From Mesorhizobium shangrilense (lineage in GTDB: Bacteria; Pseudomonadota; Alphaproteobacteria; Rhizobiales; Rhizobiaceae), in the NCBI RefSeq assembly GCF_040537815.1, contig NZ_JBEWSZ010000011.1, positions 1 through 64,000 of the forward strand: a DNA stretch of 64,000 bases, in the 5' to 3' direction. Under the pieces are notes generated by a model. It ran no database searches. It had not been told where the DNA came from and saw only the letters and a program-made list of their open reading frames with translations. Both the position numbers and the translations under genes were made by a program. Below are positions 1 through 64,000 of the stretch, in pieces. Within the stretch, counting starts at the first letter, position 1. Each line of letters begins with the position of its first letter.

Positions 1-101
1 AGCCCAAAATGCTCATCCGCATCGCTCTCGCCCGAAAACTTCTCGTCATCCTCAATGCAAAAGCACGCGACGCGCGCAACGAGTTCGCAAATGCAACTTG
101 A
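1..101 (+). mobile_element. C-terminal tail of an IS110-family transposase (cut by window edge)
   Basis: The frame that enters the window ends at the TGA at 99-101 and encodes 32 residues reading PKMLIRIALARKLLVILNA then KARDARNEFANAT. The pattern ARKLLVILNAKxRD close to the stop is typical of the C terminus of IS110/IS116/IS902 transposases, which carry a DEDD catalytic domain and leave no obvious terminal inverted repeats. The rest of the element lies outside the window, so I cannot tell whether it is intact. Family call rests on this short motif only. Confidence 0.6.
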
Positions 102-333
102 CACCCCAGATAGTCGCTCTCCCACACCTTCGGCGGGGCGAGGAAAAAGCCAACCATTTGGGTCGCGGCCTTGAAAAGCTTGGGTTCCTCGCCCCCACGA
201 AGACAGCTTCCAATGGGCAAGAACGACGGCGAGACGCAGGATGCGGTGACCGACCAGGTCGGCTTCACTCTCAGGGACTAACCGCTACGTCCGAAATGCG
301 GCGCAAACCGCCCCCGCCCCCGTCACCCCCAAA
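102..333. other. Non-coding stretch with an inverted repeat
   Basis: Between the transposase stop and the AraC gene no convincing gene is visible. An 11-base perfect inverted repeat is present: GGGGCGAGGAA at 135-145 and TTCCTCGCCCC at 185-195, extended imperfectly on both sides. It may belong to the right flank of the insertion element or be an independent palindromic intergenic repeat. A plus-strand open frame across 98-421 has proline/arginine-rich composition and overlaps the AraC gene, so I do not call it a gene. Confidence 0.5.
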
Positions 334-1188
334 TCACCGCCCCGGCGCCGCGCTCAACTCGCTGCGCCGCCAGGCGGCGGGCGAAATGCCCACCGAGCGT
401 TTGAACTCGCGGCCGAAGTGATAGACGTCACAGAAGCCGCAGGCTTCCGCCACCTCGGCCAGCGGCTGTTCGCCTTGCACCAGCATCGACTGCGCCTGCA
501 TCAGCCGCTCGCGCATCAGCCATTGGTGCGGGCTGGTGCGCAGGTGTTTCTGGAACAGCCGCCGCATCTGCGAGGCGCCGAGGCCGGTTATGGCGGCGAG
601 GTCAAAGGCCGTCCAGGCGAAACCCGGCTCGGCGCGCATGGCGTCGAGCGCTGACGCCAGCGGTTTTGGCAGATCGTCATTGCCGGCGCCATTCACCGCG
701 CGGTCGACCAAGAGCAGGAATTCGGCGACCAGCTGGTTGAGGCGCAGGTCGAGCCCGGCGTCGCGCCGCCGCAATGCAGCGAACAGCCGCTCGAACCATG
801 GCGCCGGGCTGGTGGCTTCGGTGAACATGGTGCGCAACGCGCCCTCGCCGAACAGCTTGCGCCGCAGGATCGCCGGGTCGGGTCCGTCCAGCCGGAACCA
901 CAGCAGCGTCCACGGGTCGCCGGGATCGGCGGAATGCACATGCGGCGCCTCGTTGGCCATCCAGACCAGCTGGTTCGCCCGCACCTCCAGCCGCTGCCCA
1001 AGCGTCTCCACATGGCCGCGTCCCGACAGGCAATAGAGGATGTCCTGGCCGGGGTAGACTGGCCGTTCTATGCGGTAATCGCGCGCCGCGGCGACCTTGC
1101 CGGCGCGCAGCACGCTGAAGGCGGTGCGCGTCCATCCGGCGGCCGGCACATAGTGGAAACTCTCGAGAACCGCCGTCTTTTGCGTCAT
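334..1188 (-). CDS. AraC-family transcriptional regulator
   Basis: About 284 residues. The N-terminal half looks like a cupin-type ligand-sensing domain (residues about 20-150, with PVYPGQDILYCLSGRG and HVHSADPGDPW). The C-terminal ~100 residues hold the paired helix-turn-helix of AraC proteins (LAAITGLGASQMRRLFQKH, then ACGFCDVYHFGREFKRSVG). The ATG at 1188 (MTQKTAVLE) is preferred over an in-frame ATG 36 bases upstream, which would place the inverted repeat at 1192-1207 inside the gene. It is divergent from the PhyH/ABC operon and is the natural candidate for its ligand-responsive regulator. Confidence 0.9.
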   Translation of the reverse strand: MTQKTAVLESFHYVPAAGWTRTAFSVLRAGKVAAARDYRIERPVYPGQDILYCLSGRGHVETLGQRLEVRANQLVWMANEAPHVHSADPGDPWTLLWFRLDGPDPAILRRKLFGEGALRTMFTEATSPAPWFERLFAALRRRDAGLDLRLNQLVAEFLLLVDRAVNGAGNDDLPKPLASALDAMRAEPGFAWTAFDLAAITGLGASQMRRLFQKHLRTSPHQWLMRERLMQAQSMLVQGEQPLAEVAEACGFCDVYHFGREFKRSVGISPAAWRRSELSAAPGR

Positions 1189-1191
1189 GCG

Positions 1192-1207
1192 CGTTTTATA
1201 CAAAACG
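1192..1207. promoter_or_regulatory. Inverted repeat in the araC/phyH intergenic region
   Basis: CGTTTT-ATAC-AAAACG, a perfect 6-base inverted repeat with a 4-base spacer, lies just upstream of the AraC start. It is the best operator candidate in this divergent promoter region. Regulator assignment is inference; AraC proteins more often use direct repeats. Confidence 0.35.
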
Positions 1208-1362
1208 AGTGCCCTGCTGTCCATTTTGTTCGCTGCCGGGCGCCGCTATGGTCGCTTTCAACAGACCGGGGCGTTCGGCGGGCAAATGGCCGGAAACCCC
1301 ATTTTTCGGGCTTTCGCGGCGCCTTGCTGGCGACAGCCCCGTTCGCGGAGGGAGGCAAGACG

Positions 1363-2127
1363 ATGCTCGCGATGACCAGGAATGAAGCCGAGATCTACGC
1401 CCGAGACGGATACATCATCCGCCGGGGTCTGCTCAGCGTGCCGGAGGTGGAGGACTTCCGTGACCACGCCCGCAAGCAGCTCGAGGAAGAAAACAAGAGC
1501 GGCGCCGTGATGGCCAAGGGTGACAAGGAGGGCAAGACCACCCTTCTCAAGATGTGGACCAAGGCCGAGGACGACAAATACGGACTGCTGGCCCGCGACG
1601 AGCGCATGGTCGACCTGGCGGAAGACGCCGTCGGCAAGCCGATCTACCTCTACAGCCACAAGATGACGATGAAGCAGCCCAACGAGGGCGGCGCCTGGGA
1701 ATGGCACCAGGATTTCGGCTACTGGTACAATTACGGCTGCCTGGCGCCGGAGATGATGAGCATCTATGTCGCGCTCGACAAGGCGACCCGCGAGAATGGC
1801 TGCCTGCAGGTGCTGAAGGGCACGCACAAGCTCGGCCGCCTCAACCACATCCGCGAGAACGACCAGACCAATGTCGAGCAGGAGCATCTGGAAGCCGCGC
1901 TGAAGCGCTACGAGCACATCTATGTCGAGATGGAAGCCGGCGACGCGCTGATCTTCGACGGCAACCTTCTGCACCGCTCCGACGCCAACCGCTCCGACAC
2001 GTATCGCTGGGGCTACATCTGCTCCTACAACGCCGTCGAGAACGCGCCGTTCAAGAAGGTTCGCGAATACGGAAATTTCGACGAGCTGCGCAAGGTGCCG
2101 GCCGGCACGTTCCGCAAGGCGTCCTGA
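1363..2127 (+). CDS. Phytanoyl-CoA dioxygenase (PhyH) family protein
   Basis: 254 residues. Fe(II)/2-oxoglutarate-dependent oxygenase fold: the metal motif is H115-Q-D117 (in WEWHQDFGYW) with the distal H204 (NLLHRSD) and R215 as the likely 2-oxoglutarate anchor. The family hydroxylates small carboxylates, ectoine, alkyl chains and others, so the substrate cannot be read from sequence. GGAGGGAGG lies just upstream of the ATG at 1363; a second ATG at 1372 is possible. First gene of a rightward run with a ribose-type transporter, separated from it by 237 bases, so it may have its own transcript. A role in oxidising the imported compound is inferred. Confidence 0.85.
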   Translation: MLAMTRNEAEIYARDGYIIRRGLLSVPEVEDFRDHARKQLEEENKSGAVMAKGDKEGKTTLLKMWTKAEDDKYGLLARDERMVDLAEDAVGKPIYLYSHKMTMKQPNEGGAWEWHQDFGYWYNYGCLAPEMMSIYVALDKATRENGCLQVLKGTHKLGRLNHIRENDQTNVEQEHLEAALKRYEHIYVEMEAGDALIFDGNLLHRSDANRSDTYRWGYICSYNAVENAPFKKVREYGNFDELRKVPAGTFRKAS

Positions 2128-2321
2128 CGCCAGAGAATACTGCATGGGCGGCGACGCCCGCGCTCCGGCCATGACTGTGGAAAGCCGCATCCGGCTTCTC
2201 GAAAGATCATGGCCGAACAGGGAGATAGGGCCCGATCCTGAATCACTTCGGGATTTGAGGGGCTCACATGCATCGGCCGGGCCGAGAGCTCAGCTCCGGT
2301 CGATGAAACGAAGGAGTGGCG

Positions 2322-2351
2322 ATGCCGGTGAGGACCGGTGGGCCACGCTGA
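2322..2351 (+). CDS. Possible 9-residue leader peptide upstream of the ABC permease
   Basis: AAGGAG at 2311-2316 is followed by ATG at 2322 and nine codons (MPVRTGGPR) ending in TGA at 2349-2351. The stop overlaps the AGGGAGG ribosome site of the permease gene at 2351-2357. The good Shine-Dalgarno and this overlap suggest a translated leader that could couple to the permease, but such a short frame can occur by chance. No attenuator-like codon run is seen. Confidence 0.25.
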   Translation: MPVRTGGPR

Positions 2352-2364
2352 GGGAGGATACTGT

Positions 2365-3387
2365 ATGGCCCATGCGGTCAGGACCGGCGCGCGCGCGCCA
2401 GCCACGGACCGATTCACGCTGGCGCGGCTGTTGCGGGCGCGCGAGGCAGGTGTGTTCATCGCCCTGCTCGTGCTTTGCCTGTTCCTGTCCTTCGCCACCG
2501 ATGGATTCCTGACATCGCTGAACCTGCTCAATGTCGGACGCCAGATCTCCCTGCTCGGGATCATGGCGGTCGGCATGACGTTCGTTTTGATCGCCGGCGA
2601 GGTCGACCTGTCGGTCGGCTCGACCTACGCGTTTTCGGGCCTCGCCACCGGCATGCTGATCATCGCCGGATGGGCGCTGCTGCCGGCGATCTGCGCCGGC
2701 CTGCTCACCGGCGTCGCCATCGGCCTCATCAACGGCGTGCTCTCCACCTATGGCCGCCTGCCCTCGCTGATCGCCACGCTCGGCATGCTTTCCATCGTGC
2801 GCGGCGCTGCCCTCATCCTCACCAACGGCCAGCCGGTGACGGTCAATTTGCGCAACGGCGCGCTGCCAGAAGTGCTGCAGACCTTCTCCTTCATGGGCCA
2901 GGGCTATCTGTTCAGCGTCATTCCCATGCAGCTGGTGTTCTTCATCATCATCGCGGTGCTGGCCTGGGTGGTGCTGTCGTTCTCCAATTTCGGCTTCCGC
3001 GTCTATGCCGTCGGCGGCAGCGCCAAGGCGGCGCGCGTTTCCGGCATTTCCGTCAACAAGGTCAAGATTTCAGCCTTCATCCTGATGGGCGTTCTTGCCG
3101 CCTTCGCCGGCATTCTCAGCATGGCTTTCCTGCCCAGCGGCCAGGCCGGACGCACCGGCGTCGGGCTGGAGCTCGACGTCATCGCCGCCACCATCGTCGG
3201 CGGCGCCTCGCTGTCGGGCGGCGAAGGCACAATCCTCGGCACCATCCTCGGCGTGCTGATCATCGGCGTCATGCGCAACGGCCTGGTGCTGATGGGCGTC
3301 TCGCCCTTCGTCCAGGAGCTGATGATCGGCCTCGTCATCATCATCGCGGTCGGCATCGACAAATGGAGCACGCGCCGCACGGCTTGA
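2365..3387 (+). CDS. Ribose/xylose-type ABC transporter permease (RbsC-like)
   Basis: 340 residues of strongly hydrophobic sequence with about 8-10 predicted membrane segments. Contains the BPD_transp_2 hallmarks of sugar permeases: GMTFVLIAGEVDLSVGS near residue 70 and the cytoplasmic coupling region GGASLSGGEGTILGT near residue 280. Start chosen at ATG 2365 because AGGGAGG sits 7 bases upstream; an ATG 27 bases earlier lacks such a site. Forms the inner-membrane channel with the binding protein and ATPase that follow. The compound is probably a pentose, polyol or related sugar, given the kinase and pyranase downstream. Confidence 0.92.
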   Translation: MAHAVRTGARAPATDRFTLARLLRAREAGVFIALLVLCLFLSFATDGFLTSLNLLNVGRQISLLGIMAVGMTFVLIAGEVDLSVGSTYAFSGLATGMLIIAGWALLPAICAGLLTGVAIGLINGVLSTYGRLPSLIATLGMLSIVRGAALILTNGQPVTVNLRNGALPEVLQTFSFMGQGYLFSVIPMQLVFFIIIAVLAWVVLSFSNFGFRVYAVGGSAKAARVSGISVNKVKISAFILMGVLAAFAGILSMAFLPSGQAGRTGVGLELDVIAATIVGGASLSGGEGTILGTILGVLIIGVMRNGLVLMGVSPFVQELMIGLVIIIAVGIDKWSTRRTA

Positions 3388-3431
3388 TTTCAAAACACCC
3401 AAGCAACCAGAACCAAAAGGGAGGACTATCC

Positions 3432-4403
3432 ATGAACATCAGACACGTCATTCTGGCCGCGGCAATCGGCCTGTTGCCGCTCTCGGCCCACGCCGAATCC
3501 AAGCTCGCCGACTTCGCGCTGGCGCCGCGCATCAAGGCCAAGATCGACGCCGGGCAGCCGCTCGACATCTACGTCTCCTACCATGACGTCTCCAACGAAT
3601 TCGCGCCTTTCATGAAGGCCGGCGTCGAGCGCGCCGCCAAGGACGACAAGGTCGGCGCCCAATTCATCGGCCCGGTCGGCGCCGATGCCGATGGCCAGAT
3701 CTCGGAGATCGAGACGCTGATGGGCAAGATGGACGGGCTGGCGATCTCCTCGGTCTCGACCGACGCGCTGGCGCCGGTGATCGACCGCGTCATCGCCGCC
3801 GGCATCCCGGTCGTCACCTTCAACACCGACAACCCCGAGAGCAAGCGCCTCGCCTTCGCCGGCCAGGATCTCGTCCAGTCCGGCCGCGAGGCCGGCAAGC
3901 TGATGTCCAAGGTGCTGGGCGGCAAGGGCAAGGTGATGATCACCACCATCGACGCCGCCGCGCAGTGGTCGCTCGACCGCGAAAAGGGCGCGCGCGAGGC
4001 GCTGAAGGCCGAACCCGGCATCGAAGTGGTCTCGACGCTCAACACCGGCACCGACCCGCAGAAAATCTATTCGGCGATCGAGAACGCCATGCTGGCCAAT
4101 CCGTCGATCACGGGCGTGCTCTCGCTCGAATGCTGCTCGACGCCCGCCGCCGGCACCTGGGTGGAGCGTAACAAGGCCGCCGACAAGGTCAAGGTGGTCG
4201 GCTTCGACCTGCTCGACCAGACCGTGCAGCTGGTGCAGGACGGCAATGTCGACGCCACGATCGACCAGGCGCCTGAAAAGCAGGGCTTTGCCGCCGTCGA
4301 TCTGCTCGTCAAGTTCCTCAAGGGTGAGACGATCAACAATGTCGACACCGGCGTCGGCGTCTACACCAAGGAAAACATCGCCGAGGTCGCCAAGAAGAAG
4401 TAA
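3432..4403 (+). CDS. Sugar ABC transporter substrate-binding protein (RbsB-like)
   Basis: 323 residues. Signal peptide of about 21 residues ending at AHA, then a type I periplasmic-binding fold of the ribose/LacI group (DIYVSYHDVSNEFA; VTFNTDNPES; VVGFDLLDQTVQLVQDG). A strong GGGAGGA site lies upstream of ATG 3432. Delivers the sugar to the permease encoded upstream. Unlike classical RbsB the ligand pocket cannot be assigned by eye. The order permease, binding protein, ATPase differs from the common binding protein-ATPase-permease order but the three genes are contiguous and clearly one transporter. Confidence 0.92.
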   Translation: MNIRHVILAAAIGLLPLSAHAESKLADFALAPRIKAKIDAGQPLDIYVSYHDVSNEFAPFMKAGVERAAKDDKVGAQFIGPVGADADGQISEIETLMGKMDGLAISSVSTDALAPVIDRVIAAGIPVVTFNTDNPESKRLAFAGQDLVQSGREAGKLMSKVLGGKGKVMITTIDAAAQWSLDREKGAREALKAEPGIEVVSTLNTGTDPQKIYSAIENAMLANPSITGVLSLECCSTPAAGTWVERNKAADKVKVVGFDLLDQTVQLVQDGNVDATIDQAPEKQGFAAVDLLVKFLKGETINNVDTGVGVYTKENIAEVAKKK

Positions 4404-4468
4404 CAGCCAGCTCAGCACGGCCGCCGGTTCCCATGGACCGGCGGCCGCGTGCACAAGACAGCGAGCCA

Positions 4469-5986
<1,518 letters not shown>

Positions 5987-5997
5987 ACGAGGCATTG

Positions 5998-6960
5998 ATG
6001 AGCAATCCCAAGACCGCACCAAGAATTACAATCGTCGGCAGCTTCGCTGTCGGCCTGACCATGCGGGCGCCGAAACTCCCGATCTTCGGCGAGACCATGC
6101 TCGGCACCGATTTCGACATGGGCGCCGGCGGCAAGGGCTCGAACCAGGCGGTGGCGACCTCCCGTCTTGGTGCCAGTTCCTCACTGGTCGCCATCATCGG
6201 CACCGACAAGCTGGCCGGCATCGCCACCGACCTCTATGCCGCCGAGGGCGTCGATGCGAGCCTTGTCACCACGAGGACGGAGCGCGCCACCGGCGTCGGC
6301 TTCATCATCCTCAACGACAAGGGCGAGAACTTCATCATCCTCGACATGGGCGCCAACGAGCTGATGGACGCAGCAGTCGTCGACACCGCCGAACAGCGCA
6401 TCGCCGAGAGCGACGTGGTGATGACCGTGCTCGAAGTGCCGATCCCCGCTGCCGTCCGTGCCATGGAGCTTGGCCGCAAGCACGGCGCCCGCACCATCCT
6501 CAACCCCGCGCCGGCGCGCCAGCTTCCCGACGCGATCTTCGCCAATGTCGACTATCTCACGCCAAACGAGAGCGAACTGCGCATCCTGCTCGGCCTGCCC
6601 GCCGACGACCCCCGCTCCTCGCGCGAACTGGCAGGCGAACTGCGCCGGCGGGGCGTGCGCAACGTGGTGGTGACGCTCGGCCGCAGCGGCGCGCTGATCC
6701 TGACGGATGATCTCGACATCATGGTGCCCGCTGTGCCGGTAGAGGTGATCGACACGACCGGTGCGGGCGACGCGTTCAACTCCGGCTTCGCGGTGGCGCT
6801 GGCCGAAGGTCGCGATATCGTCAACGCGGTGCGCTTCGGCGTCGTCTGCGGCGGCATCGCCTGCACAAGGCTCGGCGTCATTCCCGGCCTGCCCGAACGC
6901 GCGCAGGCCGACGCGCTGTTCGCCGAAGCTATCAAGACAACGTGGAAGGAACCATCATGA
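5998..6960 (+). CDS. PfkB-family carbohydrate kinase (ribokinase-like)
   Basis: 320 residues. Both PfkB signatures are present: the N-terminal glycine motif GAGGKGSNQAVA near residue 42 and the C-terminal catalytic motif DTTGAGDAFNSGF near residue 252, which holds the anion hole and catalytic Asp. Expected to phosphorylate the imported sugar or a derivative with ATP. Starts 12 bases after the ATPase stop and overlaps the next gene by ATGA (6957-6960), so it is translationally coupled. Closest to ribokinase; the true substrate is unknown. Confidence 0.9.
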   Translation: MSNPKTAPRITIVGSFAVGLTMRAPKLPIFGETMLGTDFDMGAGGKGSNQAVATSRLGASSSLVAIIGTDKLAGIATDLYAAEGVDASLVTTRTERATGVGFIILNDKGENFIILDMGANELMDAAVVDTAEQRIAESDVVMTVLEVPIPAAVRAMELGRKHGARTILNPAPARQLPDAIFANVDYLTPNESELRILLGLPADDPRSSRELAGELRRRGVRNVVVTLGRSGALILTDDLDIMVPAVPVEVIDTTGAGDAFNSGFAVALAEGRDIVNAVRFGVVCGGIACTRLGVIPGLPERAQADALFAEAIKTTWKEPS

Positions 6961-7418
6961 ACCGTAACCGGCTGCTCAATGCTGAACTGTCGCACGCCAT
7001 CGCCTCGATGGGCCATGGCGATTTGATGATCGTCTGCGACGCGGGCTTTCCGATCCCGTCGAGCGCCTGGCGCATCGACCTCGCCATCTCGCCGGACGTG
7101 CCGGACTTGGAAGCCGTGCTCGGCCCGATCGCCGCGAACCTGATCGCCGAGCGGGTCGGCTATGCCGACACGCTGCCGGTGCACAATGCGCCGCTGCTGG
7201 AGAAACTGAAGCGGCTGTTCCCCGACGCCGATTTCGAGACCACGACGCACGAGACCATCCTCGGCGAGATGGCGGCCAAGGCCAAGGTCATCGTGCGCAC
7301 CGGCGCCTTCGACCCGTGGGGCAACATCCTGCTTTATTCCGGCGTCGACGTGCCGGCTTGGTTCTCCAAGCCCGGCGTCGTCGCGCCCGACTATTACGCC
7401 AAGAAGCTGAAAGGCTGA
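6957..7418 (+). CDS. D-ribose pyranase / L-fucose mutarotase family protein (RbsD-like)
   Basis: 153 residues, slightly longer than typical RbsD (about 130-139). The N terminus carries the catalytic pattern of RbsD: His20 in MGHGD and Asp28 in IVCDAGFPIP. These proteins interconvert pyranose and furanose (or anomeric) forms of sugars, often supplying the form used by a ribokinase. ATGA overlap with the kinase gene and GGAAGGA upstream support start 6957. Together with the kinase and RbsABC-type transporter it points to ribose or a close analogue. Confidence 0.88.
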   Translation: MNRNRLLNAELSHAIASMGHGDLMIVCDAGFPIPSSAWRIDLAISPDVPDLEAVLGPIAANLIAERVGYADTLPVHNAPLLEKLKRLFPDADFETTTHETILGEMAAKAKVIVRTGAFDPWGNILLYSGVDVPAWFSKPGVVAPDYYAKKLKG

Positions 7419-7419
7419 C

Positions 7420-8259
7420 ATGCCGCGCATCTTCGATTTCGGCGGCCGCGAGGTCGACCGCTCCGTCACCGTCGCCAGCCTGCGCGCACTGAAGGGCAGT
7501 GGCCGGCACGTCGCCCAGGTGACGGCCGAGACGGCGGACGAAGCGGCGGCAGCCGAAGCCGCCGGCGTCGAGATGGTGGTCTGCCGCGCCGCCAATGTGG
7601 CTGGGGTGCGCCAGGGATCGCGCCGCGTCTTCGTCACCGCCGCCCTCGGCTTCGCCGACGCGGTGATATCGGACGAGATCCTGCGCACCGCCTTCTCGGC
7701 CATCACCGCAGGCGCCGACGCGGTCATCACCGGGCGCGGCCATGATACTGTGCGCATGCTCGCCAACGAACAGATCCCGGTGATGGGCCATCTCGGCTTC
7801 GTGCCGCGCAAATCCACCTGGGTCGGCGCCATCCGCGCCGTCGGCAAGACGGCCACTGAGGCGCTGGAACTGTGGGATCGCTTCCGCCGGCTCGAAGATG
7901 CCGGCGCCTTCGCCGTCGAATGCGAGATCATTCCGGCCGACGTGATGGCCGAGATCAACCGCCGTACCGGGCTGGTCACCGTATCGCTCGGCTCCGGTCC
8001 CGCGGCCGATGTGGTGTTCCTGTTCACCTCCGACATAACAGGCGAAAGCGCCCGCCTGCCCCGCCATGCCCGCGCGTGGGGTGATCTGGCTGCACTCCAC
8101 AAGGCAGTCCGTGACGCCCGCGTCGAAGCGCTCTCCGGCTTCCGCCAGGAGGTCGCGGGCGGCAGGTATCCGGCCAATGCCGAAGTCGTCGGGATTGCGC
8201 AGGCCGAACTCGAGGCGTTTCGTGCGCGGCTTGAGGCCGGCGAAATTAGCAAAGCATAA
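7420..8259 (+). CDS. PanB-like (ketopantoate hydroxymethyltransferase fold) protein with altered active site
   Basis: 279 residues. Similarity to PanB shows in VMGHLGFVP (residues 121-129, compare CGHLGLTP) and in FAVECEIIP, where E169 matches the catalytic Glu of PanB. The residues that bind Mg and ketopantoate in PanB are missing by my alignment: the two Asp correspond to R56 and A75, and the Lys/Glu pair to I103 and G105. It is therefore unlikely to make ketopantoate. Last gene of the sugar operon, 1 base after the pyranase stop, so probably co-translated. It may act as an aldolase/lyase-like enzyme on the sugar product, or be regulatory; function is unknown. Confidence 0.7.
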   Translation: MPRIFDFGGREVDRSVTVASLRALKGSGRHVAQVTAETADEAAAAEAAGVEMVVCRAANVAGVRQGSRRVFVTAALGFADAVISDEILRTAFSAITAGADAVITGRGHDTVRMLANEQIPVMGHLGFVPRKSTWVGAIRAVGKTATEALELWDRFRRLEDAGAFAVECEIIPADVMAEINRRTGLVTVSLGSGPAADVVFLFTSDITGESARLPRHARAWGDLAALHKAVRDARVEALSGFRQEVAGGRYPANAEVVGIAQAELEAFRARLEAGEISKA

Positions 8260-8289
8260 ACAAACAGATGGAGCCGGACCTTGAATCAG

Positions 8290-8892
8290 TCAGGATCGGT
8301 TCTCGATGATCTGGCGCAGGCTGCGATAGGTACGTTCCAGCCGCTCGAAACCGCCTTCGGCGAGCGTGATCGGCGCGGCATTGTCGGCGATGGCCGCGAA
8401 CAGCAGCGCCGCGTCGGCGGGCACGACATTATCAGCAAGCTCGCCGCGCCGGCCGGCTGAGGACAGCGCCTCGGCAAACAGCGCCGAGAGCTCGACGCCG
8501 AAATGGCTGAGCATCTGCCGGCCACGGTCCCCCAGAAGATCGGCATCCTGCCGCAGCCTGGAGATCAGGCTCCAATTGTGCCCTTCCGTGCCGGACGGAT
8601 TGAAGTGGCGGAAACGCGCGCGGCTGTAGGCGATCATCGCCTCGACCTGGTCGGAGAGGCTTGCCCCCTCGGCCGACCAGACAGCGCGCAAGCCGCCCAG
8701 CGTTGCCTGCATGTAGTCGCCCAGCACCTCGTCGACCAGCGCCTGCTTGTTGCCGAAATGGTAGTGGATGTTGGCCCGCGTCGTGCCCAGCGCCACGGAG
8801 ATGTCGCCGAAACTGATGCCGCGATAGCCATGGCGCACCAGAAGCTCCAGCGCCGTGTCCTTGATCGCCTGTCTCATGTCGGTCTCGTCCAT
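8290..8892 (-). CDS. TetR/AcrR-family transcriptional regulator
   Basis: 200 residues. N-terminal TetR helix-turn-helix (residues about 5-50, GYRGISFGDISVALGTTRANIHYHF) with a divergent C-terminal ligand domain. ATG 8892 (MDETDMRQ) gives the usual TetR length; longer frames upstream lack homology. Convergent with the sugar operon and divergent from the triple RidA gene, so it most likely controls the latter and perhaps itself. Confidence 0.9.
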   Translation of the reverse strand: MDETDMRQAIKDTALELLVRHGYRGISFGDISVALGTTRANIHYHFGNKQALVDEVLGDYMQATLGGLRAVWSAEGASLSDQVEAMIAYSRARFRHFNPSGTEGHNWSLISRLRQDADLLGDRGRQMLSHFGVELSALFAEALSSAGRRGELADNVVPADAALLFAAIADNAAPITLAEGGFERLERTYRSLRQIIENRS

Positions 8893-8953
8893 GCCGGCAT
8901 CATAGCCAAATGCGTTAGCCTTGGACGCCGAAGCTTTGCGGCGTCCCCAGCAT

Positions 8954-8986
8954 TTGACGGCAAACTGACTTGCAGGTAAGTAAGTA
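8954..8986 (+). promoter_or_regulatory. Candidate promoter/operator between tetR and the triple-RidA gene
   Basis: ACTTGCAGGTAAGT at 8968-8981 is an imperfect palindrome (10 of 14 positions symmetric, with perfect ACTT/AAGT ends), followed by a repeated GTAA. TTGACG at 8954-8959 could be a -35 element, with a poor -10 (TAAGTA) 17 bases further. TetR-type repressors commonly bind such palindromes over a promoter; the assignment is inferred. Confidence 0.35.
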
Positions 8987-9010
8987 TCAAAATCAGGGAG
9001 GGGAACGCGG

Positions 9011-10219
9011 GTGGGACTGCAGATATTCAAGGATGTCGAGGGCTCGGCGCCGCAGGCCGTCCGCGCCGGCGATCTGATATTCGTCAGCGGGATGATGGCG
9101 ACGGACGCGAGCGGCAAGATGGTCGCCAGCGGCATCGCCGGCCAGGCGCGCGTCATCTTCGAGCGCCTGATGGCGCTTCTCACCCGGGTCGGCGCCGACA
9201 TGGCCGATGTGGTCAAGCACAACGTCTATTTCAGCTGCGAGGCCGATGCCGTCAGTACTTTCCTCGACGAGCTCGATTCCGTACGCGCCCGCTATTTCAA
9301 GGCCCCCGGCCCCACCACCACGGAAATCCGCTGCGGCCTCGACCGGGAGGGCGCGCTGCTGATGGTCGACGCCTGGGTGGTGATCGGCGGCAGGCGCGAG
9401 CTGCTTGACCCGCCCGGCCACTGGCGCTGGCGCAAGAAGCTGCCCTTCGTCCATGGCTGGAAGGTTGGCGACCTGCTGTTCATTGGCGGCCAGCGCTCGC
9501 TCGATGCCGAGGGCAATGTGCAGGGGATCGGCGACATCGAGGTGCAGACCGAAGAGGCCTTCCGCAACCTCGACACGATGCTGCGGGCGGGCGGCGGCGA
9601 CCGCAACAGCCTGATGCGCCAGAACACCTATTTCCGCTTCTTCGGCGAAGGCCGCGAGGTCACCAACTATTGGGAGAAGATGACCAATGTGCGCCGCCGC
9701 TACATGGCGGTGCCCTCGGCGGCCGGTGCCGGCCTGCGCATCCAGGGCATGGGCGATGCCGACGAACTGATCCAGGTCGAGGGTATCGGCATGCTCGGCG
9801 ACGACAAGCAGCGGCTTCAGCCGGCCAACCATTGGGACTGGAGCATTCCCAACACCCAGTTCACGCAAGGCTGGAAGATCGGCAAGCTCGCCTTCATCGG
9901 CGGCCAGATCTCGGCCGACAACAAGGCGCAGGCCGTCGGCGACGACATGGAGACGCAGACCCGCAACGTCTTCGAGTTCATTCGCCGCACGCTGGCCGAG
10001 GGCGGGCTCGACGAGAGCGACGTCGCCAAGCTCTACATCTACTACCACGCCGAGGGCAGTTGGGCCGAGATCGAGGCGACCCGCGCGGTGATTGCCCGCG
10101 TCCAGCGCGAATTCTACCCCGAGCCCGGCCCGGCGGTGACCGCGATCCGCGTCGCCGGCTTTGCCTTCGAGAACCTGCTGGTCGAGATCGAGGCGATGGC
10201 TGTGGCTCGGTACGAGTGA
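9011..10219 (+). CDS. Three-domain RidA/YjgF-family fusion protein
   Basis: 402 residues made of three successive RidA (YjgF/YER057c/UK114) units: about 1-128 (DLIFVSGMMATDASG), 143-265 (DLLFIGGQRSLDAEG) and 284-402 (KLAFIGGQISADNKA). Ordinary RidA is about 130 residues and trimerises, so this chain may supply a whole trimer. The Arg that gives E. coli RidA its 2-aminoacrylate deaminase activity (Arg105) does not align with Arg in any unit, suggesting a Rid4-7-like, non-canonical activity. GTG 9011 is preceded by GGGAGGGG. Ends 9 bases before the M24 gene, so probably one operon with it. Confidence 0.85.
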   Translation: MGLQIFKDVEGSAPQAVRAGDLIFVSGMMATDASGKMVASGIAGQARVIFERLMALLTRVGADMADVVKHNVYFSCEADAVSTFLDELDSVRARYFKAPGPTTTEIRCGLDREGALLMVDAWVVIGGRRELLDPPGHWRWRKKLPFVHGWKVGDLLFIGGQRSLDAEGNVQGIGDIEVQTEEAFRNLDTMLRAGGGDRNSLMRQNTYFRFFGEGREVTNYWEKMTNVRRRYMAVPSAAGAGLRIQGMGDADELIQVEGIGMLGDDKQRLQPANHWDWSIPNTQFTQGWKIGKLAFIGGQISADNKAQAVGDDMETQTRNVFEFIRRTLAEGGLDESDVAKLYIYYHAEGSWAEIEATRAVIARVQREFYPEPGPAVTAIRVAGFAFENLLVEIEAMAVARYE

Positions 10220-10228
10220 CGGGGACCG

Positions 10229-11386
10229 ATGTCGAAACACGATTTCACCGCCGCCGAATTCGCCGGGCGACTGGCGCGCGTCCGGGCCGCCATGGCCGCT
10301 GATGACCTCGACTGGCTGGTCGCCGTCCACCCCGCCTCCATCCACTGGCTGACCGGCAGCGACGCCAAGAGCTACCAGGAATTCCAGTGCCTGCTGGTCG
10401 GCGCGCGCGAGGAGCCGCTCGTCGTGCTCACCCGCCAGGGCGAGGTACATGAATTCGAGACGGACTCAGCTGCCGGCGATGTGCATGGCTTCGGTGGCGG
10501 CGAGAACGAGGACCCGATCGCCGCCTTTACCGGCGTGGCACGGCGCCACGGCGTGCTTGGCAGGCGCGTCGGCCTCGAAGTGCCCGCCTACTATCTCCAC
10601 CCGCATCATTATCTCGGTCTGCGCGCGATCATCGGCGATGCCCTGGTCACCGAGGCGACCGAACTGATCGCCGGGTTGAAGCTGGTGAAGTCGCCGGCGG
10701 AGATCGGCTACATCCGGCGCGCGGCGGCCCTTGCCGACCTCGGCATGCAGCGTTTCGCCGGCGAGCTGGCGGCGGGCGCATCGGAACTGGCGCTGGCCGG
10801 GGGCATCCACGAGACCTTGATGCGCAACGGCAGCGGCATCGCTGCCAGCCCGATCAACCTCGTCTCCGGCCCGCGCTCGGCCTACAGCCATGGCGCGCCG
10901 ACCGCGCGGCGGCTTGAGCATGGCGATTTCGGCAACATCGAATTCGGCGCCACCTTCAACCGCTACACCGCCACCATCGGCCGTAATTTCGCGCTTGGAA
11001 AGCCAACGCCGCGCATGGTCGAGCTGCACGACATCGTGCTGCGCGCCAGCGACGCCATGATCGCTGTCATCCGCGACGGCGTGCGGGCAACCGTGCCGCA
11101 CCAGGCGGCTCGCGCCGTCATTGGCGAGGCCGGGCTCGAATCCTGCCGCGTCCACACATCGGGCTATGCGCTGGGGCCGGGCTTTCCGCCAAGCTGGGCC
11201 GAGCCGCTGCACATGATCGGCGACAGTCCACATGTGCTGAAAGCCGGCATGGTTGTCACTGTCGAGCCGCCGGTCTTCATCGGCGCCGAAGGGCTTGGCG
11301 CCCGCATCATCGACAATGTGCTGGTGACGCCGACCGGTGCCGAGGTGCTGGCGCGAACGCCGCGCGATCTCATCGTTGCGGGTTGA
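10229..11386 (+). CDS. M24-family (creatinase / ectoine hydrolase-like) hydrolase lacking metal ligands
   Basis: 385 residues. N-terminal creatinase domain (about 1-150), C-terminal pita-bread fold (155-380). The five metal ligands of aminopeptidase P/methionine aminopeptidase read here E238 (for Asp), T249 (for Asp), H309, E346 and I361 (for Glu), so a dinuclear metal site is not expected. Loss of these ligands is typical of creatinase and of ectoine hydrolase DoeA/EutD, which cleave cyclic or ureido C-N bonds. Length fits EutD (about 390). Operon with the triple RidA gene; the deacetylase and dehydratase further on support a DoeA/EutD-type role. Substrate is not proven. Confidence 0.75.
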   Translation: MSKHDFTAAEFAGRLARVRAAMAADDLDWLVAVHPASIHWLTGSDAKSYQEFQCLLVGAREEPLVVLTRQGEVHEFETDSAAGDVHGFGGGENEDPIAAFTGVARRHGVLGRRVGLEVPAYYLHPHHYLGLRAIIGDALVTEATELIAGLKLVKSPAEIGYIRRAAALADLGMQRFAGELAAGASELALAGGIHETLMRNGSGIAASPINLVSGPRSAYSHGAPTARRLEHGDFGNIEFGATFNRYTATIGRNFALGKPTPRMVELHDIVLRASDAMIAVIRDGVRATVPHQAARAVIGEAGLESCRVHTSGYALGPGFPPSWAEPLHMIGDSPHVLKAGMVVTVEPPVFIGAEGLGARIIDNVLVTPTGAEVLARTPRDLIVAG

Positions 11387-11396
11387 GCTTTGCTTG

Positions 11397-12173
11397 CTAC
11401 CCGCCCAGCTCATGCGCGATCTCGGCGCAGGCGAGTTTCAGCCGCGCCAGCATCGCCTCGAAATTGGGCGCCGCACTGCGCCGGCTGACCGCCGCCACCG
11501 TCACGCAGGCCACCGCGCGCCCGTCGCCGGCGATGATCGGGCAGACCACATCGGTCACGCCGATGATGTCGCGGCTTTCATGGATGATGGCGCCGCGCTC
11601 GCGCACTGCGTCAAGCTCGGCGGCAAGCGTCGTCGGGTCCGGCGGCTCGCGCATCAGCATCAGGCATTCGGCGATCATCTTGTCGCGCACCGGCTTGGGC
11701 TGGAACGCCATCAGCACAAGGCCGGAATGGGCGTCGGCCAGCGGCCGGCGATAGCCGAGCTTGAGCGAGAAGTTCATGTCCGCCCCGCCCGACGCCGCTG
11801 CGATGATGACCGTTTCGCCGCGATGCGCGACGACGAGGTGCGCCGCCTGGTGAACCTCCTCGGCGAAGCGCTCGACGATGGGTGCCGCCGTGCTGACCAG
11901 GTCGCGCGCGCGCGCCGTCTGCATGCCCAGCCCGAACAGCTTGTTCGACAGCATCAGCCCCTCGCCGCTCTCGTCGCGCTGGATGTAGCCGCGCGCCAAG
12001 AGCACATGGACCATGCGGAAGATCTCGTTCTTCGACCGCCCCAGCTCCTCGGCGATCTGGCGCGTGCCCATGGACTGGCCGGCATTGGCCAGCAATTCGA
12101 GGATATCCAGCCCCTTTTCCAGGGCCGGCGCGCTGTAGTTGAGCTTGTCGTCCGTCATTTGCATCCGTTTCAT
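11397..12173 (-). CDS. IclR-family transcriptional regulator
   Basis: 258 residues. N-terminal winged helix (residues about 15-75: LEKGLDILELLANAGQSMGTRQIAEELG) followed by an IclR effector-binding domain (RPLADAHSGLVLMAF; GVTDVVCPIIAGDGRAVACVTVAA). Possible starts at 12173, 12164 and 12158. Convergent with the M24 gene and divergent from the amino-acid ABC operon, so the likely regulator of the transporter-deacetylase-dehydratase run. Known ectoine clusters usually use the GntR-type EnuR, so an IclR here is different. Confidence 0.9.
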   Translation of the reverse strand: MKRMQMTDDKLNYSAPALEKGLDILELLANAGQSMGTRQIAEELGRSKNEIFRMVHVLLARGYIQRDESGEGLMLSNKLFGLGMQTARARDLVSTAAPIVERFAEEVHQAAHLVVAHRGETVIIAAASGGADMNFSLKLGYRRPLADAHSGLVLMAFQPKPVRDKMIAECLMLMREPPDPTTLAAELDAVRERGAIIHESRDIIGVTDVVCPIIAGDGRAVACVTVAAVSRRSAAPNFEAMLARLKLACAEIAHELGG

Positions 12174-12183
12174 AGATGACGCT

Positions 12184-12212
12184 TGACGTCACATATGAAG
12201 CGACGCTAGCGT
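12184..12212. promoter_or_regulatory. Two palindromes in the iclR/ABC intergenic region
   Basis: TGACGTCA (12184-12191) and ACGCTAGCGT (12203-12212) are both perfect palindromes within the 106-base divergent region. Either could be the IclR operator. No clean -35/-10 pair was found. Confidence 0.35.
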
Positions 12213-12279
12213 ATTGTCCAGCAAATCCGCGCGGAAAATAGCGATCTCCGCTTGGTTGCATAAGGGGCGCTCTGCATCC

Positions 12280-12951
12280 ATGAGCTATAATTTCAAATTT
12301 GATGTCCTGCTGCGCTACATACCGGAGATCGCGCAAGGCGTTGTCCTGACCCTGCAGTTCTCGGTCATCACCATGGTCTGCGGGCTGGCCATCGGCCTAG
12401 TCGTCGCCATGGCTTCGATCAGCCCGCTGATGCCGCTGCGCGCCTGCGCCCGTATCTATGTCGAGGCGCTGCGCAACACGCCGCTGCTGGTGCAGCTGTT
12501 CATCGTCTTCTTCGGCCTGCCCTCGATCGGCATCAGGCTTGGCGCCAACACCGCAGCCCTCATCGCGCTCTCGATCAACATGGGCGCCTATGGCGCGGAA
12601 ATCCTGCGCGCCGGCTTCGAATCCGTGCGCCAGAGCCAGGTCGAGGCCGGCCGCTCGCTCGGCCTCACCGCCGGCCAGACCTTTCGCCATGTCGTGCTGT
12701 TCCAGGCGGTCAAGACCATCTACCCCGCACTCGCCAGCCAGTTCGTGCTGGTCATGCTGGCCACCAGCGTCGTCTCCTCGATCGGCGCCACAGAGCTGTT
12801 CCACCAGGCCGCCTTCATCGATTCGCGCACCTACCGCTCCTTCGAGACCTACACGCTGATCACCATTTCCTATCTCGTGCTGACGCTGGGCTTCCGCGCC
12901 TTCTTCGCCGGAATCTACTGGCTGGTCTTTGTCCGGAGGCCGCGCCGATGA
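12280..12951 (+). CDS. Polar amino-acid ABC transporter permease (EhuC/HisM-like)
   Basis: 223 residues with about five membrane spans. Carries the HisM/EhuC family signature: EALRNTPLLVQLFIVFFGLP near residue 65 and the EAA loop EAGRSLGLTAGQTFRHVVLFQA near residue 135. Start ATG 12280 (MSYNFKFDVLL) follows AAGGGGCG. Stop overlaps the start of the second permease (ATGA at 12948-12951). One half of a heterodimeric inner-membrane channel for an amino acid or amino-acid-like compound. Confidence 0.9.
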   Translation: MSYNFKFDVLLRYIPEIAQGVVLTLQFSVITMVCGLAIGLVVAMASISPLMPLRACARIYVEALRNTPLLVQLFIVFFGLPSIGIRLGANTAALIALSINMGAYGAEILRAGFESVRQSQVEAGRSLGLTAGQTFRHVVLFQAVKTIYPALASQFVLVMLATSVVSSIGATELFHQAAFIDSRTYRSFETYTLITISYLVLTLGFRAFFAGIYWLVFVRRPRR

Positions 12952-13598
12952 TCCGCGAATTCGGTGGTTCCGACATCGTCTATTTGATCGAGGCGGCACG
13001 CTGGACGCTGCTGCTGGCGCTCACTGCCACCGTTGGCGGCGGGCTGCTGGGCATTGTCGTGGCCGTGCTGCGCGTCATCCCGTTTCGGCCGCTCAACTGG
13101 CTGGCCATCGCCTGGATCAATCTGATCCAGGGCACGCCGCTGCTCGGCCAGCTCTTCGTCTTCTTCTTCGGCCTGCCGCTGGTCGGCCTCTCGGTCGACG
13201 CCTGGACGGCGGCGGCACTGTCGCTGTCGATCTACGCGTCGGCCTTCTTCGGCGAGATCTGGCGCGGCAGCCTGCAATCGGTGTCGCAGCGGCAATGGGA
13301 GGCGGGCGCCGCGCTCGGCCTCACCTATGCGCAGCGGCTCAGCCATGTCGTGCTGCCGCAGGCGATCCGCATCTCCATCGCGCCGACCGTCGGCTTCCTG
13401 GTGCAGCTGGTGAAGAACACCTCGCTCACAGCGTTGATCGGCTTCGTCGAGCTGACCCGCGCCAGCCAGATCATCAGCGGCGCGACCTTCGCCCCGCTGC
13501 CGGTCTACCTCACCGCCGCCGTCATCTATTTCGTCATCTGCTTTTCCCTCTCCCAGCTCGCCCGCATGCTGGAAAGGAGACTTCATGTCGCTCGTTGA
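12948..13598 (+). CDS. Polar amino-acid ABC transporter permease (EhuD/HisQ-like)
   Basis: 216 residues. Second permease of the same family: INLIQGTPLLGQLFVFFFGLP near residue 58 and EAA loop EAGAALGLTYAQRLSHVVLPQA near residue 120. Overlaps the preceding gene by 4 bases and the ATPase gene by 14 bases, a compact translationally coupled set. Partner of the preceding permease. Confidence 0.9.
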   Translation: MIREFGGSDIVYLIEAARWTLLLALTATVGGGLLGIVVAVLRVIPFRPLNWLAIAWINLIQGTPLLGQLFVFFFGLPLVGLSVDAWTAAALSLSIYASAFFGEIWRGSLQSVSQRQWEAGAALGLTYAQRLSHVVLPQAIRISIAPTVGFLVQLVKNTSLTALIGFVELTRASQIISGATFAPLPVYLTAAVIYFVICFSLSQLARMLERRLHVAR

Positions 13599-14316
13599 GA
13601 TCGCCGATATCCGCAAGCGCTTCGGCGCCGTCGAGGTGCTGAAGGGCATCTCGCTCACCCTGGAAAAAGGCGAGATCGTCGCGATCATCGGCCGCTCTGG
13701 CTCGGGCAAGTCGACCATGCTTCGCTGCATCAACGGGCTGGAGAAGGTGCAGGCCGGCCGCATCGTCGTCGACGGCATCGACGTCACCGCGCCCAAGGCC
13801 GACCTCAACCTGCTGCGCCAGCGCGCCGGCATGGTGTTCCAGAGCTACAATCTGTTCCCGCATCTCAATGTCGAGCGCAATGTCATGCTGGCGCTGAAGC
13901 TCGTGCGCAAGCTCGACACGCCAGCCGCACGCGAAGTCGCCCGCGCCGTGGTGACCAAGGTCGGCCTGGCCGACAAGCTGCTCGCCTATCCCGACGAATT
14001 GTCCGGCGGACAGCAGCAGCGCGTCGCCATCGCCCGATCGCTGGCCATGCAGCCGACGCTGATGCTGTTCGACGAGATCACCTCCGCGCTCGACCCCGAA
14101 CTGGTTGGCGAGGTGCTGCGCGTCCTCGAAAGCGTCGCCAGCGAAGGCATGACCATGATGCTCGTCACCCACGAGATGAACTTTGCCAAGAACGTCGCCG
14201 ACCGCGTGATCTTCATGCACGAGGGCCGCATCCACGAGGATGGGCCAGCGCGTGAGACCTTGCTCTCGCCTCGTACGGCCGAACTCAGGAGCTTCCTGAA
14301 CGCCGTCCTTCACTAG
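13585..14316 (+). CDS. Polar amino-acid ABC transporter ATP-binding protein (GlnQ/EhuA-like)
   Basis: 243 residues. Complete ABC ATPase: Walker A GRSGSGKST (about residue 35), Q-loop FQSYNLFPH, signature LSGGQQQR, Walker B LMLFDEITSALD, switch H in LVTHEM. Walker B ends EITSALD instead of the usual EPTSALD (Pro to Ile). Drives the two permeases encoded just upstream. Membership of the polar amino-acid class is clear; the ligand is not. Confidence 0.92.
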   Translation: MSLVEIADIRKRFGAVEVLKGISLTLEKGEIVAIIGRSGSGKSTMLRCINGLEKVQAGRIVVDGIDVTAPKADLNLLRQRAGMVFQSYNLFPHLNVERNVMLALKLVRKLDTPAAREVARAVVTKVGLADKLLAYPDELSGGQQQRVAIARSLAMQPTLMLFDEITSALDPELVGEVLRVLESVASEGMTMMLVTHEMNFAKNVADRVIFMHEGRIHEDGPARETLLSPRTAELRSFLNAVLH

Positions 14317-14351
14317 GAAAAGAAAGTCCAACCAGAAAAAGGGGAAGTTCC

Positions 14352-15140
14352 ATGTTCAAGCATCTTACCAGGATCGTCACAGCCGTGCTCCTGGCCGGCG
14401 CAGTCTCGGCGATGCCGGCGCGCGCCGCCGACCTGCAGAAAATCCTCTCCTCCGGCACGGTGCGCATCGGCGTGCCCATCGACGTGCCGCCCTTCGGTTC
14501 GGTCGACGCCAAGAACGAGCCGGTCGGCCTCGATGTCGACATGGCCAGGAAGATCGCCGAGGCGCTGGGCGTCAAGCTGGAGCTGCAGCAGATCACCGGC
14601 GCCAACCGCGTGCCCTATCTCGTTACCGATCGCCTCGACATCGTCATCGCCGCCATGGGCGCGACGCCGCAACGCGCGCTGCAGATCGCCTTCACCTCGC
14701 CCTATGCAGCCCTTTCGATCGGGGTCTTCGGCCCCGACAGCATCGCGCTGAAAAGCCCCGCCGACCTCAAGGACGAGACCGTCGCCGTGGCCCGCGGCAC
14801 GACGCAGGACCTCGAGCTGACCAAGGCCGCGCCCAACGCCAAGATCGTGCGCTTCGACGATGACGCCACCGCCGCTGCCGCCTTCACCTCCGGTCAGGCG
14901 CAGTTGCTGGCCACGGCCGACGTCGTCGCCAAGGACCTGATGGACAAGGATCCCAAGGTGCAGCTGAAGCCCAAATTCATCCTGCAGTTCTCGCCCTGCT
15001 ACATCGGCATCCAGCAGGGCAGCCCCGAGCTGCTGCGTTGGCTCGATACCTACATCCATCTCGGCATGCTCGACGGCTCGCTCTCCGCACTGTCGCAAAA
15101 GTGGATCGGTACCACCCTGCCGACCCTGCCGCCGATCTGA
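14352..15140 (+). CDS. Amino-acid ABC transporter substrate-binding protein (EhuB/SBP_bac_3-like)
   Basis: 262 residues. Signal peptide of about 25 residues ending ARA, then a type II periplasmic-binding fold: TVRIGVPIDVPPFGSVD, GLDVDMARKIAEALG, and DIVIAAMGATPQRA, where the usual TITPxR of amino-acid binders reads GATPQR. RBS GGGGAAG precedes ATG 14352. Follows the ATPase by 35 bases in the same operon. The adjacent deacetylase and dehydratase suggest an N-acylated diamino acid, ectoine or a similar solute; general polar amino acids remain possible. Confidence 0.9.
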   Translation: MFKHLTRIVTAVLLAGAVSAMPARAADLQKILSSGTVRIGVPIDVPPFGSVDAKNEPVGLDVDMARKIAEALGVKLELQQITGANRVPYLVTDRLDIVIAAMGATPQRALQIAFTSPYAALSIGVFGPDSIALKSPADLKDETVAVARGTTQDLELTKAAPNAKIVRFDDDATAAAAFTSGQAQLLATADVVAKDLMDKDPKVQLKPKFILQFSPCYIGIQQGSPELLRWLDTYIHLGMLDGSLSALSQKWIGTTLPTLPPI

Positions 15141-15214
15141 CTTTCTCAGCGGCGGGGGCATTGCTCCCGCCGCCCCTCCATCGCCCGCCTTCCATCCCCG
15201 TTTCAAAGAGAAAC

Positions 15215-16231
15215 ATGGCCCGCATGTCCACCGCCCGCACCACCATCGACTTCGACCGCTCCGGCAAGCAGGTCGGCTTCGTCGACATCCCGCATTCGCC
15301 GCATGACGACGCCTGGGGCGCGACCCGCATCCCGATTGCCGTGATCAAGAATGGCGATGGGCCGACCGTCATCCTGCAGGCCGGCAACCATGGTGATGAA
15401 TATGAGGGGCCGATCACGCTCGGCGAACTCATCCGCGAACTCGACCCGGGCATGGTCAGCGGCCGCATCATCTTCCTGCCGGCGATCAACCTGCCCGCCG
15501 TGCTGGCCGGCCGCCGCACCTCGCCCGTCGACGGGCTGAACCTCAACCGCACCTTTCCGGGCGACCCCGCCGGCACCATCACCCAGCAGATCTCGGCCTA
15601 TGTCAGCGACATCGTCATGCCGCTCGGCCATGCCTATGTCGATCTGCACTCCGGCGGCTCCTCGCTCAACATCCTGCCCAGCGCCATCATCGAGCCGGCG
15701 CCCGACGCCGCCCACCGCAAGCGCAACATGGAAGCGGTACTGGCCTTCGACGCGCCGCTCACCGTCGTCATCGACAATCTCGGCGAACCGCGCACCTCGA
15801 CAGCCACATCGGTACGCGCCGGGCTGACCACGGTTGGCACCGAGATGGCCGGCGCCGGCACCGTCTCGCTCGACGCACTCGGCATCTGCCGCAAGGGCGT
15901 GCGCAATGTGCTCAGCCATCTCGGCGTGCTGCCGCCGACCGGCAAGCCGCCGGCCGCGCGCCCTGAGAACATCCTGCGCATTCCCGGCCATGACGGCTAT
16001 GTGCTGGCAACGAGTGACGGCGTGTTCGAACCGTTCCATGCGCTGGGCGCCGAGGTCCATGCTGGCGAGGACGCCGGCCGCATCCACAATCTGGCCGATC
16101 CCGGCCGTGCGCCGGAAACCGTGCGCTATTTGTCGGACGGCATCGTCTATGGCCGCCGCCAGCCCGGCCGTGTCGTTATCGGCAATTGCTGCGTCACCGT
16201 CGCCACCCGCTATGAAGGAGAACTGGCGTGA
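15215..16231 (+). CDS. Succinylglutamate desuccinylase/aspartoacylase-family deacylase (DoeB/EutE-like)
   Basis: 338 residues. M14-type zinc deacylase: H59 and E62 in GNHGDEYEG and H145 in DLHSGGSS form the zinc site; NLNRTFPGDP near residue 109 binds the substrate carboxylate. Length and the run INLPAVLAGRRTSPVDGLNLN closely resemble DoeB/EutE, which removes the acetyl group from N-alpha-acetyl-2,4-diaminobutyrate after ectoine ring opening. Follows the binding protein by 74 bases and overlaps the next gene (GTGA). A different N-acyl amino acid is possible. Confidence 0.8.
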   Translation: MARMSTARTTIDFDRSGKQVGFVDIPHSPHDDAWGATRIPIAVIKNGDGPTVILQAGNHGDEYEGPITLGELIRELDPGMVSGRIIFLPAINLPAVLAGRRTSPVDGLNLNRTFPGDPAGTITQQISAYVSDIVMPLGHAYVDLHSGGSSLNILPSAIIEPAPDAAHRKRNMEAVLAFDAPLTVVIDNLGEPRTSTATSVRAGLTTVGTEMAGAGTVSLDALGICRKGVRNVLSHLGVLPPTGKPPAARPENILRIPGHDGYVLATSDGVFEPFHALGAEVHAGEDAGRIHNLADPGRAPETVRYLSDGIVYGRRQPGRVVIGNCCVTVATRYEGELA

Positions 16232-17172
16232 TTGCGCTCGAGGACATCCGCGCCGCCGCCGCCCGCATCGAAGGCAACATCAGGCGCACACCGATGATCG
16301 ACGCCAGCAACCTGAAGACGCCGCTGGCCGGTGGCGTCGACCTGATGCTGAAGCTGGAACTGTTGCAGGTCACCGGATCGTTCAAGGCGCGCGGCGCCAC
16401 CAACAGGCTGCTGTCGCTCGACCGTGTCGAACTCGGTGGCGGCATCGTTACCGCGTCCGGTGGCAACCATGGCATCGCGACCGCACGGGCGGGCTTCATG
16501 GCCGGCGTGCCCACCACCGTCTTCCTGCCGACCAACGCGTCGCCGGCCAAGATCGAGAAGCTGCAGGCCTGGGGTGCCACCACCCGCATCGTCGGATCGG
16601 CCTGGCACGAATCCAACGAGGCGGCGCAGGCCTTCGTCAGAGAGACCGGCGCTGTCTATTTCCATCCCTTCGCCGACCCCGCCGTGGTCGCCGGACAAGG
16701 CTCGGTCGGGCTCGAAATCCTCGACCAGATGCCGGATGTGACGACAGTGCTCGTCGCCATGGGCGGCGGCGGGTTGGTCAGCGGCGTTGCAACCGCGATC
16801 AAGGCGCTGGCGCCGCATGTGCGCGTCGTCGGCATCGAGGCGACGGGTTCGCCGGTGCTGCTGCGCGCACTCGAAGCCGGCCGCAATGTGGCGCTGGACA
16901 GAGTGACGACCTCGGTGGCGACCATGGCCTGCGCCAAAACCGACGACCGCATCTTCGACATTGTCCGCGACAAGGTGGACGAGATCGTGCTGGTCGACGA
17001 CGACGAGATGCTGCGCGCCGCCAAAAGCCTTTGGTTCGAGATGGGCCTCGCCGCCGACCTCAGCGGCGCCGCCGCCATTGCAGCACTGGCCGAAGGCCGG
17101 GTGCGGGTGAAGAAGGGCGAACGCGTCTGCGCCATCGTCTGCGGCGCCGGCCCGGATGCTATTCTGGGCTGA
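16228..17172 (+). CDS. PLP-dependent threonine/serine dehydratase-family enzyme (EutB-like)
   Basis: 314 residues, fold type II PLP enzyme. Lys53 in GSFKARGA forms the Schiff base; the phosphate loop is GGGGL (in VAMGGGGLVSG), and SGGNHG binds the carboxylate. Family members remove water or ammonia from hydroxy-amino acids or racemise them. In Ehu/Eut clusters the hydroxyectoine-specific gene eutB is of this type, which fits the company here. GTG start overlaps the deacylase stop; AAGGAGAA lies upstream. No ACT regulatory domain, so it is a catabolic rather than biosynthetic form. Confidence 0.82.
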   Translation: MIALEDIRAAAARIEGNIRRTPMIDASNLKTPLAGGVDLMLKLELLQVTGSFKARGATNRLLSLDRVELGGGIVTASGGNHGIATARAGFMAGVPTTVFLPTNASPAKIEKLQAWGATTRIVGSAWHESNEAAQAFVRETGAVYFHPFADPAVVAGQGSVGLEILDQMPDVTTVLVAMGGGGLVSGVATAIKALAPHVRVVGIEATGSPVLLRALEAGRNVALDRVTTSVATMACAKTDDRIFDIVRDKVDEIVLVDDDEMLRAAKSLWFEMGLAADLSGAAAIAALAEGRVRVKKGERVCAIVCGAGPDAILG

Positions 17173-17213
17173 TGGCGGCTGGCGATGCAAGAATGGACAC
17201 GCCTCGTTCCTTC

Positions 17214-17373
17214 GCGCCCCCCTCTGTCCTACCGAACATCTCCCCCACAGGTGGGGAGATCGGCAGCTTTGACTGCGGCGCTTTTCCTCCAAAGTTGAAA
17301 ATTGGCGAAACCAGTCGCGACATCCAATCTCCCCCCTCGTGGGGGAGATGTCCGGCAGGACAGAGGGGGGCGC
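17214..17373. repeat. Composite palindromic intergenic element
   Basis: Two 33-base arms, 17214-17246 and 17341-17373, are inverted copies with 31 of 33 matches (each containing CTCTGTCCT and ACATCTCCCCC). Each arm also forms its own hairpin: ATCTCCCC around 17239-17262, and ATCTCCCCC/GGGGGAGAT at 17327-17349. It sits between convergent genes, where it can end transcription from both sides. The sequence type is common in Mesorhizobium intergenic regions by general knowledge. Confidence 0.85.
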
Positions 17374-17380
17374 TGTCCCG

Positions 17381-18304
17381 CTAACGTCCCAGTTGATCGC
17401 CAACCAGCGCCACCGGCTTCTCCAACCCCTCAAGCAGCGCGTCGCGGAACAGCGCTATCGGGCGGCTGAGCCGGCCGGCTGGCGGGCGGTGCAGCATCCA
17501 GGCGCGGACCTGCGGTTTGAAATCCGTGCAGTCGATGATCTCGACCTTGTCCCGCCACGGACTGTCGGCGAAGGCCGCCGGCGTGACGAGGCCGATGCCG
17601 TGGCCACGCGCCACAAGCGACATCCGCAGGTCGGCGCTCATCGCCTCGACCCCGACCTGGAACGGCAGCCGCGCCGCCTCCAGCGTGTGGCGGATGAAGG
17701 CGCGGAAGCCGCAGCCATTCTCGTTCATCACCCAGGGAAAGCGCGAAAGCGTGGCGAGATCAACGGGCCTGGGCACCCCGAGGCCGGGTGCGGCGACCAG
17801 CAGCACCGACTGCAGGCCGAGATCATCACAGACCAGCTCGTCTGGCGGCTTGACGCCGTCGGGAAGACAGACCGCGACCGCGTCGAGTTCGCTGCGCGCC
17901 ACCTGCTCCACCAGCCGTGGCGACCAGCCCGAGGTGATGCGCAAGGTAAGCGCCGGAAACGCCGCGCGCAGCCGGTCGAGCGGCAGCGCGAGGGCCGCAT
18001 CCGACAGATAGGGCATGATGCCCAGCCGGAACTCGCCATTCAACTCGCCCTGCGGCGACACGCCGGCCTTCAGATCCTCAAGCGAACGCAGCACGCGGCG
18101 GCCGTGTTCATAGGCCTGTCGCCCGGACGCGGTCGGCTTCAGCGGCTTCGACTGACGGTCGAGCAGCGCGGTCGCCAGCCCATCCTCCAGGTTCTGGATG
18201 CGGCGGGTGACGCCGGGTTGGGTGAGGTTGAGCCTAGCCGAGGCGCCGACGATCGAGCCGGTTTCCACCACGGCGATGAAGGCTTCGAGATCATGTATGT
18301 TCAT
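17381..18304 (-). CDS. LysR-family transcriptional regulator
   Basis: 307 residues. N-terminal LysR helix-turn-helix (LEAFIAVVETGSIVGASARLNLTQPGVTRRIQNLE, residues 5-40), then a periplasmic-binding-like effector domain. Divergent from the MFS transporter gene with a 92-base shared promoter region, so probably its regulator. Confidence 0.92.
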   Translation of the reverse strand: MNIHDLEAFIAVVETGSIVGASARLNLTQPGVTRRIQNLEDGLATALLDRQSKPLKPTASGRQAYEHGRRVLRSLEDLKAGVSPQGELNGEFRLGIMPYLSDAALALPLDRLRAAFPALTLRITSGWSPRLVEQVARSELDAVAVCLPDGVKPPDELVCDDLGLQSVLLVAAPGLGVPRPVDLATLSRFPWVMNENGCGFRAFIRHTLEAARLPFQVGVEAMSADLRMSLVARGHGIGLVTPAAFADSPWRDKVEIIDCTDFKPQVRAWMLHRPPAGRLSRPIALFRDALLEGLEKPVALVGDQLGR

Positions 18305-18315
18305 GCGTATCTCGC

Positions 18316-18326
18316 ATAATCATTAT
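18316..18326. promoter_or_regulatory. Candidate LysR-type binding site
   Basis: ATAAT-C-ATTAT is a perfect small palindrome inside an AT-rich patch between the divergent lysR and MFS genes, the usual place and composition of a LysR T-N11-A box. No footprint-quality consensus can be drawn from one site. Confidence 0.3.
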
Positions 18327-18396
18327 CGAATTGATTGAATTGTAGCATGATAACGCTTCGGCATAAAGTCCCTTCACAATATGCAAGGGGACTATC

Positions 18397-19632
18397 ATGC
18401 CCGACACCAATGACGGCCAACTGGCCGAGCGGCTGCCCGCCGACACCATCACCGGCCCGCAGACACTGCTGTTTGCCGCCTCGGTCGGCATCATCGTCAC
18501 CAATTTGTTCGCGCCGCAGACGCTGGTCGGGCTGATCGGCCCGTCGCTGGGCGCGGATGCCGCGAGCGGCGGGCTGGTCGCCATGGCCACTTTGCTCGGC
18601 TATGCCGCCGGCCTGTTCTTCCTGGTGCCGCTGGCCGATCTCGCCGAGAACCGCGCGTTGATCATGCGCATGCTCCTGACGGCCGCATTGGCGGCCGGCG
18701 TCGCGGCATTCGCGCCCACCACCGCTTCGCTGCTCATCGTCCTGTTCATCCTCGGCGCCGCCTGTTCCGCCATCCAGATCCTCGTGCCCATCGCTGCTTC
18801 CATGGCGCCACTCGGACAAGACGGCCGCGTCATCGGCGATGTCATGAGCGGGCTGATGGTCGGCATCCTGCTGGCGCGCCCGCTCGCCAGCCTCATCGCC
18901 GATGCCTGGGGCTGGCGCGCCTTCTACGGCGTCAGCGCTTCGGCACTGGTCCTGCTCACCATCGTGCTCGCCGTCACCTTGCCAAGGCGGCAACCGGCGG
19001 CGAAGTCGGGATACCCGGCGCTCATCGCCTCGCTGATCCAATTGTTGCACGACGAACCGGTGCTGCGGCGACGCGCGCTGACCGCAAGCCTCGTCATGGC
19101 CGCGTTCAGCCTGTTCTGGACCTCGGTGGCGCTGCGCCTCGCCTTGCCGCCCTTCGGCCTTGGCCAGCGCGGCATTGCGCTGTTCGCGCTGGTCGGCGCG
19201 GGGGGTGCCGCTGTCACACCGCTGTTCGGCCGCGCCGGCGACCGGGGCTGGACACGATCCGCCACGATCGCCTGCCACCTCATGCTCATCGGCGCGCTGG
19301 CGCTCGCTGCATGGGCGGGCGCTGCCGTCTCCGCAACCTCATGGTGGCCGCTGGTGCTGATAGGCGTCAGCGCCGTGCTGCTCGACATCGGCGTCACCGG
19401 CGACCAGACGCTGGGCCGCCGCGCCATCAACCTGCTGCAGCCCAAGGCGCGCGGCCGCCTCAACGGCCTGTTCGTCGGCATCTTCTTCATCGGCGGCGCC
19501 ATCGGATCGATGCTGGCCGGCATCGCCTGGGCATGGGCCGGTTGGCCGGCGGTCTGCTCCATCGGTGCCGCCTTCGGCGTCGCCGCCCTGCTGGTCGACT
19601 GGATCGCCGGTCCGTCGTCCAGGCGCGGATGA
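18397..19632 (+). CDS. MFS transporter
   Basis: 411 residues with about 12 membrane helices and no signal peptide. Loop 2-3 reads PLADLAENRALIMRML, resembling the MFS motif GxLaDrxGrr. The sequence fits drug/sugar efflux permeases of the AraJ/YnfM type, which often pair with a LysR gene as here. RBS AAGGGGA precedes ATG 18397. Substrate unknown. Confidence 0.88.
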   Translation: MPDTNDGQLAERLPADTITGPQTLLFAASVGIIVTNLFAPQTLVGLIGPSLGADAASGGLVAMATLLGYAAGLFFLVPLADLAENRALIMRMLLTAALAAGVAAFAPTTASLLIVLFILGAACSAIQILVPIAASMAPLGQDGRVIGDVMSGLMVGILLARPLASLIADAWGWRAFYGVSASALVLLTIVLAVTLPRRQPAAKSGYPALIASLIQLLHDEPVLRRRALTASLVMAAFSLFWTSVALRLALPPFGLGQRGIALFALVGAGGAAVTPLFGRAGDRGWTRSATIACHLMLIGALALAAWAGAAVSATSWWPLVLIGVSAVLLDIGVTGDQTLGRRAINLLQPKARGRLNGLFVGIFFIGGAIGSMLAGIAWAWAGWPAVCSIGAAFGVAALLVDWIAGPSSRRG

Positions 19633-19646
19633 CCCCCGCCGAGAGG

Positions 19647-20003
19647 TCAGGCCGGCTCCAGTTCCTGGAATTGCTTGCCCCAATCGCGCATGCTCAAGAG
19701 CACCGGCGCAAGGGACAGGCCAAGATCCGTCAACGCGTATTCCACCTTGGGCGGCACTTCCGGAAAGACCGTGCGGCTGACGATGCCGTCAGCTTCCAGC
19801 TCGCGCAGTTGAAGCGTGATCATCCGGGCGGTCGCCGAGGGCGTCAGGCGGCACAGCGCGTTGAAGCGCAATTTGCCTTCCAGCAGGTGGAACAGCAGCA
19901 CCGGCTTCCACACGCCGCCCATGACCGACAGCGTCGCCTCCACGGCGCAGCCCGTGCGGCCGGCCTTGCGGCGGCGAGGGCGGATTTCGACACTATCATT
20001 CAT
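19647..20003 (-). CDS. HxlR-family transcriptional regulator
   Basis: 118 residues from ATG 20003 (MNDSVEIRP). Typical HxlR winged helix: CAVEATLSVMGGVWKPVLLFHLLEGKLRFNAL, with the conserved N-terminal Cys (residue 19) that senses thiol or electrophile stress in several relatives. C-terminal beta wing VFPEVPPKVEYALTDLG. Divergent from a quinone-oxidoreductase-like gene, a common HxlR target arrangement. A palindrome overlaps its own start codon, suggesting autoregulation. Confidence 0.9.
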   Translation of the reverse strand: MNDSVEIRPRRRKAGRTGCAVEATLSVMGGVWKPVLLFHLLEGKLRFNALCRLTPSATARMITLQLRELEADGIVSRTVFPEVPPKVEYALTDLGLSLAPVLLSMRDWGKQFQELEPA

Positions 20004-20026
20004 GATAGTACATGCTCCATTTGTAC
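19992..20026. promoter_or_regulatory. Candidate HxlR operators
   Basis: ACTATCAT-TC-ATGATAGT (19992-20009) is a perfect 8-base inverted repeat that covers the hxlR start codon. GTACA-N9-TGTAC (20008-20026) follows directly. Paired palindromes between an HxlR gene and a divergent oxidoreductase are the expected layout for autorepression plus control of the target. Inferred from symmetry and position. Confidence 0.5.
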
Positions 20027-20086
20027 GTATTGTGCAAAATCGAACAATGCTCCAAATGCGTCGGCATCGCAACAAGGATCGGCGTG

Positions 20087-21070
20087 ATGCAGAGCTACAG
20101 GACAACCGGCGAAACCAACCCAACCCTCACGCTGGTCGAGACGCCAGACCCCGTCGCCGGGGCGAACGAACTGCTGGTCGACGTCAAGGCCGCGTCTCTC
20201 AACTACCGGGATCTGATCGTCGCCCAGAATAACAAGGGCGTGCTGCCGCTATCGGATGGCGCCGGCGTCGTGTCGGCGATCGGCAAGGGAACACAAGGCT
20301 TCGAAATCGGCGACCGGGTCGTCATCGGCTTCATGCCGGGCTGGGTGGAGGGAGAATTCTCCGCCGCCAAACAGGCGACCTCGCTGGGTGGCGCCAGCGT
20401 CGACGGCGTCCTGACGCAGCGCATTGCCGTGGCGGCCAATGCGGTGGTTCGCATTCCCGAAACCATGAGTTTCGAAGAGGCATCCACGCTGCCCTGTGCC
20501 GGCGTCACCGCATGGTCGGCATTGTTCGAGCGGCGTCCGATCCAGCCAGGCGAAACCGTGCTCCTGCTTGGAACCGGCGGCGTATCGATTTTCGCGCTGC
20601 AGCTTGCCAAGCTGGCAGGCGCGCGCGTCATCATCACCTCGAGTTCCGACGAGAAGCTTGCCCGTGCGCGCACGCTCGGTGCCGATCATGTCGTCAACTA
20701 CCGAACCAGCCCGGACTGGGTCGCCGAGGTGCTCGACCTGACGGGCGGACTGGGCGTCGATCTTGCCATCGATGTTGGCGGGCCAAAGACCCTCAACGAC
20801 ACCTTGAAGGCAACCCGGCATGGCGGCAGGATTTCGCTGATGGGTGTGTTGACCGGGTTTGCCGGCCCGATCGACACAGCGGTCATCCTGAACAAGCGGA
20901 TCACCTTGCAGGGCATCTACGTTGGATCGGTGGCCGCACTCAGGGCGCTATGCGCCACCGGCATCACGCCTCAGGTCGACGAGGTGTTCCCCTTCGAGAA
21001 AGCGGAAGCCGCGTATGAGAGCCTGCGCGCCGCGCAGCATTTTGGAAAGCTTGTCATTCGGGTCGGATAA
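20087..21070 (+). CDS. Zinc-independent MDR oxidoreductase (quinone oxidoreductase-like)
   Basis: 327 residues from ATG 20087 (MQSYRTTGE). Medium-chain dehydrogenase/reductase fold: GroES-like N domain (NYRDLIVAQN) and a Rossmann domain with LLGTGGVSIFALQLAK. The catalytic and structural zinc Cys residues of alcohol dehydrogenases are absent, placing it with NAD(P)H quinone/enone reductases. Likely regulated by the divergent HxlR protein, perhaps in response to quinones or aldehydes. Confidence 0.88.
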   Translation: MQSYRTTGETNPTLTLVETPDPVAGANELLVDVKAASLNYRDLIVAQNNKGVLPLSDGAGVVSAIGKGTQGFEIGDRVVIGFMPGWVEGEFSAAKQATSLGGASVDGVLTQRIAVAANAVVRIPETMSFEEASTLPCAGVTAWSALFERRPIQPGETVLLLGTGGVSIFALQLAKLAGARVIITSSSDEKLARARTLGADHVVNYRTSPDWVAEVLDLTGGLGVDLAIDVGGPKTLNDTLKATRHGGRISLMGVLTGFAGPIDTAVILNKRITLQGIYVGSVAALRALCATGITPQVDEVFPFEKAEAAYESLRAAQHFGKLVIRVG

Positions 21071-21105
21071 CAGGTCATCCGGCCGAACAGGCGACGCGCC
21101 AAATC

Positions 21106-21684
21106 CTACTTGGCAAAGTCCTGCTTGAGGATCTGCGCCGAGCCGGGGATCAGTTGGCCGGCATGGTCGTAGCGCAGCACCACCGTCCAGTTGAAGACGC
21201 TGTCCGGCCATTTTCCATCCGGCAGCAGCGCATCGGGGTCGGCGCCGAAGGCGTGCAGGAGTTTCGCCAGCTCGCCATGATGCCAGGCGATCAGGATCGA
21301 CTTGCCATGGTTTTCGCTGGCCAGCGCCTCGAACAGCGGCTTGATGTCCTTGTCGGCGAACCTCTGGTCGATCGGCAGCTTCAGCGCCTGTGCCAACGGC
21401 GCCAGTGTCAGGCGCTCGCGTGCGCTGTTCTTGGAATCGGCACTGGCCACCAGAACGTCCGGACGAAACGGCACGCCGTCCAGCACCAGATGCTGGAAAT
21501 AGCCGACATAGGCCTGGGCATGCGCCTGCCCCTCAGGAGACAATTCCGGGCCGCTGTCCGGCTTTTCGCCATGGCGGATGATCACCACGGTCGCGTCCGC
21601 GAGTCCGCTGCCGCCGGTGCTTTTGGCCTGGGCGCCTAATGCGGTTGCCAGGAGACAGAAAATACCGACGACAAGGGCTTTCAT
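21106..21684 (-). CDS. Secreted histidine-phosphatase-superfamily protein
   Basis: 192 residues from ATG 21684. Signal peptide (MKALVVGIFCLLATALGAQA). The RHG motif is present (VVIIRHGEKP, about residue 37) and a second His lies in AWHHGELAKLL, matching the two catalytic His of branch 1/2 phosphatases. Probably periplasmic and acting on a phosphorylated compound, but several secreted relatives have no known substrate. Convergent with the oxidoreductase gene. Confidence 0.75.
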   Translation of the reverse strand: MKALVVGIFCLLATALGAQAKSTGGSGLADATVVIIRHGEKPDSGPELSPEGQAHAQAYVGYFQHLVLDGVPFRPDVLVASADSKNSARERLTLAPLAQALKLPIDQRFADKDIKPLFEALASENHGKSILIAWHHGELAKLLHAFGADPDALLPDGKWPDSVFNWTVVLRYDHAGQLIPGSAQILKQDFAK

Positions 21685-21843
21685 GTCAGATCCTTCCGAT
21701 CCGGAACAGCGATTGATATGGCGCCATGAATCCAGATCTTGTCGGCGCAAAAGAGGCGGTGCGGCCTGCTGGTCAGGAAATCTTAAACGGCTGGGTGCAT
21801 CTATGCCAGACGATATTCACCCGGCTGGGATGGAGCCTGTCGC

Positions 21844-22671
21844 ATGGCAAATCTCGAGACGCGTCGCCTGGATCGGGATGGCGTTGAAGACCGCTCGTCC
21901 GGCCGCCTCGGCAGGGCCTGGGCGCTTGTCCGTCAAAAGGGCCTGCTGGAGCCGGTGAGGCTGGTTCGCCGGCATGGGATCGGCGCGAGCGTCGGCTTTG
22001 TCATGCGCAATGTGCGTCATGTCGTGGCCGACCATCTTGCCCGGAAATGGGATCGCCGGCACGGCGTCGACACCGCCGGTTCGATCCAGCTCGATGCGCT
22101 TGACGTGGTCGGCCCGCATCGCGCCAAGGGCAACGAGGCCGTCTGCACCTCGCCAAAATCCTTCGCCTTCATCATGAAGTCCCTGCCGTATGATCTTCAA
22201 AACCATACGTTCATCGACATCGGCTCGGGAAAGTCGCGCACGCTTCTGCTGGCCTCGCGCTATCCATTCCAGAACATCATCGGCGTGGAGTTCGCGCGCG
22301 AACTCGTCGAGATCGCTGGGGGTAACATAGCGAGCTTCAGGGATTCGTCGCAGAAATGCCGATCGCTGAGCGTCGTCCAGGCGGATGCCGCGGCTTATGA
22401 ATTTCCCGAAACGCCGCTGGTGGTTTATTTCTACAATCCCTTTTCCAGGGACGTTTTCGAGATCGTCCTGAAGAACCTCGTCTCGTCGCTCGACCGGCAT
22501 CCTCGCGATTGCTTCATCGTCTACGGAAGCTCAAGCCACCGCGCCATCGACTGGGCGCGGCCCGCGATCCGCCAGACCGGCGTGTTCACCGAGCTTGCCG
22601 TACCGCCGATGCCCGGCTTCCTCGATGCGGTGCGGATCATCGACTACGCGGTGTTCCGGGTCGCAGGATAG
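21844..22671 (+). CDS. Class I SAM-dependent methyltransferase-like protein
   Basis: 275 residues. Motif I is FIDIGSGKSRTLLLAS (about residue 123), followed by IGVEFARELVEIA (acidic residue after beta 2) and a VVYFYNPF motif IV-like stretch, giving a Rossmann methyltransferase core in residues 110-270. The first ~100 residues are basic and of unknown role. GGGATGGAG lies upstream of the start. Monocistronic; target unknown. Confidence 0.75.
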   Translation: MANLETRRLDRDGVEDRSSGRLGRAWALVRQKGLLEPVRLVRRHGIGASVGFVMRNVRHVVADHLARKWDRRHGVDTAGSIQLDALDVVGPHRAKGNEAVCTSPKSFAFIMKSLPYDLQNHTFIDIGSGKSRTLLLASRYPFQNIIGVEFARELVEIAGGNIASFRDSSQKCRSLSVVQADAAAYEFPETPLVVYFYNPFSRDVFEIVLKNLVSSLDRHPRDCFIVYGSSSHRAIDWARPAIRQTGVFTELAVPPMPGFLDAVRIIDYAVFRVAG

Positions 22672-22705
22672 AGCTTTGACGAACCGGCTAAGGGCGCCTA
22701 TATTC

Positions 22706-22719
22706 TGACCATATGGTCA
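22706..22719. promoter_or_regulatory. Palindromic operator of the toxin-antitoxin pair
   Basis: TGACCATATGGTCA is a perfect 14-base palindrome 15 bases upstream of the antitoxin ATG. Phd-type antitoxins, alone or with toxin, repress their own operon at such sites. Confidence 0.65.
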
Positions 22720-22733
22720 TTTTGTGAGGTGCC

Positions 22734-22970
22734 ATGAAGAGCGTTTCCATCGTTGAGGCGAAAGCGCACTTTTCCGCCTTGCTGGCCGAGGTCGAGGGTG
22801 GTGAGGAAATTGCCCTCACCCGGCACGGCAAGGTGATTGCGCGTCTTGTTCCGGACTATCCGCGCAAGGCGGCCGACGCCTTTCGCGATCTGTGGGCCGA
22901 CGCCGATGAAATCGACCTGATCGCGCCTGAAGACACGCCGGCCGAGGCTGTGGCCTCGTTGGATGACTAG
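22734..22970 (+). CDS. Type II antitoxin, Phd/YefM family
   Basis: 78 residues. Starts MKSVSIVEAKAHFSALLAEVEGG, the Phd/YefM DNA-binding fold, then LTRHGKVIARLVPD. The acidic C-terminal third is expected to wrap the toxin. RBS GTGAGGTGCC upstream. Three bases separate its stop from the toxin start, typical of an operon. Confidence 0.9.
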   Translation: MKSVSIVEAKAHFSALLAEVEGGEEIALTRHGKVIARLVPDYPRKAADAFRDLWADADEIDLIAPEDTPAEAVASLDD

Positions 22971-22973
22971 GTC

Positions 22974-23390
22974 GTGCCGCGCCTCTACCTTCTGGATACG
23001 AACATTGTAATCGCGGCGCTGAGAGGACACGAAGAGGTCAGCAAACGCCTGGAACTGGAAGATTTAAGCGCCGTTCGGCTTTCGGCGATCGTTCTGGGCG
23101 AACTGGAATTTGGCGCGGAGAAGAGTGCGTACGGTGAGCGAAATCGAGCGCGCCTATCCACACTGACCGGACGGATGCTGTTGGTTGGCGTCGATCACGT
23201 CACGACGCGTCACTATGGTCAGATACGCGCGCTCCTCGAGCGCCAAGGGACGCCAATCGGGGCAAACGATACGTGGATCGCGGCGCAGGCACTGTCGATT
23301 GGCGCGACGCTTGTAACGGATAATGTGCGTGAGTTCTCACGTGTGCCCGGCCTTGGCTTGGAAAATTGGCTGGCTTCTCCGAGCGCTTGA
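22974..23390 (+). CDS. vapC: VapC-type PIN-domain toxin
   Basis: 138 residues, GTG start. PIN-domain acidic residues are visible: D8 in YLLDTNIV, the Glu in LGELEFGAEKS and the Asp in GANDTWIAAQA. Expected Mg-dependent endoribonuclease that cuts tRNA or rRNA when the antitoxin is degraded. Appears intact. The Phd-VapC pairing is common in Alphaproteobacteria. Confidence 0.92.
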   Translation: MPRLYLLDTNIVIAALRGHEEVSKRLELEDLSAVRLSAIVLGELEFGAEKSAYGERNRARLSTLTGRMLLVGVDHVTTRHYGQIRALLERQGTPIGANDTWIAAQALSIGATLVTDNVREFSRVPGLGLENWLASPSA

Positions 23391-23397
23391 TGACGAG

Positions 23398-24603
23398 CTA
23401 ACGCCTGCCCCTCGCCTTGCGCACGAAACGCGCCACGGTCCGCGCCGCGAACGGAGTGCCGGCGGTGAAGCGCATCAGCGGGCCGTAGCTGCCGACGGCG
23501 CTGGCGCCGACGAAATGCAGGCCGGGAATGCTGGATTCGAGCCCTGCCGACAGGATCGGCATTCCACCCCGGCGCGCGATCGTGGCGAGCATGTCCTGCG
23601 AAAACAGTCCGAGCTTGGCGATATCGATCTCGTAGCCCGTGCCCAAAAGCACGTGGTCGAAAGTGCCCGCGTCCTTCTCGAACCGCAGCTCGATACCCTG
23701 CCCCTTGGCGGCTGCGCTGACGATCCTGCTGCCGGCATTGACCCTGATGCCGTCGAAACCCGGCCGCAGCCAGCCTGTCGCGCCGGCGCCCAGGCTGCGC
23801 CTGTTGAGTCCGGCCCGGGCCGCTTCCGGAAAATGGTGCACGAAGCCGGGAACCTCGACCAGCCAGGAGATCGGGAAAGGCCCGACCCTGGACGGCGACG
23901 CCAGCCGCTCCGAAAGGAAATCGCGCAAGCTCCAGGCCTGTTTTCCCGACAGCGCCCGGTAGCCCAGCCAATGAATGTCGCCACGGCAGACCAACTCGAC
24001 GTCGGCCCCGCTTTGCTTGAGGAACACCGCGGTTTCGCAGGCGCTCTGCCCGCGCCCGATGACGGCGACCCGTTTGCCGGCAAACGCCTCGTAGCTGGTA
24101 TGCTGGCTGGCATGGCTGACCAGATCGCCGGAAATTCCCTTGAAGACGGCGGGGATCATCTGCTGGTTCGTCAGGCCGGTGGCAACGACGACGCGCCTTG
24201 CACGAATGCCATCTCCATCGGCCAGAGCAATGCGAAACCCGCCGTCGACCGCATCGACGCGGCCGACCATGCGCGGATCGAGGTCCGGCACGGCCTGCGC
24301 CTGGATCCACAACCCATACTTGACGAAATCCTCGAGCATCAACGGTTGCTCCGGCGAGATGCCGAGCTTGCCCGCATAGGAATCCAGCGACAGCGGCCCC
24401 TTGTCGTGGCCGACATAGGTTGCATGCCAGGGCGAGCGCAGCCGCATACCCCTCGGCATGTGGTCGCGCCAGAACGACATCGCACCGCCGATAGTGCGAG
24501 TCTCGACACCCGCTGCCTTCAACGCGGAAGCGACGGCCAGCCCGTAGGGCCCGGCCCCGATCACCGCCACCTCGCAATCGGTCCTGGCCCTGGAAGCGAT
24601 CAT
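23398..24603 (-). CDS. FAD-dependent oxidoreductase (flavin monooxygenase-like)
   Basis: 401 residues. FAD Rossmann motif near the N terminus (AVIGAGPYGLAVASAL, residues 13-28), a second dinucleotide motif VIGRGQSACETA (near 180) and a late GTGYEIDI (near 305). Pattern fits flavin-containing monooxygenase/ornithine hydroxylase-like proteins with NAD(P)H. Lies 158 bases downstream of the ATP-grasp gene on the same strand, perhaps one transcript. Substrate unknown. Confidence 0.8.
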   Translation of the reverse strand: MIASRARTDCEVAVIGAGPYGLAVASALKAAGVETRTIGGAMSFWRDHMPRGMRLRSPWHATYVGHDKGPLSLDSYAGKLGISPEQPLMLEDFVKYGLWIQAQAVPDLDPRMVGRVDAVDGGFRIALADGDGIRARRVVVATGLTNQQMIPAVFKGISGDLVSHASQHTSYEAFAGKRVAVIGRGQSACETAVFLKQSGADVELVCRGDIHWLGYRALSGKQAWSLRDFLSERLASPSRVGPFPISWLVEVPGFVHHFPEAARAGLNRRSLGAGATGWLRPGFDGIRVNAGSRIVSAAAKGQGIELRFEKDAGTFDHVLLGTGYEIDIAKLGLFSQDMLATIARRGGMPILSAGLESSIPGLHFVGASAVGSYGPLMRFTAGTPFAARTVARFVRKARGRR

Positions 24604-24761
24604 GTCTTTAGGTCTCGCGGATCTGTTTTCGGACGCCCGATCCCCGCTGGACAGCCGGGCAGGCGCCTCGCCGTCCTAAACGCTGCCCAGTTAAGAATGC
24701 GCAAATGCGGCGTGTTCCGCCGGCAAGCCGGCAGCTTAACCGGCGCTGTCGGTTAATTGTT

Positions 24762-25985
24762 TCATCGGATGCGAAGTATACGCCGGGTCAGAACGCGCCA
24801 CCCTGTCAATGGTATGTCGATCAAGCCGGGCACGGGATCGCCAGCCGAAAATGTCGCCCATGCCCTCACCGAACCAAACGCGCGCAAATAGGCTGGGATG
24901 TTCAGCCGGCCGCCTGTGATCAACTTGGCCGCCGCGACAACATCGCGAACCAGATACATCCAGGATGTGTTCGGCCGCACCGAGACGGCTTCGACCCTCT
25001 CACCCGACCGGACCGCCCACAGTATGGCGCCGAGATCGACGCCGGCGGCGGCGGCCAGGCCGAACCATGTCCAGGGCCGTGGATTGACGTCGAGTATCTT
25101 CATCGAGCCGTCGCGGGCATCGCGTTTGAATTCCACCTCGACCAGCCCGTGATGGCCGATCGATCGCAGAAGCAGCCGCGCGGCCTCGACCAGTTGCGGT
25201 TCGTCGACGATCTCGACGAAGGTGCTGGTATATCCGAAGTCGACGGGAAACTGCCGCGTGCGGCGCGCGGTGAATTCCGCCACCGGCTTGCCTCGGTTCC
25301 ACAGCGCCGCATAGGAAAACTGGCTCTCGCCACCGCCCGGTATCATCTCCTGGACGACGACATTCTCGATGCCGACCTGCTCGGCCGCCCATGTGTAGGC
25401 GCTCAGGAACTTTTCCTGGTTGTCGGCGAGAACCGCCTTGGCGCGGGCAAAACGGCTGCGCCCGCCCATGTTCGGTTTGAGCACGACCGGAAAGCGCAGC
25501 TCAGTGGTGGCGGCCTGCTCCAGCGAACCAAGCTCATAGGTCAGCGGAACGGCGAGGCCCAGTTCGCGCGCCCGACGGTAGAGTAGCGGTTTTTCGCAAA
25601 CCCATTTCAGCCGCTCCCAAGGCGGCAGCACCACGTCGAATACTGCAGACAATTGATCGAAGGCTTGCGACACAAGGCCAACTTCCGCATCGCCGCTGGG
25701 GATCAGGACAAAGCCCTGCAACCCCGAGGTCGCCGCCAGCTCGAGCAGGAAGGCGACGGCGCCCTCTTCCCTGGGGCCTGGCCAGGTGATGGTTCGGTGC
25801 GCGTAACGCGAGAAGCGCGGCAAGGGCGTGTCGGAGCTGACCAGCCATACCGGCACTTTCCGCGCGCCAAGGCTCCTGGCCAGCGCCAGCGTGCCATGCG
25901 CCCCGCCAAGAATAACCACCCCGGCGGGCCGGCTGGAAACAGGGTCATCCATCTCTAACTGGGCCATCTCTAATTGGGGAAGCAT
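24762..25985 (-). CDS. ATP-grasp-domain ligase
   Basis: 407 residues. N-terminal pre-ATP-grasp Rossmann region (GVVILGGAHGTLALARSLG), then an ATP-grasp fold: PVVLKPNMGGRSRF, VQEMIPGGGESQF and the metal motif VEVEFKRDARDGSMKILDVNPRP. Resembles carboxylate-amine ligases and D-aspartate-ligase-like proteins. Three in-frame ATGs lie close together (25985, 25964, 25952) because a 15-base segment, CATCTCTAA(C/T)TGGG(C/G), is repeated in tandem at 25952-25981. Possible partner of the FAD enzyme downstream. Confidence 0.78.
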   Translation of the reverse strand: MLPQLEMAQLEMDDPVSSRPAGVVILGGAHGTLALARSLGARKVPVWLVSSDTPLPRFSRYAHRTITWPGPREEGAVAFLLELAATSGLQGFVLIPSGDAEVGLVSQAFDQLSAVFDVVLPPWERLKWVCEKPLLYRRARELGLAVPLTYELGSLEQAATTELRFPVVLKPNMGGRSRFARAKAVLADNQEKFLSAYTWAAEQVGIENVVVQEMIPGGGESQFSYAALWNRGKPVAEFTARRTRQFPVDFGYTSTFVEIVDEPQLVEAARLLLRSIGHHGLVEVEFKRDARDGSMKILDVNPRPWTWFGLAAAAGVDLGAILWAVRSGERVEAVSVRPNTSWMYLVRDVVAAAKLITGGRLNIPAYLRAFGSVRAWATFSAGDPVPGLIDIPLTGWRVLTRRILRIR

Positions 25986-26180
25986 CTGTCAATTCCGGCA
26001 ATCAGCACTCAATGGCGGGTTTCCCGAGGGTGCCGATTGACTGGCCCGCAAAATATAAGCGGCATCTAGTCAAATAAGCTGCCCGTCACTGATAATCCTT
26101 ATCGTCAAGCCGTGGCATGGAAAGCTGGCAAGTACAACCGCCCGCCAACGACATCCGGCAATGCCCTAACGGACGCAAGC

Positions 26181-26372
26181 TTAGCCGAACGGCATCGCTG
26201 CCGGTACAAACTCCCCGGCCAATGCTGCGGCGTGGTGAACAAATTCGCTCGCTTTTGGTGCCCTTTGTGCCTGCTCAGGATTTGTGCAGGCCACCATGCG
26301 CGAAACGGTGGACAGCGGCACGCCAATGGTCGAAGCTGGCTCCTTGGGGGGCCGGCGACTTTGCCGATCCAT
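26181..26372 (-). pseudogene. Probable remnant of a LacI-family regulator (HTH end only)
   Basis: A 63-residue frame reads MDRQSRRPPKEP, then STIGVPLSTVSRMV and ends AAALAGEFVPAAMPFG before a stop at 26181. GVPLSTVSR is the recognition helix pattern of LacI repressors and the end resembles the hinge (compare LGYVPNAxARG), but the ligand domain is absent. It lies divergent from the polyamine-type ABC operon, where an intact regulator would be expected. The rest of the 25986-26396 gap shows nothing recognisable. The match is by eye and could be coincidental. Confidence 0.4.
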
Positions 26373-26396
26373 GACAGATAGCCGGATTGGACCATC

Positions 26397-27275
26397 GTGA
26401 CCAAAGGCTGGAAACTGTACGACAAGCGATTGGCCTGGGCCCTTGTCGCGCCGGCGCTGCTGCTTCTGCTTCTGCTCCTGCTGCTGCCGATCCTGATGAT
26501 GACGGTCTATACCTTCTTCACCTTCGTCACGGCCGGCGTCGAGCAGGCGTCGCTGACCTTTGACAACTGGAAGGAATTCCTCACCGACAGCTACTATCAC
26601 GGCTTCCTTTTGAAGACCGTGCGCGTCGGCGTCATCACGGCGGTGATCTGCGGTGTCGTCGGTTATTTCCCGGCCTATTTCATCTGGGCCACGACCTTCC
26701 GGCACAAATGGCTGCTGTTGCTGCTGTTGATCGTGCCGTTCTGGATAAGCTTCACCATCCGTACATTTTCCTGGATCCATATCCTGGGCGAACAGGGGCT
26801 GATCAATGTCGTGCTCATCAGGCTCGGCGTGATCAACGAGCCGCTGCCGATGCTCTACACCGAGGGCGCCGTCATCATGGGGCTGCTGCATTTCCTGCTG
26901 CCCTACATGATCCTCAACGTCTATGTCAGCCTGGAAAGCATCGACCGCACGCTGATCGCCGCCGCCCGCTCGATGGGCTGCACCAGCGCCCAGGCTTTTC
27001 GCGAGGTCACCCTGCCGCTGTCGCTGCCGGGGCTCGGCGCCGGGCTGCTGCTCTGCTTCGTCTTGGCCGCCGGCAGCTATGTGACGCCGCAGCTTCTGGG
27101 CGGCAGCCGCGACGCGCTGTTCGGCAATCTGATCTACGACACCATCATGAGCCAGCTGAACTGGCCGATGGGCGCCACGCTGTCCATCGTGCTGTTCGTC
27201 CTGCTCGGCGCGGTTGCCGCCGCCTACAGCCGCTATATGGGCCTGTCCCAGATCATGAAGGGCCTCAGTGCATGA
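26397..27275 (+). CDS. Polyamine-type ABC transporter permease (PotB-like)
   Basis: 292 residues with six membrane spans; the first contains an almost pure leucine run (LLLLLLLLLPIL). Permease loop EAA: AAARSMGCTSAQAFREVTLPLSLPG near residue 190. GTG start at 26397; no strong ribosome site, so the start is not certain. First gene of a four-gene operon of the PotBCDA type for spermidine, putrescine or similar cations. Confidence 0.88.
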   Translation: MTKGWKLYDKRLAWALVAPALLLLLLLLLLPILMMTVYTFFTFVTAGVEQASLTFDNWKEFLTDSYYHGFLLKTVRVGVITAVICGVVGYFPAYFIWATTFRHKWLLLLLLIVPFWISFTIRTFSWIHILGEQGLINVVLIRLGVINEPLPMLYTEGAVIMGLLHFLLPYMILNVYVSLESIDRTLIAAARSMGCTSAQAFREVTLPLSLPGLGAGLLLCFVLAAGSYVTPQLLGGSRDALFGNLIYDTIMSQLNWPMGATLSIVLFVLLGAVAAAYSRYMGLSQIMKGLSA

Positions 27276-27288
27276 AGGATCTGGGCGC

Positions 27289-28113
27289 ATGACGGCCGTA
27301 CATCACGACCGCGAAGGCAGATGGGCCTGGCGGCTGACCGGCTTCGTCACGATCTGCGTCTACATCTTCATGTTCGCGCCGATCATCGCCACCGTCGTTT
27401 TGTCCTTCAACGATTCCATGTTCGGCGGCTTTCCGATGACCGGCGTCAGTCTGCGCTGGTATGCCAAGTTGCTGACCAACGAGCCGGTGCTTGCCGCCTT
27501 CCAGACATCGATGTGGATTGCGCTGGTGACGGCGGCGGTGACGACGCTGATCGGCATCATGACGGCCTTCGCGCTGGTCCGCTTCGAGTTCGCCGGCAAG
27601 CAGGCGATCAACACGCTGGTCATCCTGCCCGCGCTGGTGCCCGAGACGATCCTCGGCGTCGGCCTGCTGGTGATGATCAAATCGATCGACCAGCCGCGCT
27701 CGATGCTGCTGCTGATCCTCGGCCACATCCTGCTCACCTTGCCCTATGTGGTGCTGATCGTGCAGGCACGCATGGTCGGCATCAAGCGCTCCTATGAGGA
27801 AGCCGCTTTGTCGCTCGGCGCGTCGCGGCTGTCGACCTTCCGCGAGATCACGCTGCCGCTGCTCATCCCCGCCGTGCTGGCCAGCGTGCTGCTCGCCTTC
27901 ACCATCTCCTTCGACAACACTTCGGCCAGCCTGTTCTGGCGCCCCGCCGGCGTCGAGACCATGCCGACGCAGATACTGTCCATGCTCAAGATCTCGATCA
28001 GCCCCGAGGTCAACGCGCTGGGCACCGTCATGATCCTGGTGACGGTCGGCATTCCCTTGATAGGCGGGCTCATCCTGCAAAGCCTCACCCGGTTCAGAAA
28101 AAAAGCAACGTAA
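27289..28113 (+). CDS. Polyamine-type ABC transporter permease (PotC-like)
   Basis: 274 residues, six membrane spans, EAA loop EEAALSLGASRLSTFREITLPLLIP near residue 165. Start ATG 27289 (MTAVHHDRE) is preceded by AAGGA; an earlier ATG overlaps the preceding gene. Second permease of the pair, 13 bases after PotB-like stop. Confidence 0.88.
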   Translation: MTAVHHDREGRWAWRLTGFVTICVYIFMFAPIIATVVLSFNDSMFGGFPMTGVSLRWYAKLLTNEPVLAAFQTSMWIALVTAAVTTLIGIMTAFALVRFEFAGKQAINTLVILPALVPETILGVGLLVMIKSIDQPRSMLLLILGHILLTLPYVVLIVQARMVGIKRSYEEAALSLGASRLSTFREITLPLLIPAVLASVLLAFTISFDNTSASLFWRPAGVETMPTQILSMLKISISPEVNALGTVMILVTVGIPLIGGLILQSLTRFRKKAT

Positions 28114-28128
28114 AATGGGAGAACTGCA

Positions 28129-29271
28129 ATGAAACTGACCAACGGCAAAAGACTGGAGCGGCTTGGCGACCGCTACGCCAACGGCGACATCAGCCGGCGC
28201 TCGTTCCTGGGCCTGACGGCCGCGGCGGCCGCCGCCACCGGACTGTCCATGCCCTGGATGGGACGCGCGCTGGCCGCCGTCTCGGAAGTGCGCTTCGACG
28301 GCTGGGGCGGCGTGGTGCAGGAGGCCATCGATAAATACGCCTTCCAGCCCTATACTGCGAAATCCAGCATCAAGGTCGTGCAGGGCACGTTCGGCGACGA
28401 GGACGAGATCATCACCAAGATCAAGACCTCGAAGCCCGGCGACTTCCAGGTCATCCATTCGTCCGGCGTCAACTACTACATCAAATACGTCAATGCCGGC
28501 TTCAACTCGGAGATCAACGAGGCCAACATCCCCAACATGGCGAATGTGCTGACCGCCATGATCGATCCGTTCCGCAAGATCACGCCGAAGCTGTCGGCCG
28601 TGCCCTACGACTACGGCACCACCGGCATCGCATACAACACCAAGGTGATCTCGCCCGACGAAGCCAAGGAAAAGGGCGCCAACCTGCTCACCGACAAGAA
28701 ATATGCCGGCAAGATCGGCGGCTATGCCGACATGACCACGCGCGTCTGGTACGCCGCGCTGCAGACCAAGCAGGACCCCAACAACATCCAGGACATGGAT
28801 GCGGTCTGGGCCAAGGTGCGCGAGACGCGCGACCTCGCCAAGAAGTTCTGGAGCTCCGGCGCCGAGCTGATGGACCTGTTGTCGAGGAACGAGATCGTGG
28901 TCACCGACGCCTGGTCGGGCCGCGTCGCCGCCCTGCAGCAGCAGGGCCAGCCGATCGGCTATCTCGACCCCGCAGGTTCCTATGCCTGGATGGAGGACAT
29001 GCTGATCCTCAAGGGCTCGCCGATGGCCGAATGCGAGGAACTGATCAATTTCATGCTCGACCCGGCCACCTCGATCGCCGTTGCCGAGGGCCAGAACTAT
29101 CCGCCCTCGCTCGACCCGACCAAGGTGAAGCTGACCGACAAGATCGCCGCCCTGCCCGCCTTCGATCCCACCGGATCGATGAAGTCGCTGACCTACGCCG
29201 ATCCGCTCTACTGGGCAAAGAACGAGGACGCCTGGAACAAGCAATGGGACAGGGTGTCCAAAGGTGCATGA
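28129..29271 (+). CDS. Polyamine-type ABC transporter substrate-binding protein (PotD-like)
   Basis: 380 residues. N-terminal twin-arginine signal (SRRSFLGLTAAAAAATG, residues 23-39), so export is probably by Tat. The mature part has the PotD/SBP_bac_8 fold: VSEVRFDGWGGVVQEAIDK, AVPYDYGTTGIAYN, YLDPAGSYAWMEDM. Overlaps the ATPase gene by 8 bases. Polyamine residues of PotD cannot be aligned securely, so the ligand may be another amine or a small organic solute. Confidence 0.88.
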   Translation: MKLTNGKRLERLGDRYANGDISRRSFLGLTAAAAAATGLSMPWMGRALAAVSEVRFDGWGGVVQEAIDKYAFQPYTAKSSIKVVQGTFGDEDEIITKIKTSKPGDFQVIHSSGVNYYIKYVNAGFNSEINEANIPNMANVLTAMIDPFRKITPKLSAVPYDYGTTGIAYNTKVISPDEAKEKGANLLTDKKYAGKIGGYADMTTRVWYAALQTKQDPNNIQDMDAVWAKVRETRDLAKKFWSSGAELMDLLSRNEIVVTDAWSGRVAALQQQGQPIGYLDPAGSYAWMEDMLILKGSPMAECEELINFMLDPATSIAVAEGQNYPPSLDPTKVKLTDKIAALPAFDPTGSMKSLTYADPLYWAKNEDAWNKQWDRVSKGA

Positions 29272-30430
29272 CGACAAGCTCCACGAGCCCCGGCCGGTGA
29301 CGGCCGGGGTCGATCGCGGCCAGCTTGCCCAGGGCATGGAGCCCATGGGCAAGCCGGCGGTCGAGTTCCGCGACATCGATATTTTCTATGGCAAGTTCGC
29401 CGCGGTGCGGAAGTTCTCGCTGGCGATCGGCAAGGGCAGCTTCGTCACGCTGCTCGGGCCTTCCGGCTGCGGCAAGACGACGATCCTGCGCTCGATCGCC
29501 GGCCTCGTCGACATTTCCAGCGGCCAGATCTCGATCGGCGGCAAGCGTGTCGACGACATCCCGATCTACAAGCGCAACATCGGCCTGGTGTTCCAGAACT
29601 ATGCGCTGTTTCCCCACAAGAACGTCTTCGACAATGTCGCCTTCGGCCTGAAATACCGCAACGTGCCCAAAGCCGAGATCGTCAGGCGGGTCGGCAAGGC
29701 GCTGGAGATGGTGCGGCTTCCCGGCAGCGAGAAGAAGCTGCCGTCGCAGCTTTCCGGCGGCCAGCAGCAGCGCATCGCGCTGGCCCGCGCCATCGTCTTC
29801 GAACCGGAAGTGCTGCTGCTGGACGAGCCCCTGTCGGCGCTCGACGCCAATATGCGCGAGGACATGCGCGTCGAGATCAAGAAAATCCAGAAAGAGACTG
29901 GAATCACAGCGATTTTCGTGACGCATGACCAGGAGGAAGCCCTGTCCATGTCCGACCGCATCGTGGTGATGAATGCCGGCGTGGTCGAGCAGATTGGCAC
30001 GCCCGGCGAGGTCTACGACCGGCCGGCCACCGCCTTCGTCGCCAATTTCCTCGGCAAGGCCAACATGCTGCCGGGCACCGTCAGCGCGATGGACGGCGCG
30101 ATGGTGACGATCGCGCTCGCCACCGGTCACACCGTCAGGGCCGCCTCACCGAAATCCCTTGCGCCTGGCAGCGCCGTCACCGTCGTCGTCCGTCCGCAAA
30201 AGCTGACGGTCTGCGCCGCCGCCATCGCCAACCGGCTGGCGGGGCGGATCGTCTCGACCTCCTATCTTGGCGGCAACGCTGTCTACGAGATCGATATCGG
30301 CGGCAATACCCCGGTGCGCGCCAACACGCTCATCGACGGCCAGCCGCTGCGCGAGGGCGAACCGGTGGATGTCGGATTCGACCCCAAGGGATGCGTGCTT
30401 CTCGATGCGCAGGGCGTGCGGATCGAATAG
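29264..30430 (+). CDS. Polyamine-type ABC transporter ATP-binding protein (PotA-like)
   Basis: 388 residues. Walker A GPSGCGKTT, signature LSGGQQQR, Walker B LLLDEPLSALD, switch His in FVTHDQEEA, then a C-terminal TOBE-like domain (about 285-388). ATG 29264 overlaps the binding-protein stop; the internal ATG at 29336 would remove a poorly conserved extension. Its last 17 codons recur as a fragment at 34440-34490. Confidence 0.9.
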   Translation: MHDDKLHEPRPVTAGVDRGQLAQGMEPMGKPAVEFRDIDIFYGKFAAVRKFSLAIGKGSFVTLLGPSGCGKTTILRSIAGLVDISSGQISIGGKRVDDIPIYKRNIGLVFQNYALFPHKNVFDNVAFGLKYRNVPKAEIVRRVGKALEMVRLPGSEKKLPSQLSGGQQQRIALARAIVFEPEVLLLDEPLSALDANMREDMRVEIKKIQKETGITAIFVTHDQEEALSMSDRIVVMNAGVVEQIGTPGEVYDRPATAFVANFLGKANMLPGTVSAMDGAMVTIALATGHTVRAASPKSLAPGSAVTVVVRPQKLTVCAAAIANRLAGRIVSTSYLGGNAVYEIDIGGNTPVRANTLIDGQPLREGEPVDVGFDPKGCVLLDAQGVRIE

Positions 30431-30548
30431 CAACGATCCCGAAAAATCACGCCGCAACAGCGGGATGACACCGGATTCGGAATCAATTCGTCCGGTCTGG
30501 CGTCGCCCGCTCCGGGGGCCTGCCGGCATGGCAAATCGGCGCGGCCGC

Positions 30549-31439
30549 CTATGAAACGCCGCTCTCGGCCAGGATGAAGCGCCGGAACGCCTTTGCCTTT
30601 CGTGGCAGTTCGGCGTCTCGGGAATAATTCAGGTAGTAGTCGTACCCCACATGCACCGCGTCCTCGAAAAGGCGTACCAGGCGCCCGGCGAGCACATCCT
30701 CCTCGATGAGTGAAGCGAAGAAGAGCGCGATCCCGTGTCCGTCGATGGCGGCTCGGCGCAAGGCGTGAGAGTCGCTCAACCGCTGCGCCGACAGCACCGC
30801 CGGCGCCGTCACGCCCTGCGTCTCCAACCAGAGCCGCCAATGCTGCAGGTCGAACTCGTAGAACAATGGTTGTTCAATCAGATTGCGCGGCGTCAGCGCA
30901 CCGTTGAGACTTGCTGGGAATGCGGGGCTGGCGACGGGCACCAGGGCGCCATCGAGCACCTTGATCTTTTCGACGCCCGGCCAGACACCCGATCCCCAGT
31001 TGATGCCGATATCGATGTTCTCCCTGCGGTGATCGGCGGGATGGTAGGAGTGGTGCAGGCGCAGGTCGATCTCCGGATGCTGCCGGACAAATGTCATCAG
31101 TCTTGGCGTCAGCCATTGCGATGAAAAATACGGCGCCACGCTGACATTCAGGATCTCGCGCCCGCCGCTGTCGGTGACGCGGTCGATAACGGCTTCCATC
31201 GTATCGAAGGCCCTGTAGACGCCGCCGAACAGCAGATCGCCGGCGTCCGTCAGGCTGTTCTTGCCCGATTTGCGTGAGACCAGCTCGACCGCCAGTTCCG
31301 TCTCGAGATTCTTGATCTGGCGGCTCACCGCTGCCTGCGTCACGCCAAGCTCGGCGGCGGCTTTCGTGAAGCTCAACGTGCGGGCCAGCGCCTCGAATGT
31401 GCGAAGCGCGGACAGGGATGGCAGTTTGCGGCGCATCAT
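30549..31439 (-). CDS. LysR-family transcriptional regulator (GcvA-like)
   Basis: 296 residues from ATG 31439 (MMRRKLPSLSALRTFEA). HTH: TLSFTKAAAELGVTQAAVSRQIKNLE. LPSLxALRxFEAxAR and QLSFTKAAxELxVTQ are trademarks of the GcvA/AmpR-type LysR subgroup, often linked to amino-acid metabolism. Divergent from the ornithine-cyclodeaminase-family gene, which it likely controls. Confidence 0.9.
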   Translation of the reverse strand: MMRRKLPSLSALRTFEALARTLSFTKAAAELGVTQAAVSRQIKNLETELAVELVSRKSGKNSLTDAGDLLFGGVYRAFDTMEAVIDRVTDSGGREILNVSVAPYFSSQWLTPRLMTFVRQHPEIDLRLHHSYHPADHRRENIDIGINWGSGVWPGVEKIKVLDGALVPVASPAFPASLNGALTPRNLIEQPLFYEFDLQHWRLWLETQGVTAPAVLSAQRLSDSHALRRAAIDGHGIALFFASLIEEDVLAGRLVRLFEDAVHVGYDYYLNYSRDAELPRKAKAFRRFILAESGVS

Positions 31440-31553
31440 CGACCATAACTTGAAATCATGCAGCTGCAAATAAAGTCGTTTTCCTTGATCCGCTAAATGA
31501 TTTTGTCTGCCTCCATAACAGCAGGACACCCTGCCGGGCACTGGAGTGAAGGC

Positions 31554-32561
31554 ATGAACATATCAAACGCAACCGGGGTGCGGAAAAGCGCGGCCGAGAT
31601 CGCCAAGGGCGATATGGACGTCCTCATCCTCAGCGAACAGGACGTCGTGCGGCTGCTCGATCTCAACCAGTTGATCGACGGCCTCGCCGAGGGTTTTCGC
31701 GCGATCGCCGATGGCAGGGTCCAGTCGCCGGACAGGCCGGAAATCACGGTGCCGGGAAAAGGCTTCTCGCTGTCGATGCCCGCCTGGCAGGAAGGCATGA
31801 GCATCGCCGTCAAGATCGTCAATGTCTTCGAGGACAATCTCGAACTGGATCTGCCGAACCACCTGGCGCTGATCAACCTCTTCGACCCGGCAACGGGCGC
31901 TCCGCTCTGCATCATGGACGGGACGTATATCACCGGCATTCGAACCGCCGCGTCAGCGGTTCTGTCGGTCAGGGAACTCGCCCGCCAGGATGCGCGCACC
32001 GTCACCCTTGTTGGAGCGGGCGTGCAGGGTCGCGAGCATCTGCGCCTCCTGCCGCTTGTCCGCGACTTCGACGAGATCCGCATCGCTTCGCTTCACTATG
32101 AAGACGCGGAGAAGCTGGCCCGGTTGGACCCCCGCGCCGTGGCGGTCAGGGATGTCGAGGCGGCCGTCAGGACCTCCGACGTCGTGTGCCTGGCCAGCCA
32201 TTCCTACACGCCCGTCATCGACGCCGAATGGATCAGGCAAGGCACGCATGTTTCCTCGGTCGGCTACGCCCCGCCCCAGGGCGAACTGCCGCTGGAGCTG
32301 ATCGCGATCGCGCGGCTGTTCGTCGAAACCACGGAAGCGTTCAAGGCGCCACCGGTTGGCTGCGCGGAACTCGCCAGGATCGATCCCCGTGAAGCCACGC
32401 TGCTTGGAGACATGCTGACCGGCCGCAAGGCCGGCCGGCAAACGGCGGATGAGATCACCGTCTACAAGGCGATGGGCATCGCCATGGAGGACATGGTCGC
32501 CGCGCACATCGCCTACAGCCGCGCCCGCGCGCAAAAAGCCGGGCAGATCGTTGTGCTCTGA
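31554..32561 (+). CDS. Ornithine cyclodeaminase / mu-crystallin family protein
   Basis: 335 residues from ATG 31554 (GTGAAGG upstream). Rossmann motif LVGAGVQGREHLR near residue 155; the conserved N-terminal region SMPAWQEGMSIAVKIVNVF carries the Lys and Arg side chains that hold the substrate in this family. Members deaminate ornithine or alanine, reduce ketimines, or act as EutC in ectoine clusters. It stands between a divergent LysR gene and a LivK-like binding protein, so a role in catabolism of an imported amino acid or imino acid is likely. Confidence 0.85.
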   Translation: MNISNATGVRKSAAEIAKGDMDVLILSEQDVVRLLDLNQLIDGLAEGFRAIADGRVQSPDRPEITVPGKGFSLSMPAWQEGMSIAVKIVNVFEDNLELDLPNHLALINLFDPATGAPLCIMDGTYITGIRTAASAVLSVRELARQDARTVTLVGAGVQGREHLRLLPLVRDFDEIRIASLHYEDAEKLARLDPRAVAVRDVEAAVRTSDVVCLASHSYTPVIDAEWIRQGTHVSSVGYAPPQGELPLELIAIARLFVETTEAFKAPPVGCAELARIDPREATLLGDMLTGRKAGRQTADEITVYKAMGIAMEDMVAAHIAYSRARAQKAGQIVVL

Positions 32562-32642
32562 ACGGTCAGGACGTCTCGCTTCATCGCCGGGTGCATCCGG
32601 CCCCTGTTGCCATCCCATAACCATGAGCCGGAGGAGAATCCA

Positions 32643-33740
32643 ATGCGTTTTCGATCACTATTGCTGGCGACAACTGCCCTTGCATTGAGCGCTGGGGCGG
32701 CCTTCGCGGACATTCGCATCGCCGTCGTCGGACCGATGACCGGTCCTAACGCGAGTTTTGGCGATCAGTTGAAGGCCGGCGCGGCGGCAGCGGCCGACGA
32801 CATCAATTCCCATGGCGGAATTGGCGGCGAGAAAATCGAGATCGTCGTCGCCGACGATGCATGCGATCCTAGGCAGGCGGTGTCCGTGGCCAACAAGCTG
32901 ATTGCCGATGGCATCACCTTCGTGAACGGACATTTCTGCTCCGGCGCGACCCTTCCGGCCTCTGAGGTCTACGAAGAATCCGGTGTGGTCAGCCTGACGG
33001 TGTCGACCAATCCCCAGATCACCGAGCGCGGTTTCAAGTCGATCTTCCGCATCGGCGGCCGGGACGACCAGCAAGGGCCGACGGCGTCGCACTACATCCT
33101 GAAACATTTCCTCGGCAGGAAGATCGCCATCATCGACGACAAGTCGGCGTTTGGCGCCGGACTTACGGCAGAAGTGAAAAGCGCGCTGACGGCGGCCGGC
33201 CAGCCCATAGTCATGGAAGCCCGCATCAATGCCGGGGAGAAGGACTATTCGGCACTGATCACGCGTCTGAAAGAAGCCGGCACGGAGGTGGTCTACTTTG
33301 GCGGCTATCATGCCGAAGCCGGCCTGATCATGCGGCAATCCGCCGACCTTGGCCTCAAGCTGACCCTGTTTGGCGGCGATCCGCTGTCCTCCAGCGAGTT
33401 TGTCGCCATTGCCGGCGCCACCGCCGAGGGCACGCTGTTCACCTTCGGACCGGACCCGCGAAAGAACCCCGAGGCGGGTGCCGCTGTCGATGCCATGCGA
33501 AAGCGCGGCATCGAGCCCCAGGGATGGGCGCTCTATTCCTACGGCATCATCCAGACTTTCGCACAGGCCCTTGGCAAGGCTGGCTCGACGGACCCTCAAG
33601 CCGTTGCCGAGGCCCTGCGCCAGGGAAGCTTCGAAACCGTGCTCGGCACGGTCAAGTTCGATGCCAAAGGCGACAACCAGGCGCCGGGATTCGTCGTCTA
33701 CAAATGGTCCGGCGGCCAGGCCGACTACGCCCGGGACTGA
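32643..33740 (+). CDS. Branched-chain amino-acid ABC transporter substrate-binding protein (LivK-like), orphan
   Basis: 365 residues from ATG 32643 (CGGAGGAG upstream). Signal peptide ends AFA, then a type I periplasmic fold of the Leu/Ile/Val group (IRIAVVGPMTGPNASFGDQLKAGAAAAADDIN; NGHFCSGATLPASEVYEE). It is followed by no permease or ATPase in the window, so it must serve a transporter encoded elsewhere. 81 bases after the cyclodeaminase-family gene, likely one operon. Confidence 0.9.
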   Translation: MRFRSLLLATTALALSAGAAFADIRIAVVGPMTGPNASFGDQLKAGAAAAADDINSHGGIGGEKIEIVVADDACDPRQAVSVANKLIADGITFVNGHFCSGATLPASEVYEESGVVSLTVSTNPQITERGFKSIFRIGGRDDQQGPTASHYILKHFLGRKIAIIDDKSAFGAGLTAEVKSALTAAGQPIVMEARINAGEKDYSALITRLKEAGTEVVYFGGYHAEAGLIMRQSADLGLKLTLFGGDPLSSSEFVAIAGATAEGTLFTFGPDPRKNPEAGAAVDAMRKRGIEPQGWALYSYGIIQTFAQALGKAGSTDPQAVAEALRQGSFETVLGTVKFDAKGDNQAPGFVVYKWSGGQADYARD

Positions 33741-33807
33741 CCTTGCAATTGGCACGTTGCGCCGGGACCGGTTGCTCCCAACCCGACAGGCGAAGGTGCC
33801 GATGCCC

Positions 33808-33836
33808 CTGCGATGGCGGATATCCCGCCATCGCAG
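33808..33836 (+). terminator. Hairpin downstream of the LivK-like gene
   Basis: A perfect 12-base stem (CTGCGATGGCGG / CCGCCATCGCAG) with loop ATATC lies 67 bases after the binding-protein stop. No T-run follows, so it is either an inefficient terminator or an RNA 3' end stabiliser. Confidence 0.55.
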
Positions 33837-33908
33837 GTATCTCGCATAACCGATAGCCAGGGACCCAGGTGAGGCTTGGCGAGCGGCGTGCAGCTCGTGA
33901 AAGAACCC

Positions 33909-34433
33909 ATGTCCGCACAGCTTATCTTTGATCTTGCACCGCTTGGCTCCGTCGTGCGCTATTTCGACGGTGCCCCTCGCCCGGCCTCCCAATTCGGCGG
34001 CAAGTTGGCCGCATGGCGTAGCAACAATGGCGACGGTCGCCTCGTCCACAGGTTTGGCGCCCGGCGGATCGGCGACAATATGGTGCCCGCCGGCATCGTG
34101 CTGCAGCGTGGAAAACTCGACACCGACGGCCCTGTCATCATGGTGCTGCGCCAGACCTTTTCGGTGGCGAGCCGGTTGCTGTTCGAGGTTGTGGAGCCTC
34201 CGGCAATCGGCTCGGTCCGCGTTGTCGACCGCGTCGACGCGGATGCCGAGCTTCTTCACCTGGCAGCCGATCGTGCTGGCGCCGAAGACTGGCGCGCCTG
34301 CAATCCACATCGCCGCGCGTTTCTTGATGAAGTCACAGCGACCAGATGGCGACCGATCTGGTCGGGTCCGGGCAGCCGCCAGGGATTGCCGCCAAAACGG
34401 CCCAGGCTGCAGGCTGACTGGCCGGACGGCTGA
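33909..34433 (+). CDS. Hypothetical protein, conserved-looking
   Basis: 174 residues from ATG 33909 (GTGAAAGAACC upstream). Starts MSAQLIFDLAPLGSVVRYFDG and has VIMVLRQTFSVASRLLFEVVE and SVRVVDRVDADAELLHLAADRAGAEDW, which read like a folded, non-secreted protein with no membrane span or known motif. I do not recognise the family; the C-terminal ~25 residues are Pro/Arg/Trp-rich and may be a degraded end. It is followed directly by the PotA-tail fragment. Confidence 0.5.
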   Translation: MSAQLIFDLAPLGSVVRYFDGAPRPASQFGGKLAAWRSNNGDGRLVHRFGARRIGDNMVPAGIVLQRGKLDTDGPVIMVLRQTFSVASRLLFEVVEPPAIGSVRVVDRVDADAELLHLAADRAGAEDWRACNPHRRAFLDEVTATRWRPIWSGPGSRQGLPPKRPRLQADWPDG

Positions 34434-34496
34434 ATGATTGGATTCGACCCCAAGGGATGCGTGTTTCTCGATGCGCAGGGTGTGCGGATCAGTTAG
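34434..34496 (+). pseudogene. Duplicated 3' end of a PotA-like ATPase gene
   Basis: Bases 34440-34490 match 30374-30424, the end of the PotA-like gene, at 49 of 51 positions. In frame it reads MIGFDPKGCVFLDAQGVRIS then stop, against GFDPKGCVLLDAQGVRIE in the intact gene. The match begins within the last codons only, so this is a fragment left by recombination or duplication and not a gene. The sequence to 34636 holds nothing else recognisable. Confidence 0.8.
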
Positions 34497-34636
34497 ATCG
34501 GGTATCGTCGGCTGAACGACCGCGACCGCGGAACGGCGTCGACGGCCTTGCTGCGCCTTGTGGGGCCGGACTGTCTCGGTGTCGCAGCGCTGGAATCCGG
34601 CTTGCAAAAACCGCCCTTTGAGGTCAGCCTGAGCGC

Positions 34637-35044
34637 ATGATGGCTCGGTTGTCGCCAAGACACGTCTTCGCGTTGCTGCTCGCGGTGTTCGTCACCGTTG
34701 GCGTGAGCATGTCCGCCGTCCAGGCCAGCACCATGGCAGTGAACATGACCATGGCGCTCAAAGCCGGCATGGCCATGGCCTCCGAAACGGGCATGACCAC
34801 GCCCGGCATGGGCGCGGCTGACGACAGCGACTGCAAGGCATGTGTCAAGGGCACCGGCGACAACGGAAATCCGATGCATTGTCCCCGGACCTGCATTGCT
34901 CCGGTACTCGCGGTGCTGCCGCTCGAATTCGCTGTCATGAGCGCGGTTCGGGCACCGCTGCCATCAGCGCTGCCGACGCCGTTCCTTCATGGGCGAAATT
35001 CCCTCCCCGACCCATTCCCTCCCAAATCCATCGATCTCGTCTGA
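34637..35044 (+). CDS. Small secreted/membrane Met-rich protein of the copper cluster
   Basis: 135 residues. Hydrophobic N-terminal signal or anchor (VFALLLAVFVTVGVSMSAV), then a Met-rich patch (MAVNMTMALKAGMAMASETGMTTPGM) and four Cys in CKAC and CPRTC. Met-rich and Cys pairs suggest Cu(I) handling. It stands directly upstream of a multicopper oxidase and a DUF411 protein, which supports a role in periplasmic copper tolerance. Family not recognised with certainty (some likeness to DUF2946-type proteins). Confidence 0.65.
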   Translation: MMARLSPRHVFALLLAVFVTVGVSMSAVQASTMAVNMTMALKAGMAMASETGMTTPGMGAADDSDCKACVKGTGDNGNPMHCPRTCIAPVLAVLPLEFAVMSAVRAPLPSALPTPFLHGRNSLPDPFPPKSIDLV

Positions 35045-35172
35045 CGCGGCTTCAGCCGTCCCGCGGCTGATGTCTGGCGTTTGATCGCCGCTGGCGCTTT
35101 GCGCAAGCGAGCGCGGACAGCAATTCGACGTCGAGAGGTTCGCCGTCGATCGAGATCGCAAAGGAATTGAGA

Positions 35173-36609
35173 GTGAGTACCTTCAGTTTGATGTCGCGCC
35201 GCGGCTTCGTGCTTGCGGCAGCGGACATCGCGGCAGCCACCTTCGTGCGCCCCGCATCGTCAAGGACATCCGCCGTCAACGAGCGCCGCATCAAGATCGC
35301 GCCGGGACAGGCCCAGCTCAGTGGCCCGGCCGGTCCGCATACTCCCGTGTGGACGTATGACGGTAAAGTCCCCGGCCCGACCCTTCGCCTGCGACAGGGC
35401 GAGCTGGCCCGCATCACCGTCGAGAACGGGCTGGATGAGGACACGACGGTCCACTGGCATGGCATCCGCCTGCCAAACACCATGGACGGCGTGCCTGGCC
35501 TGACCCAGCCGCCGATCAGGCCGGGCGAGAGCTTCGTCTATGAGTTCACACCGCCCGACGCCGGAACCTTCTGGTACCATCCGCATGCCAACAGCCTCGT
35601 GCAGCTGGGCCGCGGCTTGGCCGGCGCGCTCATCCTCGAGGAGGTGGAGCCCGTCGCAGTAGACCGCGATCTGCTGTGGCTGCTGCAGGACTGGCGGCTT
35701 GCGGCGGGCGGACAGATCGCGCCCGGCTTCGGCAGCGCGATGGATGCGGCGATGTCCGGCCGCGTCGGCAATGTCGTCACCGTCAACGGCACGCGTCCGG
35801 CCTATCAAAATGTGAAAGCGGGAGAACGCCTCAGGCTGCGCCTGGCCAATGCCTCGCTCGCCCGCATCATGGCGCTGCGCTTCGAGGGCCACCGCCCGGT
35901 CGTCGTGGCGATCGACGGACAGCCCTGCGACCCACATGAACCGGAGGAAGGCCGCTTGCTGCTTGCGCCTGCCATGCGCATCGACGTCATAATCGACATG
36001 CAGGGCGACCCCGGCAAGCGCTACGCGGTGATCGACGATTACTATGACGGCCTCTCCTATACGCTGACCACGCTTGCCTATGACAACGTACCGCCGCTGC
36101 GAGCCCAACCTTTCGACGCGCCTGTCCGCCTGCCTGGCAATCCCCTGCCCGAACCCGATCTTGCCAGGGCCGAACGCCAGGAGATCGTGCTGCAGGGCGG
36201 CATGATGGGCGGCGGCAAGCTGAAAGGCGTCGGCGGCATGATGGGGATGGCCATGCCTGGCATGAATGGCACCGCCGCCTGGGCGATCAACGGCATTTCG
36301 ATGACAGGAGACGGCCATTCCGGCATGACGCCGCAATTCACGCTGAAACGCGGCGCGACCTGCCTGCTCACCATGCGCAACGAAACCGCGTGGTGGCACC
36401 CCATGCACATTCACGGGTTCAGCATGTCCGTGCTCTCCCGCAACGGTTCGCCCGTGCCGAACCGGACATGGCAGGACACCGTGCTGATGGCTCCCAAGGA
36501 CACGGTCGAATGCGCCTTCGTCGCCGACAATCCCGGCGACTGGATGCTGCATTGCCATGTCGCCGATCACCAGATGGCCGGCCTCATGACCGTATTCCGG
36601 GTGACCTGA
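35173..36609 (+). CDS. Multicopper oxidase (CopA/CueO-like)
   Basis: 478 residues from GTG 35173 (AAGGA 7 bases upstream); TTG 35167 or ATG 35191 are alternatives. Twin-arginine-type signal MSRRGFVLAA. Copper ligands of all four motifs are present: HWHG, HPHA, HPMHIHG and HCHVADHQMAGLM (type 1 Cys, His and axial Met). A Met-rich loop (MMGGGKLKGVGGMMGMAMPGM) resembles the Cu(I)-binding insert of CueO. Expected to oxidise Cu(I) in the periplasm with O2. Next to a Met-rich protein and DUF411 protein. Confidence 0.93.
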   Translation: MSTFSLMSRRGFVLAAADIAAATFVRPASSRTSAVNERRIKIAPGQAQLSGPAGPHTPVWTYDGKVPGPTLRLRQGELARITVENGLDEDTTVHWHGIRLPNTMDGVPGLTQPPIRPGESFVYEFTPPDAGTFWYHPHANSLVQLGRGLAGALILEEVEPVAVDRDLLWLLQDWRLAAGGQIAPGFGSAMDAAMSGRVGNVVTVNGTRPAYQNVKAGERLRLRLANASLARIMALRFEGHRPVVVAIDGQPCDPHEPEEGRLLLAPAMRIDVIIDMQGDPGKRYAVIDDYYDGLSYTLTTLAYDNVPPLRAQPFDAPVRLPGNPLPEPDLARAERQEIVLQGGMMGGGKLKGVGGMMGMAMPGMNGTAAWAINGISMTGDGHSGMTPQFTLKRGATCLLTMRNETAWWHPMHIHGFSMSVLSRNGSPVPNRTWQDTVLMAPKDTVECAFVADNPGDWMLHCHVADHQMAGLMTVFRVT

Positions 36610-36673
36610 GCCCCTTTGCAACCACGGAACCCCAGCGTCCACCAGCCCCACCAATCAACGAAGGAGAATTGCA

Positions 36674-37114
36674 ATGAAACTGACCTACCGCCTCGCCGCC
36701 CTTGCCTTGCTGGTCGCAGCGCCGCTGCCCGCTTTTGCGGCCACGATCAACGCTGTCATGTACAAGAACCCGCAATGCAGCTGCTGCGAATCCTACGCCG
36801 CCTATCTGGAAAAGTATGGCTTCAAGATCGACATCAAGCCGGTCAATAACCTGTCCCAGATCAGCAGCGACGCGGGCGTGCCCACCGACCTCGAAGGCTG
36901 TCACACGATGATGATCGACGGCTATGTCGTCGATGGCCTGGTGCCCGTCGACATCGTCAGGAAGCTGCTGACGGAGCGGCCTGCAATCACCGGCATCACG
37001 CTGGCAGGCATGCCCGCGGGCGCACCGGGCATGGGTGGCGAAAAGTCCGGCCCCTTCACCGTCTATGCCTTCACCAAGGACGGCAAGGCGCCCACCGTCT
37101 ACGCGACGGAGTGA
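36674..37114 (+). CDS. DUF411 metal-binding protein
   Basis: 146 residues. Signal peptide ends AFA. Typical DUF411: MYKNPQCSCCESYAAYLEKYGF (thioredoxin-like with CxCC), GCHTMMIDGYVVDGLVPVDIVRKLL. These proteins accompany copper oxidases and efflux systems and probably bind or relay periplasmic copper. AAGGAGAA upstream; 64 bases after the oxidase. Confidence 0.9.
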   Translation: MKLTYRLAALALLVAAPLPAFAATINAVMYKNPQCSCCESYAAYLEKYGFKIDIKPVNNLSQISSDAGVPTDLEGCHTMMIDGYVVDGLVPVDIVRKLLTERPAITGITLAGMPAGAPGMGGEKSGPFTVYAFTKDGKAPTVYATE

Positions 37115-37126
37115 AAGGCGACCGCG

Positions 37127-37339
37127 ATGTATGCCGACATGTCGGATTGCCCTGCCCGAACCTGGCTCGCCATGACGTTCCTGTCGGTTGCAGGTTTTCT
37201 TGTACTGATGGTCCTGGTGCTTACCGTCGCGGCACTCGCAAGATACGTGCTGACGGGCCGTCGAATCGCAATCGGCAGTGCGGAGTCGCGAACCGAACCG
37301 AAGGATCGGCAGCCACGAAGCTCCCACTCAGACAAATAG
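37127..37339 (+). CDS. Small membrane protein of the copper cluster
   Basis: 70 residues, one strong membrane helix (TFLSVAGFLVLMVLVLTVAALARYVL, about 17-42) with a charged C-terminal tail. GAAAGG lies upstream of ATG 37127, 12 bases after the DUF411 stop, and a terminator-like hairpin follows at once. Position suggests a last gene of the copper operon. No homology recognised. Confidence 0.55.
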   Translation: MYADMSDCPARTWLAMTFLSVAGFLVLMVLVLTVAALARYVLTGRRIAIGSAESRTEPKDRQPRSSHSDK

Positions 37340-37370
37340 AGCCCCATCCCGACTGGATCGAGATGGGGCT
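37340..37370 (+). terminator. Terminator hairpin of the copper operon
   Basis: AGCCCCATC (37340-37348) pairs with GATGGGGCT (37362-37370), a 9-base stem starting 1 base after the last stop. No T-run. Confidence 0.6.
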
Positions 37371-37375
37371 CCAAT

Positions 37376-37418
37376 GCATGTCGCCCAAAAATGCGCGGCG
37401 GTTTTGGGCAATGACATG
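37376..37418. repeat. Palindromic intergenic repeat, copy A
   Basis: GCATGTC-GCCCAAAA then TTTTGGGC-AAT-GACATGC form an imperfect palindrome. The same element occurs in reverse orientation at 54997-55041 (about 40 of 45 matches by eye). Ends are GCATGTC/GACATGC in both. Such units are widespread in Mesorhizobium intergenic DNA by general knowledge. Confidence 0.75.
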
Positions 37419-37510
37419 CACAACACAAAGACTTGAGGCGCCTTGAGCAATCCAGGAAAAGTGCGAAACGGTTTCCGTCCGGAATTGCGTCAAAACAGAG
37501 AGATAGAGCC

Positions 37511-37608
37511 TGGCCGGCAAACACCCCCGTGGCGCCGGCCAGGCACGAACGCCGGCCCCTCAGGGGAAGCCGGCGCCCGCTTTTGTCCGGGCATTAGGAG
37601 ATGCCCGG
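37511..37608 (-). terminator. Cluster of three hairpins behind the BI-1 gene
   Basis: CCGGGCAT-TAGGAG-ATGCCCGG (37587-37608) lies 14 bases beyond the BI-1 stop on the minus strand. Two more hairpins follow: GCCGGC arms at 37551-37574 with an inner CCCC/GGGG, and TGGCCGGC/GCCGGCCA at 37511-37541. Together they separate the convergent copper operon and BI-1 gene. Confidence 0.6.
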
Positions 37609-37621
37609 TACGGTCAGGCGA

Positions 37622-38338
37622 CTATTCTTTTTCGCCGGTGAAATTCAGCAGCAGCTGGAAGATGTTGATGAAGTTCAGGTAGAGCGAAAAGGCGCCGAAC
37701 ACGGCGAGCTTCTGGCGCGATTCCCCATCGAAATTCTCGCCATACTGTTCCTTGATCGTCTGCGTGTCCCAGGCGGTCAGGCCGACGAAGACGGCGATGC
37801 CGATCACCGAAATGGCGAATTGCAGGGCGGTCGAGCCAAGGAAGATGTTGACGATGCTGGCGATCACCACGCCGATCAGGCCCATGATCAGGAACGACGA
37901 GAACTGCGTCAGGTCACGCTTGGTCGTGTAGCCGTAGAGGCTGGTGGCGCCGAACATGGTGGCGGTGATGAAGAAGGTGCGCGCGATGCTGGTTCCGGTG
38001 AACACCAGGAACACGGAAGCGAGCGACAGGCCCATGACCGCGCAGAAGGCCCAGAACATCATCTGCGCGCTGGCCGCCGACATGGTCTGCATCTTGAACG
38101 AGAACAGCATGACGAAGGCGAGCGGCGCCAGCATCACCACCCATTTCAGCGGACTGGAAAAGATCGGCACGTAGAGCGCGGGCGTCGACGACACCATGAA
38201 GGCGACGAGGCCGGTGACCACGAGGCCAAGGCCCATATAGTTGTAGACGCGCAGCATGTGCTGGCGCAGGCCCTCGTCGAAGACGGCTCCTGTCTGGGCG
38301 CCGGCGCCCATGCGGTATCCCAAGTTCGGGGCATTCAT
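37622..38338 (-). CDS. Bax inhibitor-1 / YccA family membrane protein
   Basis: 238 residues from ATG 38338 (AGGAGAAACCGA upstream). About seven membrane helices; the C-terminal region FVGLTAWDTQTIKEQY and SLYLNFINIFQLLLNFTG is diagnostic for the BI-1/UPF0005 family. Members act as calcium/proton leak channels or modulate the FtsH protease. Probably a housekeeping gene; no operon partner apart from the anti-sigma gene 19 bases upstream. Confidence 0.92.
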   Translation of the reverse strand: MNAPNLGYRMGAGAQTGAVFDEGLRQHMLRVYNYMGLGLVVTGLVAFMVSSTPALYVPIFSSPLKWVVMLAPLAFVMLFSFKMQTMSAASAQMMFWAFCAVMGLSLASVFLVFTGTSIARTFFITATMFGATSLYGYTTKRDLTQFSSFLIMGLIGVVIASIVNIFLGSTALQFAISVIGIAVFVGLTAWDTQTIKEQYGENFDGESRQKLAVFGAFSLYLNFINIFQLLLNFTGEKE

Positions 38339-38357
38339 TCGGTTTCTCCTTTGTATA

Positions 38358-39131
38358 TCAGTAAAGCGTTTTGGCGAGCGTCTCGGCGGCGCGGTCGAGG
38401 TCGTGGGCATCGCTTCGCGCCACCACCGCGTAGGCAACCTCGCCGATCTGGAAATAGGCCGAGGAAATGTCGCCGGAGGGCGCGATGGCCGGCTTGACCA
38501 CGTCGAAGGTTCCCGGCCGGATCGCAAACAGCGACACCAGGCCCATGTCCTTGGTATCCACCGCCATCTCGACGCTCGGGCCGAAGCGCGACGGATAGAC
38601 CTGCACGTCGCGCACCTTCCAATCCTTGGGCAGCGTCGGCATGACGATGGCGGTCGCGGCGCGGATCTCGCCGGGATTGTAGTTCGGCGTCTCCGTCTGC
38701 GACGCCATGCCCTCGCGCATGATCGTCGTCTTGTGGGCGCGGATCGCATCCTCCAGGTAAGCGGGCGGCTGCGGCGAGGCGACGACCTTGGTCACCGACA
38801 TCGGCCCGACAATGCCGTTGGCCAGCCAGCCGGCGGCAACGAAGGCGGCGACTGCCGCGGCACGCTGCAGAACGCCGAAGAAGCGGCCTCGCGTCAGCCC
38901 GCGCTCCAGCCGCCGCGCGGCGTCCGCCGTTGCCGGCCGCGCCGTGCCCCGGGAGCCGGCAAGCGCAACGCGCAGTTCGTCGCGCATCCGCAGATCCGAC
39001 ATCACGCGCGCCGCCGCTTCCGGGCGGGCCGACAGGAATGCCTCCACCTCGATGCGACGGGTGACATCCAGCTGATCGTCGACATAGGCGTCGAGGTCGA
39101 TATCGGTGACGGGATCGATAACTCCGGTCAT
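38358..39131 (-). CDS. Anti-sigma factor, membrane-anchored
   Basis: 257 residues. N-terminal ~75 residues (LDAYVDDQLDVTRRIEVEAFLSARPEAAARVMSDLRMRDELR) resemble the cytoplasmic anti-sigma domain, followed by one membrane helix (AAAVAAFVAAGWLANG, near 108) and a periplasmic domain. The zinc motif HxxxCxxC of ZAS proteins is not seen. ATG 39131 overlaps the sigma factor stop (ATGA), the classic sigma/anti-sigma pairing. The external signal is unknown. Confidence 0.85.
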   Translation of the reverse strand: MTGVIDPVTDIDLDAYVDDQLDVTRRIEVEAFLSARPEAAARVMSDLRMRDELRVALAGSRGTARPATADAARRLERGLTRGRFFGVLQRAAAVAAFVAAGWLANGIVGPMSVTKVVASPQPPAYLEDAIRAHKTTIMREGMASQTETPNYNPGEIRAATAIVMPTLPKDWKVRDVQVYPSRFGPSVEMAVDTKDMGLVSLFAIRPGTFDVVKPAIAPSGDISSAYFQIGEVAYAVVARSDAHDLDRAAETLAKTLY

Positions 39132-39661
39132 GACGGGCCTCCAACAATCCTGAGGTGGTTTTTTCCCTGCGACGGCTTGGCGTTCTCCATCTCGCGCAGT
39201 GCCGCGCGCGCCCTGCCGATACGCGACATCAGCGTGCCCAGCGGCACGCCAGTGGCATCGGCCGCCTGCTGGTAGGAAAGGCCGTCGATGGCGACGAGAT
39301 GCAGCGCCGAGCGCTGTTCTTCCGGCAGGTTCAAAAAGGCATCGCGCACCTGCGCCAGCCGCACGGAATGTTCCTGCGGCGCCGGTGTGCTTGAATCGGC
39401 AAGGTATCCCGCCTGCTCGTTGCGCGCGGCTTCCGATCTCTTGGAGCGTGTGCGGTCGATGAAGGTGTTGTGGACGATCGACAGCAGCCACGCCCGCAAA
39501 TTGCCGCCGGAGCGGAAAGTGCCGCGCCGCTCATAGGCGCGCACCAGCGCGTCGTGGACGAGATCCTCGGCATCGACGCCGTCGCGCGTCAGCGACCGCG
39601 CGTAGCGGCGCAGCGAGCCTAGCTGTCCTATGATGTCAAAGCGTGGCACCGACCGTTTCAT
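39128..39661 (-). CDS. ECF-type RNA polymerase sigma factor
   Basis: 177 residues. Region 2 (RRYARSLTRDGVDAEDLVHDALVRAYE; NLRAWLLSIVHNTFIDRTRSK) and region 4 (LPEEQRSALHLVAIDGLSYQQAADATGVPLGTLMSRIGRARAALRE). Overlaps the anti-sigma gene, so it is held inactive until the anti-sigma factor releases it. No GGAAC/CGTT-type EcfG promoter is seen upstream, so not obviously the general stress EcfG. A palindrome lies 22 bases upstream. Confidence 0.93.
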   Translation of the reverse strand: MKRSVPRFDIIGQLGSLRRYARSLTRDGVDAEDLVHDALVRAYERRGTFRSGGNLRAWLLSIVHNTFIDRTRSKRSEAARNEQAGYLADSSTPAPQEHSVRLAQVRDAFLNLPEEQRSALHLVAIDGLSYQQAADATGVPLGTLMSRIGRARAALREMENAKPSQGKNHLRIVGGPS

Positions 39662-39682
39662 GTCCTGTTTACGGACCGAGAT

Positions 39683-39696
39683 GGGATTTTAATCCC
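39683..39696. promoter_or_regulatory. Palindrome upstream of the sigma factor gene
   Basis: GGGATT-TT-AATCCC is a perfect palindrome 22 bases upstream of the ECF sigma start. It could be part of an autoregulated promoter or a regulator site. The remaining sequence up to 39850 shows no gene. Confidence 0.35.
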
Positions 39697-39850
39697 TGCC
39701 ATGCCAGATTTTTTTAGAATGAGAAGAATTCGCTCCAGCAGCTGACAGGCGGTGAACGCCGCGCGCTCCAGCTTGAAGTCGCACGCTTCAGCAGCGCAAG
39801 ACGCGTCGGCACCTGGGGCGCCGCCAACCACTATCCGTGGCCGCCCTTCC

Positions 39851-40063
39851 CTACGGCCGGATAGCGCCGGCTGACAGCATTATTCGCGAAATCAGCTCTT
39901 CGTCGGCGACCTCATCGCCTGTGAGGTCGCGTATCAAATCGCCGACATGGCTAACCCACAGGCTGCGAGGAACCAGACCGCCGCCAATCGAGGCCTTGAA
40001 CGCCTGGCAGAGGATTTCGAAATCATACGCGGAAACGAAACTGGGAGATTTGTCACCGTCCAT
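39851..40063 (-). CDS. Small hypothetical protein
   Basis: 70 residues from ATG 40063 (AGGG 12 bases upstream). Contains SAYDFEILCQAFKASI and WVSHVGDLIRDLTGDEVADEELISRIM, which read like a folded helical, soluble protein. I recall small rhizobial hypothetical proteins with the same SAYDFEIL pattern but cannot verify. A longer plus-strand frame overlapping it (39837-40214) is judged a shadow. Confidence 0.5.
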   Translation of the reverse strand: MDGDKSPSFVSAYDFEILCQAFKASIGGGLVPRSLWVSHVGDLIRDLTGDEVADEELISRIMLSAGAIRP

Positions 40064-40231
40064 GGCTTTCATCCCTGAGCGGGCGAAAGCACCTGAGTTG
40101 GCTTCCAAGCATCCGTATGCCGTGAAAGGCGGACGACACTTCGAGGCTACGCCCTTCGAAAGAGCTTTGCGAGTCATTTTGGGATGGAACGTAGTGACCG
40201 CTCGATGGTTCTAGGTCTTCAGGGGGGTACC

Positions 40232-40435
40232 GTGTCATTGTCAGACCAGCCCAATATTGTAGACACTTTAAGGGTTGTGAGAGGGTTCCTACGCCTTGCC
40301 CGCAAGTCCATCATCGATGCGCGCCACATAGAGGCGATGATTGAAATCGATACGCTGATGCAGATGGCCGAGGCTGAAGCGCAAAGACAGATCGCCGTTA
40401 TCGAACGGGCAGCGGCAAGCACCGGCCTCACCTGA
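40232..40435 (+). CDS. Small hypothetical helical protein
   Basis: 67 residues from GTG 40232, with AGGGGGG 4 bases upstream of the start codon. SDQPNIVDTLRVVRGFLRLARKS then EAMIEIDTLMQMAEAEAQRQIAVIERAA forms a long amphipathic, coiled-coil-like helix. No family recognised. Starts convergent with CorA. Confidence 0.5.
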   Translation: MSLSDQPNIVDTLRVVRGFLRLARKSIIDARHIEAMIEIDTLMQMAEAEAQRQIAVIERAAASTGLT

Positions 40436-40448
40436 ATATCGGCGCGCC

Positions 40449-41396
40449 CTAGAACCAGCCCCGCCACTTGAACCACACCAACGGCAGGATGGCGCTAAGC
40501 GCGATCATCGCCAGCCCGTAGGGGTAGCCGAAGGTCCAGTCATATTCGGGCATGCCCTTGAAGTTCATGCCGTAGATACCGGCGATCAATGTCGGCGGAA
40601 TGCCGACGATCGAGACGATGGTGAGGATCTTGAAGATGTCGTTCTGGGCAATGCCGATCAGCCCGACCATGGCGTCGAGCAGGAACTGCACCTTGTCGGA
40701 GAGGTGGACCTCATAATCGTTGAGCGACGTCACGTCGAGCTTCAGGCCGTTCATGCGCGACTTGAGCTGATCATCGCCCCAGTCCTCCGTCATGCCGCAG
40801 GCGAAATCGATGGCGCGTCCCAGAGCCAGCAGCGCATCGCGTTTTTCCGACAGATGGTCGCCCATGCGGCCGACCTGCCGCAGTTGGGCGCGAATGACCT
40901 TGTTGGAACGGATGGCTCTCTGGCCTCTGGTGTCCGGCACGTGAAAGGCTGTCGCCGACAGCGTGCGCAGTTCGCCGGCCGTCTGTTCGAGGGCATCGGC
41001 GAGGCGGTCGACCATCCCCTCGCAGAGTTCGACGAACACTTCGAGGCTCGTCGCCGGCCGCTGGCCGGGCTCGGCAAACCGCCCAGCGACCAGGTCGAAG
41101 GCCGGGAGTGCTCCGAAACGGACGGTAATCAGGCGCTCGCGCGACAGCACGAAGCCGACGGGCGCCATCTGCAGGCCGCCGTCGACATGCGTGACCATCG
41201 GCACGCTCATCGACAGCACGCCGTCGCGCGCCTTGAGCCGGCTGGTGCTTTCGATCTCGCTGAGGCTTGCTCGGCTGGGCACGGCAACACCGGCCAGCTT
41301 CTCGACCTCAGCGGTTTCAGCCGGCTCAGGGTCGCGAAGATCGAACCAGATCGCCTTCGCTTCGGAAACCTTGCCTTGCGGGTAGACGCTCAACAT
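40449..41396 (-). CDS. CorA-family divalent cation transporter
   Basis: 315 residues. N-terminal cytoplasmic alpha/beta domain, long helix, and two C-terminal membrane helices with the signature YGMNF between them (near residue 276; GMN is the ion selectivity filter). Expected Mg2+ (or Zn/Ni/Co) channel in the inner membrane. Start 41396 has only a weak ribosome site. Confidence 0.93.
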   Translation of the reverse strand: MLSVYPQGKVSEAKAIWFDLRDPEPAETAEVEKLAGVAVPSRASLSEIESTSRLKARDGVLSMSVPMVTHVDGGLQMAPVGFVLSRERLITVRFGALPAFDLVAGRFAEPGQRPATSLEVFVELCEGMVDRLADALEQTAGELRTLSATAFHVPDTRGQRAIRSNKVIRAQLRQVGRMGDHLSEKRDALLALGRAIDFACGMTEDWGDDQLKSRMNGLKLDVTSLNDYEVHLSDKVQFLLDAMVGLIGIAQNDIFKILTIVSIVGIPPTLIAGIYGMNFKGMPEYDWTFGYPYGLAMIALSAILPLVWFKWRGWF

Positions 41397-41475
41397 TGCG
41401 GGGATGCCATCATGAGGAAGAGGTGCTTACCATGCCATCGCCGCACGTGCGAGCAGGCCGTGATCGAGACTGCTT

Positions 41476-42252
41476 TCACCCCATCGCGCAACTGTGATCC
41501 ATCAGGCGCTCGGCCGCCGCCTTGTCCGAGTTGGCCAGGATGTAGAAGCCCGGCTTGCCGCCCGCGAGCTCGGCGCCGACGACCACGACATTGACGCGGT
41601 ACATAGCATCGCGCGCCCTGGGCAGGCCGGCGGCGATGAGGCCGATGACGTTGGTGGTGCCGAGGTCAGGCTTGTCGACCGCCTTGACCCAGTAGCGTTG
41701 GCCCATCAGCGTCTGCCGAAACAGTTGCCAGCGGCCTTCCTCCTTCGGTCCGTAGAGAGCGAGCTTGCGTTCCACCGACGGCGCTACGCAATCGACATGG
41801 ATGTGGAACTGGTCCTGCGAGCGCGCGATGCCGGAATTGACCACCAGGGCGACCGACGTTCTCGGCAGGTCGCGCCCGAGCCGCGCCTCGACCATGCTCC
41901 GGGTTTCCCACGCTCGCTGCCACAGAAGGGAACTGTCGTCGCCGCGCACGGCCGGGCTTTCCACGCCGGCCGCGGCCTCAAGCGGCATCAGCAGGAACTC
42001 GCTTTTGTGCAGCGGCGACTTGATGATCGCCGAGCCCGGCGCGTCGTCGCTGGCGAGCGTCACCTGCTCGCAGGGGAAGGGAACGCCGATCGTTTGCGCC
42101 GCGATGGCGCAGGTCCGCACCACCTGCCACAGCGCGCTGCGATGCAGCGGCGTTGAGCTGACATGGTCGGCCAGCACGAGCGCGAACGCCGCCAGCGGCA
42201 AGGCAATGCAGAGCCGGCCAAGCGAAAACCTCACGGATGGCATTCCGGACAA
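41476..42252 (-). CDS. cdh: CDP-diacylglycerol diphosphatase
   Basis: 258 residues. N-terminal membrane anchor, then the Cdh family: ALWQVVRTCAIAAQTIGVPFPCEQV, LMPLEAAAGVESPAV, and the HIT-like catalytic motif RSQDQFHIHVDC. Hydrolyses CDP-diacylglycerol to phosphatidic acid and CMP in phospholipid turnover. Start 42252 or 42243. Lies 43 bases downstream of the TatB-like gene on the same strand. Confidence 0.85.
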   Translation of the reverse strand: MSGMPSVRFSLGRLCIALPLAAFALVLADHVSSTPLHRSALWQVVRTCAIAAQTIGVPFPCEQVTLASDDAPGSAIIKSPLHKSEFLLMPLEAAAGVESPAVRGDDSSLLWQRAWETRSMVEARLGRDLPRTSVALVVNSGIARSQDQFHIHVDCVAPSVERKLALYGPKEEGRWQLFRQTLMGQRYWVKAVDKPDLGTTNVIGLIAAGLPRARDAMYRVNVVVVGAELAGGKPGFYILANSDKAAAERLMDHSCAMG

Positions 42253-42294
42253 GCGATCGGGCTGCGCATGGGTGTCACGGCATGGATCATGGCG

Positions 42295-42633
42295 TTACGA
42301 ATTCGTCGGCGCGGCGGCGGTCGGCGCCGTGGTGGCCGGTGTGGCCGTGGCCGTTTTCGCTGCACTGTCCCTGGCCGGCGCGGCCGGGTCCGGGATCAGG
42401 GTCGTGCTGCTCATGGCATCCTGGATCGCCGCGCGGGCATCCTTCAGATCAAGCTCTTTCTCGGCATCGCGCACGGCGTCCTCGAACTGCTTGCGCAAAT
42501 CGCCGGTGACCTTGTTGACCGTCTTCATCGTGCGCCCGAGCTGGCGCATGACGTTTGGGAGCTCGCCCGGCCCGAAGACGACCATCGCCACAACGAAGAT
42601 GACCACGAGGTGGTCCCAGCCAAGTCCGAACAT
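42295..42633 (-). CDS. TatA/TatB-type twin-arginine translocase subunit, orphan
   Basis: 112 residues. N-terminal helix and hinge FGLGWDHLVVIFVVAMVVFGPGELP, then an amphipathic helix (LPNVMRQLGRTMKTVNKVTGDLRKQFEDAVRDAEKE) and an Ala/Thr/Pro-rich tail. The Gly-Pro hinge and the Glu near the N terminus fit TatB; no tatA or tatC is beside it, so it may be a second copy. Upstream AGGGCG fits the start at 42633. Confidence 0.75.
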   Translation of the reverse strand: MFGLGWDHLVVIFVVAMVVFGPGELPNVMRQLGRTMKTVNKVTGDLRKQFEDAVRDAEKELDLKDARAAIQDAMSSTTLIPDPAAPARDSAAKTATATPATTAPTAAAPTNS

Positions 42634-42974
42634 CGATACGCCCTATAGTGCCCTTGAAGCCTTGCGACGAACCCCGTCGGATCTCGCCAATTCGGTCCAT
42701 CATAGCGTGTCGCCCGCGCCATTCCAGTGTGCCGCCATGCGATCCCATTCACTCTTGCTTCAAATCATGTCGGATGTCTGGCGTTGGCGACGCCGGGACA
42801 CCGGCTATCTTGCCTTTGGCCGGCAAGTCTTGCTTCGAGCGGGCAGGTCTGCCCGCGCAAGAAACGTGGATGACGTTCATCCGCGCCAAACAGCCGCGCA
42901 TAAATGCAACAAAACCGTGCTATGCGTGGATTCTCAATCATAACACGTGGCGGCATTCCGCCCAGAAGGAGATC
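42634..42974. other. Non-coding gap with a small hairpin
   Basis: No convincing gene. GCGGGCA-GGTC-TGCCCGC (42839-42856) is a 7-base stem hairpin. The stretch separates the divergent TatB-like and CorC-type genes and must hold both promoters; no clear sigma-70 pair is visible. Confidence 0.5.
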
Positions 42975-44318
42975 ATGTCCAGTATCGATGGCAGTATTTA
43001 CGATTTACTCGGAATACTCGCCGTATTTGCCCTCGTCGCTGCCAATGGTTTCTTTGTCGCGGCCGAATTTTCACTTGTCGCGGTTCGCCGCAGCCGCGTG
43101 ATCGAACTGGTCAACACCGGCAGGCTGAATGCAAACGCCCTGAAGCGGGCCGTCGACAATCTCGACGCCAATTTGGCGGCCACCCAGCTCGGCATCACAA
43201 TATCGTCGCTGGCGCTCGGCTGGGTCGGCGAACCCGCGCTCGCCCACCTGATCGAGCCGCTGTTGAACGCACTTCCGGGATCGCTGGCGACGGTCGGCTC
43301 TCATACCATCGCGGTCGTCATTTCCTTCATCATCATCACGGCCCTCCATATCGTGCTGGGCGAGTTGGCGCCCAAGAGCCTGGCGCTGCAACGCAGCGAG
43401 GGAACCGCGCTCTGGGTGGTGCGCCCCCTCGGCCTGTTCCTGTTCCTGCTGCGGCCGGCGATCATCGGCCTGAACAGGCTCGGCAACCTCGTGCTGCGCC
43501 TGTGCGGCCTGCGGCCGGGCACCGGCGAGGAATCGCTGCATTCGCCCGAGGAATTGAAGCTGCTCGTCGCCGCCAGCCAGGAGGCAGGCCTGCTGCATCA
43601 GGCGCAACAGGAACTGGTCGAGCGCGTCTTCAACATAGGCGACCGGCGCATCGCCGACATCATGACGCCACGCCGCGACGTCGACTGGATCGATGCCGAC
43701 GACAGCATGGAGGAAATGCTGCGCACCATCCGTGACTGCCGCCACGAACAGCTTCTGGTCGGGCGCGGCGGGATCGACGAGCCGTTGGGCATGATTCTCA
43801 AGAAGGACCTCCTTGATCAGGTGCTGCACGGCCATGCCGTCGACCCGATGGCCGTCATCCGCGAACCGGTGATCGTGCATGAGGGAACGCCGATCTTTCG
43901 CGTGCTCGACCAGTTCAAGAAGGCACCGGTGCGGCTCGCCATCGTCATCGACGAATATGGCAGCCTGGAGGGGATCGTCACCCAGACCGACCTGCTCGAA
44001 GCCATCGCCGGCGACCTGCCGGACATGGAAGGCGAAGACCCCGACATCGTCGAGCGTGAGGACGGCTCGCTGCTGGTCGACGGCATGATGCTGGCGCATG
44101 ATGCCTTCGCGCGCCTCGGCTTCCGGCTGGGATCGGCGGATGGCGATTTTCACACCATCGCCGGCTTCGCCCTGTTCCAGCTCGGCCATCTTCCGGAGGC
44201 CGGCGAACATTTCGCCTATGAGGGCTGGCGTTTCGAAATCCTCGACATGGACGGAAGGCGCATCGACAAGCTGCTCGTGCGCCGCGAAGCCGCTACATCC
44301 ACTGCTGCAGCCATCTGA
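42975..44318 (+). CDS. CorC/HlyC-family (CNNM domain plus CBS pair) membrane protein
   Basis: 447 residues from ATG 42975 (AGAAGGAG directly upstream). N-terminal CNNM/DUF21 membrane domain (about 1-190: NGFFVAAEFSLVAVRRSR; ATQLGITISSLALGWVGEPAL), two CBS domains (about 205-330: DIMTPRRDVDWIDAD; VVHEG and LQxPVRLAIVIDEYGSLEGIVTQTDLLEAI) and a C-terminal transporter-associated CorC_HlyC domain. Probably magnesium/cobalt efflux; the C-terminal 26 bases overlap the DedA gene. Confidence 0.93.
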   Translation: MSSIDGSIYDLLGILAVFALVAANGFFVAAEFSLVAVRRSRVIELVNTGRLNANALKRAVDNLDANLAATQLGITISSLALGWVGEPALAHLIEPLLNALPGSLATVGSHTIAVVISFIIITALHIVLGELAPKSLALQRSEGTALWVVRPLGLFLFLLRPAIIGLNRLGNLVLRLCGLRPGTGEESLHSPEELKLLVAASQEAGLLHQAQQELVERVFNIGDRRIADIMTPRRDVDWIDADDSMEEMLRTIRDCRHEQLLVGRGGIDEPLGMILKKDLLDQVLHGHAVDPMAVIREPVIVHEGTPIFRVLDQFKKAPVRLAIVIDEYGSLEGIVTQTDLLEAIAGDLPDMEGEDPDIVEREDGSLLVDGMMLAHDAFARLGFRLGSADGDFHTIAGFALFQLGHLPEAGEHFAYEGWRFEILDMDGRRIDKLLVRREAATSTAAAI

Positions 44319-44820
44319 GGCCGAAGGCGCCGGGTGCCAATATGCCCGTCGCCCAGATGATCGCCGAGGTGATGTTGGCGATCTGGAACGTCAACGCGGG
44401 CATTTCGCAGATGCCCGCGACCAGCGGCACCGAAGCGCGCAAAGGCCCCGAGAAGCGGCCGACGAACACGCCCGGCCCGCCCCAGCGTTCGAAGAACCGG
44501 TGGCCGCGCGGCAGGAGGTCCGGATAGCGGGTCAGCGGCCAGTAGTTCGAAACCCTGTGCCCGAGCCTGGTGCCGATCCAGAACGACAGCCAGTCGCCCA
44601 GGAAGGCGCCGACGATGGCCGCCAGCCACAGCGGCCAGAAGGCGATGCCGCTTTCGCCGATCAGGAAGCCGACGCCAAGCAGGATCACGGTCGCTGGAAG
44701 CAGAAGCGAAATGAATGCCAGCGATTCCCCGAAGGCCAGCACCATCACCAGCGGAACGCCCCAGGCTTCATGCTCGCGGATGAAGGCGACCGTCGCCTGC
44801 GTGATCTCGGTGAGGCTCAT
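44293..44820 (-). CDS. DedA-family (SNARE-associated-like) membrane protein
   Basis: 175 residues from ATG 44820. Membrane protein with GDWLSFWIGTRLG and the acidic/basic motif FxxRWGGPGVFVGRFSGPLRA typical of DedA. Involved in membrane lipid flipping (undecaprenyl phosphate or phosphatidylethanolamine) and proton-motive-force homeostasis. Tail-to-tail overlap of 26 bases with the CorC-type gene. Confidence 0.88.
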   Translation of the reverse strand: MSLTEITQATVAFIREHEAWGVPLVMVLAFGESLAFISLLLPATVILLGVGFLIGESGIAFWPLWLAAIVGAFLGDWLSFWIGTRLGHRVSNYWPLTRYPDLLPRGHRFFERWGGPGVFVGRFSGPLRASVPLVAGICEMPALTFQIANITSAIIWATGILAPGAFGLRWLQQWM

Positions 44821-45046
44821 TGTGTTCTTCCCGCCTGCCCTTGGGGTTTGGCACCTGCCCAGGCGCACAATGCCGAGACGTTTACGACTGATTTGACGCA
44901 TCAAATGCCGAAAGCTGTCTTTCAGAGGCGGTGCTTTGGCGCAAGCTTCCATGTCGACGCGGCATCGGCATCGGCAGCGGCCCTGCCTCGGTAAGGGCCG
45001 GTTTACGCTGATTGCCGCAATTTGAGGGATGGAGCTTCCCCGGCAT

Positions 45047-45108
45047 TAACCTTTTATTAAACATTTAATTGACCCCGGCCGGCGTTTTCGCGTTAACTCC
45101 TCGTTAAC
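45047..45108 (+). promoter_or_regulatory. Two CtrA-type boxes upstream of the cysteine protease gene
   Basis: TTAA-CCTTTTA-TTAA at 45047-45061 and TTAA-CTCCTCG-TTAA(C) at 45094-45108 both match the TTAA-N7-TTAA(C) site bound by the response regulator CtrA. Two full boxes 47 bases apart, in AT-rich sequence within GC-rich DNA, are unlikely by chance. They sit 28 to 89 bases ahead of the start at 45136. The 44821-45135 gap holds no gene. Confidence 0.7.
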
Positions 45109-45135
45109 AAGAGCGTTGAGGCGTGGTGGACGGTG

Positions 45136-45858
45136 ATGTTGCGCTGGTTTCTCGTGGGCGTTTTTTCGGTGTGTCTGGGGTTGGCGTCCTTGGCTCATGC
45201 GGGATCGGCGGGATCCGCCCGGGCGGTTTCCGACGAGGATCCTTATCTTTCTTCCTTCAAGACCTACGCAATAGCGTTTGAATCCAACAAGTTACGCAAC
45301 AGCACGGTGGGCACTGCGACATCGGCGCCGGTCGGCGCCAAGACCAGCATTCCCTACGGCTGGGTGGATTTCTGCAGTCGGCGTCCCGATCAGTGCAAGG
45401 TCTCCGTGCTGCCGCCCATGGACCTGAAACTGACGCCCAAGACCTGGGCCATTCTCGACCGCGTCAACCGCGAGGTGAACGGCTATATCGTGCCCGTAAG
45501 TAACCTCGAACATTGGGGCACGATGCAGGATCACTGGGACTATCCCGTTGATGGCAAAGGGGATTGCAAGATCTACGCGCTGTTCAAGCGCAAGCTGTTG
45601 CTCGACGCCGGCTTTCCCAGGCAAGCCCTGCTGATGACGGTCGTTCACGACCTCCATGGCGAAGGCCATGCCATCCTGACGGTCAAGACAGACAAGGGCG
45701 ACTTTGTCCTCGACAACCTCGTCAACAACATCCGCTCATGGGACGCCACCGGCTATTATTTCGTCAAGCGCCAGTCGCAGCAGAACCCCAACATCTGGGT
45801 TTCGATCAATTCGCGTGGCGACGCGGCGGTCAACAAACATCAAAAGATCGTGAACTGA
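45136..45858 (+). CDS. Bacterial transglutaminase-like cysteine proteinase (BTLCP)
   Basis: 240 residues from ATG 45136 (GTG 45133 also possible). Signal peptide MLRWFLVGVFSVCLGLASLAHA. Catalytic triad visible: Cys in GKGDCKIYALFKR, His in GEGHAILTV and Asp in FVLDNLVNN. BTLCPs are periplasmic peptidases; the LapG type processes adhesins, others act in the rhizobial cell surface. The typical LapD-like partner is not adjacent. A perfect terminator follows the gene. Confidence 0.9.
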   Translation: MLRWFLVGVFSVCLGLASLAHAGSAGSARAVSDEDPYLSSFKTYAIAFESNKLRNSTVGTATSAPVGAKTSIPYGWVDFCSRRPDQCKVSVLPPMDLKLTPKTWAILDRVNREVNGYIVPVSNLEHWGTMQDHWDYPVDGKGDCKIYALFKRKLLLDAGFPRQALLMTVVHDLHGEGHAILTVKTDKGDFVLDNLVNNIRSWDATGYYFVKRQSQQNPNIWVSINSRGDAAVNKHQKIVN

Positions 45859-45890
45859 TCCCGGCCTGATAAGGGTCAGTCACGCGGCGA

Positions 45891-45918
45891 GCGGGACCGT
45901 CACTGGTCCCGCTTTTTT
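45891..45918 (+). terminator. Rho-independent terminator
   Basis: GCGGGACC-GTCACT-GGTCCCGC (stem 8, loop 6) followed by TTTTTT. Ends the cysteine protease transcript. Confidence 0.9.
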
Positions 45919-46110
45919 CTTGGAACATATCCCGCCCTCAGCATCGGTCGAACAGGCGCTTCCCGGTCGGCAACCGCGGCTTGAACGCGTCAAGCGCGCC
46001 AATGGCCGCTTCGGCTTGCCAAACGCCGCCATGCCGCCCATACACGGCGGCCGATCGCCCGCCCGTCCGCGCCTCACCTGCCAGGGATTCTGTCCGATGT
46101 CTGCGATACC

Positions 46111-47160
46111 GTGCCCTTGGTCGAAGCCGTGACGGATCACGCGGCGCCACCACTGTCCCTCGAAGATCTGGGATGGACGGACTTCTTCGGCGACCAGCTG
46201 GAACCGCATGAGGCGGACCTTATCCCGATGCGTATCGCCACGGTCCATCGCGACCGCCTGACCGGCCTGTCCCGCACAGGTCAGGTCGACCTGACGCTGC
46301 CGGCGCAGGCCAACACTGGCGACTATGCCGTCGGCGACTGGGTGCTTGTCGACGCACATGACTACCTTGTGCGCCGCCGCCTGACCCGCAAGACGGTGCT
46401 GGAACGCCGCACCCAGGGCGGCCGCACCCCGCAGCTTGCCGCCGCCAATGTCGACACGCTGTTCATCGTCACCTCCTGCAATGCCGACTTCAACCCAGCC
46501 CGGCTCGAACGCTATCTGGCGCTGGCCAATGAGGCCGGGACGACACCGGTCATCCTGCTGACCAAGGCCGATGCCGCTGAAGACGCTGAGGCCTACCAGA
46601 AGCAGGCCGAGGCACTGCAGCGGGGATTGGCGGTGGTGATGCTGAACCCGCGCACCGCGGATGCGGCGACCGCCCTGGCCGCATGGTGCGGCGTGGGACA
46701 GACTGTCGCGCTGATCGGCTCCTCCGGCGTCGGCAAATCGACGCTGGTCAACACGCTGGCAGGATCGGGCCAGCAATTGCCGCAGCTGACCGGCGGCATT
46801 CGCGAACATGATGCCAAGGGGCGCCACACCACCACCTCCCGGTCGCTGCACGCCATTGCCGGCGGTGGCTGGGTGATCGATACGCCGGGCATGCGCACGC
46901 TGCAGGTCAGCGATGTCGCCTACGGCATCGACACGCTGTTCGCCGAGATCACCGAGCTTGCGCCACTGTGCAAATTCCGCGACTGCACCCACGTCCACGA
47001 GCCGGGCTGCGCGGTGCAGGCGGCGCTCAAGGCGGGTACGCTCGACCCGGAGCGCCTTGCCCGCTGGCGCAAGCTGTCCGACGAAAATCGCGGCAACACG
47101 CCGGTCCAGTCCGGACCGCGCGGCGGCAAGTCTCCGGCCGGTCGCGGCAAAAGGCGCTGA
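46111..47160 (+). CDS. rsgA: Ribosome small-subunit-dependent GTPase A
   Basis: 349 residues; GTG 46111 or GTG 46129 as start. N-terminal OB-fold (about 25-110), circularly permuted GTPase with G4 ILLTKADA before G1 GSSGVGKST, and a zinc knuckle near the end (CKFRDCTHVHEPGCAV). Acts in late maturation of the 30S subunit. A short basic C-terminal tail (RGGKSPAGRGKRR) suggests RNA contact. Confidence 0.92.
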   Translation: MPLVEAVTDHAAPPLSLEDLGWTDFFGDQLEPHEADLIPMRIATVHRDRLTGLSRTGQVDLTLPAQANTGDYAVGDWVLVDAHDYLVRRRLTRKTVLERRTQGGRTPQLAAANVDTLFIVTSCNADFNPARLERYLALANEAGTTPVILLTKADAAEDAEAYQKQAEALQRGLAVVMLNPRTADAATALAAWCGVGQTVALIGSSGVGKSTLVNTLAGSGQQLPQLTGGIREHDAKGRHTTTSRSLHAIAGGGWVIDTPGMRTLQVSDVAYGIDTLFAEITELAPLCKFRDCTHVHEPGCAVQAALKAGTLDPERLARWRKLSDENRGNTPVQSGPRGGKSPAGRGKRR

Positions 47161-47176
47161 ACGACCAGGGCTGAAT

Positions 47177-47821
47177 TCAGAGCCGCGCCGTGCGGAAAAC
47201 CCGATCCCAGAATACGGATGTCACGCCGAAATTGGCGTTTTCGTCGATATGATGATGCACGGCGTGGCGACGCTTGAGCGTATAGAGATAGCTTGGATGG
47301 ATGGGGTGCCAATGGTGGATCATGTGATGGATGCTGACGTACCACAGATAGCCCAGCATCAGCCCGCAGCTCACGGCACTTGCCGCCACGAAGCCTGAGA
47401 GCAGCCACACCGGAAGGAACGCGACCAGCGCGTGGACCCCGAGGCTGAGCCAGGTCGGCGTGCCCACCGAGCTACGTTCCTCGACATGGTGCCGGTCGTG
47501 CAGGTCCTTGATATAGGGGACGTGATGCAGCACGAACCTGTGCAGGACGTATTCCGTCAGCGTCCACAGGACAAGACAGCCGACCACGATGGCGATCCAG
47601 CCCGGCGCCCTCTCCGCGCCGGCTTCAGTGAGGCCGGCGGCGGCGAGCACCAAGATCACGATAGGATACACGACGAAGTCGCTATAGTAGCCGATAAGAC
47701 CGAGTTGCATCGAGGACGCCCCAGCTAGCCTTTGACGCCGCCAACCGGCGGATGCCCCCAGATTGCCTGCCTCGCGCGTGAGTCGCAATGCGGACGCAAC
47801 CGACATAGCGTCGCGGCCCAT
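47177..47821 (-). CDS. Sterol desaturase / fatty-acid hydroxylase family protein
   Basis: 214 residues from ATG 47821 (a TTG 3 bases upstream or ATG 47710 are alternatives; the latter gives a core-only form). Membrane di-iron enzyme with histidine boxes HRFVLHH, HDRHH, HHMIHHWH and HAVHHH. Hydroxylates or desaturates lipid or carotenoid chains. Convergent with rsgA with a 16-base gap. Confidence 0.85.
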   Translation of the reverse strand: MGRDAMSVASALRLTREAGNLGASAGWRRQRLAGASSMQLGLIGYYSDFVVYPIVILVLAAAGLTEAGAERAPGWIAIVVGCLVLWTLTEYVLHRFVLHHVPYIKDLHDRHHVEERSSVGTPTWLSLGVHALVAFLPVWLLSGFVAASAVSCGLMLGYLWYVSIHHMIHHWHPIHPSYLYTLKRRHAVHHHIDENANFGVTSVFWDRVFRTARL

Positions 47822-47889
47822 CAAGGCAAGGTCGTGGCCCCAGGCCGCTTTTCATGCTGGCGACCCGATGCCGGACGCCTGCTTCCATG

Positions 47890-48033
47890 TCAGATGACGT
47901 AGAACAGCCAGCCGCCATCGGGATGCCCGGAGGCCGTCGTCAGGGTTGCGACCTTGACCAGCGACGCGATCATCGCCGCCATCATGACCAGGACCATGAA
48001 GGCGGCGGCAACCATCAGTTTGATCGATTTCAT
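47890..48033 (-). CDS. Tiny membrane protein, paralogue 1
   Basis: 47 residues: MKSIKLMVAAAFMVLV, MMAAMIASLVKVATLT and a short tail ending WLFYVI. One membrane helix. It is a clear paralogue of 51577-51747, sharing MKSI-LM-AAAFM-LV and SLVKVAT. The ATG is preceded by a leader that is also similar, including GCCCTTCTCC reading on the plus strand at 48082-48091. No known family. Too short for standard gene calls. Confidence 0.65.
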   Translation of the reverse strand: MKSIKLMVAAAFMVLVMMAAMIASLVKVATLTTASGHPDGGWLFYVI

Positions 48034-48081
48034 GATGCAATTCTCATTGAGGGTGTGACGATGCCCCCACCCTGATGTCCA

Positions 48082-48108
48082 GCCCTTCTCCAACATGAGT
48101 GTTGCACC
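48082..48108 (-). repeat. Leader repeat of the tiny-protein family, copy 1
   Basis: The plus-strand text GCCCTTCTCCAACATGAGTG recurs with few changes at 51050-51071 (GCCCTTCTCCAGCATGAGTG) and in part at 51788-51803. On the minus strand this reads ATG TTG GAG AAG GGC, so a small leader peptide starting MLEKG is possible in copies 1 and 2. TGTTG-CAC-CAACA is a small palindrome within copy 1. Confidence 0.55.
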
Positions 48109-48227
48109 AACATTGCGCGGGCGGGCGGCATTGGCGGCGAATGCATGCCTGCGAATGCGGCTTGCGAGCGGGGGACGGCATGGCCTAGCATGCGGCCAGC
48201 GCACGTCAGCTCTTGGAGAAGAACTCG

Positions 48228-48554
48228 ATGTCCGACTCCGTGGTACGCGTGTCCATCTTGCGATGTGACGCTACCAGATTTGCGCTGTTGCGAAGCATGA
48301 TGCTCGACGCCGAGGCAGCCCTTCGGCCCGGCATCGAGGCAATGCCGGGACTGCTCCTCTTCTACGCCGGCGCGGACGAAGCAACATCGTCGCTGATCAA
48401 TACCAGTGTTTGGGACACGCTGGAGCACGCCAGGCAACTCGATACCTTCCAGCCCATGCTGGATGCAGGAAAGCGATTTGTCGCTGAAGGCGCAACGTTT
48501 GAGCGGCCGATCATGCACTACGCCTCATTGTGGCGTTTTGGGCAACTCGCGTAA
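48228..48554 (+). CDS. Small hypothetical protein, ferredoxin-like/ABM-type fold suspected
   Basis: 108 residues from ATG 48228 (GGAGA 8 bases upstream). VVRVSILRCDATRFALLRSMM, PGIEAMPGLLLFYAGADEATSSLINTSVWDTLEHARQLDTF reads like a dimeric alpha/beta-barrel protein of the antibiotic-biosynthesis-monooxygenase kind. Function unknown. Convergent with the membrane protein at 48660. Confidence 0.6.
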   Translation: MSDSVVRVSILRCDATRFALLRSMMLDAEAALRPGIEAMPGLLLFYAGADEATSSLINTSVWDTLEHARQLDTFQPMLDAGKRFVAEGATFERPIMHYASLWRFGQLA

Positions 48555-48659
48555 GCATGGCAAAGCTCTTTGCTTTTGGCCATCCAGTTCGCCCGCACCC
48601 ACCACTTCTCGCATTCGACCGACGGTCCAACTGAACGCGTCGCGTTGCGATGAACGGCT

Positions 48660-49184
48660 CTAGTATGCGGTCGCACCGTCTGCGACGGCGCGAAGAGCGT
48701 CTTGCTGGGGACGAACCAGCAGATAGAGGGCGGCGACGTGCGTGATCATCAACAGCGGCACATAGATGACGGGGATCGCGTAGGTGGCGCCAAACAGTCC
48801 TGCATGCGCCGGAAGGTCGGCCTCGATGGCGTGGTAGTAGTCGACGATGAGATCAACCATCCCCACGACATTGAAGGCGACGACGAACGTCCAAAAGAGC
48901 GGGCGTATCCTCACCGTCAGCAGCGCCAGCATGGCCAGCAACCCCGTCGCGAAGTCGCCATAGGCGGCAAAGCTGGCGAAGCCCGCGGGCAGATCGGGGC
49001 TGACGACGCCCGGCAGGATGAAGACCAGCCCGAAGAAGCGGAAGCTGTGCAACGTGGCAATGACACGTTGCGCCGCGACGCGGTCCATCGACCTGAGCCA
49101 GGGCCAGAGATAGGCCCCGAAGCACAGTAGCCACGCGACATAGCCAAGAACGAGATGGATCTGGAAAAGGATCTCCGTCGACAT
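48660..49184 (-). CDS. Hypothetical integral membrane protein
   Basis: 174 residues, about five hydrophobic helices (HLVLGYVAWLLCFGAYLWPWL; GLLAMLALLTVRIRPLFWTFVVAFNVVGMVDLIVDYYHA). AGGAGACC precedes ATG 49184. Second gene of a two-gene unit with the methyltransferase, 12 bases downstream. No family recognised with confidence. Confidence 0.65.
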   Translation of the reverse strand: MSTEILFQIHLVLGYVAWLLCFGAYLWPWLRSMDRVAAQRVIATLHSFRFFGLVFILPGVVSPDLPAGFASFAAYGDFATGLLAMLALLTVRIRPLFWTFVVAFNVVGMVDLIVDYYHAIEADLPAHAGLFGATYAIPVIYVPLLMITHVAALYLLVRPQQDALRAVADGATAY

Positions 49185-49196
49185 TCTGGTCTCCTG

Positions 49197-50027
49197 TCAG
49201 CTGTTGATTGACGCGGGCTCGAACACCGCGGTCAGGATGCCGAGTCGGCCCTCCATGAGGTTTCGTCCCAGATTGGCCGCAAGTTCGGCGAAGTCCGGTC
49301 CCATCACCACGCCGAGATTGGGCGAAGGCGGCGGCCCCGCCGCACGCAGCTGCGCGAACCAGGCCTTGGCGATCTCGGTGTCGTCCTGCCATGCCAGCAT
49401 GCCGAAGCCGGCCGGTTCGATCGCCGCGCGCGTCGCTTCGGCTGTCAGGAGGAAACTCGTCGCCGGCGTTCTCGCCCAGGGAAGCGGATAGTGCGGCTCG
49501 CCTGCGCCCAACACGACGTCGAAGGTGGCAAACCTGCCGCCCGGCTTCAGCACGCGCCGAATCTCGCGATAGAGCCGCGCCCGGTCGGAGATGTTCATCG
49601 CCACATGCTGCAGCAGCGCGATGTCGAAACGGCCGTCATCGAATGGAAGTTCCAGAGCGCTGGCGGTCTGGAACGACAGCTGCCCGCTTTGTCCAGTGCG
49701 CTCGCTTAGATAGCGCGCGGCATCGACGAAAGGCTCGCTGAGGTCCACCCCTGTAACCCGGCAGCCGTGGGTCGCGGCCAGAAAGCGCGCCGGCCCGCCG
49801 ATGCCCGAGCCGACGTCCAGAACGGACATGCCGGCGGTGATGTCAGCCAATTGGGCAAGCTCGGCGGTCGCGGCAAGTCCACGGGTGTGGAACTGGTCGA
49901 GCGTGCCCAGTTGTTGGGGCGTCAGAAGCTGGTCCTCCGGACCGAGGGCAGCCAGTACCGTCTTCAGCCGCCCAGTCAGGCCGGTCGCGCGATAGTGGTC
50001 GCGCACCCCATCAAGTTCATCGGTCAT
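49197..50027 (-). CDS. Class I SAM-dependent methyltransferase
   Basis: 276 residues. Motif I VLDVGSGIGGPARFLA (near 75), then CRVTGVDLSEPFV, FDIALLQHVAMNI (motif II) and VLKPGGRFATFDVV (motif III) as in UbiE/Coq5-type enzymes. Small-molecule methylation is likely. Divergent from a LysR gene. Confidence 0.9.
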   Translation of the reverse strand: MTDELDGVRDHYRATGLTGRLKTVLAALGPEDQLLTPQQLGTLDQFHTRGLAATAELAQLADITAGMSVLDVGSGIGGPARFLAATHGCRVTGVDLSEPFVDAARYLSERTGQSGQLSFQTASALELPFDDGRFDIALLQHVAMNISDRARLYREIRRVLKPGGRFATFDVVLGAGEPHYPLPWARTPATSFLLTAEATRAAIEPAGFGMLAWQDDTEIAKAWFAQLRAAGPPPSPNLGVVMGPDFAELAANLGRNLMEGRLGILTAVFEPASINS

Positions 50028-50105
50028 AGCAAGATGCCTCCAAGGTTCAGCTCTTACTTAAACCCGCTTCCATAATTCGACTATCCGCTGTAATCACAAC
50101 AACCC

Positions 50106-51014
50106 ATGAAGCAGAACTACACAATCCGGCACGGGGCGCTGGAGGGCGTCGAGGTGTTCCTGGCCGTCGCCAGGCACCGCAGCTTCCGCCGCGCCGCAGC
50201 CGATCTCGGCGTGACACCGTCCGCCGTGAGCCAGTCGGTGCGCACGCTGGAAGCGCGCATCGGTGCGGCGCTGTTTGCCCGCACGACGCGCAGTGTCGGC
50301 TTGACTGAAGCCGGCCAGCGGTTCCTCGACCGCGCCGGCCCGGCTTTCGAGGAGATCGTCGCGGCCGGCGAGGCCGCTCGTGATCTCGGCCAACGCCCGA
50401 CCGGGCTGCTGCGCCTGTCCGTGCCCCGCGCCGTCGTGCCGCTGATCCTGGAGCCGATGATCGCGTCGTTCTGCCAGGCCTATCCCGAGATCGAACTGGA
50501 GATCGCCGCGAGCGACGAGATGGTCGATCTGGCGACCGGCGGGTTCGATGCCGGCATCCGCCTCGGCCAGTTCATCGCCGCCGACATGATCGCGGTGCGG
50601 CTGACGCCGTCCTTCCCGTTCGTGGTCGTCGGCAGCCCCGACTATTTCGAGCGCCATGGCCGCCCCGAGCGTGTGGAGGATTTGCGCCACCACGCCTGCC
50701 TGCGCTTGCGCCGCTCGAACGGCGCCATCGCGCCGTGGTCCTTCATCGACGGCAACGGGACGATCGAGGCAATGGTTTCAGGCCCGCTGATCGCGCATGA
50801 CTATCCGACATTGGTCGGAGCGGCGATGCGGGGCGTGGGGCTGGCGCAGATCCCTCGACCGGTCGCCGAAGCTCCGATCGCCGCGGGAAAACTCAAGCCG
50901 GTGCTGGAAGGCATCTCCGCCACGACACCGGGCGTCTTCCTCTATCATCCCGGCAAGCGCCAGATCCTGCCCAAGCTGCGCGCCTTCATCGACCACGTCA
51001 AAGCCGGGGCGTGA
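50106..51014 (+). CDS. LysR-family transcriptional regulator
   Basis: 302 residues. HTH RHRSFRRAAADLGVTPSAVSQSVRTLE. Effector domain includes GFDAGIRLGQFIAADMIAVRL, typical of the AlkR/NodD-distant subgroup with HHACLRLR. Divergent from the methyltransferase-membrane protein pair, which it probably regulates. Confidence 0.92.
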   Translation: MKQNYTIRHGALEGVEVFLAVARHRSFRRAAADLGVTPSAVSQSVRTLEARIGAALFARTTRSVGLTEAGQRFLDRAGPAFEEIVAAGEAARDLGQRPTGLLRLSVPRAVVPLILEPMIASFCQAYPEIELEIAASDEMVDLATGGFDAGIRLGQFIAADMIAVRLTPSFPFVVVGSPDYFERHGRPERVEDLRHHACLRLRRSNGAIAPWSFIDGNGTIEAMVSGPLIAHDYPTLVGAAMRGVGLAQIPRPVAEAPIAAGKLKPVLEGISATTPGVFLYHPGKRQILPKLRAFIDHVKAGA

Positions 51015-51049
51015 CACCGGCGTCGCGGAACCACTGGCCCATGGTCGGC

Positions 51050-51086
51050 GCCCTTCTCCAGCATGAGTGTTATGCGAGTATTGCAC
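51050..51086 (-). repeat. Leader repeat of the tiny-protein family, partial copy
   Basis: Contains GCCCTTCTCCAGCATGAGTG and a GTATTGCAC end like copy 1 (48082-48108), but no matching tiny gene follows on the minus strand, where the LysR gene end now lies. Reads as a relic of a third unit. Confidence 0.45.
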
Positions 51087-51154
51087 CGGCGGAGGCTAGT
51101 GGATTGGGCAGGTAGGGCCAGAGAGCAACGCCGGCCAAGACCGAGAAAACCTTC

Positions 51155-51439
51155 CTAGAGCTCCTTCGCACGCAAACGAAAGACATGATTTGGGTCTGTA
51201 TTTTCACGCCATCCCCAACGACCCCATATTATTTCGACCATCATAGTTCGACCTGCGAAGAAAATCTCTAGTACGTCGCCAACTACCGGGGAATCTTCAT
51301 CAATCAACGTTCCTCCGTCGGATAAATCCCTTTCCGTTATCAATTTACCTGTCTTCAATATTACTCTCTGAACGATGTATGGCATATTCACTTCACTACC
51401 GTAGCCGATTACGCCATTTTCGTATGTTGGAACGCTCAT
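51155..51439 (-). CDS. Hypothetical protein in an AT-rich patch
   Basis: 94 residues (start 51439; ATG 51385 is an alternative). MPYIVQRVILKTGKLITERDLSDGG and VVGDVLEIFFAGRTMMVEIIWGRWG look like a beta-rich folded protein. The base composition is visibly poorer in GC than its neighbours, suggesting recent acquisition. No homology recognised and no partner gene nearby. Confidence 0.5.
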   Translation of the reverse strand: MSVPTYENGVIGYGSEVNMPYIVQRVILKTGKLITERDLSDGGTLIDEDSPVVGDVLEIFFAGRTMMVEIIWGRWGWRENTDPNHVFRLRAKEL

Positions 51440-51576
51440 TCCGAAACGTCACCAGTCTTGCCAAAAAGTACCGGCATCCACGCCTCGGGTAAAGGCGGCT
51501 GAAGGAGCGGTTGTAAGTTGTAAAATGGGTCATTGTATCGGAGCCTGAGACAGGCACCGCGCTCCATCGGCCAAGG

Positions 51577-51747
51577 TCAACGCCCCAGGCCGCTGTCCAT
51601 GCGGATGATGATGTTGAGCAACCAGCCGCTGCCCACATGCCCGGCGGCCGTCGACATGGTCGCGACCTTGACCAGCGACGCAACGATCGCCGCCATTATC
51701 ACCAGGGCCATGAAGGCGGCGGCAATCATCAGATGGATCGATTTCAT
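51577..51747 (-). CDS. Tiny membrane protein, paralogue 2
   Basis: 56 residues: MKSIHLMIAAAFMALVI, MAAIVASLVKVATMS, then a polar tail ending MDSGLGR. One membrane helix. About 25 of the first 31 residues match paralogue 1 (47890-48033); the C termini differ. Its leader (51748-51803) includes the same GCCCTTCTCCAGCATG block. Confidence 0.65.
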   Translation of the reverse strand: MKSIHLMIAAAFMALVIMAAIVASLVKVATMSTAAGHVGSGWLLNIIIRMDSGLGR

Positions 51748-51858
51748 GGGTTATACTCATTTGAGGATGTGTCGCCCCCACCCTCTCGCCCTTCTCCAGC
51801 ATGCGCTGCCATCGATCGGGGATTGCCTGGCCAGGAAGGGAAACGTCGGCGATGCCCC

Positions 51859-52938
51859 TTACAATGCGGGGCGCAGATAAAGAGCCGCGATCTTGCCTCG
51901 GCGGGTGAGGTTGAAACCCCATTCCATTTTGGCGTTGGCGAACTGCACATCATAGACATCCAGGCCGTATGAGACGCCCTTGAATGAAAGGGTCTTCAAT
52001 TCTCCGGCCTGGTCCAGTTCGCCGCGGATGAAGTCTTTCTGCTCCACTGCCGCCGCGGCCAGGGCTGGCACCATGGCATCGAGATCAGGTTCGCCGCGCA
52101 TATGTTGCTCAATCACGCGGCGCAGGATCGATTCACTGTCCGGCACCGGCGTCTGGTCCCGTACGCGCCGTTGAGCCTCGTCGTCGATGAGGCGCATCCG
52201 CTCCAGGCCCACCTTGACGGCGTGATCCTCAAATCCGTTCTGATGATGGATCAGGCCTCGCACCTGGCCATCTTCTAGCTGAAATGTCACCTGCACCGGC
52301 AGTGCCTTCATGAAGAACCCGGCATCGCTCTCCGGAAATATCTCGATGTCCGGCTGGCCGACGACCCGATAGAAAAGCTGGCCATCACGACGGGAGACGA
52401 CAAAGAAAGTGCCGTCGTCGCTCTCATAGCCACCCGCGTAATCATCGTACAGGCTGGTGTTGGCGGCAATTTCGGTTCTCGGGCGCATCTGTTCGTAACG
52501 GCGCCAGGCGACGGTATCCTTGAGTGGCTCGGCCATGTTCGTTTCCTTTGCCAGGTTTGTGAGGTCGTCGATCGATGCGGTGGCGCCCGACCGGATCTTG
52601 GATTGCAGGACCTCGATCACCTGCAATCCGCGCTCGGCGCGCCTGCGCGCATCCGCCAGCGCATCGCGCTGCAGGGCGAGTATCTGCGTCAGATCGGCAT
52701 TATGGCCGCGCAGCAGCTTCGCGATGTCCCGCAGCGTAAGACCAAGTGATTTGAGCGCCATTATTTCGCTCAGACGTGTGATCTCGTTACTGCCATACAG
52801 TCGCCACTGCTTGAACGTGCGGCGCGGCGAGATCAGGCCATGCTGCTCATAGAGCCGAAGGGCTCGAACACTGATGCCGATCCGCTCCGAGCATTCCAGA
52901 GCCGTCAGCAATACTTCTTCCTGGGCGCCACCGTGCAT
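51859..52938 (-). CDS. MerR-family regulator with a DUF3471-like C-terminal domain
   Basis: 359 residues; ATG 52938 is preceded by GGGAG. N-terminal MerR helix-turn-helix (about 10-85: CSERIGISVRALRLYEQHGLISPRR; SLGLTLRDIAKLL) and coiled linker. The C-terminal 200 residues (FFVVSRRDGQLFYRVVGQPDIEIFPESDAGFF; VRGLIHHQNGFEDHAVKV) resemble the DUF3471 beta-barrel seen behind beta-lactamase-like domains. A sensor-type fusion; ligand unknown. Confidence 0.85.
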   Translation of the reverse strand: MHGGAQEEVLLTALECSERIGISVRALRLYEQHGLISPRRTFKQWRLYGSNEITRLSEIMALKSLGLTLRDIAKLLRGHNADLTQILALQRDALADARRRAERGLQVIEVLQSKIRSGATASIDDLTNLAKETNMAEPLKDTVAWRRYEQMRPRTEIAANTSLYDDYAGGYESDDGTFFVVSRRDGQLFYRVVGQPDIEIFPESDAGFFMKALPVQVTFQLEDGQVRGLIHHQNGFEDHAVKVGLERMRLIDDEAQRRVRDQTPVPDSESILRRVIEQHMRGEPDLDAMVPALAAAAVEQKDFIRGELDQAGELKTLSFKGVSYGLDVYDVQFANAKMEWGFNLTRRGKIAALYLRPAL

Positions 52939-53066
52939 CGAAAACTCCCTGTGGAATCCTCCATACGGTATGACGCTAGGTTCGGCTCAAGCGGAAAATT
53001 TGGCGATTGTCGAAAAACCGACGGGCCTCAGCCCGACGCTTTCTGCGTTTGTGCGCGTGTTGTCGG

Positions 53067-53972
53067 CTAAAGCGCGCGGCGTAACGCCGGTGCCTGCTGC
53101 TGGATATGATCCCACAGACGGTTCGCGATCGGCCCGTGCGGCCGGTCGCGGCGGCGCGCCACCACCAGCTCCTCGGTGCGGCCCGGCAGATGCCGGCCGG
53201 CAATGGATTGCAGGCGTCCGTCACGCAGCTCGTCCTCGATCAGGAAGCGGGGCATGTGGCCCCATCCGAGGCCTTGCAGGATGATCTCCTTCTTCATGCC
53301 CTGGTCGGCCACCATGCATTGCGGCGCGCCTTCGATCATGAAGTAGTCCTGCCGTGGCGAATGACGGGCCGTGTCGCGCATCACGCATTGGGTGAAGGCG
53401 TGCATCTGGTCCGGCGTGATCGGCTGCCTGATATGCTCCGGCAGGAAGCCCGGCGCCACCACGGGAATGAACGGCACCTTGCACAAATCGACCCATTCCA
53501 CCCGCGCATCGCTCTTGTCGACCCAGTGCAGGATCAGGTCGGCTTCACCATCGAAGAGGCGCTCCCGTGGACCGCCCACCGCTTCGAAATGCAGGTTCAG
53601 CCGCGTGCCCGGGCACTCGGCGAAGAACCGCCCAAGCATCCCCAGCACAACCGGGCGCGGGCAGAGGTCGCCGATCACCACATGGACATCGCTTTCCTCG
53701 CCCATGGAGAGCTGGGCGGCGTGGACACGCAGGCCCTCCAGTTCGCGCAACAGCGACTGTGCCCGGCGATGGAACGACAGCCCCGCCTCGGTCGGGCGCA
53801 CGCGATAGCCGCTGCGATCCAGAAGAATGAGGTCGAGCTGCCGCTCCAGCTTGGCGACGGCGGCGAACACCGCCGGGTGAGAGCGATTCAGCATTGCCGC
53901 CGCCGGCTGGAAGCCGCCGGTGCGGACCACGGCATCGAAGCATTGCAAATCGTGCAAGGTGAATTCGGCCAT
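53067..53972 (-). CDS. LysR-family transcriptional regulator
   Basis: 301 residues. HTH TGGFQPAAAMLNRSHPAVFAAVAKLE, then effector domain (VHVVIGDLCPRPVVLGMLGRF). Divergent from the enol-lactonase-like hydrolase with a palindrome in the shared promoter. Probable regulator of that gene. Confidence 0.92.
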   Translation of the reverse strand: MAEFTLHDLQCFDAVVRTGGFQPAAAMLNRSHPAVFAAVAKLERQLDLILLDRSGYRVRPTEAGLSFHRRAQSLLRELEGLRVHAAQLSMGEESDVHVVIGDLCPRPVVLGMLGRFFAECPGTRLNLHFEAVGGPRERLFDGEADLILHWVDKSDARVEWVDLCKVPFIPVVAPGFLPEHIRQPITPDQMHAFTQCVMRDTARHSPRQDYFMIEGAPQCMVADQGMKKEIILQGLGWGHMPRFLIEDELRDGRLQSIAGRHLPGRTEELVVARRRDRPHGPIANRLWDHIQQQAPALRRAL

Positions 53973-54001
53973 GTCAGCTTTTACTACAGAGATTGTCCCA
54001 C

Positions 54002-54020
54002 CTTTGTAATATCAACAAAG
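54002..54020. promoter_or_regulatory. LysR-type inverted repeat
   Basis: CTTTGT-N7-ACAAAG is a perfect 6-base inverted repeat with the T-N11-A geometry of LysR boxes, in the 101-base region between the LysR gene and the hydrolase. Confidence 0.55.
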
Positions 54021-54073
54021 ACAGGTCGCGACTAGCATCTGCCTCATTCAACGTTCCAGAAGGACTCTTCGCC

Positions 54074-54865
54074 ATGAATGAGCTGAATTTCGCGACCATC
54101 GGCGATGGCACGCGCATCGCCTACCGCTTCGACGGCGACGCCGGGAAGCCGGTGCTGGTGCTGTCCAACTCCATCGCCACCACGCTGCACATGTGGGATG
54201 GCCAAGTCGGCGAGCTATCGAAGCATTTCCGTGTCCTGCGCTACGATTTTCGCGGGCACGGCGGATCGAGCACTCCCGTTGGCGCTTATTCGCTCGATCG
54301 GCTTGGTCGCGACGTGCTCGAGTTGCTCGATGCACTCGGCCTTGAACGCGTGCACTTTCTCGGCCTGTCGCTGGGCGGCTTCGTTGGCCAATGGCTCGCC
54401 ATCCATGCGCCAGAGCGGATCGACCGGCTGATCCTCAGCAACACCTCGTCCCACCTTGCGCCGGCAAGCTATTTCGACGAGCGGATTGCCGCCGTACTGC
54501 AGGCTGATGACATGTCGGAAACCGCTGAAGTCTTCCTCGGCAACTGGTTTCCGGCCCGGATGGTGGCGGCCAACGAGCCCATCATCGAGGAATTTCGCAC
54601 CATGCTGCTGACCATCAACCGGCAGGGCCTGGCCGGCCTGTTCGCGGCGGTTCGCGACGCCGACCTTCGCCGCACCATAGCCCTGATCTCCCGGCCGACC
54701 CTGGTGATCGCCGGCCGGCACGACACGGTGACAGCCCTGAGCCACAGCGAGTTGATCGCCGAAGCGGTGCCCGGAGCGAAGCTGGTCGTGCTGCCTGCGG
54801 TTCACCTGTCGAACGTCGAATACCCCGCCGAGTTCACGCAGGCCGTGCTCAAGTTTCTGCGCTGA
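54074..54865 (+). CDS. Alpha/beta hydrolase, 3-oxoadipate enol-lactonase-like
   Basis: 263 residues from ATG 54074 (GAAGGAC upstream). Nucleophile elbow GLSLGGF (Ser about 99), acid D in AGRHD, and His in PAVHLSNVE; oxyanion and lid as in PcaD (YDFRGHGGSS). Would open a lactone of the beta-ketoadipate pathway; other pca genes are not adjacent, so a different lactone or ester is possible. Confidence 0.8.
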   Translation: MNELNFATIGDGTRIAYRFDGDAGKPVLVLSNSIATTLHMWDGQVGELSKHFRVLRYDFRGHGGSSTPVGAYSLDRLGRDVLELLDALGLERVHFLGLSLGGFVGQWLAIHAPERIDRLILSNTSSHLAPASYFDERIAAVLQADDMSETAEVFLGNWFPARMVAANEPIIEEFRTMLLTINRQGLAGLFAAVRDADLRRTIALISRPTLVIAGRHDTVTALSHSELIAEAVPGAKLVVLPAVHLSNVEYPAEFTQAVLKFLR

Positions 54866-54902
54866 TCCGGAGCACGGTTGCGAGACTACCCGCGACGCAA
54901 AG

Positions 54903-54929
54903 CGGGCGGTTCAGAACCTGAACCGCCCG
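54903..54929 (+). terminator. Hairpin behind the hydrolase gene
   Basis: CGGGCGGTTCAG-AAC-CTGAACCGCCCG: perfect 12-base stem, 3-base loop, 38 bases after the hydrolase stop. No T-run. Confidence 0.65.
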
Positions 54930-54938
54930 TGCATTGCC

Positions 54939-54982
54939 CTAAAGCGCGTCGCGTCTGAACGGAGCCATGCGACGCGCTTTAG
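54939..54982. repeat. Palindromic repeat
   Basis: CTAAAGCGCGTCGC at 54939-54952 and its exact complement at 54969-54982 form a 14-base perfect stem with a 16-base loop. Function unknown; such CGCGTCGC palindromes occur in rhizobial intergenic DNA. Confidence 0.7.
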
Positions 54983-54996
54983 GCCTTTGTTTCTAT

Positions 54997-55041
54997 GCAT
55001 GTCGTTCGCCCAAAACCGCTGCGCACTTTTGGGCGACATGC
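54997..55041. repeat. Palindromic intergenic repeat, copy B
   Basis: Inverted copy of the element at 37376-37418, with ends GCATGTCG and CGACATGC and inner CCCAAAA/TTTTGGG. About 40 of 45 matches by eye. Confidence 0.75.
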
Positions 55042-55047
55042 ACTAGG

Positions 55048-55075
55048 GATCAAGCCGCCGCGAGGTGGCTTGATC
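55048..55075 (-). terminator. Hairpin behind the pseudo-caspase gene
   Basis: GATCAAGCC-N10-GGCTTGATC, 10 bases beyond the stop of the minus-strand pseudo-caspase gene. Probable terminator without a T-run. Confidence 0.6.
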
Positions 55076-55085
55076 ACAGCCCTGC

Positions 55086-57542
55086 CTATTTGCAGGGCGG
55101 CTCGCCCGGATGGCCGCAGGCGGGCTTCTTGCCACCTTGCGGTTGCGGCGGCCTTGGCTGTGCCTGCGGCTGCGGCTGCCGGTGCACCTGCTGCATCTGC
55201 TGCTTCGGCGGAGCATGGAACTCCGGTTTCGGCTGGGCGTGGAACTCCGGCTTCGGCTGGGCGTGGAACTCCGGCTTAGGCGGCCTGGGCTGGCTCTGCA
55301 CCTTCAGTTGCGGATTGCCATTGTTGGCCTTGAATTTCTGCTGGCCATTGCCGCCACTGTTTCCGTTGGCGGGCAGCTTGCGGAACTTGGCACCCTTGCC
55401 ATTGCCTTGATTGCCGATGCCTTGGCTCCCATTGCCCTGGCCATTGGCCTGGCCGTTCGTCTGGCCGTTGCCCTGGTTGTGAAGCTTCCTGGACTTGCCG
55501 TTGGGCGGGTTCTGGCCCGAATTCTGGCCGCCGTTGACCCCCGCTCCATTTGTCGTGGGCGTGCCATTGGCCCCCGGCACCTTGTGGAGCTTGGCGTTCT
55601 TGCCCGTTCCATTCTTGCCGGTTCCGTTCTGGCCGGCACCGTTCTGGCCCTGGCCATTGGCGCCGTTTTGCCCGTTTGCCACCGGATTGCCGGTCACCGC
55701 GTTTCCACCGGCCGTACCCTGCTTGTTCAACAGCTTCCTGGACTTGTTGTTAGGCAGGTTCGGATTGTTGGACAGGTTCTGGCCGTTGAGCACCGGCTTG
55801 CCATTGACCAGCGGCAGCGTCTTGCCGTCGGCGCCGGGCAGAGCATGACCGGTCAGCTTGTCGGCCGGCTTGGACAGCGGCTGCTGGCCACCCTGCCCCG
55901 GCTTCAGCGGCAGGCCGCCCGGGTTCTGCACTCCATTCTGCCCGTTGGTCTGCACATTTTTCTGCTTCGACAGAACCGCTTCCTTCTTCTGCAGGAAGGT
56001 CGGCAACGCCACCTTGGCCGCAAGTGCCGCCGCACCGGCACCCACGGCGACACCGGTCAGCTTCTGGCCGGTGGTGAGGCCACCGCCCTGGTTGTTGTTC
56101 TCGTTGATCGTCGTGTTGTTGATGATCGTGGTGTTGTGGATGTTGTTGAAGATGACATTGTCCGGCGGCGGGATGATGTCATGCGGCGGGTTGACCCACA
56201 CAGGCACGGGCACGAAGACCGGCGTCGGCAGCAGGAAGACACCGATCGGCGGCGGCGGCGGCGGCAGCTCGATGAAGTCGCGCGGCCGCTCCTGCAGGAA
56301 GATCACGGCCACCGGAGGCGGCGGATCGAAGTCGAATTCCGGGTCATCGAAATAGAGCACCGGCCGGTCGACATAGATGATCTCTTCTTCTGGCGGCGGC
56401 GGCACGTCATAGTCATAGACGGCAAAACTCTCCGGCGGCTCAAGCTCCGCATCGAAATGCTCGAGACGGCGGCGCGCATCCCAGGCGTGAGGACCGTGCG
56501 GATAGCGCTCGAGATACGACCAATAGGCTTCCGGCGTATCCCTGAGCCAGGTCTCGCGCCAGGTGATCGCTTCGCGCCTTGCCGCCAGGATCGCGCGTAC
56601 GCGCTTGGCCATCGGGTCATGCGGATAGGCGACGATGAAGTTCTCGTAGCCGCGCATCGTGTCGCGGTCGAGCGCCGCGACATAGGCGTCATGCGCGTCG
56701 AAGTCGCGGATCTCCTTGGTCCGGTTCGTCCGCACCTCGGCGGCCGAAACCTGTGGCGGGGGCGCATCCGGGCCACGGTCGAAGAAGACGAAGGGTTCCG
56801 TGACCTTGGAAGCGTTCCAGGGCACCTCGGCGCCATTGGTGACTTCGTTGACCCGCAGCCGCGTCCGGTCGAACACGTCGCCCAATGCCAGGCCGCCGTC
56901 ACGCATCATTTCGGCCAGTGCCTGGGCATAAGCGCCATAGGGACCCTTGCCCTCGGGCGCGACCGTGCCGGGAGCGGCATTGAAGGCCACCAGCATGTTC
57001 GGGTCGGGATCGACCAGCGCCAGGCCACCGGCGAGCGGCTGGTTCGTCTTCACGAAGGTATTCGGCCGCGCTGCGTCTAGGACGACGATGTTGACCTTGG
57101 TCGGCAGGGCCGCAAGCGGCTTGGTGAGATCGGACACCCGCACCGCCGTGATCGGCACGTCGGCGGCATTGTTTATCTGGGCATCGACCGGCACGAAGTA
57201 GTTCTCGCCTTCGAACTGCACGCCGTAGCCGGCGAGATAGACGAAGACGACCGCATCAGGCCCGGCGGCGGTGACCTTGGCCAGGAAATCACGATACGCG
57301 CCGCGCAGCGATTCCTGGTCGACGTCGCGCGCGCCGACCACATCGAAGCCGGCCGCCTGCAATGTCTGGGCGATAAGGCCGGCATCATTGGCCGTCGTGG
57401 CAAGCGCGCCAGACTGATAGGCGGCATTGCCGATGACGAAGGCGAGGCGTTTTTCGCCCTGTGCCATTGCCCCGGCGCTGGACCCGACCGCAAAGGCGAC
57501 CAAGGCAAAGAAGAAAGTAAGATATTTCGAGATCTTCCACAT
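55086..57542 (-). CDS. Secreted pseudo-caspase (peptidase C14-like) with long low-complexity tail
   Basis: 818 residues. Signal peptide of about 28 residues. Residues 30-270 are a caspase-like domain (KRLAFVIGNAAYQ; DAVVFVYLAGYG; VNIVVLDAARPN). The catalytic His of the YxxGHG motif is Tyr106 and the catalytic Cys of DACR is Ala158, so proteolysis is not expected. Residues about 300-400 hold an acidic/Tyr-rich region, then a Pro-rich segment (PPPPPP), an Asn/Gly/Gln-rich region with recurring KxRKL motifs and three copies of PEFHAQPK/PPK, and a C-terminal PACGHPGEPPCK. Probably a periplasmic or surface scaffold. Confidence 0.85.
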   Translation of the reverse strand: MWKISKYLTFFFALVAFAVGSSAGAMAQGEKRLAFVIGNAAYQSGALATTANDAGLIAQTLQAAGFDVVGARDVDQESLRGAYRDFLAKVTAAGPDAVVFVYLAGYGVQFEGENYFVPVDAQINNAADVPITAVRVSDLTKPLAALPTKVNIVVLDAARPNTFVKTNQPLAGGLALVDPDPNMLVAFNAAPGTVAPEGKGPYGAYAQALAEMMRDGGLALGDVFDRTRLRVNEVTNGAEVPWNASKVTEPFVFFDRGPDAPPPQVSAAEVRTNRTKEIRDFDAHDAYVAALDRDTMRGYENFIVAYPHDPMAKRVRAILAARREAITWRETWLRDTPEAYWSYLERYPHGPHAWDARRRLEHFDAELEPPESFAVYDYDVPPPPEEEIIYVDRPVLYFDDPEFDFDPPPPVAVIFLQERPRDFIELPPPPPPIGVFLLPTPVFVPVPVWVNPPHDIIPPPDNVIFNNIHNTTIINNTTINENNNQGGGLTTGQKLTGVAVGAGAAALAAKVALPTFLQKKEAVLSKQKNVQTNGQNGVQNPGGLPLKPGQGGQQPLSKPADKLTGHALPGADGKTLPLVNGKPVLNGQNLSNNPNLPNNKSRKLLNKQGTAGGNAVTGNPVANGQNGANGQGQNGAGQNGTGKNGTGKNAKLHKVPGANGTPTTNGAGVNGGQNSGQNPPNGKSRKLHNQGNGQTNGQANGQGNGSQGIGNQGNGKGAKFRKLPANGNSGGNGQQKFKANNGNPQLKVQSQPRPPKPEFHAQPKPEFHAQPKPEFHAPPKQQMQQVHRQPQPQAQPRPPQPQGGKKPACGHPGEPPCK

Positions 57543-57949
57543 TCCGACTACCCATCGATTGAGAGCGACAATGGCTCTTAGAGAAGATATCCCCGCATGG
57601 ATTACCGACAGCGACCAGCAAACCTGATGGCGAAGGGAGAAGATTTCTCCACGAGATCACTCCCCTTCTCGCTGGCCAAATTTGAACGTCACCGCCAGGC
57701 CGGTGACCGGATCGCCGCGTCGCTGATTATCGCTCTCGAATTTTTTCCTCGGTATTTCCGGAGCGTAGAATTTTGTTTCTGGATTGTGCTCTTTACAAAG
57801 TCGCAACAAGGCGACTTTGCGGCGCAGTATCGCCTGTTTCCCAGCCGACAGGGCAGGATTGCGGGCGTTCAAGGAAAAGTGATCGCGATTGCCGTTCGGC
57901 CGATGGCCAGGCCGAACTGGCGATAGCGGTTGGGGGCGGCCGACAGCGA
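57543..57949. other. Non-coding gap, no supported gene
   Basis: No coding frame here has recognisable features. A 109-codon plus-strand frame (57597-57926) has an atypical composition and no ribosome site. It separates two minus-strand genes and must hold the pseudo-caspase promoter; no clear element seen. Confidence 0.4.
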
Positions 57950-58507
57950 TCAGCGCGTCACAGATGCCGCCGACGCAATCACCTGCTTGTGCACTTCGGT
58001 CGTCAAGGTCTCGACGCGCTCCGTGAGCGCCTTGATCGTTTCCGTCAGTTGCGTGTTCTGCTTGACTAGGTCGACGAGCATGGTCGTCTGGTGGGCGGCG
58101 ACGGCAAGCCGCTCGTCGCTGGCACGGGCGAGGTCCTCGCGGTGCAAGGCGTCGGCTTCGGCGTGCACCTTGTCCCGGTCGGACTGGCGCGTCTGCGCCA
58201 GGAGGATCAGCGGCGCGGCATAAGCGGCTTGCAGACTGAAAGCGAGGTTCAGCAGGATAAACGGGTAAACGTCGAACTGGGTCACGCCGACGATGTTGAC
58301 GAGCATCCATATGCCAACGATCACGGTCTGGACGATGAGGAAGGTGGGCGTGCCGAAGAAGCGGGCGAACTTCTCCGCTTTCAGCGCGAACCAGTCGTCC
58401 CCATAGAGCGAGTGCAGATGCACGTGAGGCCGGTGGAAGCGGAAGTGATGCCGATCCCCCCTGTTACTCTTGTGCGTGTCATGATCTGGATTGGTTTTGT
58501 CAGTCAT
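57950..58507 (-). CDS. DUF1003 membrane protein
   Basis: 185 residues from ATG 58507. His-rich N terminus (HHFRFHRPHVHLH), two membrane helices (LIVQTVIVGIWMLVNIVG; PFILLNLAFSLQAAYAAPLILLAQ) with the DUF1003 signature between and after them, then a coiled coil (KQNTQLTETIKALTERVETL). Some relatives are linked to Mg/cation resistance or cyclic-nucleotide-type channels; no function is established. Confidence 0.82.
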   Translation of the reverse strand: MTDKTNPDHDTHKSNRGDRHHFRFHRPHVHLHSLYGDDWFALKAEKFARFFGTPTFLIVQTVIVGIWMLVNIVGVTQFDVYPFILLNLAFSLQAAYAAPLILLAQTRQSDRDKVHAEADALHREDLARASDERLAVAAHQTTMLVDLVKQNTQLTETIKALTERVETLTTEVHKQVIASAASVTR

Positions 58508-58756
58508 GGTGGCTGATCCCTCATTCGTCCCCGTCTCGGCGCCCCGCTGCCAGACGCGTCCGAGCAAATACCATGACGTTTTGCGCAATTGTGACGCAGC
58601 CGGCCTTTCCCCGGCTGTTCACCAAAATGTCATCCGGCGAGGCCAGTCATGGCTTTGGCCCGACGGGCAAGGTGACCGCTACCGAGAGGCCGCGGTTGAC
58701 ACGGTGCGTCCGGGAATCGGATGTCTCAGCAGTTGGTGGCTGTTTGCAGATCCGTT

Positions 58757-59968
58757 TCAAAAGCCATCGACGGAGAACAAATTGCTTGAGGCCCTGTGGC
58801 GCGTCACAAGCGTGACGACATCTCGCTGTTTGGAGGTACCCGTCTTGGCGAAGATCGCCTTGAGATGGGTTTGGATAGTGGAGCGCGAGACGCCGAGACG
58901 CTCGGCAATTTCCGACAGCGTGCCGCCGCGTTCGAACTCCAGGATCAGGCTGGCTTCCGCTTTGGTCAATCCAAAATGCTGGCGCAGATTTCCCATGAGC
59001 GCGGAAGGGTCCTCGCTTGCCCGAGGACGCAGTATGACCAAGGCTACGGTTTTGGGGGCAAAAACCGACAAGAGGCCGGCCGGCAACGCATTCGTTTGAT
59101 CGATCGCGATGGGAATACATGTCACGACATGACTTCCCGAGGCGGAATTGACGATCAGATCGTTTAGTCTCGCCCGGCCGTCATCGAGGGTGCAACTGTT
59201 TCGGACAAGCCGAACAAAGGCGGCGTTTGCTCCCGCATCATTGATCTGAACGATATCGTGCGCCCTGACCAGGATGAGGCCGGTATCTGCCAGAAGTTTG
59301 TTCGCGGGGCCATTTGAAGCAAGTAGGCGGCAGTCCTCATCCACCACAATCGCCGCATCGACGAGCTGATCGATCAATCCACGTCCTCCCGGCAGATGAA
59401 AAATTGGGTTGGTGAGGCGGTTGACTTCGAGCGCGGTTCGAAGAGCGGGCACCAGGGTTTGCAGCAAAGCCTGGCCCCGTGCATGCATCTGTTCGCGATA
59501 GCGAGAATCATGGTGCACGGCTAAAAAGGCATATCGGCCTCTGTGCGCGGCAAATTTCAAGGCTGTCGCGTCGTCGCATTCACGCTCGGGGTTCACAAGA
59601 TCAGCAAAGAACTCTGTCTCCCTGAACAACCTGTCGGGGTAGAGTTCTGATGCTCTCTTGAACGAAGACATGCTCATTTCGTTCACCCCTTTGGTCCAGG
59701 GGTTTATCTTCCAATAATGATCGCCATAGTATTTTATAGTCTGATCGCTGAAACCGGAATAGACGACCTGGCGTACTGACATGTCGTCTTTTTCAATGAC
59801 CTGAAACAGGACTTTTGAACCTGGAACCATGCTCTGCAGGGAATGGGCGACATCGGCCCAGCGGTTTGCATCGCAGGCAGCGGCGCTAATGACCGCCTTG
59901 AGTTCCGCGATCTCGGACGCCAAACGCTTCTCACCCGACAACATGATCGCCCGCGCTGCTTCCGTCAT
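58757..59968 (-). CDS. LuxR-family transcriptional regulator with N-terminal sensor domains
   Basis: 403 residues. C-terminal LuxR HTH (FGLTKAEASLILEFERGGTLSEIAERLGVSRSTIQTHLKAIFAKTG, about 335-385). The upstream ~330 residues include a PAS-like part (VVDEDCRLLASNGPANKLLAD, near 210). The KTGTSKQRDVVTLV end matches orphan regulators of rhizobia. No autoinducer-synthase gene nearby, so probably not quorum sensing in the strict sense. Confidence 0.85.
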   Translation of the reverse strand: MTEAARAIMLSGEKRLASEIAELKAVISAAACDANRWADVAHSLQSMVPGSKVLFQVIEKDDMSVRQVVYSGFSDQTIKYYGDHYWKINPWTKGVNEMSMSSFKRASELYPDRLFRETEFFADLVNPERECDDATALKFAAHRGRYAFLAVHHDSRYREQMHARGQALLQTLVPALRTALEVNRLTNPIFHLPGGRGLIDQLVDAAIVVDEDCRLLASNGPANKLLADTGLILVRAHDIVQINDAGANAAFVRLVRNSCTLDDGRARLNDLIVNSASGSHVVTCIPIAIDQTNALPAGLLSVFAPKTVALVILRPRASEDPSALMGNLRQHFGLTKAEASLILEFERGGTLSEIAERLGVSRSTIQTHLKAIFAKTGTSKQRDVVTLVTRHRASSNLFSVDGF

Positions 59969-60565
59969 CGGATTTCATCCAACCCGACCTTCGCATCGGG
60001 TCGAGTTAATCTGACGGCGATGAAAATTGAAGTCTACCCGCATTTTCCCAAGATTGATCTTGTCTGGATGGACGATCTGGAACCCGATATGGCCAAGCCT
60101 CGATTGATGAACCGTCACGCCTGAACTCAATATCCTTTAGCGATATCTGATGATCATGCATCCCTCGTTTGGAGGATGCAAGGACGGTACTGCACTGCCA
60201 GTTTTGCCGCGATCTGTTGTATCGGCGAAAACGCGCTACCGGCAGCGCAGAGTGCATATCAGTGTTATCAAAGCGCCTGGCGTTAGGCTTCTGTATCGCG
60301 ATTTCTGCATCTCCGGAGCTCGCTAAAGACGCGGCGTGCGCAGCCGAAGATAACCTGCAAGCCCAATGCTACAAGCGCTCCCAGATGCTTCAGCAAATGT
60401 TAGGTATGAAAGACACAACGTTGATCTTCAATCACCTGGCGTTTGCTACAACGCAGGCCGCAATCGCTCATGGCGCTAGCAAAACCATGAGAAGGCAATT
60501 GCGCGCCTAGCGGATTGTTTCTGGATGCTTTCGGATGCGCTTCTGTTGCTATGGCTACCCAGACA
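59969..60565. other. 597-base gap without a supported gene
   Basis: TGCATCC-N9-GGATGCA at about 60158-60180 is a hairpin of 7 bases per arm. A plus-strand frame 60169-60510 (113 residues) includes LSKRLALGFCIAISASPELAKDAACAAEDNL, which could be a decayed or small secreted protein, but start, ribosome site and homology are all unclear. Confidence 0.4.
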
Positions 60566-60901
60566 TCAACTGCACCGCCCCGTGCCATGATCATCAAACC
60601 GGCAAACGGAGCCATTGGCCAGCTTGACAGAGTGGGCATCGAGCATTTCGCCATGAATTGTCGGTGTGCCCTTGAGTTCAGCCGGACATGCCCCCTGCAC
60701 AACGATTTTCCCCACCGCCTTCCAGGTCTTGCCATTGGGCTTCACAAATTTCTGGCACCCGTCGACGCTGGTCTTGTGGAGCTTGAGAACTGATGTCGCG
60801 GCGTTCGCCGTGGACACCGAGCTGACGGCCCCGAATGCGACAATGACCGCCAGCGCAACACTTCTCACAATCTCGCCTTGGGGTACGAGGGTGAATTTCA
60901 T
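60566..60901 (-). CDS. Small secreted protein
   Basis: 111 residues from ATG 60901 (AGGAG upstream). Signal peptide MKFTLVPQGEIVRSVALAVIV then FGAVSSVSTANA. Mature part has four Cys (DGCQKF, QGACPAE, SVCRFD, GRCS), suggesting two disulphides. No family recognised. Periplasmic or extracellular. Confidence 0.6.
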   Translation of the reverse strand: MKFTLVPQGEIVRSVALAVIVAFGAVSSVSTANAATSVLKLHKTSVDGCQKFVKPNGKTWKAVGKIVVQGACPAELKGTPTIHGEMLDAHSVKLANGSVCRFDDHGTGRCS

Positions 60902-61288
60902 CTTAATGAACTCCTGAAACCATGATTGGCCCCACCACTGTATGACGGCTGGTTTGGGTCGCCCCCCCCGATTGGATGATGTGCGCATCCCAACGCTTCC
61001 AGCCAGGCCCAAATCTCGCAACATCCCCCGAACAGGGGGTGTGGAAGAAGACCGATACGACGTCGTCGCCCTACAACGATCTGGCCGCCGACAAGCTCAA
61101 CATCGCGATCGGATACAAACACTCTCTCTGACCATACCGGCCGATGCCGCCGGCTGATGGCCTCGGTCTGTCCGTCTTCCCAGGCGACGCCCTTTCGGGT
61201 GCCGACCCGTCCCGATTTCGTGAAGGAACGCGTCGCGTGAGAAAGCCGTTCTTGTCCGTGCTGTCTCGCATGAACAGGAGGCATCCTT
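60902..61288. other. Intergenic region upstream of the secreted-protein pair
   Basis: No gene supported. It contains CCCGATTTCGTGAAGGAAC at 61211-61229, repeated exactly at 61726-61744 ahead of the second gene, so the two genes share a duplicated upstream block. Confidence 0.5.
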
Positions 61289-61621
61289 ATGAGCAGGCAA
61301 CGAGTAGTCATCAATTCCGTCGTGCTGGCATTGGCCGCCGGCACCTTCTCATTGACCACCAACGCCGATGCCGCGGTCGTCAAGCATCACCTTGTCCATC
61401 ACGTCGCGGCCCGTCACGACACTGGGCATCGGCACGTCGTTCGCCGTTATGTACGTACCGGGATCCCGGCCGGCGGCGTTTGGACCGACGACGACTGGGT
61501 CGCCGATAATGGCTGGATAGGCGGCTACAACAACGGTTACGGCGACTACGGTCGCCATGGCGACGACTATTGCGGCCCCATCCAGTGGACGATCGACCGC
61601 TGCTACACCTACGCTTATTGA
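61289..61621 (+). CDS. Small secreted His/Gly/Tyr-rich protein 1
   Basis: 110 residues; CAGGAGG lies upstream of ATG 61289. Signal peptide ends NADA. The mature chain is rich in His, Gly, Tyr and Asp with VVKHHLVHHVAARHDTGHRHVV and GGYNNGYGDYG, and ends DDYCGPIQWTIDRCYTYAY. The C-terminal pattern DDYCxPxQ-C-Y-Y matches the protein at 61811. Metal or wall binding is plausible but not shown. Confidence 0.65.
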   Translation: MSRQRVVINSVVLALAAGTFSLTTNADAAVVKHHLVHHVAARHDTGHRHVVRRYVRTGIPAGGVWTDDDWVADNGWIGGYNNGYGDYGRHGDDYCGPIQWTIDRCYTYAY

Positions 61622-61668
61622 TTCCGCATTCGACCGCGAGCACTCCCGCTGTGAAGGACAATGTGCGG

Positions 61669-61694
61669 GACAGCCATGTTGCGGCGTGGCTGTC
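61669..61694 (+). terminator. Hairpin between the secreted-protein genes
   Basis: GACAGCCA-N10-TGGCTGTC, 8-base stem, about 48 bases after the first gene. No T-run. Confidence 0.45.
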
Positions 61695-61810
61695 TGCCGT
61701 TCCACTCGGCGCCTGCCTACGCCATCCCGATTTCGTGAAGGAACATGTCAAGATGAGCCGTCGTTTTCCTCTCATGCATAGTACCGCATCAACAACGCGG
61801 AGTTACGACG

Positions 61811-62137
61811 ATGAAAAAACGGATTGTATTCGCAAGCACTCTTGTGCTGGCATTGGCAGCAAGCACTGTCTCATTTAGCTCCATCGCCGACGCGGCGATT
61901 ATCAGGCACCATGGCGGCGGCCATTCGATGGGTCATTTCAGTGGTGGGCAGGTCATGCGCCATTTCAATGGCGGGCATCGATTCGCTTTTCGCCGTGGCC
62001 ATGGACACCGCTGGGCCCGCGGCGGCGGCGGTTATTACGGTGGCTACTATGACGACTATTGCGATCCCGTTCAGCTGGCGCTTGGTCTCTGTATCCCCTA
62101 CTACTACGCCCCGTATGGCCCCTTCGGCGTGCTGTGA
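61811..62137 (+). CDS. Small secreted His/Gly/Tyr-rich protein 2
   Basis: 108 residues. Signal peptide (MKKRIVFASTLVLALAAS, ends ADA). Mature: HHGGGHSMGHFSGGQVMRHFNGGHRF, GGGGYYGGYYDDYCDPVQLALGLC. The shared DDYCxPxQ pattern, upstream repeat (61726-61744) and tandem place point to duplication from the previous gene, with strong divergence. Confidence 0.68.
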   Translation: MKKRIVFASTLVLALAASTVSFSSIADAAIIRHHGGGHSMGHFSGGQVMRHFNGGHRFAFRRGHGHRWARGGGGYYGGYYDDYCDPVQLALGLCIPYYYAPYGPFGVL

Positions 62138-62222
62138 CCTCTAACCGGCCATGGCGTCGACGACCGGGCGGCCATGGCCCGGATGAGTTCCTCCCGGGGC
62201 TGCGATGCGACGCAGTGGAAGC

Positions 62223-62762
62223 CTAGGGTCTGGCCGCGAAGTCGAAGCGGCAATGGTCGTGCCCTTCGCAGGCACACCGCACCTCCCCCGCTTCGACGTT
62301 GCTCGGTAGCGCAACCGAATTGCCTAGCAGGAACGAGAACGCGCCGGTGACGAAACCCTCGAACATGTAGCAGACGCGCTGGCCCGTCGATTGCCCGGCG
62401 CGCTGCCCGGCCTCCAGAGCGAAAATCGAATTTCGCAGGCTGATTGAGCCGCGACGGTCGGCGGTGTCCAGGACGTCGATGGAGAACTGGCCCCAGCCGC
62501 GCTGCGACAGGCGCTGGAAATAGTGGCGGAACGTCGCCTCAGGATCGAGGCCCTTGTCGCGCAACTGCGCCCCGCACCATTCGATGGCGGATTTCGCCGT
62601 CGCTGTGCGAAGCATGGCGCGATAGGCCTCGCGGCCAAGGGCTTCCTCGACCGCGAGATGATTGTTCACCAGGAAGTGCCTGGGCAGGTAGACCATCGGC
62701 AGTCCGTCGGTCCGCCAGATGCCGCTGGTTTCGTCGACATCGATGGGAACCGCGGGCTGCAC
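62223..62762 (-). CDS. V4R-domain (4-vinyl reductase-like) protein
   Basis: 179 residues, GTG start with GAGGG close upstream. C-terminal pattern CYMFEGFVTGAFSFLLG with VRCACEGHDHCRFDF is the Cys/His-rich end of V4R domains, which bind small hydrophobic ligands or Zn. The HTH of V4R regulators is absent. Follows the amidohydrolase by 21 bases, so it is probably an accessory or sensor protein of the same pathway. Confidence 0.7.
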   Translation of the reverse strand: MQPAVPIDVDETSGIWRTDGLPMVYLPRHFLVNNHLAVEEALGREAYRAMLRTATAKSAIEWCGAQLRDKGLDPEATFRHYFQRLSQRGWGQFSIDVLDTADRRGSISLRNSIFALEAGQRAGQSTGQRVCYMFEGFVTGAFSFLLGNSVALPSNVEAGEVRCACEGHDHCRFDFAARP

Positions 62763-62783
62763 GACCCTCGCCCAGGCTGCCGA

Positions 62784-64000
62784 TCAAGCCGCTTGCCGCT
62801 GCGAAGCGACCGAGGCGGAGTGGTCCTTGTAGAGCTCGCCATCCTTCATGATGACGACGAGGTTCTTCTCATGCACCATCATGTCGAGGTCCTTCAGCGG
62901 GTCGCCATTGACCAGCAGCAGGTCGGCGATGAAGCCTTCCTTGACCATGCCGAGCTCGTCGCCAAGGCCCATCACCTGGCCGCCGAGCCGCGTGCCGCAC
63001 TGCAGCGCCTCGCTTGGCGAATATCCCAGCAGGTCGACGAAATGCTTGAGGTCGCGGGCGTTGGTGCCCTGCGGCGTCTGCGCGAAACCATAGTCGCCGC
63101 CGATCAGTGCGCGCACGCCGCGCTTGCGCAATTCGGTGTAGACCTTACGGCTGTCGTCGAGGATGCGCTGCATGCCGAACTTCACCGCCATCTCATGGGT
63201 GAAGCCGAAGGGCTCGCCCTCGTAGAGCGTGCCGTAGATGATGCCGATGGCCGGGCCGACGAAGATGCGGTCCTTGGCCGATTCCAGCGCATCCAGCGCT
63301 TCCTCGTCGGCGGATTCGCAGTGGTAGATGACGTCGACGCCGCACTTCACCGCGCGCTTCACCGAACCGGCGGCGCGGGCATGGCAGTTGATCTTCTTGC
63401 CGAAGTCACGCGCCACCGACACCGCCGTCATCACCTCGGCCTCGCTCATGACGGTAAGCCCGCCATGCGCCGCCGGGCTGAGATCATCACCCGAAATGTT
63501 GATCTTGATATTATCGGCGCCCTCGCGGCAGCACAGCCGCACCGCCTTGGTGATCTCCTCGACGCCGTCGGCGATCATGCCGAAGCTCTCGTGATACATG
63601 TGCTGCTGGCGCTCGTCGCCGAGACCGCCGGTCACCGTGATTTCTGGGCTGCCGGCACGCATGCGCGGCCCCGGCAGCCGGCCGGCGTTGATCTCGTTGC
63701 GGATGACGATGTCGAGCCTCAGCTTCGAGGTCGCGGCGCTGTAGGCGCTGGTGAAGCCATGGTCGAGCAGCGTCTTGGCATTGCGCATGGTGAGCAGCAG
63801 ATGCTCCTCGGGCGGGATCAGGCCGAGATCGGAATCCTTGATCGCGCCACCGAAGGAAATGTGGGCATGGCCTTCGACAAGGCCCGGCATCAACGTCATG
63901 CCGCGGCATTCGACGGTGGTGGCACCCTCGCCGGACAATTGTCCCGGCGTGCGCGCAATGGCGCTGATGCGGCCATTCTCGACCAGCAGATCGGCTGGAA
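62784..64000 (-). CDS. Amidohydrolase-family protein (5' end outside window)
   Basis: At least 404 residues; the open frame runs to the window edge. PADLLVENGRISAIAR is the usual N-terminal beta-sandwich start. Metal ligands visible: HxH in EGHAHISFG, the carboxylated Lys candidate in NIKINISG, His in NCHARAAG and YHCES, Asp in GGDYGFA. C-terminal FIADLLLVNGDPLKDL. Class is that of imidazolonepropionase/prolidase-like enzymes that hydrolyse cyclic amides or dipeptides. Operon with the V4R protein; substrate unknown. Confidence 0.85.
   Translation of the reverse strand, partial: PADLLVENGRISAIARTPGQLSGEGATTVECRGMTLMPGLVEGHAHISFGGAIKDSDLGLIPPEEHLLLTMRNAKTLLDHGFTSAYSAATSKLRLDIVIRNEINAGRLPGPRMRAGSPEITVTGGLGDERQQHMYHESFGMIADGVEEITKAVRLCCREGADNIKINISGDDLSPAAHGGLTVMSEAEVMTAVSVARDFGKKINCHARAAGSVKRAVKCGVDVIYHCESADEEALDALESAKDRIFVGPAIGIIYGTLYEGEPFGFTHEMAVKFGMQRILDDSRKVYTELRKRGVRALIGGDYGFAQTPQGTNARDLKHFVDLLGYSPSEALQCGTRLGGQVMGLGDELGMVKEGFIADLLLVNGDPLKDLDMMVHEKNLVVIMKDGELYKDHSASVASQRQAA

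Follow-up and report, generated by a model that had tools for sequence, protein, structure and literature searches.

Among the described systems closest to the gene cluster reported here, which lies in a stretch of 64,000 nucleotides from Mesorhizobium shangrilense (the window), is the Ehu/Eut (Doe) system of ectoine utilisation, with which it has in common an EutD-like M24 enzyme, an EutE-like deacylase, a polar amino-acid ABC importer and a PALP dehydratase. It differs from that system in that its proteins fall below the equivalog cut-offs and in that EutA, EutC and EnuR/EhuR are lacking, their place being taken by an IclR and a TetR regulator, to which a three-domain Rid protein is added. 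A (here probable) metal-free M24 fold is likewise common to the unit and to the creatininase-creatinase pathway, but the window's unit encodes no creatininase, a creatininase-family gene being present in 5 of its 20 deacylase-bearing relatives (from the best 80 of 101 stretches).

Niehaus et al. (2015; PMC4433059) already name 3x-RidA proteins, presumably covalently linked trimer units, so that a three-domain Rid protein cannot be regarded as a novelty in itself; they also describe the pairing of threonine/serine dehydratases with RidA and a conserved arginine that is essential for imine hydrolysis by RidA. The window protein (3xRid) resembles the 3x-RidA of that account in carrying three Rid domains in one chain and departs from it in that its catalytic arginine is out of the aligned place and its closest structures are chorismatases. 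As in the dehydratase-RidA pairs of the same source, a PALP dehydratase and a Rid protein occur in one cluster; here, however, the pair sits inside an import-hydrolase-deacylase cassette, and the Rid protein is triple and appears to lack the canonical arginine position. Among open-licence papers in PMC, we found none on such a Rid-M24 catabolic cassette.

A transferable ten-gene unit

ORF calling and Pfam searches recover, intact, all ten genes listed in a first-pass annotation of this DNA, in the split orientation it described, with both regulators on the minus strand and the other eight genes on the plus strand. A separate arm is formed by a TetR-family regulator (8290..8892, minus strand; TetR_N, 44.8 bits), which has an uncertain start codon and is found in 11 of 12 related loci, the 402-aa 3xRid (9011..10219, plus; three PF01042 (Ribonuc_L-PSP) stretches) and an M24 (creatinase/EutD-like) hydrolase (10229..11386, plus; PF00557 and PF01321 (Creatinase_N)). 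An IclR-family regulator (11397..12164, minus; PF09339 and PF01614), present instead of EnuR as the annotation had it, diverges from a plus-strand run that comprises two ABC permeases, the first of polar amino-acid type (12280..12951 and 12948..13598; both PF00528 (BPD_transp_1)), an ABC ATPase (13585..14316; PF00005), a family-3 solute-binding protein (SBP_bac_3; 14352..15140; PF00497), a DoeB/AspA-family Zn deacylase (AstE_AspA; 15215..16231; PF24827) that is not EutE proper, and a PALP-fold PLP dehydratase/ammonia-lyase (16228..17172; PF00291, 264.6 bits). EutA and EutC are indeed missing from the run.

These coordinates delimit a real unit, beyond what chance would give. In six relatives with other flanking sequences (L015-L019 and L033), DNA similarity extends from window positions 8302-8336 to 17159-17173; three further loci (L127-L129) share the flanks of the window, although in L129 a further 3.3 kb are inserted upstream of it. 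All ten genes are free of internal stops in 11 of the 12 related loci examined, the twelfth (L048) having no TetR gene and an IclR protein just 47% identical. The dN/dS ratios of all pairs from these 12 loci, between 0.01 and 0.45, indicate that the unit is under purifying selection.

Each divergent promoter region holds a conserved repeat. The region between the TetR and Rid genes carries an imperfect palindrome (8965..8984) that is conserved in 12 aligned sequences from Mesorhizobium and Devosia. The pattern written from these sequences has its single match in the 8.35-Mb genome here, and the reversed-pattern control has none; the window copy agrees with its own reverse complement only if 3 mismatches are allowed, and the repeat finder did not report it. 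The inverted repeat detected by that program in the IclR/permease intergenic region (12166..12202) has 16-nt arms that are 81% complementary and 5 nt apart, and is also conserved in 12 sequences; it occurs once in the genome, and its control gives no match. Two conserved repeats, each with a single genomic site, are compatible with TetR and IclR acting locally, and would be their respective candidate operators. The scan for promoters and terminators was not decisive, with no sigma-70-like site (0 promoter-like sites) and 5 terminator-like sites versus 4.7 in shuffles.

Comparison with ectoine utilisation

The first-pass annotation had read the cluster as a rearranged ectoine/hydroxyectoine island. 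That reading does not hold, because the genome already has a complete canonical EhuR-EhuABCD-EutABCDE cluster, at C1:2.87 Mb, all ten proteins of which exceed their cut-offs. Every Eut/Ehu-like protein of the unit, on the other hand, scores below its curated NCBIfam cut-off. The M24 hydrolase reaches 134.4 and 132.9 bits with the EutD models (TIGR02993, cut-off 613; NF038259, cut-off 575) and is 27.4% identical to the genome's own true EutD; the deacylase reaches 287.2 bits with the EutE model (cut-off 402.7) and is 40.5% identical to the genome's EutE; the PALP enzyme, whose nearest solved chain is serine racemase, reaches 224 and 240.5 bits with the EutB models (TIGR02991, cut-off 413.35; NF005680, cut-off 413). 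The same holds for the importer, with 259.3 bits for EhuA (cut-off 345.4), 140.5 for permease 2 with EhuC (196.95), 143.4 for permease 1 with EhuD (205.2) and 47.8 for the binding protein with EhuB (190.9). In a deacylase tree of 27 rows, in which long branches are flagged elsewhere, the EutE group (the genome's own protein, 6twl and 3na6; support 96/94) is separate from the group of 19 rows to which the window protein belongs (98/97). At the sequence level, the two enzymes thus fall outside EutD and EutE, to which they had been likened.

The genome's EhuB served as reference for the binding pocket, which we take to consist of Glu21, Phe24, Tyr60, Phe80 and Arg85, placed by motif. At these positions the window protein has V, F, a gap, G and R; the presumed ectoine pocket is therefore not kept. 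Across 34 distinct binding-protein rows (one window duplicate subtracted), the residue at Glu21 is V (33) or A (1), Tyr60 faces a gap and Phe80 is replaced by G (22) or S (12), while the arginine aligned with Arg85 is retained in 34 of 34. The proposal that a cyclodeaminase-family gene at 31554 supplies EutC finds no support either and is rejected, since that gene (31578-32561; OCD_Mu_crystall), which lies outside the unit, scores 132.2 bits against an EutC cut-off of 471.65; the canonical cluster holds a true EutC (553 bits).

What does stand is the likeness in logic to EutD and EutE, an M24 enzyme of metal-free type being combined with a DoeB-family deacylase, a polar amino-acid ABC importer and a PALP enzyme. 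Clusters that resemble ectoine utilisation can therefore be mistaken for it, and curated cut-offs together with a second look at the genome tell the two apart.

The M24, Rid and deacylase enzymes

At the positions of the prolidase metal ligands D, D, H, E and E, the M24 hydrolase reads E, T, Y, E and I; the dinuclear metal set is lost and the enzyme is probably metal-free, to judge from its sequence. The pattern is near-invariant in 72 distinct rows of M24 kin (one window duplicate subtracted and four M24 paralogues of the same genome left out), and the genome's own EutD is poor in such ligands as well (E, P, Y, M, T). Foldseek searches with the M24 model, in which loop 315-324 has a pLDDT under 50, return prolidases first, EutD third and creatinase 26th, and so do not single out EutD or creatinase; by sequence, the similarity to creatinase is distant (34.9 bits). 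The deacylase, in a pair alignment with the genome's EutE inspected by eye, keeps the Zn-site motifs HGDEYEG, D-x-HSGG and TE.

The 3xRid model (AF2; mean pLDDT 91.8, pTM 0.92) has the Rid fold, as supported by a TIGR00004 score of 114.7 bits (cut-off 106.25) and by Rid chains among the Foldseek matches, the best of which are chorismatases. Its domains are 26-28% alike among themselves, and the RidA catalytic arginine is off its aligned column in all three, in a region where the alignment of pairs at 26-36% is uncertain. Three columns before that position there is an arginine that never varies in domain 2 or domain 3 but does so in domain 1 (27 rows).

Distribution and variant clusters

Within the genus, 3xRid and the M24 hydrolase (at least 81%) coincide exactly in distribution, both being present in 9 of 146 genomes (Fisher 1.5e-13, a tenth genome with a 55% M24 being entered as M24 only), and both arms are found jointly in all nine carriers and in Devosia. 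True EutD is encoded in 131 of the 146 genomes, that is, in 7 of 9 carriers versus 124 of 137 others (Fisher 0.23); there is therefore no sign that the cassette replaces EutD.

Outside the genus, locus counts were taken from tblastn with eight of the ten genes as queries (permease 1 and the ATPase left out), because the gene finder had missed the M24 ORF in 9 of 83 loci (one of these, L005, being part of the window). Of 101 confirmed stretches the best 80 were kept, and these yield 79 M24 orthologue loci, 35 from α-Proteobacteria, 5 from β-Proteobacteria, 36 from planctomycetes and 3 from other groups, according to record labels that are fallible for MAGs. At the thresholds chosen and with short contigs included, DoeB is missing from 59 of these 79 loci and PALP from 65; hence, M24 and the deacylase need not share one path.

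Variant clusters swap enzymes. The 20 loci from the same best 80 stretches that pair M24 with a deacylase comprise 10 with 3xRid and no creatininase, 5 with creatininase and no 3xRid, 5 with neither and none with both, the creatininase-family genes being below the creatininase cut-off. In three Comamonadaceae loci (L029, L067 and L068), the deacylase is followed by a class-V aminotransferase-fold enzyme and a CnbZ-like deaminase (368.8 bits in L029, cut-off 220), and two loci (L021 and L022) keep TetR-3xRid-M24-importer, deacylase and PALP not being found within the fetched stretch.

Proposed function

We lean, if only slightly, towards reading the unit as an accessory catabolic cassette, open to transfer, whose substrate would be an amino-acid derivative of the N-acylated or cyclic-amidine/amide kind, other than ectoine. 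Of the earlier suggestion that the imported compound is ectoine, hydroxyectoine or another N-acyl or cyclic compound, this retains the last part and drops the first two. The binding protein and ABC importer would take up a carboxylate-bearing compound, in which the M24 enzyme would hydrolyse a C-N bond, by ring opening or by amide/amidine cleavage; the Zn deacylase would strip the acyl group off the N-acyl amino acid so formed, the PALP enzyme would eliminate a beta substituent and 3xRid, the weakest step of the proposed path, would process a reactive enamine/imine-type intermediate. TetR would control the Rid-M24 pair, and IclR the import-deacylase-dehydratase run, each through the palindrome of the divergent promoter region that it flanks.

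It is unlikely, though worth considering, that the substrate is instead an aromatic or partly aromatic N-heterocycle (e.g. pyrimidine-like), the ring of which M24 and Rid would break Rut-style, leaving an N-acyl fragment for the deacylase and PALP to finish. More distant M24 kin do occur with luciferase-like monooxygenases (L080, L095 and L039) and a flavin reductase (L080), with NMT1/THI5-type binding proteins at 4 of 5 tested loci (L080, L039, L095 and L081; L092 has a CoA-transferase), and PALP or the deacylase-PALP pair occurs with Amidohydro_1 enzymes in L020 and L024. None of these neighbours, however, belongs to the window's unit, the importer of which is of polar amino-acid type, and the amidohydrolases score far under every named model.

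That TetR-3xRid-M24 and IclR-importer-deacylase-PALP are two systems travelling together, with one compound each, appears quite improbable. Two regulators with two different repeats, planctomycete M24 genes without a deacylase, adjacent 3xRid-M24 genes standing alone (L059, L070 and L072) and M24-IclR-importer-deacylase loci in which 3xRid was not found within the fetched stretch (L020 and L023) would agree with such a reading, but M24 keeps an adjoining importer, in several gene orders, in α- and β-proteobacterial loci, and the arms are together in every carrier mentioned above. A second, divergent ectoine/hydroxyectoine system, which the shared enzyme families and order of ideas and the lack of true EutD in two carriers (G042 and G065) might recall, can be dismissed as very improbable, given the sub-threshold scores, the genome's own canonical cluster, the altered binding pocket, the missing EutA, EutC and EnuR/EhuR, and the distribution of EutD.

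Returning to the catabolic cassette for an N-acylated or cyclic amino-acid derivative, the unit amounts to a compact testable pathway, with one importer, four enzymes, two regulators and two candidate operators, the substrate of which could be revealed by the binding protein alone. More tentatively, a new metal-free M24 family, paired in many genomes with an unusual Rid protein that is a single-chain pseudo-trimer with non-RidA chemistry, may open environmental nitrogen compounds, cyclic or N-acyl, of a class not yet recognised, in a pathway common to soil α-Proteobacteria, β-Proteobacteria and Planctomycetes and with interchangeable follow-on enzymes. Since orthologues of the M24 hydrolase are found in 79 loci of several phyla among the best 80 of 101 stretches, one named substrate would annotate many genomes.

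Organization of the ten-gene unit

Gene calling and Pfam confirm the gene content that the first-pass annotation had claimed for 8290-17172, where ten genes code for a TetR regulator, a three-domain Rid protein (3xRid, 9011-10219, forward strand), an M24 enzyme (10229-11386, forward strand), an IclR regulator, two permeases, an ABC ATPase, a binding protein, a DoeB-like deacylase and a PALP dehydratase. These genes form one unit. The window covers the left end of C11 (109.5 kb) in a genome of 8.35 Mb and 49 contigs, taken to be Mesorhizobium because the proteins and plasmids closest to the window belong to that genus. The same ten genes occur in identical order on two Mesorhizobium plasmids. 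DNA similarity to six relatives with other flanks (L015-L019 and L033) starts at 8302-8336 and ends at 17159-17173; the chromosomal loci L127, L128 and L129 have flanks in common with the window too, L129 carrying an insert of about 3.3 kb upstream of the unit. Across 12 loci compared, dN/dS of the unit genes ranges from 0.01 to 0.45, and all ten genes are present without internal stops in 11, the exception (L048) being without TetR. In the adjoining stretch 334-8259, translations read by eye only indicate AraC regulator, PhyH-like dioxygenase, sugar-type ABC importer, ribokinase-like and RbsD-like genes; this stretch is common to L127 and L128 from about window position 4000 onward and missing from the six relatives with other flanks.

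An inverted repeat in the IclR/permease gap (12166-12202) and an imperfect palindrome in the TetR/3xRid gap (8965-8984) are both conserved from Mesorhizobium to Devosia (12 sequences), with a single genomic occurrence of each pattern (control, 0). They are candidate operators of two putative self-contained switches.

Predicted functions of the encoded proteins

M24 has lost three of the five metal ligands, with T for D, Y for H and I for E, and carries E in place of the first D. This pattern is kept in 72 distinct relatives bar two or three changes per column; most metal ligands are likewise missing from EutD. Given this loss and its conservation, M24 is likely to be a metal-free C-N hydrolase of the creatinase/EutD kind, for which fold comparison gave no discrimination. 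The deacylase, aligned by eye, retains the Zn-site motifs of EutE. In the aligned binding protein one carboxylate-type Arg is kept, and Glu21, Tyr60 and Phe80, which we take to be the EhuB pocket residues, are lost. Ala or Asn aligns with the presumed amino-binding Asp of family-3 proteins, which would suit an N-substituted ligand.

The AF2 model of 3xRid (pLDDT 91.8, pTM 0.92) fits a single-chain pseudo-trimer: its best whole-chain solved relatives, the top seven matches, are chorismatases (367-371 columns, TM 0.53-0.56), followed by single Rid chains. Among 39 solved chains hit in a separate search, none has three Rid domains, the longest being 165 aa. 3x-RidA proteins are already known (PMC4433059). 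The domains are 26-28% alike, and in all three the column aligned with the RidA catalytic Arg does not contain it; three columns earlier, domains 2 and 3 have an Arg that never varies over 27 sequences. Imine hydrolysis by 3xRid is therefore unproven, and the misplaced Arg counts against this last step of the proposed scheme.

Related loci and variant clusters

Scanning a single genome per species yielded 101 confirmed stretches, the best 80 of which comprise 79 further loci with M24 orthologues 56-92% identical to that of the window. With eight unit genes as tblastn queries (all but permease 1 and the ATPase), all eight were found together in eight loci (L017, L018, L019, L026, L033, L034, L042, L063) and the deacylase in 20, accompanied by 3xRid in ten, by a creatininase-family gene in five, by neither in five and never by both. 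Three Comamonadaceae loci (L029, L067, L068) combine the importer, M24, creatininase-family gene and deacylase with two more proteins, one of class-V aminotransferase fold and one CnbZ-like; in L037, PALP replaces these two. The exchange of PALP with 3xRid for the aminotransferase-fold protein with CnbZ may reflect enzyme swaps for a similar last step. The Comamonadaceae clusters (L029:6124-15784 in the first) also hold a second binding protein, and their CnbZ-like protein is of the deaminase type. In L020:1525-9040, PALP neighbours an Amidohydro_1 enzyme together with a second ABC importer, as does deacylase-PALP-Gfo/Idh in L024:1647-8010, suggesting that the same end steps are also fed by another route.

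In Planctomycetes, the 36 M24 loci include an MFS transporter in 23, an MR_MLE enzyme in 11 and 3xRid in three; in L046, L055 and others, M24 is preceded by both the transporter and the MR_MLE enzyme. Of the planctomycete M24 genomes, 24 were searched, and 11 of them code for 3xRid elsewhere in the genome, one copy being interrupted by an in-frame TAG; none of the copies checked for adjacency lies beside M24. The search left out 12 further M24 genomes, including three in which 3xRid adjoins M24. None of 294 genomes sampled from G163's phylum has 3xRid, the matches of the same query in those 11 genomes serving as positive control. Co-occurrence with M24 in Planctomycetes gives Fisher 3.5e-14, but the genomes share ancestry and the two sets were drawn differently.

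The main rival explanation is that the unit serves N-heterocycle breakdown. Two loci look like an N-heterocycle pathway: L080:5827-15354 and L039:8598-17450 hold two M24 copies in opposite orientation, the second 55-57% identical to that of the window, accompanied by a luciferase-like monooxygenase and an NMT1-type ABC importer. L080 additionally has a flavin reductase, an M20 deacylase (its L039 counterpart assigned by clustering only) and a LysR regulator.

Relationship to ectoine utilization

The ectoine/hydroxyectoine reading of the first-pass annotation did not hold. All scores fall under the NCBIfam cut-offs: M24 against EutD, 134.4 bits (613); deacylase against EutE, 287.2 (402.7); PALP against EutB, 224 (413.35); ATPase against EhuA, 259.3 (345.4); binding protein against EhuB, 47.8 (190.9); permeases against EhuC, 140.5 (196.95), and EhuD, 143.4 (205.2). 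Elsewhere in the genome, adjacent EutD (825 bits) and EutE (644 bits) genes sit within an EhuR, EhuABCD and EutABCDE cluster with 10/10 above cut-off, to whose products M24, deacylase, binding protein and PALP are 27.4%, 40.5%, 25.2% and 35.9% identical. In a 27-row deacylase tree (long branches flagged by the program: 3cdx, 2qj8, own L011 and own L012), the window's deacylase falls in a group of 19 rows, apart from the EutE group (own, 6twl, 3na6). Nor is the OCD/mu-crystallin family gene at 31578-32561, to which EutC function had been tentatively ascribed, EutC: its best model is archaeal alanine dehydrogenase (187.2 bits, cut-off 409.15). Sub-cut-off scores, a complete canonical cluster, low identity and a deacylase outside the EutE group thus reject an ectoine system as the identity of the unit.

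Among 146 genomes of the genus, true EutD is present in 131 and M24 (E <= 1e-120) in ten, nine at 81-100% identity, these same nine having 3xRid, and one (G089) at 55%. Two of the nine carriers (G042, G065) are without true EutD, a difference from non-carriers that is not significant. Four genomes have EutD-family pairs in opposite orientation (G118:C1:6733695-6738217, G013:C13:335751-340279, G087:C26:21471-29911 and G135:C1:937465-950909), with scores of 608-632 bits that lie around the 613-bit cut-off for EutD.

On balance, we lean towards viewing the unit as an accessory catabolic cassette, which may serve the use of an N-acyl or cyclic-amidine compound other than ectoine.
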